Below, piece after piece: positions 1-64,000 of a stretch of 64,000 bases of DNA. The notes beneath the pieces are model-generated. The model saw nothing but the letters and a program-made list of their open reading frames with translations, had not been told where the DNA came from and did not search any database. The translations under genes were made by a program, and so were the position numbers. The number at the start of each line of letters is the position of its first letter. Position 1 is the stretch's first letter. The DNA comes from Alteraurantiacibacter buctensis (GTDB taxonomy: Bacteria; Pseudomonadota; Alphaproteobacteria; Sphingomonadales; Sphingomonadaceae), in the NCBI RefSeq assembly GCF_009827655.1, contig NZ_WTYV01000001.1, positions 248,001 through 312,000 of the forward strand. Reading direction: 5' to 3'.

Positions 1-2087
1 TTGAGGCCGGGGTTGCCGCCGGTCACGCTGTCATATTGGTAAGACGTCTGGCCGGCAAAGGCAGCGCGCGTATCGGCGAAGGTTGGGCGCGGCACCACGG
101 TGACGGCCGCGGTATAGAGCTCGGTCAGGCTGGGCGCGCGGATGTCGCGCGACATCGTTCCGCGCACCATGATGGCCGAAATCGGCCGCCAGACGAGACC
201 CGCCTTCCACGTCGCCACGTCACCCGAGGTGCTGTAGTCCGTGGCGCGGGCAGCACCGTTAAACTCCAGCGAACCGGTGAACCAGTCCTCGCTCAGCAGC
301 GGAATGATCGTTTCCACATAGGCTTCGGTCACCGAGACGCCGGCCTTGGGGAAATCACGCGGGGCGCGGGCGTTGAAGGCACCGGCCTGGCTGATCGGGT
401 CCACGGCGGTGACGAAGGTTTCCTCGCGGTATTCGAAGCCGAAACCTGCCGAGACTGGCCCCGCCCACAGGTTGCCCAGTTCGCCGCTGGCATTGGCACT
501 GGCTTCCAGCAGTGTGGAAACTGCTTCCGAGTGCGCGGTGCCGAAGGCATAGTTGTAGGCCGCATCCGAATAGGATGCGCGGCCCAGGATGTTGATCGGC
601 TGGCACCCCGCATCGCGCGCCGCCTGGCTGGCACAGACAGTCTGGCCGTTCAGGGTGATCGCGTTGATGGCGTTGAGGAAGTTGGCCGTGATCGCGGTGT
701 TCGACTGGTCCTGGATGGTCTTGTTGCGACCGTACTGCACGCCCAGATCCCACTGCCAGGTGCCGGGGCCATCACCGCGCAGGCCGCCGGCCAGGCTGTA
801 GGTCTCGCTGTCGGTGTCGATGATCGGCGGGCCAAAATCGTTGCCCAGGTAGCCGATGGTCAGCGAGCCGTTCGCCGGGATCAGCGCCAGTTGCGCCGGG
901 GTCAGCGCTGCCTGCAGATAGGGGTTGTTGCGGCTGATCGACAGGAAGTTGGCGGTGCCGCCCGGCTGTGCGGCGCGAATCTGGGCGCTGATGTTTTCCG
1001 AATTGAGCTGCGCATAGAGGCCGCGGGCCCACAGTTCCATCCCGTCGGTAATCTCGAAGGTGGCATTGGCTGCCGCACTGTAGCGCTCTGTGGCTGCGCG
1101 CAGCACCTGATAGTCGGCCGCGTTGGTGCCGCCGACCATGCGGGTGCCGATCTGGCCCTGGTACAGGCCCACATCGAACGGCGCGGTGGTCACGGCGCCG
1201 CCGGATCCGGCCACGAACTGCAGGTTGCGCAGCGCCGCCGGGTTGGCGGCCGAGTTGGCAATCAGGCCGCCCGGTGTCAGCGTGCCCCACAGGACGTTAT
1301 CGGTAATCAGGTTGGCCGGCAGGTTGGCCGCACGATTGGCGCCGAAGGACACCGAGGCAACGTTGGCCCGGCCCCATGCCCGCAGGTCGTTGACCAGGCC
1401 GGTTCCCTCGTTGTTGCCATACTCGCCGCCCACCACGATATGGCCGCGGCCATCGGCAAAGCTGAGGCCGCCGGCCAGCGAGGCGAAGCTGTCCTCGGCA
1501 TCGCCATACTTGGTCTCGCCGTACTGGACGTTGCCCTTGAGGCCTTCCAGCCGGGTGTTCATCTGCAGGTTGAGCACGCCCGCGATCGCGCCCGAGCCAT
1601 AGGCGGCCGAAGCGCCGCCGGTGACCACGTCGATCCGGCTGATCAGCGCCGAGGGAATGAGGTTGAGGTCGGTCGCACCGGCCACGGTGGCACCGGGGAA
1701 GTTGACCGAGGGCAGGCGCATCCGGTCGAGCAGCACCAGCGTGCGGGTGGCACCAAGGCCGCGCAGGTCGGGCGAGTTGATCGCCTGGTTGCCGATGCCG
1801 CCGGCCTCCGGCGCATTGGTGCGGCGGAAGCTGGGCACTTCGTTGATGATGTCGGCAATGTTAACCGTTGCCCGGTCTTCGATCGCCTGTTCGCCGATCA
1901 CCGTGGTGGGGCTGGGCGCGATGAAGCCGGCGCGATCGATGCGCGAGCCACTGACCACGATGGTGTCGCTGCCGCCCGTATCGTCTGCTGCCTGCGCATT
2001 ATCCGGAGCCACCACCTGCTGGGCCAGCACAGGACTCGCGAAAGCCATGCCGGCGGCAGTCGCCAGCAGCCATGAAATCGACCGCAT
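1..2087 (-). CDS. TonB-dependent receptor (C-terminus beyond window)
   Basis: Outer-membrane active-transport receptor, probably for a glucuronide or oligosaccharide. The reverse strand reads an N-terminal signal peptide (MRSISWLLATAAG... ending ASPVLAQ), then a plug domain with GSRIDR, an EVPSFRR block, LRGLGATRTLVLLDR and the GGASAAYGSGAIAGVLN plug motif typical of sphingomonad receptors, then beta-barrel sequence. About 695 codons are present and the reading frame is still open at base 1, so the C-terminal barrel is missing. Two ATGs lie 6 nt apart (2093 and 2087). AGGGAG abuts the first and is about 6 nt from the second, so 2087 is preferred. It diverges from the GH2 gene and has a FadR-like half site just upstream. 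Substrate is inferred from neighbours only. Confidence 0.9.
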   Translation of the reverse strand, partial: MRSISWLLATAAGMAFASPVLAQQVVAPDNAQAADDTGGSDTIVVSGSRIDRAGFIAPSPTTVIGEQAIEDRATVNIADIINEVPSFRRTNAPEAGGIGNQAINSPDLRGLGATRTLVLLDRMRLPSVNFPGATVAGATDLNLIPSALISRIDVVTGGASAAYGSGAIAGVLNLQMNTRLEGLKGNVQYGETKYGDAEDSFASLAGGLSFADGRGHIVVGGEYGNNEGTGLVNDLRAWGRANVASVSFGANRAANLPANLITDNVLWGTLTPGGLIANSAANPAALRNLQFVAGSGGAVTTAPFDVGLYQGQIGTRMVGGTNAADYQVLRAATERYSAAANATFEITDGMELWARGLYAQLNSENISAQIRAAQPGGTANFLSISRNNPYLQAALTPAQLALIPANGSLTIGYLGNDFGPPIIDTDSETYSLAGGLRGDGPGTWQWDLGVQYGRNKTIQDQSNTAITANFLNAINAITLNGQTVCASQAARDAGCQPINILGRASYSDAAYNYAFGTAHSEAVSTLLEASANASGELGNLWAGPVSAGFGFEYREETFVTAVDPISQAGAFNARAPRDFPKAGVSVTEAYVETIIPLLSEDWFTGSLEFNGAARATDYSTSGDVATWKAGLVWRPISAIMVRGTMSRDIRAPSLTELYTAAVTVVPRPTFADTRAAFAGQTSYQYDSVTGGNPGL

Positions 2088-2106
2088 TTTCATCTCCCTG
2101 AATTTT

Positions 2107-2117
2107 CGGTATGACCA
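2107..2117. promoter_or_regulatory. Candidate GntR/FadR-type operator before the TonB receptor
   Basis: CGGTATGACCA fits the FadR-subfamily pattern TnGTnnnACnA except for the first base and is flanked by TT and ATT. Extended to TTCGGTATGACCAATT it resembles the UxuR/ExuR box of enterobacteria. It sits about 20 nt from the receptor start codon, a position suited to repression. The assignment to the GntR protein at 8571 is inference. Confidence 0.45.
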
Positions 2118-2270
2118 ATTGAATTATTCTGGACTTGCAGAAATATTGCCAGTCGTCAACCAGCTTGGCCTTTCAGGTGATGACATGATGCATCAGCGCC
2201 ACAGTGCAACCGTGGCTCACGGGGCCATCCTTCGCCCTTTACCCCTAACTTTGCCCCCGGTCTGGCCTTG

Positions 2271-2281
2271 TGGTAAGGCCA
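2271..2281. promoter_or_regulatory. Second candidate GntR-type operator, GH2 side
   Basis: TGGTAAGGCCA, followed by ATT, matches the FadR-type pattern with one deviation and resembles the site at 2107. The 10-mer GTGGTAAGGC starting one base upstream recurs at 8539-8548 just before the GntR gene. The rest of the 309-base divergent region 2088-2396 is non-coding promoter sequence. Confidence 0.35.
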
Positions 2282-2396
2282 ATTATCTGCCAAGCGAAAT
2301 CCAGGCATCGAAAATGTGGCGACCCGGCATGCTTGGCATTTTGTCCGGCTTGCTGCGTTTAGGCCACTGAATGGAAGATCTGGGAGAATCGGACCA

Positions 2397-5078
2397 ATGA
2401 CCGGACTGACAAGGACTGCCCTGGCTCTGGCGGGATGCGCACTGGTGGCCGTTTTGCCCGCCCATCTCGCCGCGCAGGATAGCGCCAGCCCCCGCCAGCG
2501 CGTTCCCCTGGCCGAAGGCTGGCAGTTCAACCTGGCCGGCACGGATGCCGCTGCCGCCGAGCGCCCGCATGACGAGGACTGGGAAGTGGTCAGCGTCCCC
2601 CATACATGGAACCGGGTGGGCTATTACCTGTCCGATCCCGCCAGCCACACCAACACCGCCGAAACGGTCAACAAGGTGCAGGGCGTGGGCTGGTACTACA
2701 ACAGCTTCGCCGCCCCGACGCGCGATGGCCAGGGCCGCGCCTTCCTGGAATTCGACGCCGCCAGCCGCACGGCCGAGGTGTGGCTGAACGGCCGCCTGGT
2801 AGGCACCAATCGCAACCCCTTCGCCCGCTTCCGCATCGACGTGACCGACGCGGTCACTTTCGGCGGCACCAACGCGCTCTATGTGAAGGTGGACAACACC
2901 GCCCCGCTGACGGAAGGGGCGCAGACGGCTGACGTGCTGCCGATGACGGGCGATTTCTTCGTGCGCGGCGGCCTCTATCGCCCGGTCAGCCTGGTGTTGA
3001 CCAAGCCGGTGCATTTCGACCTGCTGGATGCCGGTGGCCCCGGCGTCTATGCCACCACGCTGCGCGCCGATGCCGCCAGCGCCGACATCGCGCTGACCAT
3101 GCGCGCCCGCAACGACAGCAGCCGGCCGCAAGGCGTGGTGGTGACCGCCACGCTGCTCGATGCACAGGGCACCCAGATCGCGAGCACCCGCGCCGAGCGC
3201 ACCCTTGCCGCTGGCGAACTGGCCGAGGTGCCTGCCAGCCTCACCGTCAGCAATCCGCGCCTGTGGAGCGGCGTGGCCGACCCTTACCTGCACACCCTGC
3301 GCTTCGAGCTGCGGAGCGCTGCGGGCGAACTGCTCGACAGCGTGGACCAGTCCTTCGGCATCCGCACCATGGCGCTGGACCCGGAGCGCGGCTTTATCCT
3401 GAACGGCGCGCCCTATCGCCTGGTGGGCGTAGGCTTCCACCAGGACAACGAGCAGACCGACTGGGCGATGACCCCGGCACAGGTGGAAGAATCCATCCGC
3501 ATCATCCGCGAGATGGGGGCCAATAGCATCCGCCTCACCCACTACCAGCACGGCCAGCCGGTGCACGACCTGGCCGACCGTTACGGCCTGGTGCTGTGGG
3601 ACGAGATCGGCCTGGTCACCGCCTGGACCAACCAGCGCGACCAGACCGAGACGCCGGCAGGCATCGTGGCCAATGCCCGCCAGCAGGTGGCCGACATGAT
3701 CGCGCAGAACCGCAACCATGCTTCGGTCGCCGTCTGGGGCATTGCCAACGAGGTGGATTTCGGCCCCGGCCGCCCGGACTTCCTGGGCCGCCCGCCAGAA
3801 GTAGTGGCCGATCCGATTCCTCTGCTGGAGGAGCTGGCCGGCCTGGTCCGTTCCACCGATGCTTCGCGCCCGGTGGTACTGGCGCACTGCTGCGAGAACC
3901 GCGGCATGGTCGACGTGCCCGAAGTTGCGGAGACGGTGGATGCCGTGGGCGCCAACCTGTACTACGGCTGGTATTACGGTCGCCCGCAGGACCTGGGGCC
4001 GCACCTTGACGGCCTGCGCGCCAAGCGCCCCGGCCAGCCGCTGTCGATCAGCGAATACGGCGCGGGCGCGGCAGATACCCTGCACACCGACAACCCGCTG
4101 GGCGGTCCGATCGACATGGGCGGCCGCACCCAGCCCGAGGAATATGCCAGCTGGTTCCACGAAGAGAGCTGGAAGCAGCTTGAACCGCGCACCTACCTGT
4201 GGGGCACCTGGCTGTGGAACAGCTTCGATTTCGGTACCACGGTGCGGCGCGAGGGCGATGCGCAGGACATCAATACCAAGGGGCTGGTCAGCTATGACCG
4301 GTCGATCCGCAAGGACGCCTACTACTTCTACCGCGCCAACTGGTCGGACAATCCCACCGTTCACATCAACGGCCGCCGCTATGTCGACCGTGCCTATCAG
4401 GTGACCGACGTACGGGTTTATTCCAACGCGAGCCGCACCACGCTGACGGTGAACGGGCAGGTGATCGGCACGCTTGCCGATTGCCCGCACAGCGTTTGCG
4501 TGTGGCCCAATGTGGCCCTGCGCGAAGGCGAGAACGTGGTGGTCGCCAGCGCGGACTTCGCCAGCGGGCCGGTTGAAGACCGGGTGACCTGGCAACTCGC
4601 CGCATCGCAGGTGGGCAGCTTCCGCATCGACAGCGGCGCTATCCTGGCGGCGAATGCCGAGGTGCGCTTCGGCTCCGACAACTTTTTCGTCGGCGGCAGC
4701 GCCGGGAATATGGACCAGACCCCGCGTGGCCGACCGCCCGTGCCTGCCAGCATTGCCGGCACAAGCCGCCGCGACATTGCTGCCACGTACCGCCGGGGCG
4801 ATTTCCATTACCGCCTGCCGCTGGCCGATGGCCGCTACCGCGTGGCGCTGACTTTCGTGGAGCCGGACAAGGCCGTGGGCGAGCGGGTGTTCGACGTGCT
4901 GGCCAACGGCACGCCGGTCCTTTCTGCCTATGACGTCCGCGCCCGCGCCGGGGCGGTGCTGACCGAGCAGGTGGAAACCGTGGAAGCGACGGTGACCGGC
5001 GGCGTGCTGGACCTGCACTTCCGCCCCGTGACTGGCGAGGCGATCGTCTCCGCCGTCGAAATCTCGGCCCTCAGGTAA
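2397..5078 (+). CDS. Secreted glycoside hydrolase family 2 (beta-glucuronidase or beta-galactosidase type)
   Basis: Retaining GH2 glycosidase, predicted periplasmic, 893 aa. The start at 2397 (MTGLTRTALALAG...) gives a clean signal peptide ending in HLAAQD, with GGGAGA about 9 nt upstream. Upstream in-frame codons would bury the signal. Order: jelly-roll sugar-binding domain, Ig-like domain, (beta/alpha)8 barrel with acid/base Glu452 in ANEVDFG and nucleophile Glu553 in SISEYGAG, then Ig-like and C-terminal malectin-like regions (about 770-890). It lies 11 nt before a hexuronate-type MFS gene and next to a complete glucuronate pathway, which favours beta-glucuronidase, but GH2 sequence alone does not fix the sugar. 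Confidence 0.88.
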   Translation: MTGLTRTALALAGCALVAVLPAHLAAQDSASPRQRVPLAEGWQFNLAGTDAAAAERPHDEDWEVVSVPHTWNRVGYYLSDPASHTNTAETVNKVQGVGWYYNSFAAPTRDGQGRAFLEFDAASRTAEVWLNGRLVGTNRNPFARFRIDVTDAVTFGGTNALYVKVDNTAPLTEGAQTADVLPMTGDFFVRGGLYRPVSLVLTKPVHFDLLDAGGPGVYATTLRADAASADIALTMRARNDSSRPQGVVVTATLLDAQGTQIASTRAERTLAAGELAEVPASLTVSNPRLWSGVADPYLHTLRFELRSAAGELLDSVDQSFGIRTMALDPERGFILNGAPYRLVGVGFHQDNEQTDWAMTPAQVEESIRIIREMGANSIRLTHYQHGQPVHDLADRYGLVLWDEIGLVTAWTNQRDQTETPAGIVANARQQVADMIAQNRNHASVAVWGIANEVDFGPGRPDFLGRPPEVVADPIPLLEELAGLVRSTDASRPVVLAHCCENRGMVDVPEVAETVDAVGANLYYGWYYGRPQDLGPHLDGLRAKRPGQPLSISEYGAGAADTLHTDNPLGGPIDMGGRTQPEEYASWFHEESWKQLEPRTYLWGTWLWNSFDFGTTVRREGDAQDINTKGLVSYDRSIRKDAYYFYRANWSDNPTVHINGRRYVDRAYQVTDVRVYSNASRTTLTVNGQVIGTLADCPHSVCVWPNVALREGENVVVASADFASGPVEDRVTWQLAASQVGSFRIDSGAILAANAEVRFGSDNFFVGGSAGNMDQTPRGRPPVPASIAGTSRRDIAATYRRGDFHYRLPLADGRYRVALTFVEPDKAVGERVFDVLANGTPVLSAYDVRARAGAVLTEQVETVEATVTGGVLDLHFRPVTGEAIVSAVEISALR

Positions 5079-5089
5079 GGCGCGCGCTC

Positions 5090-6343
5090 ATGCTGCAACG
5101 GATCGGTCGCCTGCGCTGGTGGATCATCGCCCTGGTCACGCTGGGGACGGTGCTCAACTACCTCGCCCGTTCCACCCTGTCGGTGGCGGCGCCCACGCTG
5201 AAGGAGGAGATGAGCCTCACGACCGAGGAATACAGCTATATCGTGATGGCCTTCCAGGCCAGCTACACGGTGATGCAGTCGGTGGCCGGATCGGTGCTGG
5301 ACGCGCTGGGCAACCGGCTTGGGTTCTTCCTGTTCGCCGTCGGCTGGGCGCTGGCCAACATGGCGCACGGCTTTGCCACCGGCTGGCAGGGCCTCGCCTT
5401 CTTCCGCGGCCTGCTTGGCGCAACCGAGGCAGCCGCCATCCCCGCCGGCACGAAGACCGTGGCCCAGTGGTTCCCCCCGCGCGAGCGGCCCTTGGCCACC
5501 AGCGCCTTCCAGATCGGCACCAGCTTCGGATCGATCCTGGCCCCGCCGATCGTGATCTTCTGCATCGTCACCTGGGGCTGGCAATCGGCCTTCGTGGTCA
5601 CCGGCGCGCTCAGCCTGGTGTGGGCCGGGATGTGGTGGATCGGCTATCGCGATCCGGCCGACCACAAGCGCCTGACGCCGGAAGAACGCGCCCACATCGA
5701 GGGCGGACGCGACGTGGAGGAAGGCGTGGCCAAACCCGCCACGCGCAGCGAGGTGCTGAAATCACGCGGTTTCTGGGCCATCGCCATTCCCCGCTTCCTG
5801 GCCGAACCGGCCTGGCAGACGTTCAACTTCTTCATCCCGCTATATCTGGTGGCGGTGTGGAATGTGGACCTGGCGGGCATTGCCCTGATGGCCTGGCTGC
5901 CGTTCGTCGCCGCCGATCTGGGATCGCTGGCGGCGGGGATCCTGCCCGGCTGGCTGATGCGGCGCGGGGCCGGCCTGATCGCCTCGCGCAAGATCACCAT
6001 GACCGTGGGCGCGCTGTGCATGGGGGGCCTCGCATTCATCGGCCTGGCCGGATCGCCGGAAGTGGCGATTGCCCTGTTCTGCCTGGGCGGTTTTGCCCAC
6101 CAGATGCTCAACGGCGCGCTGTTGACGCTGTGTTCGGACGTGTTCGATGCCCGCGCCGTGGGCACGGCCAGCGGCATGGCGGGTACGGTGGCCTGGATCG
6201 GTGGCCTGGGGTTCACCTTCCTGATCGGCCAGAGCGCCGATGCCTATGGCTACAACCCGCTGTTCATCGCGCTGGCCGCGCTGGACCTGGTGGGGGCCGT
6301 GGTGCTGTGGAGCCTGCTGCGCGGGCGCCCCGCTAAAGCATAG
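5090..6343 (+). CDS. MFS transporter, ACS family, hexuronate type
   Basis: Inner-membrane proton-coupled sugar acid porter, 417 aa, about 12 TM segments, beginning with WWIIALVTLGTVLNYLARSTLSVAAP, an ExuT/GudP-like first helix. A central loop (about 190-230) separates the two six-helix halves. The gene starts 11 nt after the GH2 stop, so the glycosidase and the importer are probably one transcript. It converges on kdgK with a 9-nt gap. With the cluster encoding UxaC, UxuB, ManD and KdgK the likely substrate is glucuronate or galacturonate. Confidence 0.85.
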   Translation: MLQRIGRLRWWIIALVTLGTVLNYLARSTLSVAAPTLKEEMSLTTEEYSYIVMAFQASYTVMQSVAGSVLDALGNRLGFFLFAVGWALANMAHGFATGWQGLAFFRGLLGATEAAAIPAGTKTVAQWFPPRERPLATSAFQIGTSFGSILAPPIVIFCIVTWGWQSAFVVTGALSLVWAGMWWIGYRDPADHKRLTPEERAHIEGGRDVEEGVAKPATRSEVLKSRGFWAIAIPRFLAEPAWQTFNFFIPLYLVAVWNVDLAGIALMAWLPFVAADLGSLAAGILPGWLMRRGAGLIASRKITMTVGALCMGGLAFIGLAGSPEVAIALFCLGGFAHQMLNGALLTLCSDVFDARAVGTASGMAGTVAWIGGLGFTFLIGQSADAYGYNPLFIALAALDLVGAVVLWSLLRGRPAKA

Positions 6344-6352
6344 GGTTCAGGC

Positions 6353-7273
6353 TCAGGCGTAGGGCGCTTGCCCGTCGCGCGGCGGGATAGCGCCGGGGCG
6401 CATCACGCACCAGCCGGCCAGGGCGTGCCCGCGCAGGGCCGCGTCATGCGGTGATGCCCCGGCAAGGCGCGCGGCGAGGTAACCCGCGTTGAAGGCATCC
6501 CCCGCCCCGCTGGTATCGACCGGTTGCAGCACCTGTGGCGGGGGGACCAAAGTGCCGTCGGGCAACAGGCAGCCTTTTGCGCCCAGCTTTACCACGGTTT
6601 CCGCGCAGCCCAGCCGCTGCCAGTGTGCGGCCACGGCCTGCGCGTCATCCGGCAGACCCAGCGCCACCTCGTCCTCCAGCGTGGGCAAGCCGATGCTGGC
6701 CACGGCAATGGCAATATCGCGCAGGTGCGCTGCCTCCGCCTGCGAATCCCACAGGCGCGGGCGGAAGTTGCCGTCGAACACCACCTGTCCCCCGGCCGCC
6801 CGCACCTTGCGCGCGGCATCCAGCAGCAGGTGGCGCCCCGCCATCGGCAGTATCGCCAGCGAGATCAGCGAAAAGGCCAGCACCTGTGCCTCACCAAGCG
6901 CCTCGGCCAGCCTGGCGCTGTCGGGCAGCGCGAACATCTGCCGCGCCGCGCTGTCGCTGCGCCAATAGGAGAAAGTCCGCTCCCCTGCAGCGTCCAGCGA
7001 GATGGAATAGAGCCCCGTGCTGCGCGCAGGGTCGGTCAACAGCAGCGAGCAGTCCAGCCCCTCGGCCTGCCATTGCTGGCGCAGATTGGCGCTGAAGGCA
7101 TCGCTGCCCAGCGCGCTGGCATAGGCCACGGTGCAGCCCAGCCGGGCGAGGTGGACCGCGGTGTTGAGCGTATCTCCGCCATAGCCAATCTGCCACAAGC
7201 CGCCTGCGCGGGCAGACAGCTCCAGCATCGCCTCGCCGGCGAGGATCACCCGGGGCGTGCTCACCAGTTCCAC
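6353..7273 (-). CDS. kdgK: 2-keto-3-deoxygluconate kinase (PfkB family)
   Basis: Phosphorylates KDG, the ManD product, to KDPG for cleavage in the Entner-Doudoroff route. About 306 aa. It shows the PfkB N-terminal GEAMLELSA, the [15 protein letters not shown] sugar-binding block and the C-terminal signature [14 protein letters not shown] with the catalytic Asp. The start is a GTG at 7273, overlapping the end of manD by 13 nt (another GTG lies at 7264), so it is translationally coupled to manD. Members of PfkB vary in sugar specificity. The name rests on gene order as well as sequence. Confidence 0.85.
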
Positions 7274-8469
7274 ATGGTCCCGTCTTCCAGCCGCGCCACG
7301 GGAAGCTGCGCGGGGCTGTAGGGATACTTCGCGGCCAGCGCCTCGTCGATATCAACGCCGTGGCCGGGGTTCTCGCCGCAGGTCATGTAGCCCTTGGCGA
7401 AGCTGTAATCGTGCGGGAACACCTCGTCCGTCTCGGGCGTGTGGCGCATGTATTCCTGCACGCCGAAGTTGGGCACCCAGGTATCGAAGTGCAGCGCCGT
7501 GCCCATCGTCACCGGCGAGAGGTCGGTCGCCCCGTGGCAGCCGGTGCGCACCTGGTAGAGGCTGGCAAGATCGGCAATGCGCTTCAGGTGCGTCACCCCG
7601 CCCGCGCCCACGATGGTGGCGCGGATATAGTCGATCAACTGGTTCTGGATCAGGTCCTTGCAGTCCCAGATGGTGTTGAAGATTTCGCCCACGGCCAGCG
7701 GCGTGGTGGTGTGCTGGCGCACCAGCTTGAAGGCTTCCTGGTTTTCCGCCGGGGTGCAGTCCTCGAACCAGAACAGGCGGAACGGCTCCAGCGCTTTGCC
7801 CATCTGCGCCGCTTCCAGCGGGGTATAACGGTGGTGCCCGTCATGCAGCAGGTGGTGCTCGTACCCATAGGTGTCGCGCAGCTTGGCGAACAGCTTGGGG
7901 ATGTAATCCAGTGCCTTGGCGGTGTTCCAGCCGGTCTCGGTGGGGAGCGCCGCGTCGGCAGGTTCGTAGTACATGTCCCCCCGGCCCACGCCGTAGGCCT
8001 TTTCCACGCCGGGAATGCCGGTCTGCGCGCGGATCGCCTGGTAGCCCATGTCGATATAGCGGCCCACGGCCTCCACCGTGCTGGCGATGTCGGCCCCGTT
8101 GGCATGGCCATAGACCATCACCTTGTCGCGGCTGCGCCCGCCCAGCAACTGGTACAGCGGCATTCCGGCCATCTTGGCCTTGATGTCCCACAGCGCCACG
8201 TCCACCGCCGCGATGGCGCGCATGGTCACCGGACCGCGCCGCCAATAGGCCCCGCGATAGAGATATTGCCAGGTATCCTCGATCCGCCCCGGATCGCGCC
8301 CGATCAGGCAGGGGATCACGTGATCTTCCAGATAGGCGACCACCGCCTTTTCGCGCCCGTTCAGCGTGGCATCCCCGATGCCGTAGACGCCTTGGTCGGT
8401 CTCGATCTTCAGCGTCACGAAATTGCGGCCCGGACATGTGACGATGACCTTGGCAGACGTGATTTTCAT
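7261..8469 (-). CDS. manD: D-mannonate dehydratase, enolase superfamily (ManD)
   Basis: Dehydrates D-mannonate to 2-keto-3-deoxygluconate. 402 aa, the same length as characterised ManD proteins. Visible residues sit at canonical positions: Arg147, Tyr159, metal ligands Asp210, Glu236 and Glu262, His212 following Asp210 in HDGHH, and His312. The N-terminal capping domain reads [18 protein letters not shown]. This enolase-superfamily enzyme replaces the unrelated UxuA in this pathway. It diverges from the GntR gene and is followed by kdgK in the same operon. Confidence 0.93.
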
Positions 8470-8510
8470 GCATTATTCCGATTGAGTGAGAGCGGATGTG
8501 GTAGCGTTCT

Positions 8511-8548
8511 CTTGACCACCCCAGATTGGTCTGTCAAGGTGGTAAGGC
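8511..8548. promoter_or_regulatory. Dyad region between manD and gntR, candidate autoregulatory operator
   Basis: The 101-base divergent region holds TTGACCACC, then TTGGTCTGTCAA, then GGTGGTAAGG. The outer arms are imperfect inverted copies and TGGTCTGTCAA fits a FadR-type site with one deviation. GTGGTAAGGC here recurs upstream of the GH2 gene. The location suits simultaneous control of manD-kdgK and gntR-uxaC-uxuB. Confidence 0.4.
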
Positions 8549-8570
8549 AGGTTGCAGGAAGGTCTTGGTA

Positions 8571-9329
8571 ATGAACAGCGAAAGCGGCGGTCACCTCCGG
8601 CTCTACAAGGACATTGCCGGGATGCTGATGCAGGACCTGGCCAGCGGCAAGTATCCTGTCGGGGCCAAGCTGCCGGCGGAGCGCGAACTGTCAGTGATCT
8701 ACAACGTCAGCCGCCCCGTGGTGCGCGAGGCGATCATCGCGCTGGAAGTGCAGGGCCTTATCGATGTCCGCATCGGCTCGGGCGCCTATGTCAAGGCCCT
8801 GCCGGGAGGTGACAAGGACCTGGCCGGCTTCAACATCTCCGCCATCGAGCTGACCGAGGCGCGCCTGCTGATCGAAGGCGAGTGCGCTGCGCTCGCCGCC
8901 TCGCAGATTACCGACGAGGAACTGGTCCGGCTGGAAGAACTGGTCAATCAGATCGCCGAGGAGAACCAGTCGCCGGAATGGACCGTGGATGCCGACCGGG
9001 AATTCCACATGGCCATTGCCGCAGCCACCCGCAACAACGCCCTGGTGGAAGCGGTCGAGCGTCTGTGGGAATTGCGCCAGACCTCACCCGAGGCCGCCCT
9101 GCTCCACGAAAAGGCCCGCACCGCCAACATCAAGCCGGTGGTGGACGAACACCGCGCCATCCTGGATGGCCTGATGTCGCGCGAACCCGCTACGGCCCGC
9201 GCCGCCATGCGCACGCACCTCAGCCAGGTGCTCGAAAGCCTGCTGTTCGCCACCGAGGAACGCGTGATTGCCGAGGCGCGCCGCGCCATGCAGGCCAAGC
9301 GTGACCGCTTCAGCCAGCTGATCGGCTGA
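8571..9329 (+). CDS. GntR family regulator, FadR/FCD subfamily
   Basis: Transcription factor, 252 aa from the ATG at 8571, which has GGAAGG about 8 nt upstream. An in-frame extension to 8526 is unlikely. The N-terminal winged helix reads LPAERELSVIYNVSRPVVREAI and the C-terminal all-helical FCD effector domain includes EARLLIEGECAALAA, the DREFHMAIAAATRN metal/ligand block and the final VVDEHRAILDGL helix. By position it should sense a hexuronate intermediate, like UxuR/ExuR, and control the cluster on both sides. uxaC follows after 4 nt. Confidence 0.88.
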   Translation: MNSESGGHLRLYKDIAGMLMQDLASGKYPVGAKLPAERELSVIYNVSRPVVREAIIALEVQGLIDVRIGSGAYVKALPGGDKDLAGFNISAIELTEARLLIEGECAALAASQITDEELVRLEELVNQIAEENQSPEWTVDADREFHMAIAAATRNNALVEAVERLWELRQTSPEAALLHEKARTANIKPVVDEHRAILDGLMSREPATARAAMRTHLSQVLESLLFATEERVIAEARRAMQAKRDRFSQLIG

Positions 9330-9333
9330 TCCC

Positions 9334-10737
9334 ATGCCTGCAATGCCGCTTGCCCTCAACCCGGATCGCCTGTTTCCGGCCGATCCCGCCACCCGCGCCG
9401 TGACCCGCGACCTGTTTGCCCTGGTCGAGAAGCTGCCGATCATCAGCCCGCACGGTCACACCGATCCGCGCTGGTTTGCCGGCAATGCCAACTTTGGCAA
9501 TGCCACCGAACTGCTGCTGAAGCCCGACCACTACCTGTTCCGCATGCTCTATTCGCAGGGCGTGCGGCTGGAGGAGCTGGGTATCCGCAACAAGGCGGCC
9601 GATCCGCGCGAGGCCTGGCGCATCCTGGCGAGCAACTTCCACCTGTTCCGCGGCACGCCTTCCGCCATCTGGCTGAACTGGGTGTTCGTGGAGGTGTTCG
9701 GGCTGGACCGGCGGCTCTCTGCCGAAACGTCCGACCTTTACTACGACACGATCACCGATGCGCTGGCCACCGAGGCCTTCCGCCCGCGCGCGCTGTTCGA
9801 GCGGTTCAACATCGAGGTGATCACCACAACCGAAAGCCCGCTCGACAGCCTGGAACACCACCACGCCATTGCCGCCAGCGGCTGGCAGGGTCGCGTGCTG
9901 ACCGCCTATCGCCCCGATCCGGTGGTCGATCCCGAGTTCGAGGGGTTTCATGACAACCTCGACAAGCTGTCCGCACTGACTGGGCAGGACTGCCGCACCT
10001 GGGCGGGCTACATTGCCGCCCATCGCCAGCGGCGGGCCGATTTCATCGCCGCTGGGGCCACGTCGAGCGATCACGGCCACCCCACCGCGCGCACCGCCGA
10101 CCTTGCGCCTGCCGAAGCGGAGGCCCTGTTCGCCCGCGTCTCGTCCGGCCCCGCCAGCGCCGCCGATGCCGAGCTGTTCCGCGCCCAGATGCTGACCGAG
10201 ATGGCGCGGATGAGCCTGGATGACGGGCTGGTGATGCAGCTTCACCCCGGCTCCTTCCGCAACCACAACCAGCCGCTGTTCGACCGCTTCGGGCGCGACA
10301 AGGGGGCGGATATCCCGATGGCGACCGATTACGTCACCGCGCTGCAACCGCTGCTGGGTGCCTTCGGCAACGATCCGCGCCTGTCGCTGATCGTCTTCAC
10401 GCTGGACGAGACGGCCTATGCCCGCGAGTTGGCCCCGCTGGCGGGCCACTATCCGGCGATGAAGCTGGGCCCGGCCTGGTGGTTCCACGACAGCCCCGAA
10501 GGCATGCGCCGCTATCGCCGCATGGTGACCGAGACGGCCGGTTTCTACAACACCGTGGGCTTCAACGACGATACCCGCGCTTTCCTCTCCATCCCCGCGC
10601 GGCATGACCTTGCGCGCCGGATCGACTGCGGCTTTCTGGCGGAACTGGTGGTGGAACACCGGCTGGAGCTGGACGAGGCGGCAGAGCTGGCGGTGGACCT
10701 CGCCTATAACCTGGCAAAGGCGGCCTACAGGCTGTGA
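9334..10737 (+). CDS. uxaC: Glucuronate (uronate) isomerase
   Basis: Cytoplasmic isomerase converting D-glucuronate to D-fructuronate, and galacturonate to tagaturonate. 467 aa, the usual length. The amidohydrolase-like metal motif SPHGHTDPRWF is near residue 33, followed by LLLKPDHYLFRMLYSQGV, VITTTESPLDSLEHH and the late QLHPGSFRNHN and LGPAWWFHDSPEGMRR blocks that define UxaC. It overlaps the GTG start of uxuB (GTGA). Confidence 0.95.
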   Translation: MPAMPLALNPDRLFPADPATRAVTRDLFALVEKLPIISPHGHTDPRWFAGNANFGNATELLLKPDHYLFRMLYSQGVRLEELGIRNKAADPREAWRILASNFHLFRGTPSAIWLNWVFVEVFGLDRRLSAETSDLYYDTITDALATEAFRPRALFERFNIEVITTTESPLDSLEHHHAIAASGWQGRVLTAYRPDPVVDPEFEGFHDNLDKLSALTGQDCRTWAGYIAAHRQRRADFIAAGATSSDHGHPTARTADLAPAEAEALFARVSSGPASAADAELFRAQMLTEMARMSLDDGLVMQLHPGSFRNHNQPLFDRFGRDKGADIPMATDYVTALQPLLGAFGNDPRLSLIVFTLDETAYARELAPLAGHYPAMKLGPAWWFHDSPEGMRRYRRMVTETAGFYNTVGFNDDTRAFLSIPARHDLARRIDCGFLAELVVEHRLELDEAAELAVDLAYNLAKAAYRL

Positions 10738-12116
10738 CCCGGCTGAGCGAAGCGAGCCTCTCCGCCCTGCCCGAGGGTTTGGATGCGCCGCACTATGACC
10801 GCGCAAGCCAGGCCCAAGGCATCGTGCATTTCGGCCTGGGCGCCTTCGCCCGCGCGCACTTGGCCTGGTACACCGACAAGGCTCTCAATGCAGGTGAAAA
10901 TGGCTGGCTGATCACCGGCGTCTCGATGCGCTCGCCCGCCGTAGGTGAGCAGCTCAATCCGCAGGATGGCCTCTATTCGCTGACCGAGCGCAGCGCAGAT
11001 GGGGAATGCACCCGCGTGATGGGCGCGATCCGCGAGGTGCTGCTGGCCGATGCTGACCGGCAGCGGATCGTGGACCTGATCGCCAGCCCGGATTGCCATA
11101 TCGCCAGCTTCACCGTGACCGAGAAGGGCTATTGCCGGCGGCCGGACGGTTCGCTTGACCAGAGCCTCGCCGCACAGGGTTTCTACCCCCTGCTGGGCGA
11201 GGCGCTGGCCCGGCGGCACGCCAGCGGGCTCCTCGGCCTGACGCTACTGTCCTGCGACAACCTGGCGCACAATGGCCGCGTGCTGGAAAAGCTGCTGGGC
11301 GAATGGCTGGCGGCGCACCAGCCGCAGGCGACAGGCTGGTTTGCCCACGAATGCACCTGTCCGGAGACTATGGTGGACCGCATCGTCCCGGCGATGACTG
11401 CTGCCAACCTCGACGAGGCGCAGGCCCTGCTGGGAGACGTGCGCGACGAGGGTGCGATCTTCACCGAAAGCTTCAGCCAGTGGGTGATCGAGGACCGCTT
11501 TGCCGGCCCCCGCCCGCGCTGGGAGGAGCACGGCGCGCAGATCGTGGCCGATGTTGCACCATATGAGACCGCCAAGCTGCGGATGCTCAACGGCGCCCAT
11601 TCGCTGCTGGCCTATTGCGGACTGGCGAAGGGCCACACCTACGTCCACCAGGCGATTGCCGATCCGGACCTGCGGACTCTGGTCCAGCGCCTGATGCTGG
11701 ACGAAGCGGCCCCCACCATCCGCACGGCCCCAGGGCAGGACCTGCCCGCCTATGCGGAGGCGCTGATCGCCCGCTTCGAGAATCCGGCCCTCCAGCACCG
11801 GCTGGCGCAGATAGCCATGGATGGCAGCCAGAAGCTGCCGCAGCGCTGGCTGGCCGTGCTGGCCGAGCGGCAGGCGCAGGGGCTATCCTCGACCGCAATC
11901 ATGCGCGGGCTTGCTGCCTGGCTGCGCCACGTGCGCGGAGATAACGGACCGGTGGACGACCCGCTGGCCGCGGACCTCGAAGCGGCCTCGCAGCAGCCGG
12001 ACACGGCGGCGATGATCCGCGCCATTGTGGGCCCCGGCGGGCTGGTCGGTTCGCCGTGGCACCCGTCCGACGACGAGATCGCACAGTTGCAAACAGCGTT
12101 GGGAGAAGCGCGATGA
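10734..12116 (+). CDS. uxuB: Mannitol dehydrogenase family, fructuronate reductase
   Basis: NAD-dependent polyol dehydrogenase, 460 aa, placed to reduce D-fructuronate to D-mannonate. It has the Rossmann-like HFGLGAFARAHLAWYTD start and the family catalytic motif K-x4-N-x2-H (Lys281, Asn286, His289 in KLRMLNGAH). GTG start overlapping the uxaC stop. Its stop overlaps the ATG of the sulfatase gene. Sequence alone cannot separate fructuronate from tagaturonate or mannitol. The pathway context supports UxuB. Confidence 0.88.
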   Translation: MTRLSEASLSALPEGLDAPHYDRASQAQGIVHFGLGAFARAHLAWYTDKALNAGENGWLITGVSMRSPAVGEQLNPQDGLYSLTERSADGECTRVMGAIREVLLADADRQRIVDLIASPDCHIASFTVTEKGYCRRPDGSLDQSLAAQGFYPLLGEALARRHASGLLGLTLLSCDNLAHNGRVLEKLLGEWLAAHQPQATGWFAHECTCPETMVDRIVPAMTAANLDEAQALLGDVRDEGAIFTESFSQWVIEDRFAGPRPRWEEHGAQIVADVAPYETAKLRMLNGAHSLLAYCGLAKGHTYVHQAIADPDLRTLVQRLMLDEAAPTIRTAPGQDLPAYAEALIARFENPALQHRLAQIAMDGSQKLPQRWLAVLAERQAQGLSSTAIMRGLAAWLRHVRGDNGPVDDPLAADLEAASQQPDTAAMIRAIVGPGGLVGSPWHPSDDEIAQLQTALGEAR

Positions 12117-14062
12117 CCGGATTGTCCCGCCGCGCCCTGCTGGGCGGCACCCTCGGCCTGGCGGGCCTGGCCGCCACCGCCGCGCGCGGACAATCCGGGA
12201 GCGAACGGCCCAATATCCTGTGCCTCGTCAGCGAGGACAACAACCCCTACATCGGCGCCTATGGCGACCGGCTGGCCCGCACCCCCCATATCGATGCGCT
12301 GGCCGCGCGCGGGGTACTGTTCCGCAATGCCTATTCCGTGGCGCCGGTTTGCGCCCCTTCGCGCTTTGGCCTGCTGACCGGAATCGACCCGCGCTCCTGC
12401 TCGCCCGCCCAGCACATGCGCGCGCAGGCCCGCCTGCCCGAAGGGTTCCAGACCTATCCCGAATTGCTGCGCGCCGCCGGCTATTTCTGCATCAACAACC
12501 CCAAGACCGATTACAACTGCGATGTCGATCCGCAGGCGATCTGGGACGTGCAGGGGGTGGAAGGCCACTGGCGCATGACCCCGCCGGGCCAGCCGTTCCT
12601 GTGCGTGCTGAACACCGGCACCACGCACGAGAATTCCATGTGCAGCGCACGCGAGGGATCAGTCACGCCGCAGGACGTGCGCGTGCCCGCCTTCCTGCCC
12701 GATACCCCCGTGATCCGGGCCGATATCGCCAGGTACTACAACGCGATGGAAGCAATGGACGCCGAGATCGGCAACTGGCTTGCGCAGCTGGAGGCCGATG
12801 GCCTGGCCGACGATACCATCGTCATCTACTATGGCGACAACGGCGGCGTGCTGCCCCGCTCCAAGCGCTATTGCTATGAGGAAGGCCTGCGCGTGCCGCT
12901 GGTGGTCCACGTGCCGCCCAGATGGCAGCACCTGGCCCCGGGTATGCCCGACAGCGTCTCCCAGGCGCCGGTTACCCTGCTGGACGTGCCCGCCAGCCTG
13001 CTGTCCATCGCCGGAGTGCCGCAGCCGCCGCAGATGACCGGCAAACCGCTGCTGGGCCAGCGGATCGGCCAGCCTGTCACCTATGCCTTCGGTTTCCGCG
13101 ACCGGATGGACGAGCGGTATGACCTGGTGCGCACCGTTACCGATGGGCGCTGGCGCTATATCCGCAACTACATGCCGCACCGGCCAAACGGGCAGCACGT
13201 GGCCTTCGAATGGGCGATGCAGGCCGCCTATCGCGAATGGAACGCGCTGCACCTGGCGGGGCAACTGACGGCGCAGCAGGATGCCTTCTTCCAGGCAAAG
13301 CCGTTCGAGGAACTGTACGACCTGGCAGCCGATCCCGACGAGGTGAACAACCTGATCGGCACCCCTGCCGCCGCCGGGGTTGCCGCTCGCCTGTCCCGCG
13401 CGCTCGACCGGCACATGCTGGCCATCAACGACAACGGCTTCCTGCCCGAAGGCGCGACGGGCGAGGGCTATTTCGAAAGCCGCGACCGCGCGGTCTATCC
13501 CTTGCGCAAGCTGATGACGCTGGCGAGCCGGGCTGCCAGCCGCTCGCCCCGCAACCTCTCTCGCTTCCAGCGGCTGCTGGCCAGCCCGGTCCCCGCGATC
13601 CGCTTCTGGGCCGCGCGCGGCCTGTTGATGCTGGGGGCGCAAGCGGCCCCCGCACGCGCGGCCCTGCTGGATGTGCTGTCGAACGATGCCGTGCCGCAGG
13701 TGCGCGTGGTTGCCGCCGAGGCGCTGGTCGGCCTTGGTGAAGCCGAAGCCGCCGTGCCCGTGCTGATCGCCCTGGCCGACGATCCCCAGCCGCTGCCGGT
13801 ACGGGTCCAGGCGCTCGATGCGTTGACCTTCATCGGCGAAGCGGCCCGCCCCGCCCTGCCGTTACTCCAGCGCCTGGCCGCGATCACCGTGGCACCCGGC
13901 CAGACCGATTACGTGCCCCGCCTGGCCGCCTACCTGATCGCGCTGCTGGAAGGCACCTATGATCCGCGCGCCGATGCCATCCCGGCGCAGGGCTGTGCGG
14001 CGCTCAACCGCTCGGGCGCGCTGTTCATGGGGCCGCCGCCCAGCGCAGCCTGGCCGCGCTAG
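12113..14062 (+). CDS. Exported sulfatase with C-terminal HEAT-like repeats
   Basis: Type I formylglycine sulfatase, 649 aa. The N-terminal SRRALLGGTLGLAGLAATAARG is a Tat-type signal. The active-site motif is CAPSRFGLLTG with Cys80 as the formylglycine precursor, and metal-binding sequence occurs at SEDNNPYIGAYG and YYGDNGG. Residues about 500-620 carry HEAT-like helical repeats (AALLDVLSNDAVPQVRVVAAEAL and similar). The start overlaps the uxuB stop (ATGA), so it belongs to the hexuronate operon and suggests a sulfated uronic-acid glycan as substrate. No formylglycine-generating enzyme is present in the window. Confidence 0.9.
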   Translation: MTGLSRRALLGGTLGLAGLAATAARGQSGSERPNILCLVSEDNNPYIGAYGDRLARTPHIDALAARGVLFRNAYSVAPVCAPSRFGLLTGIDPRSCSPAQHMRAQARLPEGFQTYPELLRAAGYFCINNPKTDYNCDVDPQAIWDVQGVEGHWRMTPPGQPFLCVLNTGTTHENSMCSAREGSVTPQDVRVPAFLPDTPVIRADIARYYNAMEAMDAEIGNWLAQLEADGLADDTIVIYYGDNGGVLPRSKRYCYEEGLRVPLVVHVPPRWQHLAPGMPDSVSQAPVTLLDVPASLLSIAGVPQPPQMTGKPLLGQRIGQPVTYAFGFRDRMDERYDLVRTVTDGRWRYIRNYMPHRPNGQHVAFEWAMQAAYREWNALHLAGQLTAQQDAFFQAKPFEELYDLAADPDEVNNLIGTPAAAGVAARLSRALDRHMLAINDNGFLPEGATGEGYFESRDRAVYPLRKLMTLASRAASRSPRNLSRFQRLLASPVPAIRFWAARGLLMLGAQAAPARAALLDVLSNDAVPQVRVVAAEALVGLGEAEAAVPVLIALADDPQPLPVRVQALDALTFIGEAARPALPLLQRLAAITVAPGQTDYVPRLAAYLIALLEGTYDPRADAIPAQGCAALNRSGALFMGPPPSAAWPR

Positions 14063-14066
14063 CAGC

Positions 14067-16592
14067 TCACACCTGCGGCAGGGCCTGCTCGGCATGGCCC
14101 CAGCCGATCAGGGCGGGGGTGCGGGCCCGGGCCAGCAGCTTGTCCGCATCGTCGATGCTGAACGGGTGGGCGTTCTCCACCTCCGCCAGTTCGTCCCAGG
14201 CAATCGGCACGGCCACCGGCGCACCGGCGCGCGCGCGGGCGCTGTAAGGGAGCACGGCGGTGGAGCCGCGCTGGTTCCTCAGCCAGTCGATGAAGATCTT
14301 GCCCTTGCGCTTGGCCTTGCTCATCGTGGCCACGAACCGGTCGGGCTGGGCGATGGCCAGCGCCTCGGCAAAGCGGCGGGCAAAGTCCTTGTGCTCGTCC
14401 CACGAATGGCCCGGCGTCAGCGGTACCACCACGTGCACGCCCTTGCCGCCCGACAGCATGGCAAAGCTGGTGAGGCCCAAGTCGGCCAGCTGGTCGTGGA
14501 TGTCGCGCGCGGCTTTCTTCACGTCATCGAAATCCAGTCCTTCATCGGGATCGAGGTCGAAGATCAGCCGGTCGGGTGCTTCCACCGCATCGCTGCGCGA
14601 TCCCCAGCCGTGGAATTCGATGGTGCCCATCTGCACGCAGGCGATCAGGCCGGCAGCATCGGTGACGTAGAGGTAATCCTCGGCCCCGCCGTCCTTTTCG
14701 GTGATCGGCACATGGGACACGTGCGGGCCGAACGAGCCGCTGTCATGCTTCTGGAAAAAGCACTTGCTGGCCCGCCCCTGCGGGCAACGCACCAGGCTGA
14801 TCGGCCGGCGGGCCGCCCACGGCAGCATCAGCGGGGCCACGGCCTGATAGTAATCGGCCAGGTCGCCCTTGGTCTGCCCGCTTTCGGGAAAGATCACCCG
14901 CTCGCGGCTGGTGATCTCAACCGGCGGTTCCTCCACCGGGGCAGGCTGGGCTTTTTCTGGCTTTACATCCTTTACCTTCTTGTCGGCGCGCAGGCCCACG
15001 AAGCTGGCGTGGCGCACGCTGCCTTCGGCGGTGAATTCGGCAAAGGCCACTTCGGCCACCAGTTCGGGCTTCAGCCAGGTGACCCCGCGACTGGCGACTC
15101 GGTCCACTTCGGCAGCAGGCTTATCGGTGGCCAGCGGCTCCATCTCGCCGGCCAGCCGGTCCAGCGTATCGCCATCGAAGCCGGTGCCCACATTGCCCTT
15201 GTAGACCATCTGGCGCCCTTCCTTCTGCGCCAGCAGCAGACTGGCAAAGGGGCGTATGCGGGTGGTCGACTTCTTCCAGCCGATGATCACAAATTCCTGC
15301 CGCAGCACGCACTTCACCTTCACCCAGTTCCTGGTGCGCTTGCCGCGATAGGGCGCGTCGATCGCCTTGGAGATGATCCCTTCCTGCCCCGCCTTGCACA
15401 TCGCGGCGAACAGCTTTTCGCCCGCGCCGATAACGTGGTCGGCCACATGGATCGGCGGCTCGGCATCGGCCAGCAGGGCCTCCAGCCGTTCCTTGCGCTC
15501 GATATTGCTCAGCGGCGTCAGGTCCTCGCCCGCCAGCTCCAGCAGATCGAAGGCGTGGAAGGCCAGCCGGTCGCTTTCCTCCTGGCTGCCGTGGCCGCGC
15601 TTCAGCACGTTTTGCAGGCTGGAGAAATCGGGGTTGCCCCTGGCATCATAGGCCACGATCTCGCCGTCAATCAGGCACGGCGGCAGGTCCAGCGCCGCCA
15701 GGTGGCGCACCAGCGGCACGAACTTGTCGCTCCAGTCCAGGCCGTTGCGGGTATAGACGCGCACCTTGTCGCCCTTGCAGGCGACCAGCGCGCGATAGCC
15801 GTCGAACTTGATCTCGTGCATCCAGCCGTTGCCGTCGGGCACGGCGTCGACCAGCGTGGCGAGCTGGGGTGCGCGGAACTTCGGCAGCGGGGCGGGCTTG
15901 CCTGGCTTGGCAGGCCTTCCCTTCACCGCTCCCTTGTTGTGGCTGGCCGCCTTCTGCATCTGCGCGGCAAAATCCGCGCCCTTCCTGCCCGCCAGCGAGA
16001 AGCTGCCCTGCTCGTCAGCGGCGATTTCCGCCATCGAGCGCCCGGTCAGCACGCTGGATAGCGCCTTTTCCACCAGCGGATCACCGGGCCGGGCGTGCTC
16101 ATCATCCACCTTGCGCAGCAGCCAGTTCTCGCGCTTTTCGTTGCCGCGCGGCTTCAGGCGGATCAGGATCCATTCGCCCTTCATCCGCTCCCCGTCGAGC
16201 GTGAAGTGCAGGTGGCCCTTGTCGATGTCGTGCCAGCTCTTGCCTTCTACCGGCGCCCAGGTGCCACGGTCCCACAGCATCACGCTGCCGCCGCCATATT
16301 CGCCCTTGGGGATTACCCCCTCGAACTCGGCATAGGCCAGCGGATGGTCCTCGGTCCGCACGGCCAGCCGCTTGATTGCCGGATCGGGACTTGGCCCTTT
16401 GGTCACGGCCCAGCTTTTCAGCACGCCATCGGCCTCCAGCCGGAAATCCCAGTGCAGGCGGGTGGCGGCGTGCTTCTGCACGATGAAGCGGTTGCCGCCC
16501 TCGCTGTGCGCGCGCTTGCCCGCAGGCTCGGCCGTTTTCCTGAAATCGCGCTTGGCGTTATAGGCGGCGAGCGGATCGGCCTTGCGCGTCAT
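14067..16592 (-). CDS. ligD: ATP-dependent DNA ligase LigD (NHEJ)
   Basis: Multifunctional end-joining enzyme, 841 aa. Order: 3'-phosphoesterase domain (His41, His47, Asp49 in HAATRLHWDF), ATP-dependent ligase with adenylated Lys262 in HEIKFDGYR, OB fold, then the archaeo-eukaryotic primase-like polymerase domain (VIFPESGQTKGDLADYY, SKCFFQKH, and the metal-binding DLDPDEG). This PE-ligase-polymerase order is common in proteobacteria. Its start overlaps the stop of the MgtC-like gene and ku lies upstream in the same operon. It converges on the sulfatase with a 4-nt gap. Confidence 0.96.
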   Translation of the reverse strand: MTRKADPLAAYNAKRDFRKTAEPAGKRAHSEGGNRFIVQKHAATRLHWDFRLEADGVLKSWAVTKGPSPDPAIKRLAVRTEDHPLAYAEFEGVIPKGEYGGGSVMLWDRGTWAPVEGKSWHDIDKGHLHFTLDGERMKGEWILIRLKPRGNEKRENWLLRKVDDEHARPGDPLVEKALSSVLTGRSMAEIAADEQGSFSLAGRKGADFAAQMQKAASHNKGAVKGRPAKPGKPAPLPKFRAPQLATLVDAVPDGNGWMHEIKFDGYRALVACKGDKVRVYTRNGLDWSDKFVPLVRHLAALDLPPCLIDGEIVAYDARGNPDFSSLQNVLKRGHGSQEESDRLAFHAFDLLELAGEDLTPLSNIERKERLEALLADAEPPIHVADHVIGAGEKLFAAMCKAGQEGIISKAIDAPYRGKRTRNWVKVKCVLRQEFVIIGWKKSTTRIRPFASLLLAQKEGRQMVYKGNVGTGFDGDTLDRLAGEMEPLATDKPAAEVDRVASRGVTWLKPELVAEVAFAEFTAEGSVRHASFVGLRADKKVKDVKPEKAQPAPVEEPPVEITSRERVIFPESGQTKGDLADYYQAVAPLMLPWAARRPISLVRCPQGRASKCFFQKHDSGSFGPHVSHVPITEKDGGAEDYLYVTDAAGLIACVQMGTIEFHGWGSRSDAVEAPDRLIFDLDPDEGLDFDDVKKAARDIHDQLADLGLTSFAMLSGGKGVHVVVPLTPGHSWDEHKDFARRFAEALAIAQPDRFVATMSKAKRKGKIFIDWLRNQRGSTAVLPYSARARAGAPVAVPIAWDELAEVENAHPFSIDDADKLLARARTPALIGWGHAEQALPQV

Positions 16593-17071
16593 GGCGCGCT
16601 ATCCTCGCGGTCTTCGGGAAAGTAGCGCTTCTCCAGCAGCCCCACCAGCGTCAGCATTACCAGCGAGATGACCGCACCGATCAGCACCAGCGGCCACTGG
16701 CCCGCCCCGCAGGCGAGCCCTATAACCGCCGTCAACCACAGGTGGGCTGCGGTGGTCAGGTTCTTCACCCGCCCCTTGCTGAACACGATCAGGCCCGCGC
16801 CCACGATGCCGATGAAGCTGCCGGTTGCCTCGAACATGCGCAGTGCATCCAGCCGGGCATCCGGCCCGCCAAGTTGGTGATAGAGCGCCAGCATCGATAC
16901 CGCGAGCGCGGCGGAAGCGAAGCACACCAGCCCGTGGGTGCGCAGGCCGGCAGCATGGCCGCGAATCTCGCGGTCCAGCCCCAGCAGAAGGCCGATGATG
17001 GCCGCCGCGCCCAACCGGGTCAGCACGTCCCAATCGAGCCAGTGCAGCAGGACGGGATCGTTCAGCTCCAT
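16589..17071 (-). CDS. MgtC/SapB family membrane protein
   Basis: Small inner-membrane protein, 160 aa, with about four TM segments. The N-terminal LGAAAIIGLLLGLDREIRG followed by GLRTHGLVCFASAALAV is the MgtC/SapB signature. Homologues influence Mg2+ homeostasis or ATP synthase activity, and the role here is unknown. The start at 17071 overlaps the ku stop (ATGA) and its stop overlaps the ligD start, so it is fully embedded in the NHEJ operon. The longer open frame upstream runs antiparallel through ku codons in another frame and is not used. Confidence 0.85.
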   Translation of the reverse strand: MELNDPVLLHWLDWDVLTRLGAAAIIGLLLGLDREIRGHAAGLRTHGLVCFASAALAVSMLALYHQLGGPDARLDALRMFEATGSFIGIVGAGLIVFSKGRVKNLTTAAHLWLTAVIGLACGAGQWPLVLIGAVISLVMLTLVGLLEKRYFPEDREDSAP

Positions 17072-17934
17072 CAGGCGCGTTTCCGTGCCGGAGCCTTCTT
17101 CGCCGCCGGCTTCTTCGCGGCCTGCTTTTTCGCAGGAGCCTGGTCTTCGCCGCCGACCGATTTCTTTAGCGCCGCCATGAGGTCGATCACGTTGGAGCCG
17201 CTGCGGGTGGCCGGTTCCTCCACATCCTCCAGGATGGTCTTGCCCCTGGCCTTGCTCTTCTTGTCGACCAGCTTCTTCAGCGCGTCGACATAGCGGTCCT
17301 GGAAGGCCGATGCATCGAAGGGCGCGCTCTTCTGGTCGATCAGGGTGGTGGCCAGGCCCAGCAGGTCCTTGCTGGGCCTGGTGGCGGGGATATCGTTGAA
17401 GAAGCTGTGCCCCTTCTTCACCTCGTCGGCATAGCGCAGCGTTTCCAGCAGCAGACCCTTGCCGCACGGCTTCAACGCTACCAGCACTTCGCGTCCGCGG
17501 ACCGAAAGCTGGCCCAGCGCTACCTTCTTCGCCTGCCGCAGGGCCTCGCGCAGCACGATGTAGGCCTCTTCAGCCAGGTCATCGGCGGGCACGACATAGT
17601 AAGGCTTTTCGAAATACAGCGGATCGATCTCATCACTTCCCACGAACTGCACCAGTTCCAGCGTCTTGCGGCTTTCGATCTTCACCGCCTCGATCTCGCG
17701 GTCCTGCAGCAGGACGAAGTTGTTCTTCGATACCTCGTAGCCCTTGACGATATCGTCACGGTCGATCGGGCCGATGCCCTGCACCACTTTCTCGTAGTTG
17801 ACCGGTTTGCCGCTGGGTTCGTGGATCTGCCGGAACCTGATGGCTGCGCCGCTCTTTTCGGCGGAATAGATTTCCACCGGGATCGAAACCAGCGCCAGCC
17901 TTATCTGACCTTGCCAATATGCCCGTGCCGGCAT
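17071..17934 (-). CDS. ku: Bacterial Ku protein
   Basis: Homodimeric ring protein that binds double-strand DNA ends and recruits LigD. 287 aa from the ATG at 17934 (MPARAYWQGQIRLALVSIPV), the canonical Ku start, preceded by AGGGAGA. A longer in-frame extension lacks family sequence. The Ku core ends near residue 250 and is followed by a Lys/Ala-rich basic tail (repeats of AKK/PAAKKA) of the kind that modulates DNA threading. First gene of ku-mgtC-ligD. Confidence 0.95.
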   Translation of the reverse strand: MPARAYWQGQIRLALVSIPVEIYSAEKSGAAIRFRQIHEPSGKPVNYEKVVQGIGPIDRDDIVKGYEVSKNNFVLLQDREIEAVKIESRKTLELVQFVGSDEIDPLYFEKPYYVVPADDLAEEAYIVLREALRQAKKVALGQLSVRGREVLVALKPCGKGLLLETLRYADEVKKGHSFFNDIPATRPSKDLLGLATTLIDQKSAPFDASAFQDRYVDALKKLVDKKSKARGKTILEDVEEPATRSGSNVIDLMAALKKSVGGEDQAPAKKQAAKKPAAKKAPARKRA

Positions 17935-18037
17935 TGCCTGTCTCCCTGATGTTGCGCCAATACCATCGCTTGGCGAGGCGATTGGTTTCCACCGGCCCCC
18001 GGCAAGGCAACGCAGGACACGACCAGCTTGTGACACG

Positions 18038-18088
18038 ATGTCAATTTTTGATCCCCTGGTTGTCACACAGGTGTAACACCGATGTCAT
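18038..18088 (+). promoter_or_regulatory. Tandem Pho box upstream of porin
   Basis: Heptamers matching the PhoB repeat (nTGTMAY) recur at exact 11-base spacing: TTGTCAC at 18060, GTGTAAC at 18071 and ATGTCAT at 18082, with a further ATGTCAA at 18038, two periods upstream (the 18049 unit is degenerate). TGACA-CGA-TGTCA at 18031-18043 is also a perfect dyad. PhoB control fits the phosphate-type porin that follows. Confidence 0.65.
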
Positions 18089-18126
18089 TAAGGGCCGCGC
18101 AGGTTGACACGCCAAGGACACATTTG

Positions 18127-19305
18127 ATGCCGAACCTCCGCTTCCACCCCGCCCTTGCCGCCGCCGCTTGCCTGGCCCTGCCGCCGGTCGCTGCTGCAGC
18201 GCAGACGGCCCCTGCCGAGGTTCCGGCTCCCGCGCCTGCTCCTGCGCCCACACCCGCCCCCAGCGCGACTGCTGCCTTCGACGAGATCTGGAGCACCGCG
18301 CGGCTTTATCGCAACGAGGAGTCCGACGGCCTCAACGAGTTGCGGATCATCGGCCGCCTGCACCTCGACAATTACGTGGTCGATGCCGATCAGGGTAACG
18401 ACAGCGACCTGACGGTGCGCCGCGCCCGCCTGGGTGCCCGCGCCCGCCTGCTGCACAACCTGGACGTGCAGGTGGAGACCGAGCTGAACCTGGAAGGCGG
18501 CCCGCTGTATGACCGGCTGACCGATGCCTATGTCGCCTGGAAGTTCAGCGATGCCGCGCGCCTGACCGTGGGCAAGCATTCGGCCAAGTTCACGCTGGAC
18601 GGGGCCACCTCATCCAACGAACTGCTGACCATCGAGCGCAGCAACGTGGCCAACAACTTCTGGTTCACCGAGGAATACATGAGCGGCGCCAGCCTCAGCG
18701 GGCGCAGCGGGGCATGGTCATACACCGGCGGCGTGTTCAGTTCTGGCCGGCGCGATTCCGATTTCGGCCACTTCGACGGCGGCGCCTTCGTGCTGGCCAG
18801 CCTGGGGCGCGATTTCGGCGAAGACCTGGGCATGGAAAAGGCGCTGCTGCGGATAGACTATGTTCACAACGAAGCCGACGTGAACAACACCTCCACCCGG
18901 TCATTCGGTGACGTGGTGGCCCTGGTCGGGGTGCTGGAACAGGAAGACTGGGGCCTGTCGGCCGACCTGGTTCACGGTAACGGCTACCTGGGCCAGAGCA
19001 ATGCGTGGGGCTCCACCGTCACCCCGTGGGTCGACGTGACCGACAATCTGCAAGCCGTGGCACGGTTCACCTGGCTCGACAGCGCCCGCAACAACGGCCT
19101 GCGCCTGGGCCGCTATGACAACGCGGTGACCGGCGGGCGGGGTGACCGCTACACCGAGGTCTACGGCGGCCTCAATTACTACATCTACGGCAACAAGCTG
19201 AAGCTGCAGACGGGCCTCGCCTACGGCCACATGCGCGATCGCGCCAACGACGGCGGCGCCTATGACGGGATCACCTGGACCACGGCGCTGCGCTTCAGTT
19301 TCTGA
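18127..19305 (+). CDS. OprO/OprP-type porin
   Basis: Outer-membrane anion porin of the phosphate-selective O/P family, 392 aa. The ATG at 18127 (MPNLRFHPALAAAACLALPPVAAAAQ) gives a signal peptide, followed by a Pro/Ala-rich spacer of alternating PA and a 16-strand barrel beginning RIIGRLHLDNYVVD with DLTVRRARLGARARLLHN typical of this family, ending in TTALRFSF with terminal Phe. Weak ribosome site AAGGA. Preceded by a tandem Pho box, so induction by phosphate starvation is likely. Phosphate or polyphosphate selectivity is inferred. Confidence 0.85.
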   Translation: MPNLRFHPALAAAACLALPPVAAAAQTAPAEVPAPAPAPAPTPAPSATAAFDEIWSTARLYRNEESDGLNELRIIGRLHLDNYVVDADQGNDSDLTVRRARLGARARLLHNLDVQVETELNLEGGPLYDRLTDAYVAWKFSDAARLTVGKHSAKFTLDGATSSNELLTIERSNVANNFWFTEEYMSGASLSGRSGAWSYTGGVFSSGRRDSDFGHFDGGAFVLASLGRDFGEDLGMEKALLRIDYVHNEADVNNTSTRSFGDVVALVGVLEQEDWGLSADLVHGNGYLGQSNAWGSTVTPWVDVTDNLQAVARFTWLDSARNNGLRLGRYDNAVTGGRGDRYTEVYGGLNYYIYGNKLKLQTGLAYGHMRDRANDGGAYDGITWTTALRFSF

Positions 19306-19323
19306 AGCGCTACCAGCAAGGAA

Positions 19324-19361
19324 GCCGGAAAGGGCACGGCCGGGCCGGGGCGCTTTCCGGC
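19324..19361 (+). terminator. Stem-loop downstream of the porin
   Basis: Perfect 9-bp arms GCCGGAAAG and CTTTCCGGC enclose a GC-rich 20-base loop starting 19 nt after the porin stop. There is no clear T-run, so termination is plausible but not proven. Confidence 0.5.
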
Positions 19362-19375
19362 ATTCGCTTGCCAGT

Positions 19376-19396
19376 TATCTAATCATCGTTTAGATA
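19376..19396. promoter_or_regulatory. Inverted repeat operator candidate
   Basis: TATCTAA and TTAGATA form perfect 7-bp inverted arms separated by 7 bases, about 60 nt before the TIM-barrel gene at 19455 and in an otherwise GC-rich region. Dyads of this form are usual regulator sites. No regulator gene is adjacent. Confidence 0.45.
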
Positions 19397-19454
19397 GGGT
19401 CCATCACGGCACGGCTGGCAACAGTCGTGCAGGTTCTGACGGGAGAGGCAAGCC

Positions 19455-20360
19455 ATGGCTGGCTCATTCAAATACGGCGTATCCGCTTACAGCTACACCG
19501 ACGATTACGGGTCGGTGATGACGCTGGAAGACGCATTCGATCATATCGCCGATACCGGTGCCACCGGCATCGAGATCTTGGGCGAAGGGCAGGTGGAAGG
19601 CTATCCCAATCCCAGCTCCGCTTTCCTCGACCGGTGGTTCGGGCTGGTCGACAAGTACAAGCTGGAACCCACCAACATGTGTTCCTGGGTGGACATGCGC
19701 ATCACCCTCCAGCGCAACCTGACGGTGGAAGAAGGCGCGGCCGAGCTGGAGCGGGACCTGCGCCTGGCGCATCAACTGGGCTTCAAGTTCCTGCGCCCAA
19801 AGTTCGGCGTGACCTCGCATGACCTGATCCCGGAAACCCAGTGGGAGGCCTATGTCGAGCGCAACCTGGACACGGCCGAGAAGCTGGGAGTGATCATCTG
19901 CCCGGAAATCCATGCTCCCACTCCGATCAAGCACGTGGTGGTGGATGGCTACATCAACTTCATCGAACGCACCGGCACCAAGAACTTCGGCCTGATGGTC
20001 GATACCGGCATCTTCCAGAACAAGCCGCTGACCCACTGGGGATCGCACCAGATCAACGAGGAAGCGCGCAAGCACATGGAGTTCCTCAACGGCATTGCCG
20101 TCAATCCGGAGGAATTCCTCGACATCGCCCGGTACGTGGTCTTCATCCAGGCCAAGTTCCACGACATCGACGAGAACCTGGAAGACCAGAACATTCCCTG
20201 GCGGCCGGTAATCTCGGCCCTGAAGCGGGCCGGCTATACCGGCTGGCTGTCCAGCGAATACGAAGGCTGGCGCGCGCCGTGGCGCTCGATCGACCAGGTG
20301 CGCCGACAGCACGCGCTGCTGCGCAAGCTGGAAGCCGAGTACGACGCGCAGCCCTGGTAA
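19455..20360 (+). CDS. Sugar phosphate isomerase/epimerase-like TIM barrel, candidate C-glycoside deglycosidase alpha subunit
   Basis: 301-aa xylose-isomerase-like/AP endonuclease 2 fold protein. Likely metal ligands are Glu151 (CPEIHAP), Asp183 (LMVDTG), His236 (AKFHDID) and Glu268 (SSEYEGW), the E-D-H-E set of this fold. Alone it would be annotated only as isomerase/epimerase. The gene immediately downstream resembles the beta subunit of C-glycoside deglycosidases (CarC/DgpB type, DUF6379), and in those systems the alpha subunit (CarB/DgpC) is exactly such a barrel. The predicted role is therefore cleavage of the C-C glycosidic bond of a 3-oxo-C-glycoside. No signal peptide, so cytoplasmic. 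Confidence 0.72.
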   Translation: MAGSFKYGVSAYSYTDDYGSVMTLEDAFDHIADTGATGIEILGEGQVEGYPNPSSAFLDRWFGLVDKYKLEPTNMCSWVDMRITLQRNLTVEEGAAELERDLRLAHQLGFKFLRPKFGVTSHDLIPETQWEAYVERNLDTAEKLGVIICPEIHAPTPIKHVVVDGYINFIERTGTKNFGLMVDTGIFQNKPLTHWGSHQINEEARKHMEFLNGIAVNPEEFLDIARYVVFIQAKFHDIDENLEDQNIPWRPVISALKRAGYTGWLSSEYEGWRAPWRSIDQVRRQHALLRKLEAEYDAQPW

Positions 20361-20408
20361 GCACGCGCCTCCCCTTCATCCATTCCCCCTGTTTCCGGAG
20401 TACCCGTC

Positions 20409-20813
20409 ATGCTTGAGCATCAACTGATCCAGAGCACCGGCTTTCGCAATTTCGGACCCGTCGGTGCCCGCGAGGGCTTCGCCGTGCGCATCCGCGTCCC
20501 CAACTATCACGGCACCCGCCTGTCGCATTTCGACGGCTTTGACGTGACCGTTGACGGCGAGCTCTTCCCCTTCGAGGCAAACCGCTTCGGCATCCGCGAC
20601 GAGGTCTACACCCTTGAGGAAATGCGCGAGGAGACCGAGGCACGCTGGGGCCTGACCGAGTGGGGCGAAATCCTGGTCGACAAGCCCGGCGGCCTGGAGC
20701 CGGGCGTGCACAAGGTGGAGGTCAAGGCGCGCATCCGGTATTCCTACTTCCCGCCCGATGTGCACATCTTCCCGATGCAGGCGGAGCGGTTTGCGACCAT
20801 CTGCGTGGCCTGA
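20409..20813 (+). CDS. DUF6379-like protein, candidate C-glycoside deglycosidase beta subunit
   Basis: 134-aa beta-rich protein. Blocks such as FDGFDVTVDGELFP, DEVYTLEEM, TEARWGLTEWGEI and VDKPGGLEPGVHKVEVK match what I recall of the small subunit of C-deglycosidases (CarC, DgpB), which forms an alpha4-beta4 complex with the TIM-barrel subunit. It lies 48 nt after the barrel gene and is followed by a strong hairpin. Recognition is from memory of family motifs, not a search. Confidence 0.68.
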   Translation: MLEHQLIQSTGFRNFGPVGAREGFAVRIRVPNYHGTRLSHFDGFDVTVDGELFPFEANRFGIRDEVYTLEEMREETEARWGLTEWGEILVDKPGGLEPGVHKVEVKARIRYSYFPPDVHIFPMQAERFATICVA

Positions 20814-20823
20814 TGGAGCGACG

Positions 20824-20848
20824 ACAGGCCGGGAACACCCCGGCCTGT
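20824..20848 (+). terminator. Strong hairpin after the beta-subunit gene
   Basis: Perfect 10-bp stem ACAGGCCGGG / CCCGGCCTGT with a 5-base loop, 10 nt beyond the stop codon, followed by CTGCCTTC. It likely terminates or attenuates transcription before the FAH gene. Confidence 0.6.
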
Positions 20849-20948
20849 CTGCCTTCAGAAGATCGGACCGCTTGTTCGCTGCCGATCTGCCTGCCAGACC
20901 GGGTGGCTGGCAAACCGCCTGTGGGGTTGCCGGGAATAGGAGAAACGG

Positions 20949-21809
20949 ATGAAGCTGGCGCGATTTGGACCGCCCGGACACGAAAGGCCAGGCCTGGTCG
21001 ATGACGCCGGCCACCTGCGCGATCTTTCGGCGGTTATCCCGGACCTGACCCCCGATCGCCTGTCCCGCCCGGAACTGGCCAGGCTGGCCGCGCTGGACCC
21101 GGCCAGCCTGCCGCTGGTGGAAGGCCCCGTGCGGCTGGGCCTGCCCGTCACCGGCACGCGCCAGTTCGTCGCCATCGGCCTCAACTATTCCGACCACGCG
21201 GCGGAAGCGGGCATGGCGGTGCCGGCGGAACCGATCGTGTTCACCAAGGCGGTATCCTGCCTGCAAGGCCCGAACGACGACGTGCGCCGCCCGCGCAATT
21301 CCACCAAGATGGACTGGGAGGTGGAACTTGCCGTGGTGATCGGCGAGCGGGCCAGCTACGTCACGCCGGAAGATGCGCCCGACCACATCGCCGGCTACGC
21401 CGTGTGCGACGACCTGTCCGAACGCGCGTTCCAGCTCGAACGGTTGGGCACGTGGGACAAGGGCAAGGGCTGCGACACCTTCGGCCCCGTCGGCCCATGG
21501 CTGGTGACAGCGGACGAGGTGGGCGACCCGCAGAACCTTGCCATGTGGCTGGATGTCAACGGCCAGCGGATGCAGAGCGGGCACACCGGCACGATGATCT
21601 TCGATTGCGCCACGCTGGTCAGCTACGTCAGCCAGTTCATGGTGCTGCTGCCGGGCGATATCATCACCACCGGCACCCCGCCGGGCGTGGGCATGGGCAG
21701 GAAGCCGCCAGTCTTCCTCAAGGAAGGCGACGTGATCGAGCTGGGCATCGAGAAGCTGGGCAGCCAGCGCCACAAGGTGATCGGCTGGAACGAGCAGGCG
21801 ACCCACTGA
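20949..21809 (+). CDS. Fumarylacetoacetate hydrolase (FAH) family protein
   Basis: 286 aa. An N-terminal FAH cap is followed by the catalytic fold: GLNYSDHAAEAG, then metal ligands Glu124 and Glu126 in DWEVELAVVIG, Asp in VCDDLSER, and the C-terminal GDIITTGTPPGVGMG signature. Members hydrolyse or decarboxylate 2,4-diketo acids in sugar-acid or aromatic catabolism. Often annotated ureidoglycolate lyase or 2-hydroxyhepta-2,4-dienedioate isomerase, but neither is supported by context. Its place behind the putative C-deglycosidase pair suggests processing of a released aglycone or keto sugar. It may have its own promoter after the hairpin. Confidence 0.82.
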   Translation: MKLARFGPPGHERPGLVDDAGHLRDLSAVIPDLTPDRLSRPELARLAALDPASLPLVEGPVRLGLPVTGTRQFVAIGLNYSDHAAEAGMAVPAEPIVFTKAVSCLQGPNDDVRRPRNSTKMDWEVELAVVIGERASYVTPEDAPDHIAGYAVCDDLSERAFQLERLGTWDKGKGCDTFGPVGPWLVTADEVGDPQNLAMWLDVNGQRMQSGHTGTMIFDCATLVSYVSQFMVLLPGDIITTGTPPGVGMGRKPPVFLKEGDVIELGIEKLGSQRHKVIGWNEQATH

Positions 21810-22169
21810 TGGCGGCGCGGCTGGCGGGCTAGGCTTGCCTCGTCACCGGCGGCGCGCAAGGGTTCGCAACCCAGGCACCGGCCAGACCAGCCGCAAGGTG
21901 CGCCCGGGAGGGGGCGGATCTACAGGACTGGCTGGGTGATTGGTGCGCGACGCAGTGTGAAGGGTATTGATCTCAAGGGAAATTCCCTAAAGATTCTAGG
22001 TTTTAGGGAATTTTCGGCCCAAGCGAGCCACAAAGACCGGGGAAACCCGGGACTTAGAAGGCAATTTCCCTAAGCTCAGCGTAGGGAATTTTCGGCAGGG
22101 TTTAGCGTTCGACAAACCGATGTTTAGGGTGCCCATTTTGCCGGGCAGGCAATGCCGGGTAAGGGCTTA
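21810..22169. other. Non-coding boundary region with AGGGAAATTCCCT-type repeats
   Basis: No gene is seen in 360 bases. The region holds a 13-bp perfect palindrome AGGGAAATTCCCT at 21976-21988, two direct copies of TAGGGAATTTTCGGC (22004-22018 and 22082-22096) and an inverted related copy GCAATTTCCCTA at 22061-22072. This marks the transition from GC-rich chromosome to the recombinase-bearing element and could be its attachment or operator region. Confidence 0.5.
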
Positions 22170-22553
22170 TTAGCCTGCTGGTCGATTTGAGACCGCCCCC
22201 TGCTGGAGGGTTGCGCGAACTCGCGCGAGTGCACGTTCTAGGTCTCGTTCAATGGCTCTCAGCTCAAGCACTAGAGCGATGTCGCTATGACCCGTTTGCT
22301 CCAAGACCAAGGTCATGACCGATTGGGAATTAGCCGCCAGCGCCAAGAGATGAAGGCCACTCGGGCTCGCGTCTCCATGTAACCATTTTCGTGCGGTCCG
22401 ATCGCTGACGTGGGTCCACCTCATCAGCGTCTTCGCAGCTCGGCGAGTCGCTCCAAGTTCAGCACAGAGGGCTTGCCCAATATGCAGCGCGAGTTCGGAA
22501 TCCGACTGCAGAACCAGTGATTCCGGAACTTGAGTTCCGCTTATACGAACCAT
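22170..22553 (-). CDS. Small HTH-like DNA-binding protein
   Basis: 127 aa if started at 22553, where AAAGGG lies 6 nt upstream. ATGs at 22568 and 22598 are alternatives. The centre reads KTLMRWTHVSDRTARKWLHGDASPSGLHLLALA, a helix-turn-helix of the Cro/XRE or phage-regulator kind, and the C-terminal half is predicted coiled coil (ELRAIERDLERALARVRA). It is transcribed away from the serine recombinase, from a shared promoter region, so a regulatory role in the element is likely. No family name is recognised with confidence. Confidence 0.6.
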   Translation of the reverse strand: MVRISGTQVPESLVLQSDSELALHIGQALCAELGATRRAAKTLMRWTHVSDRTARKWLHGDASPSGLHLLALAANSQSVMTLVLEQTGHSDIALVLELRAIERDLERALARVRATLQQGAVSNRPAG

Positions 22554-22612
22554 GCTTCGCCCTTTCATGTTGTAAAAGGTCTCTTTCGCAGCAAGCACCT
22601 GGCGGGGCGGCG

Positions 22613-24187
22613 ATGGTTATCAAGTGGCTGGATACAAATGAGCCTGAATTACCCAGCGAACCGCCCCGGCAGCGGGCCGCTGAATACGTCCGCATGTCTA
22701 CCGAGCATCAGAAGTATTCCACCGACAATCAGGCCGCTGCCATCCGCCGGTATGCCGAGCAGCGAAATTACGAAATCGTTCGGACCTACGCTGATCAAGG
22801 GAAGAGCGGGCTTACCATTGGTGGTCGTCTGGCACTCCAGCAGCTTCTTGATGATGTAGAATCAGGGCAGGCCGATTTTACCGCCTTGTTGGTATACGAC
22901 GTAAGCCGCTGGGGTCGGTTTCAGGATCCGGATGAAGCTGCGTCCTACGAACTGCGGTGTCGAAGGGCTGGCGTTCAGGTGCATTACTGCATCGAACAGT
23001 TCGAGAATGATGGTAGCATCGGCTCTTCAATCATCAAAACTGTCAAACGAGCCATGGCCGGCGAATACAGCCGCGAGCTTTCGGTCAAGGTTTTCGCCGG
23101 TCAGGCAAACCTGATCCGCCTTGGCTATCGTCAAGGTGGAACTGCGGGCTTCGGCCTGCGCCGCATGCTGGTCGATCAGGCAGGTCGTGAGAAAGGCCAA
23201 CTTGCCCGGCTTGAGCACAAGAGCATTACCACAGACAGGGTAATCCTCATCCCAGGTCCCCCGGAAGAAATCGAGGTCGTGCGCAACGTTTATCGAATGT
23301 TTGTGGAACAAGGGAGGAGCGAGCGGGAGATTGCGGATTCGCTAAATGCTCGGGGGCTAGAAACTGATCTAGGTCGGCCCTGGTCGCGCGGTTCAGTTCA
23401 CCAGTTGCTGATCAACGAGAAATACATCGGCAACAACGTCTGGGCAAAGACATCATGCAAACTGAAGGGAGAGCATGTCCGCAACGCCCCGGAGGAGTGG
23501 ATCCGCGCGGTCGGTGTATTCAGCGGCATCATCTCGGTGGAACTGTTCGAATCTGCCCAAACCATCATTCGGCAACGAAGTGAGCGGTTGAGCAATGAAG
23601 ACATGCTGTTGCTCCTTGCGCAAATCCTGGAACGCAATGGCTGTCTTTCGGGATTAATCATCGACGAGGCCGATAATTGCCCCTCGAGCAGTTCATTCCG
23701 AACTCGGTTCGGTAGCCTCCTTCGCGCGTACACTCTGGTCGGCTTTACCCCAGACCATGATTATCGCTACCTCGAAACCAACCGGGCCCTGCGCGCAATG
23801 CACCCTGGAATCGTTCAATCGGTGATCTCGGGAATCGAGCGGGCAGGAGGTAGGGTCAGCCGCGATCCAGCAACAGACCTGCTCACCATCAATCGGGAAT
23901 TCACTACGTCGCTGGTGATCGTGCGGTGCTTTCAGACCTCAGGTGGATCGAAACGCTGGAAGATCAGGCTCGATACTAAACTGAGGCCGGACCTCACCCT
24001 TGCGATTAGGATGGACAGTTCAAACACGCAGCCCAGAGACTATTACCTGCTGCCCCGGATCGACATGCGCGAGGCCATCCTTCGGCTGGCAGAATGCAAC
24101 GGCCTTTCACTTGATGCGTACCGTTTCGACAGCCTTGAACCGTACTATCACATGGCTGTTCGGGCCAATTTCCGGGAGGCTGCGTGA
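22613..24187 (+). CDS. Large serine recombinase (resolvase/recombinase family)
   Basis: Site-specific recombinase, 524 aa from the ATG at 22613 (MVIKWLDTNEPELP). The catalytic N-terminal resolvase domain has YVRMSTEHQKYSTDNQ with nucleophile Ser29, followed by GKSGLTIGGRLALQQLL and VYDVSRWGRFQDPDEA, and the recombinase domain near GRPWSRGSVHQLLINEKYIGN. The usual Cys4 zinc ribbon is absent. Instead the C-terminus has a block starting CLSGLIIDEADNCPSSSSF and RWKIRLDT that I associate with alphaproteobacterial recombinases linked to RepB-type genes. Its stop overlaps the next start by 1 nt. Confidence 0.9.
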   Translation: MVIKWLDTNEPELPSEPPRQRAAEYVRMSTEHQKYSTDNQAAAIRRYAEQRNYEIVRTYADQGKSGLTIGGRLALQQLLDDVESGQADFTALLVYDVSRWGRFQDPDEAASYELRCRRAGVQVHYCIEQFENDGSIGSSIIKTVKRAMAGEYSRELSVKVFAGQANLIRLGYRQGGTAGFGLRRMLVDQAGREKGQLARLEHKSITTDRVILIPGPPEEIEVVRNVYRMFVEQGRSEREIADSLNARGLETDLGRPWSRGSVHQLLINEKYIGNNVWAKTSCKLKGEHVRNAPEEWIRAVGVFSGIISVELFESAQTIIRQRSERLSNEDMLLLLAQILERNGCLSGLIIDEADNCPSSSSFRTRFGSLLRAYTLVGFTPDHDYRYLETNRALRAMHPGIVQSVISGIERAGGRVSRDPATDLLTINREFTTSLVIVRCFQTSGGSKRWKIRLDTKLRPDLTLAIRMDSSNTQPRDYYLLPRIDMREAILRLAECNGLSLDAYRFDSLEPYYHMAVRANFREAA

Positions 24188-25080
24188 TGCCCGCTCTTCC
24201 AGCTCAGCGCGTCGAAATGATCCCGATCGACAAAATCAAGGTGTTGAACCCACGCGTTCGCAACCAGCGAAACTTCAAGGAAATCGTCGATAACATCGCA
24301 AAGATCGGCCTGAAAAAGCCAATCACGGTTACCAGGCGCGCCGAACCTGGCGGCCCCAGCTATGATCTTGTCTGTGGCCAGGGAAGGCTCGAAGCCTACA
24401 TTGCGCTGGGGCAAACTGAAGTACCGGCACTCGTTGTCCGCGCGGATGAAGAAGACTGCCTGGTCGCAAGTCTGGTGGAGAATTGTGCCCGCCGTCAGCA
24501 CCAGACCATAGATTTGCTTCAGGATATTCGCGGGATGGAAGAGCGTGGCTATTCGCAAGCCGAGATCGCCCGCAAAACCGGCCTGACGCAAAAGTATGTT
24601 CACGGCGTATCGCAGCTTATCAAACAGGGCGAGCTTCGCCTGCTTCGATCGGTCGAAAGCGGCCACATCCCCTTGTGTGTTGCTGTCGAAATTGCCGAAA
24701 CTGAGGATCATGACGTTCAGGCAGCCTTATCGAGTGCCTATGAGCGCGGCCTTCTCAAAGGCAAGAAATTGCTCATGGCGCGCAAGATCGTCGATAGCCG
24801 ACGGCGACGCGGAAAAGGACTTGCGATACCGGAAGGGCAAAAGCGAGTTCGCATTTCTGCCGAAGCTCTGGTGAGGGCTTATCAGGACGATGCTGAGCGG
24901 AAACGTTCACTGATCCGACGCGCCCAGGCTACCAAGAATCGGCTCCTTTTGATTGTCGAAGCATTGCGACGCTTGGGCAGCGATGAAACGTTCATCGCGG
25001 TGCTCGAAGATGAAGACCTTGCCACAATGCCCCAAAACCTCGCCGACAGGTTACGCGGCGGAACTGAGGTCCGACTATGA
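24187..25080 (+). CDS. ParB/RepB-like partition domain protein 1
   Basis: 297 aa. The ParB N-terminal nuclease/CTPase-like domain has VCGQGRLEAYIALGQTEVPALV and the LVENCARR box, followed by a KorB/ParB helix-turn-helix (GYSQAEIARKTGLTQKYVHGVSQLI) and a basic C-terminal region. The ATG overlaps the recombinase stop (TGATG) and its own stop overlaps the next start (ATGA), so the three genes are translationally coupled. No ParA partner exists nearby, so a role in recombination or DNA binding on the element is as likely as partition. Confidence 0.8.
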   Translation: MPALPAQRVEMIPIDKIKVLNPRVRNQRNFKEIVDNIAKIGLKKPITVTRRAEPGGPSYDLVCGQGRLEAYIALGQTEVPALVVRADEEDCLVASLVENCARRQHQTIDLLQDIRGMEERGYSQAEIARKTGLTQKYVHGVSQLIKQGELRLLRSVESGHIPLCVAVEIAETEDHDVQAALSSAYERGLLKGKKLLMARKIVDSRRRRGKGLAIPEGQKRVRISAEALVRAYQDDAERKRSLIRRAQATKNRLLLIVEALRRLGSDETFIAVLEDEDLATMPQNLADRLRGGTEVRL

Positions 25081-25967
25081 GACCCGGCCATCCGCAGCAC
25101 CTTGCTCAAGCATTCGAAGGAAGCACCCTGCGGATTGCTATCAGCGATATTTTTCCGCTGCGACAAATTAAGCCGGAAGTTAGGAAATCGGTCAAATACC
25201 TCCAAATCGAGGCGTCCATCCGTGAGGTTGGCATCATCGAACCCCCAGTGGTGGTGCGTGATCCGGAAGACAGCGAAAAGTTCCGTCTCCTCGACGGCCA
25301 TTTGCGGCTCGAGATACTCACTGCGAATGGCGAAACAGAGGTTGTTTGCCTCATCGCTACCGAAGACGAGGCATACACCTACAACAGGCGGGTAAGCCGG
25401 ATTGCCATTATTCAAGAGCACCGGATGATCCTGCAGGCAGTGAAGCGAGGAGTTCCCGAGGAGCGGCTCGCGAGAGCACTTAACGTCAACATCCAGAGTA
25501 TCCGCAAGAAGCGCAAATTGCTGGTGGGTATCTGTGATGAGGTGGCCGAACTCCTACGTGACAAGCACGTTCCGTTGAACGCCTTTGCCCAGCTGCGGAA
25601 GCTGAAGCCTATGCGGCAAATCGCAGCGGCCGAGATGATGGTTGCGATGAACCGGTATTCTACGGGCTACGTGGAATCGATTGTCGCGGCGACGCCCGAT
25701 GATCAGCTAATCGAGCCGAAGCAACCGTCAAAATTGGGCCTAACTTCTGAGCAGGTCGACTTGATGACCGAAGAGTCCGCGCGGCTTGAGCGCGACTTCA
25801 AGGCCATTGAGCAAAGCTATGGTGCTGATCATCTCGATCTGGTTTTGGCCACCGCATATATTGCCAGCTTGCTAGATAACGCCCGTGTGGTGCGGCACTT
25901 GGCAATGCATCATGCTGACCTGCTCGGCGAATTCCAGAAAATCGCCGAACTACAAAAGGCTGCCTGA
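25077..25967 (+). CDS. ParB/RepB-like partition domain protein 2 (RepB C-terminal type)
   Basis: 296 aa, a diverged second ParB-like protein: ISDIFPLRQIKPEV, VVVRDPEDSEKFRLLDGHLRLEIL and VCLIATEDEAYTYNRRVSRI correspond to the ParB N-domain, then an HTH (GVPEERLARALNVNIQSIRKKRKLL) and a helical C-terminal part like plasmid RepB. It shares order but little sequence with the preceding protein, so the two are distinct subunits rather than a recent duplication. Starts at ATG 25077, overlapping the upstream stop. Confidence 0.78.
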   Translation: MRPGHPQHLAQAFEGSTLRIAISDIFPLRQIKPEVRKSVKYLQIEASIREVGIIEPPVVVRDPEDSEKFRLLDGHLRLEILTANGETEVVCLIATEDEAYTYNRRVSRIAIIQEHRMILQAVKRGVPEERLARALNVNIQSIRKKRKLLVGICDEVAELLRDKHVPLNAFAQLRKLKPMRQIAAAEMMVAMNRYSTGYVESIVAATPDDQLIEPKQPSKLGLTSEQVDLMTEESARLERDFKAIEQSYGADHLDLVLATAYIASLLDNARVVRHLAMHHADLLGEFQKIAELQKAA

Positions 25968-26267
25968 CGGGGACCCGGACCCATTAAGCGCGGGGACCGC
26001 AGGAGACGCCGCACAGTGAGGCGGATCGAGCGCGGCGGTGGGAATGGCGGCGAACCCGCTGGAGCCCACCAAGGTCGGCAGCCATAGGCCGACCGATTAT
26101 TTGAAGAGGTGCCGGCGAGGCGGGCGTCGGCACCTCGTTTCTGGATTCTGAAGCCCGAACTCCCTGCGGTCGAGCCGCAGGGGAGGGGGGATTGTCAGAC
26201 AGGATGCCCAATGCTTAGCTCGATGCCTAGCCCCCGCGACTCAGGAAATCCGGAAAGGATTCAGACG
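25968..26267 (+). ncRNA. Structured intergenic segment with three consecutive hairpins (candidate RNA or terminator array)
   Basis: Three perfect stems occur within 110 bases: GGTCGGC/GCCGACC (26073-26094, loop 8), GAGGTGCCG/CGGCACCTC (26106-26136, followed by GTTT) and CCCTGCGG/CCGCAGGG (26162-26182, loop TCGAG). No convincing gene lies in the 300 bases. The second looks like a terminator for the ParB operon. The regular series could be a small RNA or a cis element of the mobile unit. Type is provisional. Confidence 0.35.
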
Positions 26268-26663
26268 ATGATACACGCAGAAGGGGCCTTGCGCCGGTCT
26301 CGCAACGGAGGGCACGAGTTTGACGACCGCCAACAGGTGCTAGGCTTTGTCAGTCCTCGGCTCGCACTGGGCATGAATATGACCGAGGCAACTCGCCCTG
26401 GATTGAAGATCTATGGGTATGAGATCGGGCCTGACGGGAAATCCAAGACTTTAGTACTCCTGCGCGAGTTGAGTGCCGCGACACTCGAACGTCGTTTTCG
26501 CGCTCTGCGCACCGAGCTTGATGAAGCCGCAGAATGGCACAAGTCTGCCCCGTTTCTGGCGAACGCACGGTATATTGGCGTTTCGGCGCCAAGGCCGACG
26601 CTGGCTTATGGTGACAAACCACTGCTCGCTCGGGGACGGCCACGGAAAAATCGCAAGCGCTGA
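26268..26663 (+). CDS. Hypothetical protein with C-terminal AT-hook-like motif
   Basis: 131 aa from ATG 26268 with AAAGGA 9 nt upstream. A longer in-frame extension back to 26109 runs through the hairpins and is unlikely. The protein has a helical middle (LSAATLERRFRALRTELDEAAEWHKSA, split here for description as a probable coil) and ends ARGRPRKNRKR, an AT-hook-like basic tail suggesting minor-groove DNA binding. No family is recognised. Confidence 0.6.
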   Translation: MIHAEGALRRSRNGGHEFDDRQQVLGFVSPRLALGMNMTEATRPGLKIYGYEIGPDGKSKTLVLLRELSAATLERRFRALRTELDEAAEWHKSAPFLANARYIGVSAPRPTLAYGDKPLLARGRPRKNRKR

Positions 26664-26737
26664 AATTTCCCATTGATATGCCGATTTTTTCGGGTCCACT
26701 GAGTCAGTCCTCATTAGCATAGAACGAGGACAACTCT

Positions 26738-28108
26738 ATGAAACTTAAACCGAATCAGCCGGAGGAGTGCTTCTCCGGGCACAACCATACTCGCCTCGAA
26801 GGCGCAGCCGTCTCATGCCTTCGGGTTCGGCCGGGCGATCCGAAGCGCTTTTCGAAACGCGACTTTGAAATTGCCATGGCAGTGATGGGCAGACTACCTG
26901 CTGGCGCACCCTTGCCGATAGTAGTGAACGAAAATGGCGAGATTCTTGTTGGGCATCTTTTTGTCGAAGCGGCGCGACGGCTGGGAAAGGAATGGGTTAC
27001 AGTCACCCGCCACGCAGGCATGAGCGAGGTTGAGGCGAAGAAGTACACGATCGCCATCGACCAATTGCTCAGCAAAGGGAGTTTAGATCCCATTGATCTC
27101 AGTGCGTGGATCCGCGAATTCGAAGTTGGAATCGAAAACTTCGATCACCTCTCGATCGGGTTCGACAATGGTGAGCTGGACCGCATTCTCGGAATCCCGA
27201 ATAAGATTGCCGCAATGGGAAGTGACGCGGATGTCGTCCCGCCAGTGCAACCAAGGGCAGTTTCGCGCCCGGGCATGATCTGGCTCCTCGGACGGCATCG
27301 GATCATGTGCGGTAGCGCAACAAGCATGGAAGACGTCGCGCAGCTCATGGCAGGGCACAAGGCCGCCATGGCGATTACTGACCCGCCATTTGGCTGCAAG
27401 GTTGATGGCTTCGTGTCGAAGAAGGGCAAGCACGCCGATTTTGTCGAGGGGGCAGGCGATAAGTCTCCGCACGAGCTTGAAGCGTTTTTTTCAGCCTTCG
27501 CGCACAATCTGCTGTGCTCGGTGTCCAAGGGCGCGCTGGTCTATATCTTCATCGACTGGCGCAGTCTCCATATCCTGCTGCGCGCTTGTGAACCTGTTTT
27601 CGGTGCCATGGTGCAAATGTGCTGCTGGACAAAGGATCGTGCAGGGATGGGTAGCTTCTACCGCTCTCAGCATGAGCTTGTTTTGGTTTTCCGGGCGCCG
27701 GGCGCCAACCATCACAACAACATCAAGCTCGGCATCAATGGCCGCAACCGTTCCAACGTCTGGGCCTACCCTAGCGCCGCCTCAAGCCGCAGCGGGCGCG
27801 AAGGTGACATGCTAGCAAAGCACCCTACCCCAAAATCGGTCGAAATGATCGCCGATGCCATACTCGACTGCACGGAGCACGGTGACCGGATCATCGACTG
27901 TTTCTTGGGATCGGGGACCGCGCTTATCGCGGCCGAACGCACAGGCCGTATCTGCCACGGCATGGAACTTGACCCACAGTATGTCGATGTTGCGATCCGG
28001 CGCTGGCAGGACTGGACAGGGCTGGCGGCCGTAGATGCTGAGCGTGGCCGCACCTTCGACGATTTTGCTGCCGAACGCCAGATGGAGGAGGGCCAAGACG
28101 ATGCCTAA
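26738..28108 (+). CDS. DNA methyltransferase with N-terminal ParB-like domain
   Basis: 456 aa. The N-terminal 150 residues resemble a ParB-like domain (ILVGHLFVEAARRLGKEWVTV). The remainder is an N6-adenine or N4-cytosine methyltransferase of the beta order: catalytic motif IV TDPPFG (near residue 214) precedes the AdoMet motif FLGSGTALIAAERTGR (near 390). No cognate restriction gene is adjacent. Such ParB-MTase fusions are typical of phages and integrative elements, where they protect or mark DNA. The ATG lies after a 74-nt gap and it is followed by an overlapping DUF5681 gene. Confidence 0.85.
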   Translation: MKLKPNQPEECFSGHNHTRLEGAAVSCLRVRPGDPKRFSKRDFEIAMAVMGRLPAGAPLPIVVNENGEILVGHLFVEAARRLGKEWVTVTRHAGMSEVEAKKYTIAIDQLLSKGSLDPIDLSAWIREFEVGIENFDHLSIGFDNGELDRILGIPNKIAAMGSDADVVPPVQPRAVSRPGMIWLLGRHRIMCGSATSMEDVAQLMAGHKAAMAITDPPFGCKVDGFVSKKGKHADFVEGAGDKSPHELEAFFSAFAHNLLCSVSKGALVYIFIDWRSLHILLRACEPVFGAMVQMCCWTKDRAGMGSFYRSQHELVLVFRAPGANHHNNIKLGINGRNRSNVWAYPSAASSRSGREGDMLAKHPTPKSVEMIADAILDCTEHGDRIIDCFLGSGTALIAAERTGRICHGMELDPQYVDVAIRRWQDWTGLAAVDAERGRTFDDFAAERQMEEGQDDA

Positions 28109-28712
28109 GCGTAAGAACCCCACGGGTGACGACTATGAGATCGGCTATGCTAAGCCGCCCCGCGCCACCCAGTTCGTGCCCGGCCAATCTGGATTTGCCG
28201 GAAGGAAGCATAAGAAGGTTGAGCCGCATAACCAAATGATCAGCCGCATCCTCAACGAGGAGGTCGAGGTGAGCGGGCAAAAGATGACCAAGCTTGCCCT
28301 TGTGGTCCTCCAGACAGTGAACAAGACGATCAAAGGGGGACGGCCCCAAGACCTCAAAATCTTGCTGGAGATGCTCGAAAAGCACGGCGTGATGACCAAA
28401 GTTGATGCGGCCGAAGAAGCTCGGATTGGGGCGGACGAGGCGATGGCGAAGGTGTCTCAGATCTTTTTTCGGCTTCAAAACGCTGATCCAAAACTTATGG
28501 CGGCAAGCAAGCAAGCTGACCTGGAAGAGGCAGAAATCATCATGGGATGCAGTCACTGTGCGCCTATACTGCGCGAACGCTGGAAGACGCCGGAATACAA
28601 GTCCCGCCTCAAACAAGGTCAAAAGTCGGCAATCCAAAGTGAGGTTACAGGTAAGGAGCGCAACAAGCGGTTGATCAAGATATGGGAGAACCTGCCGCGC
28701 GACGTCACTTGA
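28101..28712 (+). CDS. DUF5681 domain protein
   Basis: 203 aa from ATG 28101, overlapping the methyltransferase stop by 8 nt. The diagnostic N-terminal motif is IGYAKPPRATQFVPGQSG followed by a basic KHKK stretch, as in DUF5681 proteins, which commonly lie next to ParB-type methyltransferases and phage terminase genes. It also contains KILLEMLEKHG and a C-terminal Cys pair MGCSHCAP. Function unknown. A DNA-packaging or DNA-binding role is inferred from context. Confidence 0.78.
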   Translation: MPKRKNPTGDDYEIGYAKPPRATQFVPGQSGFAGRKHKKVEPHNQMISRILNEEVEVSGQKMTKLALVVLQTVNKTIKGGRPQDLKILLEMLEKHGVMTKVDAAEEARIGADEAMAKVSQIFFRLQNADPKLMAASKQADLEEAEIIMGCSHCAPILRERWKTPEYKSRLKQGQKSAIQSEVTGKERNKRLIKIWENLPRDVT

Positions 28713-29135
28713 AGTTAGCTGGAGCGACACCGACAAGCGCTGAACAGCGGGAAGCGGGCCTATATGGCGTAGGTCTCGGCAGCCCTGCCTAGATCGATGT
28801 GAGCCGTTACGGCGTGCCAGCGGAAACGGCGGCTTTCGGTCGCGGCGTCCGCCGCACGCCAATCCGCAAGGTCGTGAGCTTCCATATGCAGGCAGGCGAT
28901 TACATCTTAAAATTTCCGGCAGCGAGAAATCTGAATTTGAGGCTATGGTGGCCGCTGGAGATCTGCCGCAGGCGGACAGACAAGACGGAAGCCTCGGCCC
29001 GTTCTGATCCACGACGATACGATCCACGCAGCCTCCTATGTGCTCTAAAGCGGACATATAAGCTATGTGTCATCTCGCCCGAGTAGCCAGACGAGAGCGG
29101 GCCGGATGTAAGTGACGGACTGGGTCCAGGCGAAC
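28713..29135. other. Non-coding gap between the element and the SOD gene
   Basis: About 420 bases with several short open frames but none with a start signal, codon bias or recognisable product. No repeat matching the left-boundary motif TAGGGAATTTTCGGC is present. It probably holds the right end of the element. Confidence 0.4.
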
Positions 29136-29849
29136 TTAGATTTTTGCTACCCGATACCTTCCCTCAATCACTTCCCAGTCCAGATTGGCCATGAACGCAT
29201 CGATGTAGCGATCTGCCGCAGTACCGTAGTCCATGTGGAAACTGTGTTCGTACATGTCGAGCGCGAGAAGAGGAGCGCCGCTCACCGCTCCGTGCATATG
29301 GTCCCACGCCCAGTAGTTGTGCAGCGATGCGGTGTGGCGGTTGTATGTCAGTACGCACCAGCCTGAGCCGCCGGCCAGCGACATGGCGGTGCGGCGAAAC
29401 TCTGCCGCCCAGCTGTCGAAACTTCCAAACCACACATTGATGGCCTCCAGCACTGATCCGCCTGGACTGCCGTCTCCACCCAACCCGTCGAAATAAAGTT
29501 CGTGAAGGACGACCGATCCCGTGCGGTGCAGTTCTTCGCGCTTGAGGCCGGCATAGGCCACAGGCGGGAAATCGGGATCGGCCATCGCGGCGGCAAGCCG
29601 GGTCTCAATCGTGTTGAGGCCGCGCACGGAGCCTTGATAGTTGTTCTGCCAGTGCGAAGTGATGAGTCTTTCAGACAGTCCGGTAAGCCTGGCCGGGTCG
29701 AAGCGCAGCGGCTTCGGTGCGTGGTTACCAGCGAAGGCAGCGGCGGCGGGGGCCTGCGCGGCAGCAGGATTTGCGGTTCCTGCCAGCGCCAGTGTGGTCG
29801 CCGAGAAGGCAGCAGTGCCGATGGCCTGGCGGCGAGTGACGGGCTTCAT
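29136..29849 (-). CDS. Exported Fe/Mn superoxide dismutase (ChrC-like context)
   Basis: 237 aa. The N-terminus MKPVTRRQAIGTAAF... ending ANPAAAQA is a Tat-type signal, unusual for a cytoplasmic-type SOD fold. Metal ligands appear as His in LITSHWQNNY, His in VVLHELYFDGLGG, and Asp/His in LDMYEHSFHMDYG. It detoxifies superoxide in the periplasm. The neighbouring divergent gene is chrA. In chromate-resistance operons such as TnOtChr an SOD (ChrC) accompanies ChrA, so it probably answers oxidative stress from chromate reduction. Confidence 0.88.
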   Translation of the reverse strand: MKPVTRRQAIGTAAFSATTLALAGTANPAAAQAPAAAAFAGNHAPKPLRFDPARLTGLSERLITSHWQNNYQGSVRGLNTIETRLAAAMADPDFPPVAYAGLKREELHRTGSVVLHELYFDGLGGDGSPGGSVLEAINVWFGSFDSWAAEFRRTAMSLAGGSGWCVLTYNRHTASLHNYWAWDHMHGAVSGAPLLALDMYEHSFHMDYGTAADRYIDAFMANLDWEVIEGRYRVAKI

Positions 29850-30167
29850 TGCGGTTCCTCAAAACATGGCTGGCGAGAAACTGATGCCTACCGGGCATAT
29901 CATCCCCGCAGCACGCCCTCCTCGAAAGGCAGGGCAATGGGGCAACGCTTGGGCACTCTGAAGCCTGACGGGAGGTTGCTATACCCCGTGTTCTGGAAGG
30001 CTAGGCCTCACGAAGTGCCTAATCAAGCGATGCGGTATGTGGTCTCTTTCCCATACTGCGGGGACGTGGTAGCCGCCACCCACCGGGCACACGCGGACGC
30101 CCGGTCAGGCGCGGCCCGTGCCCAAGTTCCGCTCCTTGTCACATCGCTTCGGCGATAAGGAGCACGC
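29850..30167. promoter_or_regulatory. Divergent SOD/chrA intergenic region
   Basis: 318 bases with no supported gene. Just before chrA a compact hairpin ATCGC-TTCG-GCGAT (30143-30156, UUCG tetraloop) abuts the ribosome site AAGGAG (30157-30162), so it could influence chrA translation. No chrB regulator gene or clear remnant was seen. Confidence 0.4.
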
Positions 30168-31361
30168 ATGCCTGATCAAGTCCTTCCCGCACCGCCGCAG
30201 CTTTCACTGCTCGCGCTGTTTACGAAGTTCCTGCGCTTCGGTTTTCTCGCTTTCGGAGGGCCGGTCGCCCAGATTGCCATGGTGCGCCAGGCGCTGATCG
30301 AAGAGGAGTGCTGGATCAGCCGCGAGCGGTTCAACCGCCTCCTCGCGGTGATGCAGGTGCTGCCGGGGCCTGAAGCGCATGAGTTGTGCGTGCATCTAGG
30401 CATGGTGGCGCGCGGGCGCATCGGGGGTTTGCTCGCGGGCCTTGGCTTCATGTTGCCTGGCCTGCTGCTGATGATGATCTGCGGATGGATCTACACCACG
30501 GTGGTTGCCGGCGTAAGCGGTGTGGAAGGCGTCCTTCTAGGAGTGCAGGTTGCGGTTCTTGCGATCATTGCCCGCGCCATCCACCGCATCGGTGGGCACA
30601 TCCTGGCCGATCGCTTCCTCTGGGCGCTGGCGGGGATCGGTCTGATCGCGACATTGGCTGGCGTGCCCTTCTGGGTGCCGTTGGTAGCAGCGGCCCTGGC
30701 CTATGCCTCCCCAAACAGATTGTGGGCTTCGGTCGCGCTGGCTGGCGTTGCCGTACTGGCCGCCTGGGCCTTGCTGCCGGACGACGTGACGGCCCCGTTT
30801 GTGACGCAAGCCCAAGGCGTGCCCCAAGCCGCGTTGCCGGCGCTGTTCGTGGCAGGCCTCAAAGGCGGATTGTTGACATTTGGCGGCGCTTACACGGCAA
30901 TCCCCTATGTTCGAACCGACACTGTCGGACGTGGCTGGCTGAGCGACGGACAGTTCCTCGATGGCGTGGCCTTTGCCAATATCCTGCCGGCTCCACTGGT
31001 GATCTTCGCCACCTTTGCCGGCTATATCGCGGCAGGGTCGCTGGGGGCGCTGGCGATCACGGCGGGCATGTTCCTTCCCGCTTTCGCCTTCTCGATGCTT
31101 TTCTTTGAGCGGTTGGAAGCAGTAGTCGAAAACCCGCGTCTGCATCGCCTGCTGGATGGTGTAGCCGCAGCCGTGGTGGGGATTATCAGCGCTACCTTGC
31201 TACAGCTGGGGTTTGCGGCGTGGGGACGCATTGACGAACCGCTTCCCGCCGCGGCGATCTTTGTGGTGGCAGCCATCCTTGCGTGGCGCCTGAAAGGTGC
31301 GCTGGTCGCGCCCGGCATTCTGGGTGCGGCGGGACTATTCGGCTGGATCCTGTTCAACTGA
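30168..31361 (+). CDS. chrA: Chromate efflux transporter ChrA
   Basis: Inner-membrane CHR family antiporter exporting chromate, 397 aa (long-chain type with two homologous halves). The N-half reads FTKFLRFGFLAFGGPVAQIAM and the ERFNRLLAVMQVLPGPEAHEL signature, and the C-half repeats the pattern (FVAGLKGGLLTFGGAYTAIPYV, VAFANILPAPLVIFATFAGY). About ten TM segments. ATG at 30168 with AAGGAG 5 nt upstream. Confidence 0.93.
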   Translation: MPDQVLPAPPQLSLLALFTKFLRFGFLAFGGPVAQIAMVRQALIEEECWISRERFNRLLAVMQVLPGPEAHELCVHLGMVARGRIGGLLAGLGFMLPGLLLMMICGWIYTTVVAGVSGVEGVLLGVQVAVLAIIARAIHRIGGHILADRFLWALAGIGLIATLAGVPFWVPLVAAALAYASPNRLWASVALAGVAVLAAWALLPDDVTAPFVTQAQGVPQAALPALFVAGLKGGLLTFGGAYTAIPYVRTDTVGRGWLSDGQFLDGVAFANILPAPLVIFATFAGYIAAGSLGALAITAGMFLPAFAFSMLFFERLEAVVENPRLHRLLDGVAAAVVGIISATLLQLGFAAWGRIDEPLPAAAIFVVAAILAWRLKGALVAPGILGAAGLFGWILFN

Positions 31362-31561
31362 CTGGATCAGGCCGCGAGCAAGGCGATCTGCTGGTACTGG
31401 CAGCGGCGAGCGCAGCAAATTGGGCTCTTAAACACTGCCAGAGGAACTCTCCATCGACAGCCGGAAGCAATGCGGCCTTGCGTCCACAATTCGGTTTATG
31501 TGAATGGGTAACCGCACGAGGCGTCAACGCCAGGCATCCCCTGCTTTCAAAGGATTTTAGC

Positions 31562-32956
31562 ATGGCGTTGCTAAAGCGTGTCCTTCATGTCTGTTGGTGG
31601 CTGTTGGGCCTTGTCGCCGGTCCCGCCCTGGCACAGCAAAGCTCCGCGCCTCCACCCATACCCTCGCCTCAGCCTGCGCCCTTCCAGGCCTCCGTCGGCA
31701 ACCCGGATGATTTCACACTGCGTGCCTCTGCCCGGCTGCGCTACGAGGTGCTCGATGGCCAGCCCCGCGCCGGTTTCCGGCTGAGCGAGGAACAGCTGGA
31801 CCTGCGCACGACGCTGTTTGCAGAATACCGTCCCGGCCCGTTCCGCATTGCCGCCGAACTTTATGACAGCCGCGCCTGGCTGGCCAAGCCGGGCACCACG
31901 TTGGGCACGGGGGAAGTCAACACCTTCGAGCTGGTGCAGGCCTATGTCGGCGCGGACCTGAGCGGCAGTGCGGCAATCCAGGCCGGCCGCATGACGTTGA
32001 ACCTCGGCTCGCGGCGGCTTGTGGCGGCGGACGACTATCGCAACACCACCAACGGCTATTCTGGCCTGAAAGTGGAAGCCACCCTGGCTGATCAGGTTTC
32101 GGCCACGGCGATCTATGTCCTGCCGCAGGTGCGCCTGCCCGATGACCTGCCCTCGCTGCTGGACCTGGAAACAAAGTGGGACCGGGAAAGCTTGGACTTG
32201 CAATTGTGGGGGCTGCTGCTGTCGCGTCGCAACACCCTGGCCGGAGCCACCGTGGAAGCAGGATATTTCGGCCTCGCCGAAAACGATGCGCCGGGCAGGC
32301 CCAATCGCAACCGTCACCTCGACACGTTCAGCGCGCGGATGATCCGCGATGCCCGAGCCGGGCAGACGGATTTCGAGGTTGAGATCATCTATCAGACGGG
32401 ATCGATCCGCACGTCGACCGCTGCCGAAGCCGCAAGCCTGCCGGTCGAGGCCTGGTTCGTCCACGCCGAAGCCGGCTATTCCTTTACCGATCTGGCGAAA
32501 CTGCGGCTGGCGCTGGAGTTCGACATGGCCAGCGGCGACACGCCGGGCGGCAAGTTTGGCCGCTTTGACACCCTGTTCGGTATGCGGCGGGCCGATCTGG
32601 CCCCGGCCGGGCTGTTTAACGCGGTCGGGCGGGCCAATATCGCCACGCTGGGTTTGCGCGCCGAGATTGCCCCGGCGCGGTCGTGGGACGCATTTGTCAC
32701 CTACCGCCCGATGTGGCTGGCCGACCGCCGTGACAGCTTCTCGACAAGCGGTGTGCGCGACCCCTCGGGCGCGGCGGGGCGGTTCGCCGGTCATCAGCTT
32801 GACGGCCGCCTGCGATATTGGCTGGTGCCCAACGTGGCGCGGTGGGAAACCAACCTGGTCTTGCTGGCTAAGGGCCGTCTCTACGATGTGGCACCAAACT
32901 CCCCTGGCTCGCGCAATACTGTTTACTTATCTACTGGCGTAATGCTGACCATCTGA
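31562..32956 (+). CDS. Alginate-export-family outer membrane porin
   Basis: 464 aa from ATG 31562, which begins a signal peptide (MALLKRVLHVCWWLLGLVAGPALAQ). The body is a beta barrel of the alginate_exp type: RLRYEVLDGQPRAGF, FELVQAYVGADL, AIQAGRMTLNLGSRRLVAADDYRNT and the late FVTYRPMWLADRRDSF block. In sphingomonads such porins occur in many transport contexts and need not export alginate. Located 200 nt after chrA. Possible metal- or oxyanion-related permeability is speculative. Confidence 0.82.
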   Translation: MALLKRVLHVCWWLLGLVAGPALAQQSSAPPPIPSPQPAPFQASVGNPDDFTLRASARLRYEVLDGQPRAGFRLSEEQLDLRTTLFAEYRPGPFRIAAELYDSRAWLAKPGTTLGTGEVNTFELVQAYVGADLSGSAAIQAGRMTLNLGSRRLVAADDYRNTTNGYSGLKVEATLADQVSATAIYVLPQVRLPDDLPSLLDLETKWDRESLDLQLWGLLLSRRNTLAGATVEAGYFGLAENDAPGRPNRNRHLDTFSARMIRDARAGQTDFEVEIIYQTGSIRTSTAAEAASLPVEAWFVHAEAGYSFTDLAKLRLALEFDMASGDTPGGKFGRFDTLFGMRRADLAPAGLFNAVGRANIATLGLRAEIAPARSWDAFVTYRPMWLADRRDSFSTSGVRDPSGAAGRFAGHQLDGRLRYWLVPNVARWETNLVLLAKGRLYDVAPNSPGSRNTVYLSTGVMLTI

Positions 32957-33064
32957 TGCCCTCGCCGGCATCCGCTGCCAGGCTGTTTGTAACGGTCCGT
33001 TCCACGGCATGACGCGCAAAGGTAGCGAGAACTGCCTGAAAATGCAGACGCGGCAGCTGGTCGA

Positions 33065-33455
33065 TCAACTGCCGAGGTATCCCTGTATCTGGAAGGTTGC
33101 GAGCCACAGGCCCACCAGGATCAGCAGCACGTTTGGCTGCAAAGGCATAGCGGGTAAGGTGGGGCCGGTCACGCCACAGCCAGAAGAGGTAGACCCCGGC
33201 GACAGCACGATCACCTGGCCTAGTTCCACCCCCCGTTGAAGGGAAGAGGTTGGCCAGCCGGCCATCGCGCGACATTTCCAAATCCTGCACCTTGGTGGCC
33301 AGCCCCAGCACGAGGAACAGGCCGAACACCCGCGCCACGGCTTTGGCGTCGATCGCCATCGCCAGCCTCTGGCACCCGGCCACGCTCTCGAACCCTTGGT
33401 ACACCCCTGAAAGGCCGATGATGGCATCGATGTAAACATTGACGCCGAAGGTCAT
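33065..33455 (-). pseudogene. HupE/UreJ family pseudogene (truncated, frameshifted)
   Basis: The reverse strand encodes, in interrupted frames, clear remnants of the HupE protein at 43224: FGVNVYIDAIIGLSGVYQG, VFGLFLVLGLATKVQDLEMSRDG, then in another frame GVELGQVIVLS, then LWRDRPHLTRYAFAA, then PNVLLILVGLWLATFQIQGYLGS to a stop at 33065. At least three frame changes are needed, and the N-terminal half is missing where the homology stops at about 33455. It is a decayed third copy of the HupE gene of this cluster. Confidence 0.85.
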
Positions 33456-33458
33456 TAG

Positions 33459-33644
33459 GGCACCTTCACCGTGCTCGCCGAGAGCTACCAAGATGTCAGC
33501 TATTGTGCGAAACGCCACCGCAAGGCCAGCAAGTCGGACGCGAAGGCGCACTGTCTCGAGATCTGGCACCTAGATCAGAACCTGTTAGAAGAGGAACACG
33601 GTTTGCCTAAGCGCTATCGGCCAGAAACCAGCTACTCATATTAA
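33459..33644 (+). pseudogene. 3' fragment of an unidentified gene abutting the HupE remnant
   Basis: An open frame running right of the HupE break reads TFTVLAESYQDVSYCAKRH, KAHCLEIWHLDQNLLEEEHG and ends PETSYSY at a TAA (33642-33644). The first 45 codons have strong G/C third-position bias, as in real genes. There is no start and an in-frame stop precedes it, so it is a 5'-truncated remnant joined to the HupE pseudogene. Identity not recognised. Confidence 0.5.
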
Positions 33645-33824
33645 GCCAAGGGCGCGACACACTAGGACGAGTTCGAGGCAAAGTTTGCAGCACAGGTTCT
33701 TACATCTCTCCGTTAGCCATTGAAATGATAGTTAAATGCGTATTTTTTTGCGACTCGAGAAAATGCGCCAGTTCCTGCAGCCCATAATGTTGCGTTTTGT
33801 CTCGCACGCAGATAATCTGGAGAA
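33645..33824. other. AT-richer non-coding stretch before the czc genes
   Basis: No gene seen. Base composition is clearly lower in GC (for example GCGTATTTTTTTGCG near 33736), consistent with a promoter for the downstream metal-efflux genes on a deletion or rearrangement scar. Confidence 0.4.
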
Positions 33825-34181
33825 GTGCGTCACCTCTTGATGATACTGCTGCTTGGCATTTTGCTTGGCTCTCATGGTGGGAGCCTAGGGGCCTTGCCGC
33901 ATATGGACGCGGTCCATGCCCACGAGCATCTAAGCTTGCAGGAAGACGTTCAAGAGGGTGCTAAGGACGACGCGAACCTGGCACTGGTTTCGCATCACTC
34001 AGGATGGAACACATCGTCGGATCTGTCGCACCACTCTCACACTCATATTGCTTTCGGCTTACCCGAATTGGGTTGCCAGTTGGCTGATCTGCACAGGGCA
34101 AATACGCGCCCTGGCATAGCTGATGTAACACGGTTCACTGGCCGCGAAACTGCACCCCTCACCGAGCCACCTGCCGCCTGA
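33825..34181 (+). CDS. Small exported His-rich protein preceding czcCBA
   Basis: 118 aa, starting at GTG 33825 (an ATG at 33840 is possible). A hydrophobic signal (LLMILLLGILLGSHGG) is followed by His clusters: HMDAVHAHEH, SHHSGW and SHHSHTH. Small periplasmic His-rich proteins (CzcI-type) precede czcCBA in several bacteria and bind or sense Zn/Cd/Co. The position 61 nt upstream of the efflux operon supports such a role. Not recognised as a named family. Confidence 0.6.
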   Translation: MRHLLMILLLGILLGSHGGSLGALPHMDAVHAHEHLSLQEDVQEGAKDDANLALVSHHSGWNTSSDLSHHSHTHIAFGLPELGCQLADLHRANTRPGIADVTRFTGRETAPLTEPPAA

Positions 34182-34242
34182 ATTCCTGCCCTGACTCCGT
34201 CTGGAGTTGTGAGTTTTATCAGGAATATCAGGAGTTTTGCTC

Positions 34243-35466
34243 ATGAACGCGTACGCGCGTGCCGCTTTGACAGCGGCAGCAATCCTGTTGGCAGGCGCGG
34301 CCCGCGCCGAGCCAATGACATTGGAAGATGCAATCCGGCGATCTGTTGCCGCTTCACCGCTGGGTGAAGCATCGGCAGCGCGCCTAGAAGGACTGGAAGC
34401 GGCCCGCGCTGCGGCCGAAACGGGACCTTCACCCACGATCGACGGCACAATCGAGAACTTTGGCACGCCCGGCCTTGGCCAGTGGCAGATCGATGGCACC
34501 TATAACTTGCGTATCGAGCGCGGCGGCAAGCGCGAGGCACGCGTCGGCCTGGCCACAAGCGAGATGGGCATTGCCGAGGCAGAGGCGCTGATCAGAAGGC
34601 TCGACCTGGTGCGCGATGTGCAACAGCTATACGTCGAGGCACAGGCAGCCCAGCTGGCGCTGGAGCTGGCGCGCAGCCGGGTGGAGATCGCCGAGGTGCT
34701 CGTTACCGAGGTGCAGCGGCGGGTGGACGAAGCCCGTGATCCGCTGTTCGCCGGCACGCGCGCCCGCACCGAGCTGGCAGAGGCGCGGGTCGATCTGGAA
34801 TTGGCCGAACACGAGGCCGAAGCAACCATTTCGCGGCTGACCCTGATGACCGGTGGGGACCCTGCCGCCATCAGCATCGTCACGACAGGCTTTCTCGACC
34901 TTGCCGACCTTGCTCCGGTAACCGAGGATCTGACCGCGGCGGAACTTGCCTTGTTCGAAGCACGGCAGGATCGTGCCGGGGCCAACTTCCGCCTGGCTGA
35001 AGCGAACAATCGCACCGACCCCACGGTTCACGCCGGACCACGCCTGTTCGGCAACGGCGACGTGGCGGTGATCGCTGGTTTCTCGCTTCCCCTGGGCAAC
35101 CGGGCGCTCAACCGCGCGCGGGTTGACCAGGCTGCCGCCGAACAGCGGCAGGTCGAGGCAGATCTGGCAGTGGAGCGCTATATCCGACGGCGCGACATCG
35201 CCATTGTGGCCGAGCGGGTAGAAGAAGCCCGGCACGAGGCGGAGGCCATTCGCGAGCTGGTCATCCCCGGCGCCGAACAGACGCTGCGCGAAGTGCGCGC
35301 AGGGTACAACCGGGGCGGCTTCACCTTTCTCGACGTATCGACCGCCCAGACCGCGCTGCACAACGCGCGGGTCCGGATGGTCGCTGCATTCACTGAATAT
35401 CACCGGGAAAAGGTCAACCTCGACAGGCTGACCGGACAATTCACCCGTCTTGTTGGGGGTAACTGA
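34243..35466 (+). CDS. czcC: CzcC-type outer membrane efflux protein (TolC family)
   Basis: 407 aa from ATG 34243, with AGGAG 8 nt upstream. Signal peptide ending AARAEP, then two outer-membrane-factor repeats rich in coiled coil (EAEALIRRLDLVRDVQQLYVEAQAAQLALELARSR region and the RYIRRRDIAIVAERVEEARHEAEAI region). It forms the channel of the tripartite metal efflux pump with the next two genes. The adaptor ATG follows its TGA by a few bases. Confidence 0.88.
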   Translation: MNAYARAALTAAAILLAGAARAEPMTLEDAIRRSVAASPLGEASAARLEGLEAARAAAETGPSPTIDGTIENFGTPGLGQWQIDGTYNLRIERGGKREARVGLATSEMGIAEAEALIRRLDLVRDVQQLYVEAQAAQLALELARSRVEIAEVLVTEVQRRVDEARDPLFAGTRARTELAEARVDLELAEHEAEATISRLTLMTGGDPAAISIVTTGFLDLADLAPVTEDLTAAELALFEARQDRAGANFRLAEANNRTDPTVHAGPRLFGNGDVAVIAGFSLPLGNRALNRARVDQAAAEQRQVEADLAVERYIRRRDIAIVAERVEEARHEAEAIRELVIPGAEQTLREVRAGYNRGGFTFLDVSTAQTALHNARVRMVAAFTEYHREKVNLDRLTGQFTRLVGGN

Positions 35467-35467
35467 C

Positions 35468-36709
35468 ATGCGCAAGTCGCACATCATCCTTGCGGCGCTG
35501 CTCGCCGCTCCTCTCGCCGCCTGTGGCCAATCAGCTACCGAAGAAACCGCAGCCGAAGGGGAGGCGCCCGCGGCTGGCGATTACGAACGCGGACCGCACA
35601 ATGGCCGCCTGCTGCGCGATGGTGACTTCTCCATCGAAGTTACCGTGTTCGAGGACGGGGTTCCGCCCGAATACCGACTTTACGCCTATCGCGACAACGA
35701 GCCGATTGACCCGGCTGATGTGACGGCACAGGTCATGATCACCCGGCTGGACGGGGAAGAGACGACCTTCGCCTTCCGTCCGCAGGAGGATTACCTGCGC
35801 GGCCAGGCCGTGCTGGTCGAACCGCACAGCTTCGACGTGGTCGTGGTTGCGCGCGCAGGTGACAATCGGCACCGCTGGGAATTCGAATCCTACGAAGGCC
35901 GCACCACGATTACCGATGCCGCCGCGGAGGCGGCCGGGATCCGCACCGAAACCGTCGGACCACAGGAAATCGGTGAAACCATCGAGATCATCGGCCGGGT
36001 GGAACTGGACCCTGCCGGCAGCGCCGACGTGGGGGCCCGCTTCCCCGGCACTGTGGTCTCGGTTCGCGCAAACCTGGGCCAGCGTGTGGCGCGCGGGCAA
36101 TTGCTGGCGGAGGTGGAGAGCAGCAACTCGTTGCAGGTCTATCCGATCTACGCCCCGATCTCCGGCGTCATCAGCGCGCGCAACACCAACGTAGGAGACA
36201 TTGCCGACAGCGACCCGCTGTTCGTGATTGCGGACCCCTCGCGGACCGTCGCCACCTTCCCCATCTTCCCGCGCGACATCGAGCGGGTGCGACCTGGGCA
36301 GGCGATCAACATTCGCGGTCTGGAAGGCGAGCGGGCGCAGGGATCACAAATCCGTGATTTCCTGCCGCTGGCCGAAGTGACCAGCCAGGCGGTTACCGCT
36401 CGTGCCGCTCTCCCCAACCGTGATGGCTTCTGGCGTCCCGGCATGGCGGTGCGCGGCCAGGTCACCGTGGCCTCGCGCCGGGTGCCGCTGGCGGTGCGGA
36501 CCGATGCCATCCAGCAGTTCCGCGATTTCCGCGTGGTCTTCGCCAAGGTTGGGGAGACCTACGAGGTGCGGATGCTGGAACTGGGTGAGGCAGGACCCGA
36601 GTGGACCGAAGTCATCAGCGGCATCAGGCCGGGCACGGTCTACGCCGCCGAAAACAGCTTCGTCATTAAGGCCGACATCGAAAAGTCGGGCGCGAGCCAC
36701 GACCACTAA
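35468..36709 (+). CDS. czcB: CzcB-type periplasmic adaptor (membrane fusion lipoprotein)
   Basis: 413 aa. Lipobox LAAPLAAC with Cys19, so membrane-anchored in the periplasm. An N-terminal extra domain (about 40-140) precedes the HlyD/CzcB core with barrel-sandwich hybrid (GRVELDPAGSADVGARFPG, VYPIYAPISGVISARNTNVGD) and beta-barrel domain. The C-terminus ends SGASHDH, a short metal-binding tail. Links CzcC and CzcA. Confidence 0.88.
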   Translation: MRKSHIILAALLAAPLAACGQSATEETAAEGEAPAAGDYERGPHNGRLLRDGDFSIEVTVFEDGVPPEYRLYAYRDNEPIDPADVTAQVMITRLDGEETTFAFRPQEDYLRGQAVLVEPHSFDVVVVARAGDNRHRWEFESYEGRTTITDAAAEAAGIRTETVGPQEIGETIEIIGRVELDPAGSADVGARFPGTVVSVRANLGQRVARGQLLAEVESSNSLQVYPIYAPISGVISARNTNVGDIADSDPLFVIADPSRTVATFPIFPRDIERVRPGQAINIRGLEGERAQGSQIRDFLPLAEVTSQAVTARAALPNRDGFWRPGMAVRGQVTVASRRVPLAVRTDAIQQFRDFRVVFAKVGETYEVRMLELGEAGPEWTEVISGIRPGTVYAAENSFVIKADIEKSGASHDH

Positions 36710-39874
<3,165 letters not shown>

Positions 39875-39889
39875 TTACCGTCGGCCCCT

Positions 39890-39917
39890 CCCCGCGCCGC
39901 TTGCGGGCGGCGCGGGG
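39890..39917 (+). terminator. GC-rich hairpin between czcA and hupE
   Basis: CCCGCGCCGC and GCGGCGCGGG form a perfect 10-bp stem (11 with the flanking C-G) around a 6-base loop, 16 nt after the czcA stop. It is followed by GTGGCAACTCAATTTATG, a sequence repeated at 46060. No T-run, so it may be a terminator or part of a repeat. Confidence 0.5.
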
Positions 39918-39947
39918 GTGGCAACTCAATTTATGGAATGCAAGGCA

Positions 39948-40673
39948 ATGCAGACACTTAACCTATCATTTCCCCCCGCACCACCTTGGCGGCTCTTGGC
40001 CGTGCTGGCGGTAGTTGCCATCATGCTGCTGTGTTCGGCCACCGAAGCGTTGGCGCACAACGTGGCCGAGGGTGACAAGGGCTACATCCAGGAAAGCAGC
40101 GGCGTGCTGATCATGCCGTTCATCTACCTTGGCGCGAAGCACATGGTGACCGGGTACGATCACCTGCTGTTCCTGTTCGGGGTGATCTTCTTTCTCTACC
40201 GGATGCGCGACGTGGGGATTTATGTTACCCTGTTCGCCATCGGCCATTCCACCACGCTGCTGTTCGGCGTGCTGACTGGAATTACCGCCAACGCCTATGT
40301 GATCGATGCCATCATCGGCCTGTCGGTGGTCTACAAGGCGCTCGACAATCTGGGCGCATTCCAGCGCTGGTTCGGCGTACAGCCCAATACCAAGGTGGCG
40401 ACGCTGGTGTTCGGCTTCTTCCACGGCTTTGGCCTGGCTACCAAGATCATCGAGTTCGAGATCGCGCAGGACGGGCTGATCCCCAACCTGATCGCCTTCA
40501 ATGTGGGCGTGGAAATCGGCCAGTTGCTGGCGCTGGGAGCCATCCTGATTCTGATGGGCTTCTGGCGACGGACAGACAGCTTCATGCGCCACGCCTTTGC
40601 CGCCAACACCCTGCTGATGACCGCAGGCTTCGTGCTGGTGGGTTACCAGCTTGCGGGCCTGGCACAGAACTGA
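39948..40673 (+). CDS. HupE/UreJ family membrane protein, copy 1
   Basis: About 241 aa. ATG 39948 (MQTLNLSF) is preferred, ATGs at 39918 and 39933 lie in or before the repeat. Signal-like first helix ending EALAHNVAEGDKG, then the HupE/UreJ_2 core: MPFIYLGAKHMVTGYDHLLFLFGVIFFL, AIGHSTTLLFGVL, and VFGFFHGFGLATKIIEF, with conserved His residues suited to Ni/Co/Zn. HupE/UreJ proteins are metal permeases, and here one follows a Czc pump. Paired with the anchored protein that follows. Confidence 0.85.
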   Translation: MQTLNLSFPPAPPWRLLAVLAVVAIMLLCSATEALAHNVAEGDKGYIQESSGVLIMPFIYLGAKHMVTGYDHLLFLFGVIFFLYRMRDVGIYVTLFAIGHSTTLLFGVLTGITANAYVIDAIIGLSVVYKALDNLGAFQRWFGVQPNTKVATLVFGFFHGFGLATKIIEFEIAQDGLIPNLIAFNVGVEIGQLLALGAILILMGFWRRTDSFMRHAFAANTLLMTAGFVLVGYQLAGLAQN

Positions 40674-40699
40674 CCCCCCAACTTTTCGGAGTAATTCGC

Positions 40700-41314
40700 A
40701 TGTACAATTCTCAACGTCCCAGGCTTGAAGACCTGCCGACTACGCGCCAGCTGGTGGGCGCCACGGGCTTTGCCGTTGTGGCTGCCGGGGCGATCCTGGC
40801 AACGGTGGTCCTGCCCGCCGAATATGCCATCGACCCCACCGGCCTTGGCCGCGCGCTCGGCTTTGCCGACATGGGCGAGGTCAAGCAGCAGCTTGCCGCC
40901 GAAGCGGCCGCAGACGCAGCCGCGCCTGTCGGCGCCGATGCCGCCGCTCCGGTAACGGCGCAAGGACCGACGCAGGCGGCAGCAGAAATCCGCAAGGATA
41001 CGATGAGCCTGACGCTCGCGCCCAACGAAGGGGCCGAAATCAAGGTTACGATGGCAGAGGGTGGCCGCCTGCAATACCGCTGGAGCGTGGCTGGCGGGAC
41101 CGCCAATTTCGACACCCACGGCGATCCGGTCAATGCCCCGGCCGGCTTCTATCATGGCTATGGAAGCGGGCGGAACTCGACCGGCGAGGAAGGCGAACTG
41201 GTCGCCGCGTTCGATGGCAAGCACGGCTGGTTCTGGCGCAATCGGTCTGGCGACACGGTGACGATCACCCTCGAAACGGAGGGTGGCTATACCGAGATCA
41301 GGCGCGTCGTATGA
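40700..41314 (+). CDS. Single-pass membrane-anchored periplasmic protein, copy 1
   Basis: 204 aa. One TM helix near residues 18-40 (LVGATGFAVVAAGAILATVVLPAEY) followed by DPTGLGRALGF, an Ala-rich linker and a beta domain with GGRLQYRWSV, FDTHGDPVN and KHGWFWRNRSGDTVTITL. The same architecture recurs at 43913 (DPTGVGNALGL, GGKMAFRWQG, HGWYWQNRSLDTVTL). Annotated elsewhere as transmembrane anchor protein. The His/Trp-rich patch could bind metal. Coupled to HupE copy 1. Confidence 0.75.
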   Translation: MYNSQRPRLEDLPTTRQLVGATGFAVVAAGAILATVVLPAEYAIDPTGLGRALGFADMGEVKQQLAAEAAADAAAPVGADAAAPVTAQGPTQAAAEIRKDTMSLTLAPNEGAEIKVTMAEGGRLQYRWSVAGGTANFDTHGDPVNAPAGFYHGYGSGRNSTGEEGELVAAFDGKHGWFWRNRSGDTVTITLETEGGYTEIRRVV

Positions 41315-41336
41315 CCGGACACGGAGCATTGAGGCC

Positions 41337-42542
41337 ATGATCGCGGTCCTCGCCAATCGCACCTATCGCCACCTTTTCCTGGCCCAGGTCGTCGCCCTTG
41401 TGGGCACCGGCCTGGCCACGGTCGCCCTGGGCTTGCTGGCCGTTGATATTGCCGGTGCCAAAGGCGGCGCAGTGCTGGGCACGGCAATGGCAATCAAGAT
41501 GATCGCCTATATCGGCGTGGCTCCAGTAGTGGGTGCCTATGCCGCGCGCCTGCCGCGCCGCGCTTTCCTTGTAGCAATGGACCTCATCCGTGCTGGTGTG
41601 GCCTTGGCCCTGCCGTTCGTGGACCAGGTCTGGCAGGTGTATGTTCTGATCTTCCTGCTGCAATCGGCCTCGGCTGGGTTCACCCCCACATTCCAGGCCA
41701 CCATCCCGGACATTCTGCCTGACGAGGAGGACTACACGAAGGCACTGTCGCTCTCGCGGCTGGCCTACGACATGGAAAGCCTGACCAGCCCTTTGCTGGC
41801 GGCGGCCCTGCTGACGGTGATGAACTTCCACTGGCTGTTTTCCGGCACTGCGATCGGATTTGCCTGTTCAGCGCTGCTGGTCGTCTCGGTTACTCTGCCA
41901 AGGGGCACGGCACCGCCGCCGCGCCGCTCGGTATGGGCCAACACCACGCACGGCGCGCGTCTTTACCTAGCTACCCCACGACTGCGCGGCCTGCTCGCAG
42001 TGACGCTTTCGGCCGCGGCGGCCAGCGCTATGGTGATCGTCAACACTCCGGTGCTGGTGACCGAGGTGCTGGGGCTGGCGCGCTCGCAGGTGGCTATCAC
42101 GCTGGCCGCTTTCGGTGGTGGCTCGATGGTCAGCGCACTATTACTGCCGCGTATCCTGGGCAGACTGTCAGACCGCACAGTCATGTTGGTGGCAGCGGCA
42201 GTGCTGACACTCAGTCTTGTTCTTCTCGGAGCGACCTGGCTTGCGCTGGCCGATGATTATCACTGGCCGATTGTGCTGGTCGGCTGGCTGGTGTTGGGAG
42301 CGGCCTACGCCGCGACCATCACTCCGGGGGGCAGATTGCTAAGAAGATCTAGCGACAGCGACGAACGCCCAGCCCTGTTTGCAGCACAGTTCGCGCTAAG
42401 CCACGTCTGTTGGCTGGTAGCCTATCCACTCTCTGGGCAGATCGGAGCAGCAGCGGGCATTGGTTTCACCTTTGTCGCGTTAAGTGCAGTATCTCTGGTC
42501 GGATTGGCAGCAGCCATCGTGATGTGGCCGTCGGTCGATTGA
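41337..42542 (+). CDS. MFS transporter
   Basis: 401 aa, about 12 TM helices, from ATG 41337 (MIAVLANRTYRHLFLAQVVALVGTGLATVALG). This start is typical of MFS_3/EntS-like exporters (the family with NRxYRxLF and VALVGTGL). Lies 22 nt after the anchored protein in the metal cluster, so it may export a metal or metal complex. Substrate not readable from sequence. Confidence 0.8.
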   Translation: MIAVLANRTYRHLFLAQVVALVGTGLATVALGLLAVDIAGAKGGAVLGTAMAIKMIAYIGVAPVVGAYAARLPRRAFLVAMDLIRAGVALALPFVDQVWQVYVLIFLLQSASAGFTPTFQATIPDILPDEEDYTKALSLSRLAYDMESLTSPLLAAALLTVMNFHWLFSGTAIGFACSALLVVSVTLPRGTAPPPRRSVWANTTHGARLYLATPRLRGLLAVTLSAAAASAMVIVNTPVLVTEVLGLARSQVAITLAAFGGGSMVSALLLPRILGRLSDRTVMLVAAAVLTLSLVLLGATWLALADDYHWPIVLVGWLVLGAAYAATITPGGRLLRRSSDSDERPALFAAQFALSHVCWLVAYPLSGQIGAAAGIGFTFVALSAVSLVGLAAAIVMWPSVD

Positions 42543-42639
42543 TCCAGCCACAGCAAGATCAGGGCTGCTTGATCGCTGCAATTTCACAAACGGATTTTCG
42601 CTTTGGGGCCAGAAAGTCAATGAAAGGATTAATGGCAAG

Positions 42640-43146
42640 ATGACACGTCCTTTGATCACCGTCGCGGGCTCGTGTGCCGCCGTCCTGCTGCTCGCATCCT
42701 GCGCCGACGAACCCGCCGATCTGCCCTATGGCACCGTTCAGCAGATGATGGCCAACGAGGTGCAGCCCACTGCAGACATCTATTGGGGTGCGGTAGGCTC
42801 GTCGAGCGAACTGATCGACGGCAAGCCCGTCAACCGCGATTGGCAGCCGGAAACCGATGCTGAATGGCAGGCCGTGGCCGCATCCGCGGTCAAGCTGCGC
42901 GAATTGGCCAATACGCTCGGCAGCCCCGCCTATGCTGAAGTTCGTGCAGAGGGCTGGACGGATTTCACCGAGGGGCTGGCTCAGGCGGCCACCCGCGCCG
43001 AGGAAGCCGCAAAGAGCAAGAATCCCGATGCCGTATTCGAGGCCGGCGGCACACTCTATTCGGTCTGCTCCGCTTGTCACCAGGCGTTCCCGCCGGAAGC
43101 GCCTGCCGCCGGGGCGGAGCCGGTGGACATGACACCGAACCGGTAA
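42640..43146 (+). CDS. Mono-heme c-type lipoprotein
   Basis: 168 aa. Lipobox LLLASC (Cys21) followed by a helical domain and one heme c site CSACHQ near residue 143, placed near the C-terminus as in cytochrome c-prime-like four-helix proteins. It would be a membrane-tethered periplasmic electron carrier or sensor. It sits between the two HupE modules, and a link with metal stress or redox is inferred. The upstream 97 bases carry no other gene. Confidence 0.78.
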   Translation: MTRPLITVAGSCAAVLLLASCADEPADLPYGTVQQMMANEVQPTADIYWGAVGSSSELIDGKPVNRDWQPETDAEWQAVAASAVKLRELANTLGSPAYAEVRAEGWTDFTEGLAQAATRAEEAAKSKNPDAVFEAGGTLYSVCSACHQAFPPEAPAAGAEPVDMTPNR

Positions 43147-43223
43147 GTTTGCCGGTGCTCTGTTTCTAGGCTCTATGCTTCCTTCACCGATGTGCCTGTA
43201 GATCATCAGCAGGGAATTCGCTT

Positions 43224-43916
43224 ATGACCCTTAAGAACGATCAATCCCGCCTGCTTGCGCTTGCGATCATCATCCTGCTGGTGCCGGTGGCGGTACTCGC
43301 CCACGACGTCGCGCAAAGCGACAAGGCTTTCGTCTCCTCGATCGAGGGGCCTGCGATCATTCCGTTCCTTTATCTCGGCGCCAAGCACATGGTGACGGGG
43401 TACGATCACATCGCCTTCCTGGTGGGGGTGGTGTTCTTCCTGCGGCGGCTGAAGGACGTGGTGCTCTACGTCTCGCTGTTCACCCTGGGCCATTCGACCA
43501 CGCTGCTGGCCGGCGTCCTGCTGGGCTTCGGCGTCAACGCCTACATCATCGATGCGATCATCGGCCTGTCGGTGGTGTACAAGGGCGTCGAGAACATCGG
43601 CGGCTTCCAGAAGCTGGGCCTGGCGATCAACACCAAGCTGGTCGTGCTGGTGTTCGGCCTGTTCCACGGCCTGGGCCTGGCCACCAAGGTGCAGGACCTG
43701 GAAATGTCGCGCGATGGCCTGCTGGCCAACCTTATCGCTTTCAATGTGGGCGTGGAACTGGGGCAGGTGATTGTGCTGTCCCTGGTGGTCTACCTCTTCT
43801 CGCTGTGGCGTGACCGGCCCAGCTTCACCCGCTATGCCTTTGCAGCCAACGTGCTGCTGATTGCGGTGGGCCTGTGGCTCACCACCATCCAGATACAGGG
43901 ATACCTTGCCGCATGA
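43224..43916 (+). CDS. HupE/UreJ family membrane protein, copy 2
   Basis: 230 aa, seven predicted TM helices: IIPFLYLGAKHMVTGYDHIAFLVGVVFF, LGHSTTLLAGVLLGFGVNAYIIDAIIGLS, LVFGLFHGLGLATKVQDLEMSRDG and a C-terminal YLAA. It is about as related to the pseudogene at 33065 as any gene here, much closer than to copy 1. Stop overlaps the start of the anchored protein copy 2, showing that the two are produced together. Confidence 0.86.
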   Translation: MTLKNDQSRLLALAIIILLVPVAVLAHDVAQSDKAFVSSIEGPAIIPFLYLGAKHMVTGYDHIAFLVGVVFFLRRLKDVVLYVSLFTLGHSTTLLAGVLLGFGVNAYIIDAIIGLSVVYKGVENIGGFQKLGLAINTKLVVLVFGLFHGLGLATKVQDLEMSRDGLLANLIAFNVGVELGQVIVLSLVVYLFSLWRDRPSFTRYAFAANVLLIAVGLWLTTIQIQGYLAA

Positions 43917-44581
43917 CCGATACTGCTCCCCGTTCGAAGAAGCCCCTGCTGATCGGCGGCATTGCCCTGGTTGCCGTTGCCGCCGGCGCGGTGCTGTTCG
44001 TGCTGCCTGCCGAGACTGGCTGGGATCCCACCGGCGTGGGTAATGCGCTGGGCCTGGTCGAGATCGCCGATCCGGTCAGCCCCGAGCAGGAACGTGGGGC
44101 CGCCCGGATGGAGCGCGAGACGGTGCTGGAACTGGCCGATGCCGCCCCCGCCGCCCAGCCCGGCGCAACCGACGTGTGGGAGTACGAGCTGCCCCCGTTC
44201 GAGGGGATCGAGTTCAAGTACACCATCCCGCAGGGGGGCAAGATGGCCTTCCGCTGGCAGGGCAGCGCGCCGCTGCATTATGACATGCACGCCCACCCGT
44301 TCGAGGGCGGCACCGAGATGACCGAAAGCTACGGTGTGTCCGAAGCCCAGGCCGTGCAGGGCACCTACACCGCCCCGTTCACCGGCATCCACGGCTGGTA
44401 TTGGCAGAACCGCAGTCTGGACACAGTCACCTTGCGGCTGGAAGCCAGCGGGGCCATGACCACTTCTACCCTGTTCACTGCCATGGGCGAGGTCGACCGT
44501 CCGCTCGAAGGCGTGCAAAACACGGTACAGGGCAGCGCGGCGGGCCACGAAATGCAGCAGCCCGACAGCACCGCCGAATGA
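43913..44581 (+). CDS. Single-pass membrane-anchored periplasmic protein, copy 2
   Basis: 222 aa, ATGA overlap with HupE copy 2. TM helix at about 11-32 (LLIGGIALVAVAAGAVLFVLPAE), then WDPTGVGNALGLVE, and a beta domain with FKYTIPQGGKMAFRWQG, LHYDMHAHPFEGG and HGWYWQNRS. Paralogue of 40700-41314. The Met/His-rich segment MHAHPFEGGTEM is a plausible metal site. Confidence 0.75.
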   Translation: MTDTAPRSKKPLLIGGIALVAVAAGAVLFVLPAETGWDPTGVGNALGLVEIADPVSPEQERGAARMERETVLELADAAPAAQPGATDVWEYELPPFEGIEFKYTIPQGGKMAFRWQGSAPLHYDMHAHPFEGGTEMTESYGVSEAQAVQGTYTAPFTGIHGWYWQNRSLDTVTLRLEASGAMTTSTLFTAMGEVDRPLEGVQNTVQGSAAGHEMQQPDSTAE

Positions 44582-45124
44582 ACGGCGCCATTCGCCGCAT
44601 AGTCACGTTTAACAGCTACTAATTCCGCATTGGAGCATAAGCGAGGCCGCCCTCACCACATGAGCAGAGCTAATTTCGTTATCTAAGCAAACGATCGACC
44701 AATCGAAATCAACACAGGGGTGCGTGGCAAGCGATTTGACTGCACCCCCTAAGAGAGTCGCACGGACGAAACTCGTCCATTCGACCCGCCTGCACTTTTG
44801 AGTGGCAGTCGGAAATCTTAACACGCATTATGATCGTGTGAATTTGGTGGCGGCAGCCAGATGTGTGTTTGAGAAGCGTGCCTAGACGCGTTCAGGATAA
44901 TCACTCCCGCGACCCTCGCTCTTTGACGCCTGGACAATCCTGGAGGGCACCCAACGATCGTCGACCCGCGGCATTCCGCCCACATCGTGTGTAAGCAATG
45001 GTACGCTCTGCGCCCATTGCTCCTTCGAAAATCAGATAAAATCCGCGATCCGCCCTGCCCATTCGCTAGAGGCTGATGGATCACCTCCCGGCACTGCTGG
45101 CAATTCTACTTCTGGCTCCGGACC
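44582..45124. other. Intergenic gap between the metal cluster and the defence island
   Basis: 543 bases without a supported gene, clearly less GC-rich than the czc region. It has one 7-bp inverted repeat GGGGTGC/GCACCCC (44717-44748) and small open frames lacking start signals. No IS ends or att duplication were recognised. Likely an island boundary. Confidence 0.4.
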
Positions 45125-45358
45125 CTAATTCGCCAGCAGATCTGATGCTGTGACCCCGAGCGGAGCGGCAAGCTTTTCAACGACGGTGATGGTTGGGTTG
45201 CGCGCCCCACGTTCAATGTCCGAGACGTAAGTCCGGTGGACATTAGCCTCAAAGGCAAACTTCTCCTGACTCCAGCCTTTAGCCTCGCGCAAACGGCGCA
45301 GGTTCCGGGCAAGGCGCTGGCGTACATCCACCCGGCCCATGTTCGATGCTGCAGACAA
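45125..45358 (-). CDS. XRE family HTH regulator
   Basis: 77 aa (start at 45358 or the internal ATG at 45340). A full five-helix XRE domain: NLRRLREAKGWSQEKFAFEA, NVHRTYVSDIERGARNPTITVVEKLA. It resembles restriction-modification controller proteins in size. Divergent from the PD-(D/E)XK gene, whose promoter it may control. Confidence 0.82.
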   Translation of the reverse strand: MSAASNMGRVDVRQRLARNLRRLREAKGWSQEKFAFEANVHRTYVSDIERGARNPTITVVEKLAAPLGVTASDLLAN

Positions 45359-45433
45359 TCAATCTACAGACGATGAGTGACATTGCGCTTGACTTCACTG
45401 CCTTATCCAAGCGTCAACGGTGTAACTCATCGG

Positions 45434-46021
45434 ATGCAAGAGCAGGCAATGGACGCGTTTGAACAACTGGCGGCAGATATCTTCTGGGCCCAGGGCTATT
45501 GGGTGCGCACGGGCGTCAAAGTCGAGCTCACTCGCGACGAGAAGCTTACCATTGGCCGACATTCATCGCCGCGCTGGGAAGTCGATTTGCTGGCCTGGAG
45601 CACCCAGAAGAACGAGCTCTTGGTACTCGAGTGCAAAAGCTATTTCGATTCGGGTGGGGTCCACGCGGCGCACTTTTTGCCGGGCTCCAAATATGCTCAT
45701 CGATACAAGCTGTTTCACGACCAGGTGTTGCGCGAAACGGTACTTGAACGGCTCCGCCTCCAATGCCTCGAGCGCGGACTATGCTCGGCAGATGCGCAGA
45801 TCAGGCTCGGGTTGGTCCATGGCCATGTCACGCGGCATAACGCAGCGCGGTTGCAGGCGATCTTCGAGCAGAACGACTGGCTGCTGTTCGGCCCCCAGTG
45901 GGCGCGCCGGCATCTGGCGCAGTTGGCGGCGGGCTCGTATGACAACTCGACGGCCGCGGTCGTGGCCAAGCTGTTGTTGCGGCCCCACCAAGACGAGGCG
46001 AGCGAGGCGCTAGACGGCTAG
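45434..46021 (+). CDS. PD-(D/E)XK nuclease-like protein
   Basis: 195 aa from ATG 45434 (ATGs at 45377 and 45449 are alternatives). The restriction-endonuclease-like core is visible: WEVDLLAW with Asp51, then LLVLECKSY with Glu66 and Lys68. A basic C-terminal half follows (LFGPQWARRHLAQL). No methyltransferase is adjacent, so it is not an ordinary type II system. It may be a nuclease-type effector paired with the divergent XRE protein. Confidence 0.65.
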   Translation: MQEQAMDAFEQLAADIFWAQGYWVRTGVKVELTRDEKLTIGRHSSPRWEVDLLAWSTQKNELLVLECKSYFDSGGVHAAHFLPGSKYAHRYKLFHDQVLRETVLERLRLQCLERGLCSADAQIRLGLVHGHVTRHNAARLQAIFEQNDWLLFGPQWARRHLAQLAAGSYDNSTAAVVAKLLLRPHQDEASEALDG

Positions 46022-46033
46022 ATGCTGTCGGCG

Positions 46034-46080
46034 CCGCGCGGCTCCGCTCTGCGCGGTACGGCAACTCATTTTATGTAAAG
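46034..46080. repeat. Hairpin plus GGCAACTCAWTTTATG repeat, copy 2
   Basis: A GC-rich hairpin (CCGCGC/GCGCGG, 46034-46056) is followed by GGCAACTCATTTTATG. The same design, hairpin then GGCAACTCAATTTATG, occurs at 39890-39940. Two copies in different neighbourhoods suggest a dispersed repeat family. Confidence 0.5.
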
Positions 46081-46109
46081 CGCAGCCCGGCTCCTTGGGG
46101 TAGCCTTCC

Positions 46110-47414
46110 TTAGGCCGCATTCTTCCAGGAACTCGGCTCCGCCAGCAGCGCCGAGAGCGCCGAGACCACTTCTGCCTCGGTTTGCGTTACATCAAGGGTC
46201 GCGACACTCAGCCAATCCTTGGAGTTGTTGATGGAGAACGCGCGCGGGAAAGTCTGGCCCGCAAGTCCCGCGTGATATGGGTAGAGCAGAAGAAGATCGC
46301 GGCAGTCGTAGAGGCGGCCATAGGCCATCATCTGATAAACATCCGCCTGACTGATGCCCTGCTTTTCATCGTCGATCCGGCGGGCGCTCAGGCATTTCCA
46401 TTTGGTGTCGATCACCTTCAATGTCTCGCTCCCACGCTTGATGAGCAGATCGGGCCGCGTTTGAAAGCGTGGCCGGCCGCCATCTTCCTCGGTCAGGCAG
46501 AACAGCCTGCCACCTTGCGAATGGACCGAGAGCCCGGTGCCGCGAAGTACGCGTGCCGCGAGAGCTGCAACGTAGGCTTCGAATAGATCGTTCATTGGGA
46601 ATAGCAGCGTCAGGCCGTTTTCCAGGCGGGCGTCATGATGGGTCGCCTGCCATTCGCGTTTCAACAATAACCGAGCCAGTCGGTAGAGTGCTTCCCATCG
46701 CCGGTTGGTTCTGTCGATGTGGACTCGCTCCCACGGCAATCCGCTCGTCGCGACATCGGCAACGTCAGCCAGGACAAACCGCAATTCGTCGAGCCGGCGT
46801 TGCGTTTCGGTGCTTCTGGCGAGCTTTCTCAGCAGGACGACAGCGGCCTTCATGATCTGCATCAGCGCGATGTCTGACGACAGCACGTCATAGCGGCAGG
46901 CAAGCCGGTCCGGTCGGACGGCATGAGTGGTGAACTGGCGAACCACATCCAATCGTCCCCGAAGCGAGGGCAAGTCTTTCTCCCTCTGCCGATAGGCGCG
47001 CGGTAGGCCGCGACGGGTCTCTGTAAGCAATCGATCGGCGAAGTTACGGATCAGGATGTCAAGAAGGGTCTCGCTCTGTCGCGCCATGCTGGTTTCGGCA
47101 CCCACGCCGATTTTCAGGTCGAGCGCGATTTCGAGCATTCGCATGAGCCGATTTCTGACGGTAGGGGCCGACTCATCGGAAGCGAGAGGATCGACCTTAG
47201 GCAGGATTTCCAAGCTGCATCCCGCGGCGGCGATCACGCCAACAAACTGTTTAACGCGCAGGAAGCCGTAGTGGTCGGACAGGATGCCAGTTCCCTCCTC
47301 GCCGCCAAGCGGATGCGCGCGAGCCGCGGCAATCAGCGCATTGGCCTCGGTGCGCGAGAATCCACCGGGGCCAACTGCCACACGGCCCCATTCGCTCACC
47401 GAAAGATGCGTCAC
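46110..47414 (-). CDS. mcrC: McrC-like nuclease subunit of a McrBC system
   Basis: 434 aa. The McrC N-terminal region (GILSDHYGFLRVKQFVGVIAAAG, LEILPKVD) is followed by a helical domain and a C-terminal PD-(D/E)XK nuclease with RPDLLIKRG and LKVIDTKWK. In type IV McrBC it cleaves modified DNA when McrB translocates. ATGA overlap with mcrB upstream shows coupling. Confidence 0.9.
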   Translation of the reverse strand: MTHLSVSEWGRVAVGPGGFSRTEANALIAAARAHPLGGEEGTGILSDHYGFLRVKQFVGVIAAAGCSLEILPKVDPLASDESAPTVRNRLMRMLEIALDLKIGVGAETSMARQSETLLDILIRNFADRLLTETRRGLPRAYRQREKDLPSLRGRLDVVRQFTTHAVRPDRLACRYDVLSSDIALMQIMKAAVVLLRKLARSTETQRRLDELRFVLADVADVATSGLPWERVHIDRTNRRWEALYRLARLLLKREWQATHHDARLENGLTLLFPMNDLFEAYVAALAARVLRGTGLSVHSQGGRLFCLTEEDGGRPRFQTRPDLLIKRGSETLKVIDTKWKCLSARRIDDEKQGISQADVYQMMAYGRLYDCRDLLLLYPYHAGLAGQTFPRAFSINNSKDWLSVATLDVTQTEAEVVSALSALLAEPSSWKNAA

Positions 47415-49657
47415 GTCTCGTCACCTCCGGCGGCATCGCCGTACTCATCGTCGGGTGTGGGTATCGCCTCGGATCCGGCAATCAGCCTGTCATAGGCATC
47501 GGCGGCAAAACGCGGACGGATGAACCAACTCGGCCTCGAATCTGCCTCGATCCCCGGTGGTGGCGCGAGGTCTCGCCGTCCGATAAATCCGTCCCCTACA
47601 ACCGCATGAATGCGGCTCCAGTCCTCGAAGAAATACTCTTGAAGTAGCGGTATTACGTTGTCGCTCATCACCCGGTCGATTTCGTCCCGCGATCCGCAAG
47701 CCATAAAGAAGGCATGACCAATGCGATGATCGCGATCGATCAGATATTCGATCCGGTCATTGATCCTGTCCAGCAGGCGACGAAGGGGTACGCCATCAAC
47801 CTGTTCGGGCAGCAGTCGCGATTCAGGGGCTACTTCCCGAAAAGTGAATCGCCGCCGCAGCGCCGTGTCAAGGAGCGCGATTGAGCGATCGGCGGTGTTC
47901 ATCGTGCCAATTATGTGGAGATTGGCGGGGACGCCGAAGGTCTTCTTCGAATAGGGAAGTGTGAGGGTGAGCGAATTGGGCATGCCCAGCCGCTTGTCCG
48001 GTTCGATCAGGGTGATGAGTTCGCCAAACACCTTGGAGACATTGGCGCGGTTAATCTCGTCAATGATCAGGACATGAGGAAGGGGCGCCGTTGGAGTTAC
48101 ATCACCGCCCCCCTGACCGATCAGCGCCGAGATCGCGCCGAGGTCCACGTCATTTTTCCTCAGGGGGTAGATTGTTTTTCGGGCAAACTGGACTGGCGTG
48201 ATGTCGCTGGCCATGCGTCCGTCCGGGTCGCTCCAAAGCCAGCGGACCTTCCGGCGATGAGAATAACGGCCACTGGCGCGTGGAGCGTATTCGTACTCCC
48301 CTTCCACGAGCCCGATGGCGCGGAATCGGGATAGCCCTTTCGAAACAATGATCAGATCGCCGATGTCGAGGTCGTTGCGGAACACGTCCGTGGACTGGAT
48401 CGGCCCGGTTTGCAGGGTAAAGTTCTTTTCGGGATGCTTGGATAACGCTTCACGCAAGATCTGGCCCCGGTCCTCGAATCTCGGGTCGCTCCAATCAATG
48501 TCCGTGAATCCGAAGAGCGCGTAACCATTGACCAGGGATTCCTCGAAAACCCATGCCGAGTCGGGATCGCTCGCATCGCCCAAAGACATCTTAAAAATGC
48601 CGCGGTCGGATATAGCGAATGGCGCATCGCCAGAGGTGAGTGGCGCGAACCTCGCTCGGGACGCAATCTGTTGAAATATGCCAGGCTCGGGCCGAAGCTC
48701 AAATCCTGCCGCGTTACCCTCGTCGTTCTCGATAGGAACAGGGCGAAGCCCTTCCACGAAATCCTCGTAGCTGAAATTCTGGTGGAAGGTCACGAAAGCG
48801 ATCCGTCCCACCTCGACGAGCTCTGCGTAGCTTGCCATCAGTTCGGCGCGGCTTGCCCCTGCGGTCTCGCCGCATAGCCGCACGGCCTCCGCCGCCGACG
48901 CGTAAGTTTTGCCGGTGCCCGGCGGGCCATAGAGGATGAGGTTGGTTGGTTTGATCATGGCCGCCTCGGGTGCCTTTTCCTCGCTAGTTGACGGTTGAGC
49001 CGATCTGACGGCCAACAGCTCATTTGCTGAGCCCGTTCGGGGAATCCCCAATGCTGCGGCGATCTCGGCCGCGACCTCGTAAGAAGTCAATTTCTGCTTG
49101 CCGTACGCGAGATATGGACGCCGTCCATTGTTCGAGCGCAGAACGCGTACTGACTTTCCTTCAAGTATTAGCGCTCTTGCGACCTCGACAATGTCGGTCG
49201 TCTCCTCAGCATCTTCCGTCTTGTTGGAGGCACCGCGGATGCGGAATGCTTTGTTTCCGGTTTGCTGGTTGACCTGTCTTACCGGCCAGTGCGGCGTACC
49301 CGTATCGTCGAGCAATAATACGCGTTTGTCTGCGTCGTCGCTGTCAAACGTTGTGCCCGCTCTGTCGCTATCGGCACGAAAATTCGCGTAATAAGACAAA
49401 GTCGAGCGGTAATGAGACAGGTTAGCATACAGGTTTCCATTGATAGGAAACGGCGCAGGATTTGGTCGGTTGGCGCGCTCATCGGACTTTGAGTAGCTTA
49501 ACTCAGCTTTGATGGAGTCAAAGCCATCTGCGTCAAATGCTTCGTCGAGATCTCCAAAGTGAGTTTCAAGGCGCTTGGCATCGGTAACTTGGGTATTCTG
49601 GGTAGAGAGAGAATGCCCTTGCGCCTGCATCCACGCCCTGAAATCAGACTCTCTCAC
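47411..49657 (-). CDS. mcrB: McrB-like AAA+ GTPase with domain inserted in the motor
   Basis: 748 aa. An N-terminal target-recognition region (1-230), then AAA+: Walker A GPPGTGKT (244-251), Walker B VLIIDEINRANV (about 529-540), and the McrB-specific MNTADRS signature (586-592). Between Walker A and B lies an unusually long insert, about 349-500, with beta-rich sequence (GDLIIVSKGLSRFRAIGLVEGEYEY) resembling an EVE/PUA-like fold that could read modified bases. Overlaps mcrC by ATGA. Confidence 0.9.
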   Translation of the reverse strand: MRESDFRAWMQAQGHSLSTQNTQVTDAKRLETHFGDLDEAFDADGFDSIKAELSYSKSDERANRPNPAPFPINGNLYANLSHYRSTLSYYANFRADSDRAGTTFDSDDADKRVLLLDDTGTPHWPVRQVNQQTGNKAFRIRGASNKTEDAEETTDIVEVARALILEGKSVRVLRSNNGRRPYLAYGKQKLTSYEVAAEIAAALGIPRTGSANELLAVRSAQPSTSEEKAPEAAMIKPTNLILYGPPGTGKTYASAAEAVRLCGETAGASRAELMASYAELVEVGRIAFVTFHQNFSYEDFVEGLRPVPIENDEGNAAGFELRPEPGIFQQIASRARFAPLTSGDAPFAISDRGIFKMSLGDASDPDSAWVFEESLVNGYALFGFTDIDWSDPRFEDRGQILREALSKHPEKNFTLQTGPIQSTDVFRNDLDIGDLIIVSKGLSRFRAIGLVEGEYEYAPRASGRYSHRRKVRWLWSDPDGRMASDITPVQFARKTIYPLRKNDVDLGAISALIGQGGGDVTPTAPLPHVLIIDEINRANVSKVFGELITLIEPDKRLGMPNSLTLTLPYSKKTFGVPANLHIIGTMNTADRSIALLDTALRRRFTFREVAPESRLLPEQVDGVPLRRLLDRINDRIEYLIDRDHRIGHAFFMACGSRDEIDRVMSDNVIPLLQEYFFEDWSRIHAVVGDGFIGRRDLAPPPGIEADSRPSWFIRPRFAADAYDRLIAGSEAIPTPDDEYGDAAGGDET

Positions 49658-49760
49658 GTCACTCCCTCCTCGATCATCCAGGCAAGTGTATTGACCAATC
49701 TCAGCGTCCGCGGATGACCTGACCTATGCGCGGTGTAACTTAGAAAAGTAACGTGTTGGG

Positions 49761-50450
49761 CTATCGAACGATTGCTCGGCGATATCCCGCCGCTTGGGCG
49801 TCTGCCTCAGAGCAAAACATCTCTTCTGCCCTGGTTTGGTTGTAATAGGGCATGCCTGGCAAATGGTAGATCCACTCGCCTCGCCGGTTGCGGTTGCCCT
49901 TGATTACGCATCCGCCAGCAAATGCAGTCTCGGCGGGCCTCCTGGTCCTCGATGCAGTCGGTCGAGACGGGGGCGCCGGGGTCTCGTTGCCCGCCATCCG
50001 GTAGTTCTGCGGCAGATCGAACTCCGAGCGCCAGATGCCGTGGCGCTCGGCACGCGCCCGAGTTTCATCCGCCACATAGGCATTGCTGAAACTGCGATAG
50101 GCGGTCGCCCACCCTTCGCTCACCATTGTCCGGTTAAGGTCAAATTGGCCCACCCGGCAGGTCGCCAAAAGTCGGCCGTAGGTGTCGCGCTCTACTCCCA
50201 TGCAGGTCACCGGGCCCACTGCAAGCAGGGCTTCAAGTTGCGCTTTGGATTCCTGTCCGCAGGCCCAGGTTTCGCCATTCAAGCGACAAGGCTGATCGAG
50301 CTCCGGGGCATCTATGCCATGCAGCCTAACTTGGGCCCCATCGACCGCTAAACTGTCTCCGTCGACGGCTGAGCCGGTCCCAACGATCGTCTCCGCTGCG
50401 ACGCTGCTAGGGGCTGCAATCAGTGCCAGGGCAAGAAAGGCTATCCGCAT
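49761..50450 (-). CDS. Exported thermonuclease (SNase) family protein
   Basis: 229 aa from ATG 50450 ([20 protein letters not shown] gives a signal peptide). An upstream in-frame extension to 50498 lacks it. The SNase core has [23 protein letters not shown] and [16 protein letters not shown], then a Pro/Arg linker and a C-terminal conserved block [25 protein letters not shown] secreted or periplasmic nuclease, ordinary housekeeping scavenging or defence cannot be told apart here. Confidence 0.88.
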
Positions 50451-50582
50451 GATCAAAGTCTCGCGCAATTTCGTGAAGCGCTCGTTACCGCTTAGCAAGA
50501 TCGGCCCAGTATAAGCCAGGTCTTAACTCGCCAGTGGACTGCGGCCCCCTGCCGTTTCTGCGTTTCCCGAAAGCAATTGCGT

Positions 50583-51782
50583 ATGACCCTTGTCCTCGTT
50601 GACGACGAAACTGGCCCGACGGTTGTTCACCGCGTGCCGCAGGGCATTGCTGCCGCTGAGCACCCCCTGCGCGACATCGTGTTTGCCCATCCGCAGATCC
50701 TGCCCCTTCACGAACTCGAGCCTGAGATTGGGCGTATTATTCCTGTAGCGATCGAGGTGAACTTGCCCGGCGCAGGCTTTGTCGACGTTCTGCTGGTCAG
50801 CGAGTACGGACGACTGATCATCGTCGAATGCAAATTGTGGCGTAACCCACAGGCCCGGCGCGAAGTCGTCGGCCAAATCCTCGATTACGCCCGCGAGCTT
50901 GCTCGTTACGGTTACGAGGATCTGCAGCGGGTCATCTCTAGTCGCCTCGGTCGCCGCGGCAACGTGCTCTATGAATTGGCAGCAGCTGCGGGGAGTCCCC
51001 TGGCGGAAGCCGATTTCGTCGATCGAGTGTCCCGCGATCTCGAAGCCGGTCGGTTCCTACTGATCATCGCTGGCGACGGCATAACCGAGGGCACCCGCAG
51101 GATCGGTGAATATCTCGGCGCGCAAGCAGGTCTCGCCTTCGACCTCGGGCTGGTCGAAATCGTCGAGTACCGATTCGACGATCCGCTAACCGGAACCGCG
51201 CGGCGCATCCTTCAACCCCGGCTGCTGGCCCGCACCCAGACCATCGAGCGCTATGTCATCCGTAGCGAAGTCCCGGGAGTGATGGTCGATCCGGTGGTCG
51301 AGGAGCCAGATCCCATCACGCGCGCGCGGCCCGAGGTCGCCGCCAACCACGCCACCTGGCGCGCCTTTGTCACCCGTTTCGTTGACGACACAGCGTTTGA
51401 CGATCCGGCCCAGATGCCGGCGCGTCACGGGGGCTTGAACTGGATGCGACTACCCATGCCCGGCCCCGTCGGCTTGACCCTTTACCGTTCGGGCACGACC
51501 GGCAATGTTGGAGCGTTCCTGCGTTACCGCGATGGCGAGGGTCTCGCGCTCTATGAAGAATTGCTGGCGCAGCGTGAGGCCATTGACGCGGAGTTTGCGG
51601 CAGCCGGACTGCCGGCGCCCGAGTGGACCACATCCGGTGACGAGCGGCACATCTCGGTTCTCACCCCTTCACCCGCTCCTTGGGATGCGGCACGCGAGGA
51701 GGACCAGCGTCAGTGGTTGGCGCGGGCGGCCAACGCGTTCGTTAACATCGTCGCGCCGCGGATCACCCGCGCTCTCGGGTAA
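50583..51782 (+). CDS. PD-(D/E)XK nuclease-domain protein of unknown family
   Basis: 399 aa from ATG 50583 (a TTG lies 6 nt upstream). Restriction-like core: FVDVLLVSEYGRLIIVECK with Asp68, Glu82 and Lys84, followed by WRNPQARREVVGQILDYA, the helix seen in DUF4268/archaeal Holliday-type families. The C-terminal half (about 230-399) has no recognised domain. The convergent gene overlaps its last 20 nt. A defence-type nuclease is likely from the neighbourhood. Confidence 0.6.
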   Translation: MTLVLVDDETGPTVVHRVPQGIAAAEHPLRDIVFAHPQILPLHELEPEIGRIIPVAIEVNLPGAGFVDVLLVSEYGRLIIVECKLWRNPQARREVVGQILDYARELARYGYEDLQRVISSRLGRRGNVLYELAAAAGSPLAEADFVDRVSRDLEAGRFLLIIAGDGITEGTRRIGEYLGAQAGLAFDLGLVEIVEYRFDDPLTGTARRILQPRLLARTQTIERYVIRSEVPGVMVDPVVEEPDPITRARPEVAANHATWRAFVTRFVDDTAFDDPAQMPARHGGLNWMRLPMPGPVGLTLYRSGTTGNVGAFLRYRDGEGLALYEELLAQREAIDAEFAAAGLPAPEWTTSGDERHISVLTPSPAPWDAAREEDQRQWLARAANAFVNIVAPRITRALG

Positions 51783-53244
51783 GCGCGGTCAGCACCAAGA
51801 CCATCGCCTCAGTGTCGCGCCGGCAATAGTCGAGCAGCGCGTCGCGGATTGCCCCGCGGCGCTCGCGGCTCGTGGCAGGATCGGTCGCCTCGAGGTAGCC
51901 CGCCTGTGCATCGGTCCCAGACTTCACCTCGACCAGATCGGCATAGCCAATGTCGGCCAACGTCGGCAGCACCGCTTTGATCGACCAACTGCCGCGCATG
52001 TCGCGGTGGTAATAGTGTCGGCGCGCCAGCGGCAGCAGATCGACCAGCCGATCAGCGAGGCTCTCCAGCACTCGGGCAAGGTCTGGACAATGACGCGCCA
52101 GCCCGAGGATGCAGCTGCGCTCGAACGCCATGTTCCAGGCGATGACTGCGCCTTCCTGTGGGAGCCGCGCCAAGGCTTCGGCGCACGCACGGCGCGGATC
52201 GCCGCCGTCCAGCGAAAGAAACTCGCTGTGAGTCATGGTTCCGTCGGCGTTTTCGATATGCGCCGAGAACTGGAACGGCACTTGCTGGAACGGCCGCGTT
52301 CCCAGCCAGCGTGGTATGGAGGGGGCAATGGTCTCAAAGTCGAGATAGGTCCGAGGCCAGGCCCAGCCGGCCGTCGCCGCGCGGATGGCCTCCGCCTCGT
52401 GCCACACTTCGCCCGTTACCGTAGCATGATGGATCCGGCTAAGCTTGGGGCTCGGCATCTCGTCCGCCGGCACCTGAGTGAGGTCGGCGATACCGCCGGT
52501 CTTGAGTTTGGCGGCAACCTTCTTGCCGGCCGCGTCAGGCAAGATGTCGACCGGCCACTCGGGCGCCTCCGGTTCATTCCGACTGCACCAGCCGATGAAA
52601 GAACAGGTAAACGGACTAATGCAGTGATCGCCGCGCTCAATTGGCGGTTCGTCACTGGCCAGCACCGCGCGCGCCTCGGCGACCACTTCGGCCCGCGTTT
52701 CCATGATAGTCGCGACCCGTTCATCGACCCGAGTGTCGGTGAACAGGCCCGCATAGTCGCCCTCGCGCTCGAGTGTGAAGTCGCGATCGACGTGACGGAT
52801 CGCTGATGAGCGAACCTCGACGCCAGCATTGCGCATGACCCACAGCTGGGTGGCGAGATCACCGATGTGATAGTCCTTCACGCCGGTGGTATTCTTGACT
52901 TCGGCCATGTGCCAACCGCCCTCCACGGGCTCGAGGATGTCCACCCGCACCAGCACGCCATCGTGGGCAAAGGTCGCCTCGAAGATCGGTCGGTCGTGGC
53001 CTTGGGCTAGCAGCGAAGAGGTCTGCTCGACCGCCCGCCCCATCCCGCCTTCCGCGCTGACCATGACTCCTCCGGGGACCAAGCTGCAGGCTAACTCGCC
53101 CACCCTGTGCCCCTCGGCGAAGCCGCGCTGCATATCGGGCTGCTCGTCGGCGAGCTCGGGCCGGTGGACCGACAGCCACAGCCGCTTGGGGCACTGCTCG
53201 AACAGCGTGATGCGCGATTTGGAAAGACCAGCCTGGCGAGTCAT
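51763..53244 (-). CDS. DUF2779 nuclease-like protein
   Basis: 493 aa from ATG 53244 (MTRQAGLSKSRITLFEQCPKRLWL). The N-terminal half resembles Cas4/RecB nucleases with the fitting Cys pattern CPKRLWL and CISPFTCSFIGWC that could hold an Fe-S cluster, plus AEVKNTTGVKDYHIGDLATQ. The C-terminal half contains YLDFETIAPSIP, AWNMAFERSC and a late LLDYCRRDTEAM, as in DEDD exonucleases. The dual nuclease layout is the DUF2779 pattern. The start overlaps the small upstream gene (ATGA). Confidence 0.78.
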   Translation of the reverse strand: MTRQAGLSKSRITLFEQCPKRLWLSVHRPELADEQPDMQRGFAEGHRVGELACSLVPGGVMVSAEGGMGRAVEQTSSLLAQGHDRPIFEATFAHDGVLVRVDILEPVEGGWHMAEVKNTTGVKDYHIGDLATQLWVMRNAGVEVRSSAIRHVDRDFTLEREGDYAGLFTDTRVDERVATIMETRAEVVAEARAVLASDEPPIERGDHCISPFTCSFIGWCSRNEPEAPEWPVDILPDAAGKKVAAKLKTGGIADLTQVPADEMPSPKLSRIHHATVTGEVWHEAEAIRAATAGWAWPRTYLDFETIAPSIPRWLGTRPFQQVPFQFSAHIENADGTMTHSEFLSLDGGDPRRACAEALARLPQEGAVIAWNMAFERSCILGLARHCPDLARVLESLADRLVDLLPLARRHYYHRDMRGSWSIKAVLPTLADIGYADLVEVKSGTDAQAGYLEATDPATSRERRGAIRDALLDYCRRDTEAMVLVLTALTRERG

Positions 53245-53465
53245 TCTTGAGACCTTGCTTCGGCCAGAGTAGCAATCGCTATTGCGATCACCTTGAGGTC
53301 TTGTCCGACATCGTGGAGTTGGCCGCTCAGATCGGACATACGTTTCGCCGTGGCATCGGACGCTCCACCTTGGTCTGCACACAGGGTGCCGTGCTCGAGA
53401 CGCCGCGCTGCCATCGCGAAGAGCTCGCCCGGCAAACAGTCTCGTTCGTCATCGCTTACTAACAC
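53241..53465 (-). CDS. Small hypothetical protein coupled to DUF2779
   Basis: 74 aa from a GTG at 53465, mostly helical (LSGQLHDVGQDLKVIAIAIATLAEA). The stop overlaps the DUF2779 start codon by 4 nt (ATGA), which supports real translation and coupling. No family recognised. Confidence 0.5.
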   Translation of the reverse strand: MLVSDDERDCLPGELFAMAARRLEHGTLCADQGGASDATAKRMSDLSGQLHDVGQDLKVIAIAIATLAEARSQE

Positions 53466-53596
53466 GTCCCTATGAAGCGGCGATTTTTACGCCAAGTCCA
53501 GTAGCAGCTTCGTGCCTAAGAAGACGACGCGGCCCCTTGCCCGCAAATGTTGGCGCACGACTTGCGTCATTCGGCCAATACGGGCAGCCTCTATGT

Positions 53597-55531
53597 ATGG
53601 ACCGGGCCTATCTAGCCATCGCGGCAACCGAGGTTGCCGCATCGAGCGACAATGAACTTTACGGCCAGCTTGCCCGCAAACTTCCTTTCGAGGTCGAACC
53701 CACCCAGCGAGCCGCATGGGAATATCAAATCGAGCATTTGCGGGAGCTGGCCCAAGACCTCCCCGATGCCCATTTCTTCATCGAATTTCTGATCCCGCGC
53801 ATGGGACGCCGCGCCGACCTGATCATCGTCACGGGCGGCATCGTATTTGTGGTCGAGTATAAGATCGGCGCGAGGCGGCTTGATCGATCCAGTCTCGACC
53901 AGGTTTATGGCTATGGGCTCGACCTGAAGCACTTTCACGAAACCAGCCACCACCTTCCCATTGTCCCGATCCTCGTTGCTAGCGAAGTCGGCGAATGCCC
54001 AACGCCCGTGATTGACTGGGATGTGGACGGCCTCGCCCGCCCGGTTGGATTGGGCCCTAGTCAGCTTGCGAACTTCATCGCGCAGCTCGTCATTGCTGAA
54101 GATCGGCCCTCAATCGACGTCGCGCACTGGTTTGCTGGCCGCTATCGGCCAACACCGACGATCGTCGAGGCTGCGCAAGCGCTTTACGGTGGGCATGACG
54201 TCGAAGAGATATCGCGGTCGGAAGCCGGCGCCGAAAATCTCACTCGCACATCTGACTACGTTTCGCAGGTGATCGAAGGAGCAAAACAGGACCGCCGCAA
54301 GATCATCTGCTTCATTACCGGTGTACCCGGCTCAGGAAAGACCCTCGCTGGCCTCAACCTGGCAACTGCTCGCCAGCGCGCGCACAGCGAAGAGCACGCC
54401 GTCTTTTTATCGGGCAACGGGCCCCTGGTCGAAGTCTTGCGGGAGGCTCTTGCTCTCGATGCTGTGGCTCGCGCCAAAGACGCCGGGGAACGACCATCGA
54501 AGGTTCAAGAGCACCGGCGTGCATCGGCATTCATCCAGAACATCCATCACTTTCGTGACGAAGCATTGGCAAGCGACCAGCCGCCGGTCGAGAAGGTCGC
54601 TATCTTCGACGAAGCCCAGCGCGCTTGGGATGTCGAGCAGACCTCGAAGTTTATGCAGCAGAAGCGCGGGCAGCGCGGCTTTTCCATGTCTGAGCCGGAG
54701 TTCTTGCTCAGCGTGATGGATCGCCATCCTGACTGGTGTGCGATCATTTGCCTGGTTGGCGGAGGACAAGAGATCAACACCGGTGAGGCCGGGATCGACG
54801 AATGGCTGCGCGCCATCGAACGCAGCTTTCCACATTGGGATGTGCACGTCTCACCGACACTTCAGCATGGGAATGCGATTGCGAATATCACGCAGAGTGA
54901 GGGCCTTCATCTTTCCACCTCAATCCGGTCGTTCCGAGCTGAGAAGCTCTCCGACTTCGTAGGGCATGTGATCGCCGGAGATGTTGAAAAGGCGCGCCAG
55001 GTCCAAGCTGAATTGACCCATTTTCCGTTGCTGGTGACACGAGACTTGGCAGCCGCGCGCCAGTGGCTGCGTTCGATGCGGAGAGGCACAGAACGGGCCG
55101 GATTACTGGCCTCTTCCAACGCGGCTCGCCTCAAACCTCACGGGATCTTCGTGAAAGCCAAGATCGAGCCAGCGAAATGGTTCTTGGCCCCCCTCGACGA
55201 CGTACGCTCGTCCGATGCACTTGAAGATGCAGCAACTGAGTTTGACGTTCAGGGCCTCGAGCTCGACTGGGCATGCCTGTGTTGGGATGCCAATTTTCGT
55301 CGTGGTGCAGGCTGGGAAACGCATCAGTTCCGCGGTTCGCGATGGGAACAGATAAGTGACCCATCACGGCAAGCCTATTTAGCCAACTCCTACCGAGTGC
55401 TCATGACCAGGGCACGACAGGGTCTAATTGTCTATGTCCCCCGCGGCGATCATGAGGATAGAACGAGGCCAGGCAGTTTTTACGATCCGGTCTTCGAATA
55501 TCTCATGGCTGCGGGTCTCAGCGAGTTGTGA
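53597..55531 (+). CDS. DUF2075 (Schlafen group 3-like) nuclease-helicase
   Basis: 644 aa from ATG 53597. The N-terminus is a PD-(D/E)XK-like domain: RRADLIIV with Asp74, then VVEYK with Glu87 and Lys89. A SF1-type ATPase domain follows with Walker A GVPGSGKT (about 241-249), Walker B AIFDEAQRAWD, and a motif VI-like LANSYRVLMTRARQGLIVYVP near the end. This matches DUF2075 / Schlafen group 3 helicase proteins, often found in defence islands. Single gene on + strand between two minus-strand blocks. Confidence 0.85.
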   Translation: MDRAYLAIAATEVAASSDNELYGQLARKLPFEVEPTQRAAWEYQIEHLRELAQDLPDAHFFIEFLIPRMGRRADLIIVTGGIVFVVEYKIGARRLDRSSLDQVYGYGLDLKHFHETSHHLPIVPILVASEVGECPTPVIDWDVDGLARPVGLGPSQLANFIAQLVIAEDRPSIDVAHWFAGRYRPTPTIVEAAQALYGGHDVEEISRSEAGAENLTRTSDYVSQVIEGAKQDRRKIICFITGVPGSGKTLAGLNLATARQRAHSEEHAVFLSGNGPLVEVLREALALDAVARAKDAGERPSKVQEHRRASAFIQNIHHFRDEALASDQPPVEKVAIFDEAQRAWDVEQTSKFMQQKRGQRGFSMSEPEFLLSVMDRHPDWCAIICLVGGGQEINTGEAGIDEWLRAIERSFPHWDVHVSPTLQHGNAIANITQSEGLHLSTSIRSFRAEKLSDFVGHVIAGDVEKARQVQAELTHFPLLVTRDLAAARQWLRSMRRGTERAGLLASSNAARLKPHGIFVKAKIEPAKWFLAPLDDVRSSDALEDAATEFDVQGLELDWACLCWDANFRRGAGWETHQFRGSRWEQISDPSRQAYLANSYRVLMTRARQGLIVYVPRGDHEDRTRPGSFYDPVFEYLMAAGLSEL

Positions 55532-55622
55532 TCGGCAGCCGAGGTACTCCAGCCTTACAAGACGGTGAGGGAGACGCTCGACCGGTTTCAATTCTAGTTA
55601 GTCCACCGCCACCCACGCCGGG

Positions 55623-55787
55623 CTACGTCTTCTTCGCGCCTTCAACTTCACCCGTCCGAGGGCCAATGCTCCCAACCTGAAAGCTGTCGTCACGCCATAA
55701 GGCTTCACTTAGTCGTACGAGGTCACTTGCTTCGGAAATGGTATGCTCCGTCTGTTGTGCCTGCTTCCCAAGTGTCAACCGGTGCAC
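55623..55787 (-). CDS. Possible 54-aa protein downstream of the cyclase-like gene
   Basis: Immediately after the TAA at 55791 the same frame restarts with a GTG at 55787 and stays open for 54 codons (MHRLTLGKQAQQTEHTIS..., ending EVEGAKKT) to a TAG. Hydrophilic, no recognised motif. Spacing of 3 nt after the upstream stop suggests reinitiation. Evidence is position and a plausible amino acid mix only. Confidence 0.35.
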   Translation of the reverse strand: MHRLTLGKQAQQTEHTISEASDLVRLSEALWRDDSFQVGSIGPRTGEVEGAKKT

Positions 55788-55790
55788 GTC

Positions 55791-56657
55791 TTAATCCGGT
55801 GGGCGTCTGCGGATAGCATCGCGAACGACATTTCCCGGCGCGATTTGTCTAGCGATATCGATCCCGTCGCGAAACCCTGGGATTTCGGCAAGAGAACCCT
55901 TTGGTCGCTGGGCCCCGCGAACCGAATGGAAGGTGGCCTCCAGCTTGTACTTCGGCATTTTCCAATCGATGGGTTCGTCGGCATAGATCCAGTCCGGCTT
56001 GGCACCATCGAAGATCAGGTTGTCGATGTAGAAGGCTGGACCCTCAAGCCCGAATTTTCCACCGCTCTGCTCAGCGATATATGCCTTTGAGAAGGCGAAG
56101 TTGGCTTGAAGCTGGGGCAGGACATCGAAGTGTTTTTCGATCGCCGCCGCTTCGCGAACGGCCTGATCGGCTGAGATGGTGCCGTCTGCCATTCGCCGCA
56201 ATATCGAGTCGAGATGTCCTGATGTATAGTCAATCGCGCGGCGGCTACCCTTGGCCCTTAGGCCCGGCGCAACGACCATACGCGCGCCGGCAAATCCATT
56301 CCGGATTTCGGACGATTGCACAGCACTGTAGAGGTCCCAGGCCCGGCAAAAGAAATCGACGGTGCTCGCCGAGCCGCGCAGCGAAAGATCACGATAGGCG
56401 ACAGCGCCGTCATTGAGCACGAGCGTTCGAAAATTACGAGTGCTGTGCTCGGCAACGAGACGGTGGAAGGTGCGGAGCCGATTGATCGGCCTTATCGCTT
56501 GATCCGCGATTGGATTGTAATCGACGTCCGCAATCATATTGGCATAACCGAGCAGATCGATCCATCCAACGATCGCGACCTTAAAAGGGAGACTGCTCGA
56601 GCCGCCCTTGCGGATCGCCGGTGTGCGAGTGCGTCTTAAATTGCTCGCGACAGCCAT
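55791..56657 (-). CDS. Uncharacterised protein with possible nucleotide-cyclase-like fold
   Basis: 288 aa. Two spaced motifs resemble class III cyclase metal sites: VAIVGWIDLLGYANM (D-I/L-x-G-F/Y pattern) near residue 35 and LVLNDGAVAYRD near 80, followed by GARMVVAPGLRA, matching the usual order of D1, D2 and a later Gly/Arg-containing strand. I do not recognise a named family. It diverges from the giant STAND gene, 204 bases away. Enzymatic activity is not demonstrated by sequence. Confidence 0.5.
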   Translation of the reverse strand: MAVASNLRRTRTPAIRKGGSSSLPFKVAIVGWIDLLGYANMIADVDYNPIADQAIRPINRLRTFHRLVAEHSTRNFRTLVLNDGAVAYRDLSLRGSASTVDFFCRAWDLYSAVQSSEIRNGFAGARMVVAPGLRAKGSRRAIDYTSGHLDSILRRMADGTISADQAVREAAAIEKHFDVLPQLQANFAFSKAYIAEQSGGKFGLEGPAFYIDNLIFDGAKPDWIYADEPIDWKMPKYKLEATFHSVRGAQRPKGSLAEIPGFRDGIDIARQIAPGNVVRDAIRRRPPD

Positions 56658-56861
56658 CTGCTTCCTCTTGAATCATGGAATCCGCGTGCGCGTAGGCTTC
56701 GCAGCTTGCATTGAATGTCTTCGCGCGCGGCGCCTTAGTCAAACACACTCTTCAAAACATTTCGCTGAATGTTGGATGGACAATAAGCGGGTGACTTGCC
56801 GCCCGAATTAGCTGAAGCTAGTCGCTGTAACTTTGACATTGACGAAGGGCAGAACGGGGGC

Positions 56862-59800
56862 GTGTCGCGAACTGACTATAGTGGCAAGCGTGGTAGCAAC
56901 GCCGGTGACGATTATCACGAGCTCTGGGCCGCACGCCGCGCGCTCGAACTTATCGCACCAGGCAGCGATCTCGTTGAACTCACAGTCGAGGGCGTCACAG
57001 CCGACGATGCTGAAGGCATGGATGACGCCTTGTGGGATGGAGTAGATGCCGCTTTCTACTACGGTCAGGACGTCGACACGATCGAAGGCGTTGACCTCGT
57101 TCAGTTCAAATATTCCGGAAGCGATCCCGGTACACCGTGGACGGTAGCGCGGCTCGCTTATGCGAATAATAAGGCGAAGACCAACGCGCTGATCGCCCGC
57201 CTTGCCAGCGCCTGGAAGGGGATGCGCAAACAGCGGCCCGAGCTTGATGCTGCGGACAACATCGTTGTGAAGCTCGCCAGCAACCAGCCACTTGCGCAGG
57301 AAGTGCTCGATGCGCTGGCTGCAGCACCCGGCGACGCAATGCGAACCAAGCTGCAAAAGGCGAGTGGCCTGACACCTGCCGAATTTGCCGCTTTCGCTCC
57401 CGCCCTGGACTTTGGCGATTGCGGCGACCAGTCGCGGTTCGCGCATGAGGAGCGGGCAATTCAGACGCTCTCTAGCCTCACCGATGGCGATGTGCGGGCC
57501 GAGTTTGCCGTATTGCGCGAGTTTATCCGCAAGCGGATGCGACCCGAAGGCAGCCAGGAGACAATTACCGCGGAAAGCGTGTTCGGTATCTTCGGTCATG
57601 CCGACAAACGCGTCTTCTATCCCTGTCCGACCGAGATTGCCCGTGTGTCCGAGTTGGTGCCGCGTGCCGCCGCAGGAGCAATTGAAACGCTGTTCGCCCA
57701 AGGCACGCAAAAGGTCTGCCTTGCGGGTGCGGGCGGCGAAGGCAAGACGACGGTCCTACAAGATCTTGCTCAACGCTTGCCAACGGGCTCTGAACTGGTC
57801 GTCTATGATTGTTATGGCGGTGGCACGTATCTCAATTCCAATGGCTACCGGCATCGCGCCGAAGATGCATTTTTGCAGCTAGCTAATGACACTGCCGCAC
57901 GGCTGCTGTTGCCGCCACTATTCTTTGAAACGGGGGTCGATCATCCGCGCCGCTTTGCGCGGAAGCTGGAGGCGACGGCCGCCGCCTTGGCTTCGCGCCA
58001 TCCTGATGCATTGCTGGTCATTGCCGTCGATGCCGCGGACAACGCCGTTACAGCGGCATCGCACTGCGCCCCACCCGAGCGCGCTTTTGTACATGATCTC
58101 GCGCGGCTCGGCGGGATACCGGCAAATGTCCGGTTGATGTTCAGCGCGCGTACCGGTCGCCTCGCCGATCTCGACCTTCCAGATGATGTTGTTCCGGTCC
58201 CCTTGGGACCGTTCGAAATGGAAGAGTCCATCCGTTTTGCGGAAGCCAGGCTAGGGCCGCAGGACAAGGAATGGCACGAGGAGTTCCATTTCCATTCGGG
58301 CGGCAATCCGAGGGTGCAGCGTTACGCCATAGAATTTGCCGGTGAAGTAGCGGATGCCGCGCTCGACTATCTCAAGCCCAACGGCAAGAATCTCGAGCTG
58401 ATCTTCACAACACGCTTCGAGGAAGCGCGGACCAAGTCTGGCAGTACTGCCGAGCTGACCCGCTTCTGCGCGGCATTGATCGTGCTACCAAGGCCAGTGC
58501 CGATCGCCCAGCTTGCAGGCGTACTTGGCGCTGAACCAGCACATATCCGTGACCTTATCGCTGACCTTGCGCCGGGCCTGGTTCTCGAAGGCGAGCTGGT
58601 GAGCTTCGCCGACGAGGATTTCGAGCATTTCCTTCGTGAAGCCGGCGCGTCGGCGATGCCCGCCATTGAGGGGAGCGCCGCCGACCATTTGATGGCATGG
58701 CGCATGGCCGATCCCTATGCGGCGAGCCATGTCGCCAATCTGGCTTTGCTCGCCGGGCGGCGTGAAGACGTCATTTCTCTAGTTCGGGAGCCGGTAGCCG
58801 ACTACCCGATTGCCGATCCGGCCGAACGCGGAGAAGTCCATCGCCGAAGATTGCGGGCGGCAATGCATGTCTGCCGCGAAACCGGCAATGTCATCGATGC
58901 CGCCGCGCTGCTGCTCGAAGGTGCACAAGCGCTCAAGACCGACGATGCGGTGCAAGATATGTTGTTCAAGCACATCGAACTTGCCGCGAATTTCTCTCGA
59001 GACGCGATCTTCACGCTGTTGCTGCGAAACCGCGACAAGCGTCCAGGGCATGGCGCCTTGCTCCTCCAGCTTGCCGGGATTGATGGCGTTGCCGGCGATC
59101 GCATCGGTATGAAGTCCCATTTCCGAAGCTTTCTGGCCTGGCAGGACGGGCGCCAGGATGTCCGGAAAGCCTTTGAAGATGAGGATGACGCCGCTGCGGC
59201 GGACGAGGATGATCCTGATGCCGATACGCGGCGTCGCAAGCGCGATATCTCCAGAGAAGATTTCGAGCGAGACTGGAAACTCGAAGCGGACGACGTCGCC
59301 GCATTTCTGACAGGACGACTGCATGCTGACGGCGCGGGCGAAGTTCTGGCACTGATCCGGCGCCCGCGACCGGCCCGGTTCAGGCTGGAAGTACTACGTT
59401 GCCTGGTGATGCGCCTGGCACGTCGCGGCGATCTCGCTTTGCTGACGCGAATGCGTGATGCGTTACCGCGCCGGCATCCAGGCCGCCCGATGGTCGAGCT
59501 GGCCGTCGGTTTGTGCGGCGGAGATTTCGCGGCCGAGCCGATGTTGCGCCGGCTTGAGATCATGGCGGCCGGTGGCGGGTTTGGCGAACGCAATGTCGGC
59601 ACCGACCATATGCCGGACAATTCGACGAGCGAAGCACTGCGCTTTGGTCTCGACGCGTGCGATCTGGTCGCGTTGCAGGGTGGCGATCCCGCGCGCCTTG
59701 CAGTGACACTTGCACCCGCGATGGCCACAAGCGCTAGAACGCCCAGCGCGCTGGCGAGCTATGGCCCCAGGAGCAGCGATGTCGCGGCGCGGGTCTTTGC

Positions 59801-62800
59801 ATTGGCAAATGTGCTGAAGGGCGAGCCTGTCACGTTCGACAAATTTGTGGTCGAACCACCGCCGCCGCCGCCACCGCCCAAGAAGACTCGTGGTAAGAAA
59901 GCACCCCAGCAGCGGCCTTCGCGCGATCGCGAGTCGGATCTGCGTAAGGCGAAGGAACTCTACGAGCCGATCCTGCAGCTACACGCCACGCGCGCCATGG
60001 CGCTTGTCGGTACCATCACACCGGGTGATGCACTCCCAGCCTTGGTTGAGGCACTGAAGAAGCTAGGCTCCGCTCGTCGCTATTATGCGCGGGAGGATGA
60101 ATGGCGTACGCGCGATGATACCGCGATCCGTGCGTTGCTCCCAGTAGGTCTGATCGCCGACATCGACGCAGGCGCACTGTTCGCGGCGATCCGGGGCGCT
60201 TTGGGCGAAGTCGGCTCGCTGATGCGGTTCGGTACGCTCGACTTTCTCCAACATGCCTCGATCGTACCGGGCTTTCGGCCTGGGATCATCGAACTGGCGG
60301 TCGAGACCTGCGATCATGTACGCGGCATCAAAATCTCTGCCGACGAGAAAATCGACTATCTCGTCGAGCTAGCCAAGTTGGTGCTTCCGCTTGATGCGTC
60401 AGCTGCCCGCTATTGTTTCGACGCTGCGATGAGCGTGGCCGGCGATGTCGACTATGACACGTTGCACGCCCTGTCTGTGACTGCGGCGCTGGCAAAGCGC
60501 GCACGACCGGCGATGCTCGATGCCGACGCCGAGCGTCTGGCGCTACACCTCGCCGCCGTCCATCAGGACGCTGCGATCCGTCTCGGTAACGCTGACCAAT
60601 TCCCCTGGAACGACGTGGCGGTTTCGCTGGCCGCACTTGCACCGAATATTGCGCTTGCGGCGGTAGCACGCTTTGCCGAACTCGATCTGACAAGCGGGTC
60701 GGCGATGCTCGATAGGACGCTCATGCAATTCGCGGCCGACAGGACGCTCGACGATAGAAGTCTGGCGGCCTTTCTACCGATCCTCGGCGAGGATGGCGGG
60801 CGCCTTGCGACGCTGCTGCTCGAGCATGCCGGAACAGCCAATGACCACCTGCTTGCCGAGGTCGTCGCGGGCCATCTGTTGCGCGAACCTTGTGGCGACC
60901 GTGGGAAACAGCTCGCTGCGGCCGTGCTGCTGGCCGAGCCTGGTTCGGCCGTGCGCGATCTTATCGCCGCTGCGAATTTCGAGGCGACACTTCCGCAGCA
61001 TCGGCCGGACTATTCACGCTACGATTCGCCAGCCAGCCCAGCGGCTGCACCGAAGCCGATCGATCCGGCACTTCTGTCGATTGCCGGTATCGATGGCATC
61101 GCGTCGTTTAGGGCACGGATCGACGCCATTATCGCCGCTGAAGACAGCCCATATGCATCGCGTAGCACGGTCGCGAACCGGTTACTGGCCAATGTCCCCT
61201 CACACCGTATCGGCGAGTTCCTCGACTTGCTGATGTCGGTGCCGGAAGAGGACGACGCCGTCTACGACATTGCTAATTTCCTGCGGGAGCAGCTTGACCG
61301 CTGGCACGACAAACCCGCTGCAAAGCAATGGGCAAGAGATCGGTTGCTATCGGTGATCGAAGCGCGATTGCCCGAATTCCTATGGTATATCGGCTATCGT
61401 GCGCCTGACCTTGCGGCGTTGCTCAAGCGGACCGAAGCGGACTCGTCCGTGATCGTCAGCCGGCTGCTCTCGGCAATCGAGCAGCATATCACATCGCTGA
61501 ATTCCCTGGGCATCTTTCGATTGATCAGCTTGCTGAGCGGTTATCTCACCCATGAGCAGGCCCAAGGAATTGTAGATCGGCATACGAGCGCGCTGCATCT
61601 GCGGCTCGACGTCGCGGACCGTAGTTTGCCGGGCTTCGATAGCATTGGCGATACCGCGTCATCGGTCGCACGCTATCTCTATGCCGAACTCGGTCATATT
61701 GCGCAGGCACCGCGGTGGCGGGCCGGCTATGGCCTGCGCATTCTCGCGCGCCTCGGGAACGGCGATATGCTCGAGCAGGTGCGTCAACGGTATGACCATC
61801 GAGCAGAACCTGCCTTTAGCCACCCCGAAGCGCCGTTCTACGTCTGGGCGGCAAAGCTCTGGTTCATGATGGCGCTCGCGCGTATCGCTTGGGAGACCCC
61901 CAACCGCATTCAAGGGTGTCGGGACTGGTTATTCGAACAGGCTGAAAGCGCCGCATTTCCGCATTTGTTGGTGCGCGCGTCGGCAAAACAGGCCCTGCAG
62001 GGGCTGGCCCATGCCAATCCGAACAGCTTCAGCAAAGCCGATTGCGCGCGCATCGCGGCGATCAACAGTAGCAAGCTTGTCACCCAACAATCGACAAAGC
62101 AAAGCTGGCACAAGGGGTTCGACAGCCATCGTCCGCTTGGCGAGGAAGGACGCAGATTTCGGTTCGACAGCCTGGATTCGTTACCGTACTGGTATTCACC
62201 GCTTATGCGATGTTTTGCCGAGCCCGATCCCGGTGCCTTTTTGGAATGGGCCGAACTCTGGATCGTAGATAACCTCGGCATTACCGGCGACATCTGGAGC
62301 TATGATAAGCTGCGCGGCAATCACCGTTTCAATCGGCGGGGTCGGGATAGTTCGAACAGCCACGGTTCCCTTCCTGCAATCGAGCGCTATCGTACGCATC
62401 TGGAATGGCACGCGCTCTATCTCGCAGGGGGCGAAGCCTTGGCGACGTGGCCGCTGACGGCCGATGCCGAAGAGGACGCGTGGGACAATTTTGACCATTG
62501 GCTTTCACGTCAGGGGCCAACGCTAGCGCCCGCCTGGCTCGGCGATCTCCGCGGACCAAAGCCGCTCGAAGCCATTGCCTGGCAGGCACCGCCGCTGGAC
62601 GGTTGGCTGAACACGCCAGACGCCGACGCGTTTCGCGGTTCGCTCGGGCTGGATCGCCCGGACTGGTTGGTCGTCAGTGGGCATCGTTGGCTGCACTACG
62701 GCGAAGCCTCGGGATCGACCCGTGTCGAAAGCGCATTAGTGTCGCGCGTAATGGCGACTTCGCTGCGGCTGGCTCTTGAGGCCAGCGATAGTAGTCACGA

Positions 62801-63320
62801 CTATCGACTAGCGGTAAATGACGATGACAGTCTTGAGATCGCGTCGGGACACTTTGTATTGAAGTCGCTCCTCGCCGACCACCACGGTGATACCGAACTC
62901 GATATCCATGACCCCTTGCGCGGCGAGGTGTCCGCCTCGGGGCAATTGCCCCATCCACGGATCATCGCCTTGCTTGGGTTAGTGCGCGATCCATCCGGGC
63001 TGCCGGTCTGGTGCGATTCGAACGGTGTTGTCACTGTTCAACGAGTTGCCTGGAGCGACCCGAAACAGCCCGATGAGCGCGCTTCCCGGCATTTTGCCCA
63101 GGGTGAAGAGCTGTTGTTTCGTCGGTCGGCGATTGCGCAAATTCTCGAGACGTACGGACTCGATCTCATCACCAAAATTAATTTCAACCGACGGATTGGC
63201 GAAGCGAGCTATGCCCTCAAAAAAGACAAAAAGCGCGAGCGCGAATATGACCGGATCATCCTCTACCGGCACGATGGCAAAATCGAAGCGAGCACGCGCG
63301 GTCTCGGCCGTTGGGCGTGA
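56862..63320 (+). CDS. Giant nuclease-STAND NTPase, Avs/AVAST-like
   Basis: About 2152 aa from GTG 56862 (MSRTDYSGKRGSNAGDDYHELW). A TTG at 56796 would add 22 residues. The N-terminal domain (about 5-110) fits a Cap4/DUF4297-like PD-(D/E)XK nuclease: VELTVEGV, GVDAAFYYG and DLVQFKYS. Next is a STAND/NACHT-type P-loop, AGAGGEGKTT (about 288-297), Walker B ALLVIAVDAADN (about 383-394) and NVRLMFSARTG. Past about 500 the protein is long alpha-helical repeat sequence, with an acidic patch and a proline run followed by KKTRGKK near 1020. Nuclease-STAND-repeat order is that of Avs proteins, which sense phage proteins. The last 47 nt overlap the next gene. Confidence 0.72.
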   Translation: MSRTDYSGKRGSNAGDDYHELWAARRALELIAPGSDLVELTVEGVTADDAEGMDDALWDGVDAAFYYGQDVDTIEGVDLVQFKYSGSDPGTPWTVARLAYANNKAKTNALIARLASAWKGMRKQRPELDAADNIVVKLASNQPLAQEVLDALAAAPGDAMRTKLQKASGLTPAEFAAFAPALDFGDCGDQSRFAHEERAIQTLSSLTDGDVRAEFAVLREFIRKRMRPEGSQETITAESVFGIFGHADKRVFYPCPTEIARVSELVPRAAAGAIETLFAQGTQKVCLAGAGGEGKTTVLQDLAQRLPTGSELVVYDCYGGGTYLNSNGYRHRAEDAFLQLANDTAARLLLPPLFFETGVDHPRRFARKLEATAAALASRHPDALLVIAVDAADNAVTAASHCAPPERAFVHDLARLGGIPANVRLMFSARTGRLADLDLPDDVVPVPLGPFEMEESIRFAEARLGPQDKEWHEEFHFHSGGNPRVQRYAIEFAGEVADAALDYLKPNGKNLELIFTTRFEEARTKSGSTAELTRFCAALIVLPRPVPIAQLAGVLGAEPAHIRDLIADLAPGLVLEGELVSFADEDFEHFLREAGASAMPAIEGSAADHLMAWRMADPYAASHVANLALLAGRREDVISLVREPVADYPIADPAERGEVHRRRLRAAMHVCRETGNVIDAAALLLEGAQALKTDDAVQDMLFKHIELAANFSRDAIFTLLLRNRDKRPGHGALLLQLAGIDGVAGDRIGMKSHFRSFLAWQDGRQDVRKAFEDEDDAAAADEDDPDADTRRRKRDISREDFERDWKLEADDVAAFLTGRLHADGAGEVLALIRRPRPARFRLEVLRCLVMRLARRGDLALLTRMRDALPRRHPGRPMVELAVGLCGGDFAAEPMLRRLEIMAAGGGFGERNVGTDHMPDNSTSEALRFGLDACDLVALQGGDPARLAVTLAPAMATSARTPSALASYGPRSSDVAARVFALANVLKGEPVTFDKFVVEPPPPPPPPKKTRGKKAPQQRPSRDRESDLRKAKELYEPILQLHATRAMALVGTITPGDALPALVEALKKLGSARRYYAREDEWRTRDDTAIRALLPVGLIADIDAGALFAAIRGALGEVGSLMRFGTLDFLQHASIVPGFRPGIIELAVETCDHVRGIKISADEKIDYLVELAKLVLPLDASAARYCFDAAMSVAGDVDYDTLHALSVTAALAKRARPAMLDADAERLALHLAAVHQDAAIRLGNADQFPWNDVAVSLAALAPNIALAAVARFAELDLTSGSAMLDRTLMQFAADRTLDDRSLAAFLPILGEDGGRLATLLLEHAGTANDHLLAEVVAGHLLREPCGDRGKQLAAAVLLAEPGSAVRDLIAAANFEATLPQHRPDYSRYDSPASPAAAPKPIDPALLSIAGIDGIASFRARIDAIIAAEDSPYASRSTVANRLLANVPSHRIGEFLDLLMSVPEEDDAVYDIANFLREQLDRWHDKPAAKQWARDRLLSVIEARLPEFLWYIGYRAPDLAALLKRTEADSSVIVSRLLSAIEQHITSLNSLGIFRLISLLSGYLTHEQAQGIVDRHTSALHLRLDVADRSLPGFDSIGDTASSVARYLYAELGHIAQAPRWRAGYGLRILARLGNGDMLEQVRQRYDHRAEPAFSHPEAPFYVWAAKLWFMMALARIAWETPNRIQGCRDWLFEQAESAAFPHLLVRASAKQALQGLAHANPNSFSKADCARIAAINSSKLVTQQSTKQSWHKGFDSHRPLGEEGRRFRFDSLDSLPYWYSPLMRCFAEPDPGAFLEWAELWIVDNLGITGDIWSYDKLRGNHRFNRRGRDSSNSHGSLPAIERYRTHLEWHALYLAGGEALATWPLTADAEEDAWDNFDHWLSRQGPTLAPAWLGDLRGPKPLEAIAWQAPPLDGWLNTPDADAFRGSLGLDRPDWLVVSGHRWLHYGEASGSTRVESALVSRVMATSLRLALEASDSSHDYRLAVNDDDSLEIASGHFVLKSLLADHHGDTELDIHDPLRGEVSASGQLPHPRIIALLGLVRDPSGLPVWCDSNGVVTVQRVAWSDPKQPDERASRHFAQGEELLFRRSAIAQILETYGLDLITKINFNRRIGEASYALKKDKKREREYDRIILYRHDGKIEASTRGLGRWA

Positions 63321-63969
63321 GATCGAAGCGGCGCTCGGATTGGGGCATGGCGCCGATGTGCTGACACGCTGGATGGCCTTCCGCCTCGCTGAGGTGCGCG
63401 CTACCGTCGACGAAGCGGCGACGGCCGAAGCGCGCAAGAGTGCCCTGGCCGAACATGATTCGCTGATTATGGCCTTGTGGAATCAGCGGAGTTCGCTCCC
63501 CGAGCCGCTCGGCGTCGATCGCCGCACCGGGCTCGCCACACGCATCATCCAGCAGCTTGTCGACGATCCGAGCGTGTGGAACCGGCCGGACACACCCCGA
63601 AACGCCGTTGAAGTGCTCGGTAGCCTCCGCGATCATTGGGCCTATCTTCTCTCAGTGGCGGCCGTGCTGATGTACAAGCGTGAAGCGATTGAGCTCGGCC
63701 CTGAAGATCCTGACTTGCCGCTGACCGACGAAGAACGTGAAAACCGCAGACAATGGGCGGAGCTATCCCAAAGGGTCCTACGCGACATTCGTATGCGGGA
63801 AGGATCCCTGTACCGCGAGACCGAGCCATCCGACGCGGAAGCGGTCATAAAGCTTGAACAGGATGTCGGCAAGACCATCGCCAAATTGCGTGCCCATCTC
63901 GATATGCTCGAGCCGATGCTACTTCCAGACGTCCAGAAGGATTCTCCGAAAAACCACATGGCCAAATGA
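63274..63969 (+). CDS. Hypothetical partner of the STAND protein
   Basis: 231 aa from ATG 63274, beginning MAKSKRARAVSAVGREIEAALGL. The frame extends further upstream but only inside the STAND gene. Mostly helical: DVLTRWMAFRLAEVRATVDEA, RQWAELSQRVLRDIR and a final coiled coil ending LDMLEPMLLPDVQ. No enzyme motif seen. Overlap of 47 nt with the giant gene implies coupled expression, and hence a shared function, perhaps as an accessory or regulator subunit. Confidence 0.7.
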   Translation: MAKSKRARAVSAVGREIEAALGLGHGADVLTRWMAFRLAEVRATVDEAATAEARKSALAEHDSLIMALWNQRSSLPEPLGVDRRTGLATRIIQQLVDDPSVWNRPDTPRNAVEVLGSLRDHWAYLLSVAAVLMYKREAIELGPEDPDLPLTDEERENRRQWAELSQRVLRDIRMREGSLYRETEPSDAEAVIKLEQDVGKTIAKLRAHLDMLEPMLLPDVQKDSPKNHMAK

Positions 63970-64000
63970 ACAGCTCCGTCCGCCTTTGAGAGGCAATAGA

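Follow-up and report, generated by a model that had tools for sequence, protein, structure and literature searches.

Structure of the locus

A window of 64,000 nucleotides from Alteraurantiacibacter buctensis (from contig C10 of an assembly that has 22 contigs and totals 3.77 Mb) was analyzed, and two overlapping genes were found on the forward strand, referred to below as avs3a and avs3b.

56862..63320, +: avs3a, encoding a Cap4-type nuclease, a STAND ATPase and a C-terminal sensor (PADLOC Avs3a, E = 1.4e-168)
56862..57599, +: PD-(D/E)XK (Cap4-type) nuclease domain, residues 1–246, with E43, D62 and Q81-x-K83
57630..58541, +: STAND (NACHT-type) ATPase, about residues 257–560, with P-loop GAGGEGKT (289–296) and Walker B DAAD (390–393)
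58542..63317, +: long C-terminal part, residues 561–2152, expected from sequence homology to the SeAvs3 C-terminal half to be a phage-protein sensor
59175..59228, +: acidic linker, residues 772–789, varying between relatives
59856..59879, +: polyproline linker, residues 999–1006, in close relatives only
63274..63320, +: overlap of the avs3a end and the avs3b start, 47 nt in two reading frames
63274..63969, +: avs3b, all-helical partner of 231 aa, ATG start as read (PADLOC Avs3b, E = 1.2e-11)

The large frame proposed in an earlier, sequence-only reading of this DNA is real, but its product has 2152 aa rather than 2150, counted from GTG 56862; the frame stays open upstream to TTG 56796, and the alignment of relatives starts at the GTG. 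The 231-aa partner with its 47-nt overlap was seen as that reading had described it, from ATG 63274 to 63969, with a start that is uncertain because in-frame ATGs are also found at 63247 and 63211.

The nuclease and NACHT/STAND domains of Avs3a, both suggested earlier, were confirmed from the sequence as well as from the predicted fold. When 16 diverse members were aligned, among them a SeAvs3-like protein from Klebsiella, E43, D62, Q81 and K83 of the nuclease, G292, G294 and K295 of the P-loop, and D390 and D393 of Walker B were invariant, their roles being assigned by motif. Pfam NACHT was found in 39 of 43 scanned family members; in Avs3a itself, the ATPase-family matches of Pfam were all below its cut-offs. 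The long C-terminal part, likewise recognized earlier, proved homologous to that of SeAvs3: the NCBIfam Avs3a match aligned residues 804–2142 with model positions 769–2081, and a second match to the SeAvs3 C-terminal half spanned residues 1160–2142.

The acidic and polyproline segments, which had been regarded as unusual features, are present, but they differ in length and make-up among 29 aligned Avs3a proteins, and the eight-proline run was shared only with three relatives at 79–89% identity. We accordingly ruled them out as functional hallmarks and regard them as variable linkers.

Assignment to Avs3

Of the properties that mark Avs3 in the PADLOC sense, those of sequence and gene order were found: an N-terminal Cap4/DUF4297-like PD-(D/E)XK nuclease, a STAND/NACHT ATPase in the centre that has both Walker motifs (A and B), a long C-terminal sensor homologous to SeAvs3 (judged by sequence) and an adjoining avs3b gene. 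The suspected kinship to AVAST type III was thus borne out by matches of both genes to the Avs3a and Avs3b models, and for the same reason the pair is not an uncharacterized system or a branch new in kind. A new defence system was also considered and rejected on the basis of these models and the match to PDB 8dgc. However, the scores fell below the NCBIfam equivalog cut-offs (NF041816 for Avs3a, 673.8 versus 2800 bits; NF041817 for Avs3b, 41.4 versus 200 bits), so by NCBI's strict definition the pair does not count as an equivalog. The pair is a divergent Avs3 (AVAST type III) anti-phage system, intact and ordinary in kind, and the point worth following is its Avs3b partner.

Genomic surroundings

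The following genes lie upstream of avs3a or downstream of the pair.

46110-49657, −: McrBC, upstream
49761-50498, −: nuclease-like (SNase-like) gene, upstream
51763-53382, −: DUF2779/Cas4-like gene, upstream
53537-55531, +: PDC-S41 with Schlafen-type helicase, upstream
55791-56657, −: 288-aa ORF that separates PDC-S41 from avs3a; Pfam, PADLOC and NCBIfam gave no convincing match
L100:8191-18152: ResIII helicase, Tle1-like gene, N6-methyltransferase and HATPase, downstream

We read these surroundings (46110-55531 together with L100:8191-18152) as a defence island. Elsewhere in the same genome, a large-terminase gene (phrog_5909, E = 1.9e-91; L102:1010-2005) is found at the end of contig C20 and also at the start of contig C21, cut at the contig ends, and a much weaker large-terminase match is located elsewhere on C10. 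The phrog_5909 gene is adjoined by an ORF that reads as portal-like, which indicates a resident prophage-like element carrying a large terminase, the protein class that triggers SeAvs3.

Avs3b and the gene overlap

The PADLOC match to the partner covers Avs3b residues 4–77, and 67 of 70 aligned partners, including the A. buctensis copy, match this model. We surveyed the overlap in 66 partners (the A. buctensis copy and two plasmid loci included) using the position aligned with Met1 of the A. buctensis Avs3b, or the first start codon where a partner begins later. This position fell inside avs3a in 64 of the 66, the exceptions (L056 and L058) having broken avs3a frames. It lay 44–50 nt before the avs3a stop, near the 47 nt of A. 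buctensis, in eight of 12 Bacteroidota loci, and many other relatives have an in-frame ATG 107–131 nt before that stop. The overlap, previously taken for an unusual feature, is a family trait.

Sequence distances revealed a conserved N-terminal part of Avs3b and a fast-changing remainder (mean 0.64 versus 0.83). The distances followed those of the Avs3a C-terminal segments slightly more than those of the nuclease or ATPase; the correlation was weak, and such covariation could stem from gene adjacency and shared descent. A comparison of the Avs3b fold with solved structures yielded no convincing match and none indicating a binding function, and a search of the accessible literature found no paper on Avs3b.

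Presence and absence of Avs3b among relatives

At least 722 proteins matched Avs3a at E ≤ 1e-10 among the best 7987 candidates scored. A scan of genome contigs with the alignment of 29 Avs3a proteins gave 99 loci, of which 80 (L014–L093) were kept; eight of these (L017, L024, L029, L034, L042, L048, L061 and L078) were left out because the DNA stops inside avs3a or <300 nt past its frame. An Avs3b match stood behind avs3a in 67 of the 72 evaluable loci, in 63 at first and, among six-frame ORFs, in four more (L030, L036, L060 and L076). This count includes several damaged, truncated or displaced loci (among them L030, L036, L056, L058, L059, L060, L068 and L076), and the sample may favour Avs3b-bearing loci because the query alignment was drawn from near relatives. 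The sequence-only reading had named the lack of a structural nuclease match or of a conserved partner beside homologues as grounds for abandoning it; a nuclease match was obtained, and the partner is conserved.

Avs3b was absent behind avs3a in the other five evaluable loci (L055, L064, L085, L091 and L092). From the translations, a transposase-like ORF directly follows avs3a in L055, and a broken avs3a is followed by IS-like ORFs in L064. In L085, the Avs3b model gave a weak match (16.6 bits) within the avs3a frame itself, which was excluded from the count. In L091 and L092, an ORF of 362–415 aa without a Pfam match stands behind the Avs3a-like gene in place of Avs3b.

On a tree of Avs3a residues 1–720 (FastTree, 85 rows, long branches present), Avs3b was missing in seven of 72 counted rows, which requires three changes, with 13 rows of unknown or disturbed partners excluded beforehand and damaged partners scored as present. 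The Avs3b-free rows were a fully supported clade (L085, L096, L103 and L125), a pair (L105 and L124) and L091. The members of the four-locus clade are alphaproteobacterial where named.

Among 298 whole genomes of the same family, Avs3a was matched in six, the A. buctensis genome included. It was accompanied by Avs3b in that genome, in G194 and in G277, whereas G244 has a short piece of Avs3b within a frame of 597 aa, and G076 and G294 yielded no Avs3b with it. The G244 frame (L106, reverse strand, 5009-6799) starts like Avs3b and then differs; it lies beside a fragmentary Avs3a and is perhaps a deletion fusion. Among 385 whole genomes of the class, Avs3a was matched in five (again including A. 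buctensis), and Avs3b was found only in A. buctensis; three others (G329, G470 and G554, the last of which seems to be the same Tistrella record as L096) are clearly Avs3a-like and lack Avs3b, and the fifth, G443, is a weak Avs3a match. Away from Avs3a, Avs3b appeared in two genomes only: G126 has a decayed copy, and G022 has a frame of 978 aa that gave a match of 22 bits. Directly in front of the decayed copy (L123:8544-9465) lies a short Avs3a-like remnant (17 bits). Because some Avs3a-like lineages live without Avs3b, the earlier term 'obligate' for the overlapping pair was too strong.

Proposed mechanism and alternatives

A passage of PMC11291478 describes how a viral protein bound by the SeAvs3 sensor triggers tetramerization and pairs the nuclease domains. 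In our judgment, the locus is very probably a divergent AVAST type III system working by similar steps, with Avs3b as a coupled partner. What is observed is the domain order, the set of catalytic residues, a homology to SeAvs3 that extends over both halves, and the conservation of the partner and the overlap; the trigger, the tetramer and DNA degradation are most likely by analogy with SeAvs3. Against this explanation stand the identity of only 23% to the SeAvs3-like Avs3a, the missed equivalog cut-offs, and the three other clear Avs3a-like genomes of the class set that lack Avs3b.

Resting Avs3a is expected to be inactive. Its C-terminal part would bind a protein of the phage packaging machinery, for which the large terminase subunit is the likeliest candidate, as in SeAvs3, and Avs3a would then form a tetramer through its STAND ATPase, pairing the N-terminal Cap4-type nuclease domains. 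By the same analogy, the paired domains would degrade DNA, and the infection would be aborted. The overlap probably couples translation of Avs3b to that of Avs3a. The probable target of Avs3b is Avs3a itself, the sensor half more likely than the nuclease, which is a guess.

Avs3b might serve as a co-sensor or adaptor, making recognition of the phage protein broader or sharper, a tentative possibility. The contrast between its conserved N-terminal part and fast-changing remainder (0.64 versus 0.83) and the slightly closer tracking of the Avs3a C-terminal segments agree with such a role, but this is a weak correlation, with adjacency and descent as confounders, and no structural match suggests a binding function. 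It is doubtful that Avs3b instead acts as a restraint, holding Avs3a inactive until infection in the way that MalY acts on the STAND protein MalT: the overlap would keep both products in step, and inhibitors of a STAND protein have a precedent in a passage of PMC10427625, whereas some Avs3a-like clades manage without Avs3b and 8dgc mentions no protein in its title besides Avs3 and a phage terminase.

That the same machine responds to another trigger, its diverged C-terminal part recognizing a portal or an unrelated phage protein instead of the large terminase, appears unlikely. Identity to the SeAvs3-like protein is low there (17.5% over 561–1160 and 23.5% over 1161–2152), and part of PMC12931631, on the triggers of Avs1–4, describes other Avs types sensing portal or other phage proteins; however, this half shows homology to its SeAvs3 counterpart, and family-wide invariant residues are kept. 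A decayed, non-functional copy is highly improbable, since although visible breaks occur in several relatives (L056, L058, L060 and L064), both A. buctensis frames are intact, the catalytic residues are kept, and avs3a relatives at 78–96% identity are present in other sources.

The preferred reading, a divergent AVAST type III system, widens the range of a well-characterized NLR-like receptor of bacteria by a large environmental branch that lies below NCBI's curated cut-off, as scored for the A. buctensis Avs3a and three other branch members. Because Avs3b is so widely retained (67/72), its function is directly testable, with the naturally Avs3b-free clades as a comparison. We would raise, as a speculative proposal, that most Avs3 receptors, across bacterial phyla, have Avs3b as a second subunit, which is made by coupled translation and cooperates with the Avs3a sensor half through its helical fold. 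If so, Avs3b-free lineages would have replaced Avs3b or absorbed its task, and current single-protein Avs3 models would omit a component.

Comparison with known systems

SeAvs3 (AVAST type III) is represented by PDB 8dgc, the title of which names the phage PhiV-1 terminase. The SeAvs3-like Klebsiella Avs3a matches 8dgc over its full length (4396 bits), and its NCBIfam score of 3075.9 bits is above the cut-off. Of 2008 positions compared, the A. buctensis Avs3a shares 469 with it (23% identity), or 29.5% over residues 1–220, 28.4% over 221–560, 17.5% over 561–1160 and 23.5% over 1161–2152; the A. buctensis protein is about 60 residues longer than SeAvs3, partly through the linkers, and distant on the tree. 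The Klebsiella Avs3a is encoded on the Klebsiella variicola plasmid pKPN692_2 (L094), which also carries an overlapping avs3a–avs3b pair in the same order, but the annotated overlap is 107 nt, and its Avs3b has 257 aa and is remote in sequence (14%).

Cap4 of CBASS (7yib) carries a SAVED domain after the nuclease, whereas Avs3a has the STAND ATPase in that place (matched over residues 257–522), followed by the long C-terminal array. No SAVED family of Pfam matched Avs3a at E ≤ 1, and the PADLOC SAVED3 model gave only 13.3 bits over residues 13–187, the nuclease part. Avs4 (8dgf) is also a STAND protein of the Avs group; PADLOC, searched to E ≤ 1, gave no match to an Avs4 model, and its Foldseek match (E = 6.5e-7) is far weaker than that of SeAvs3.
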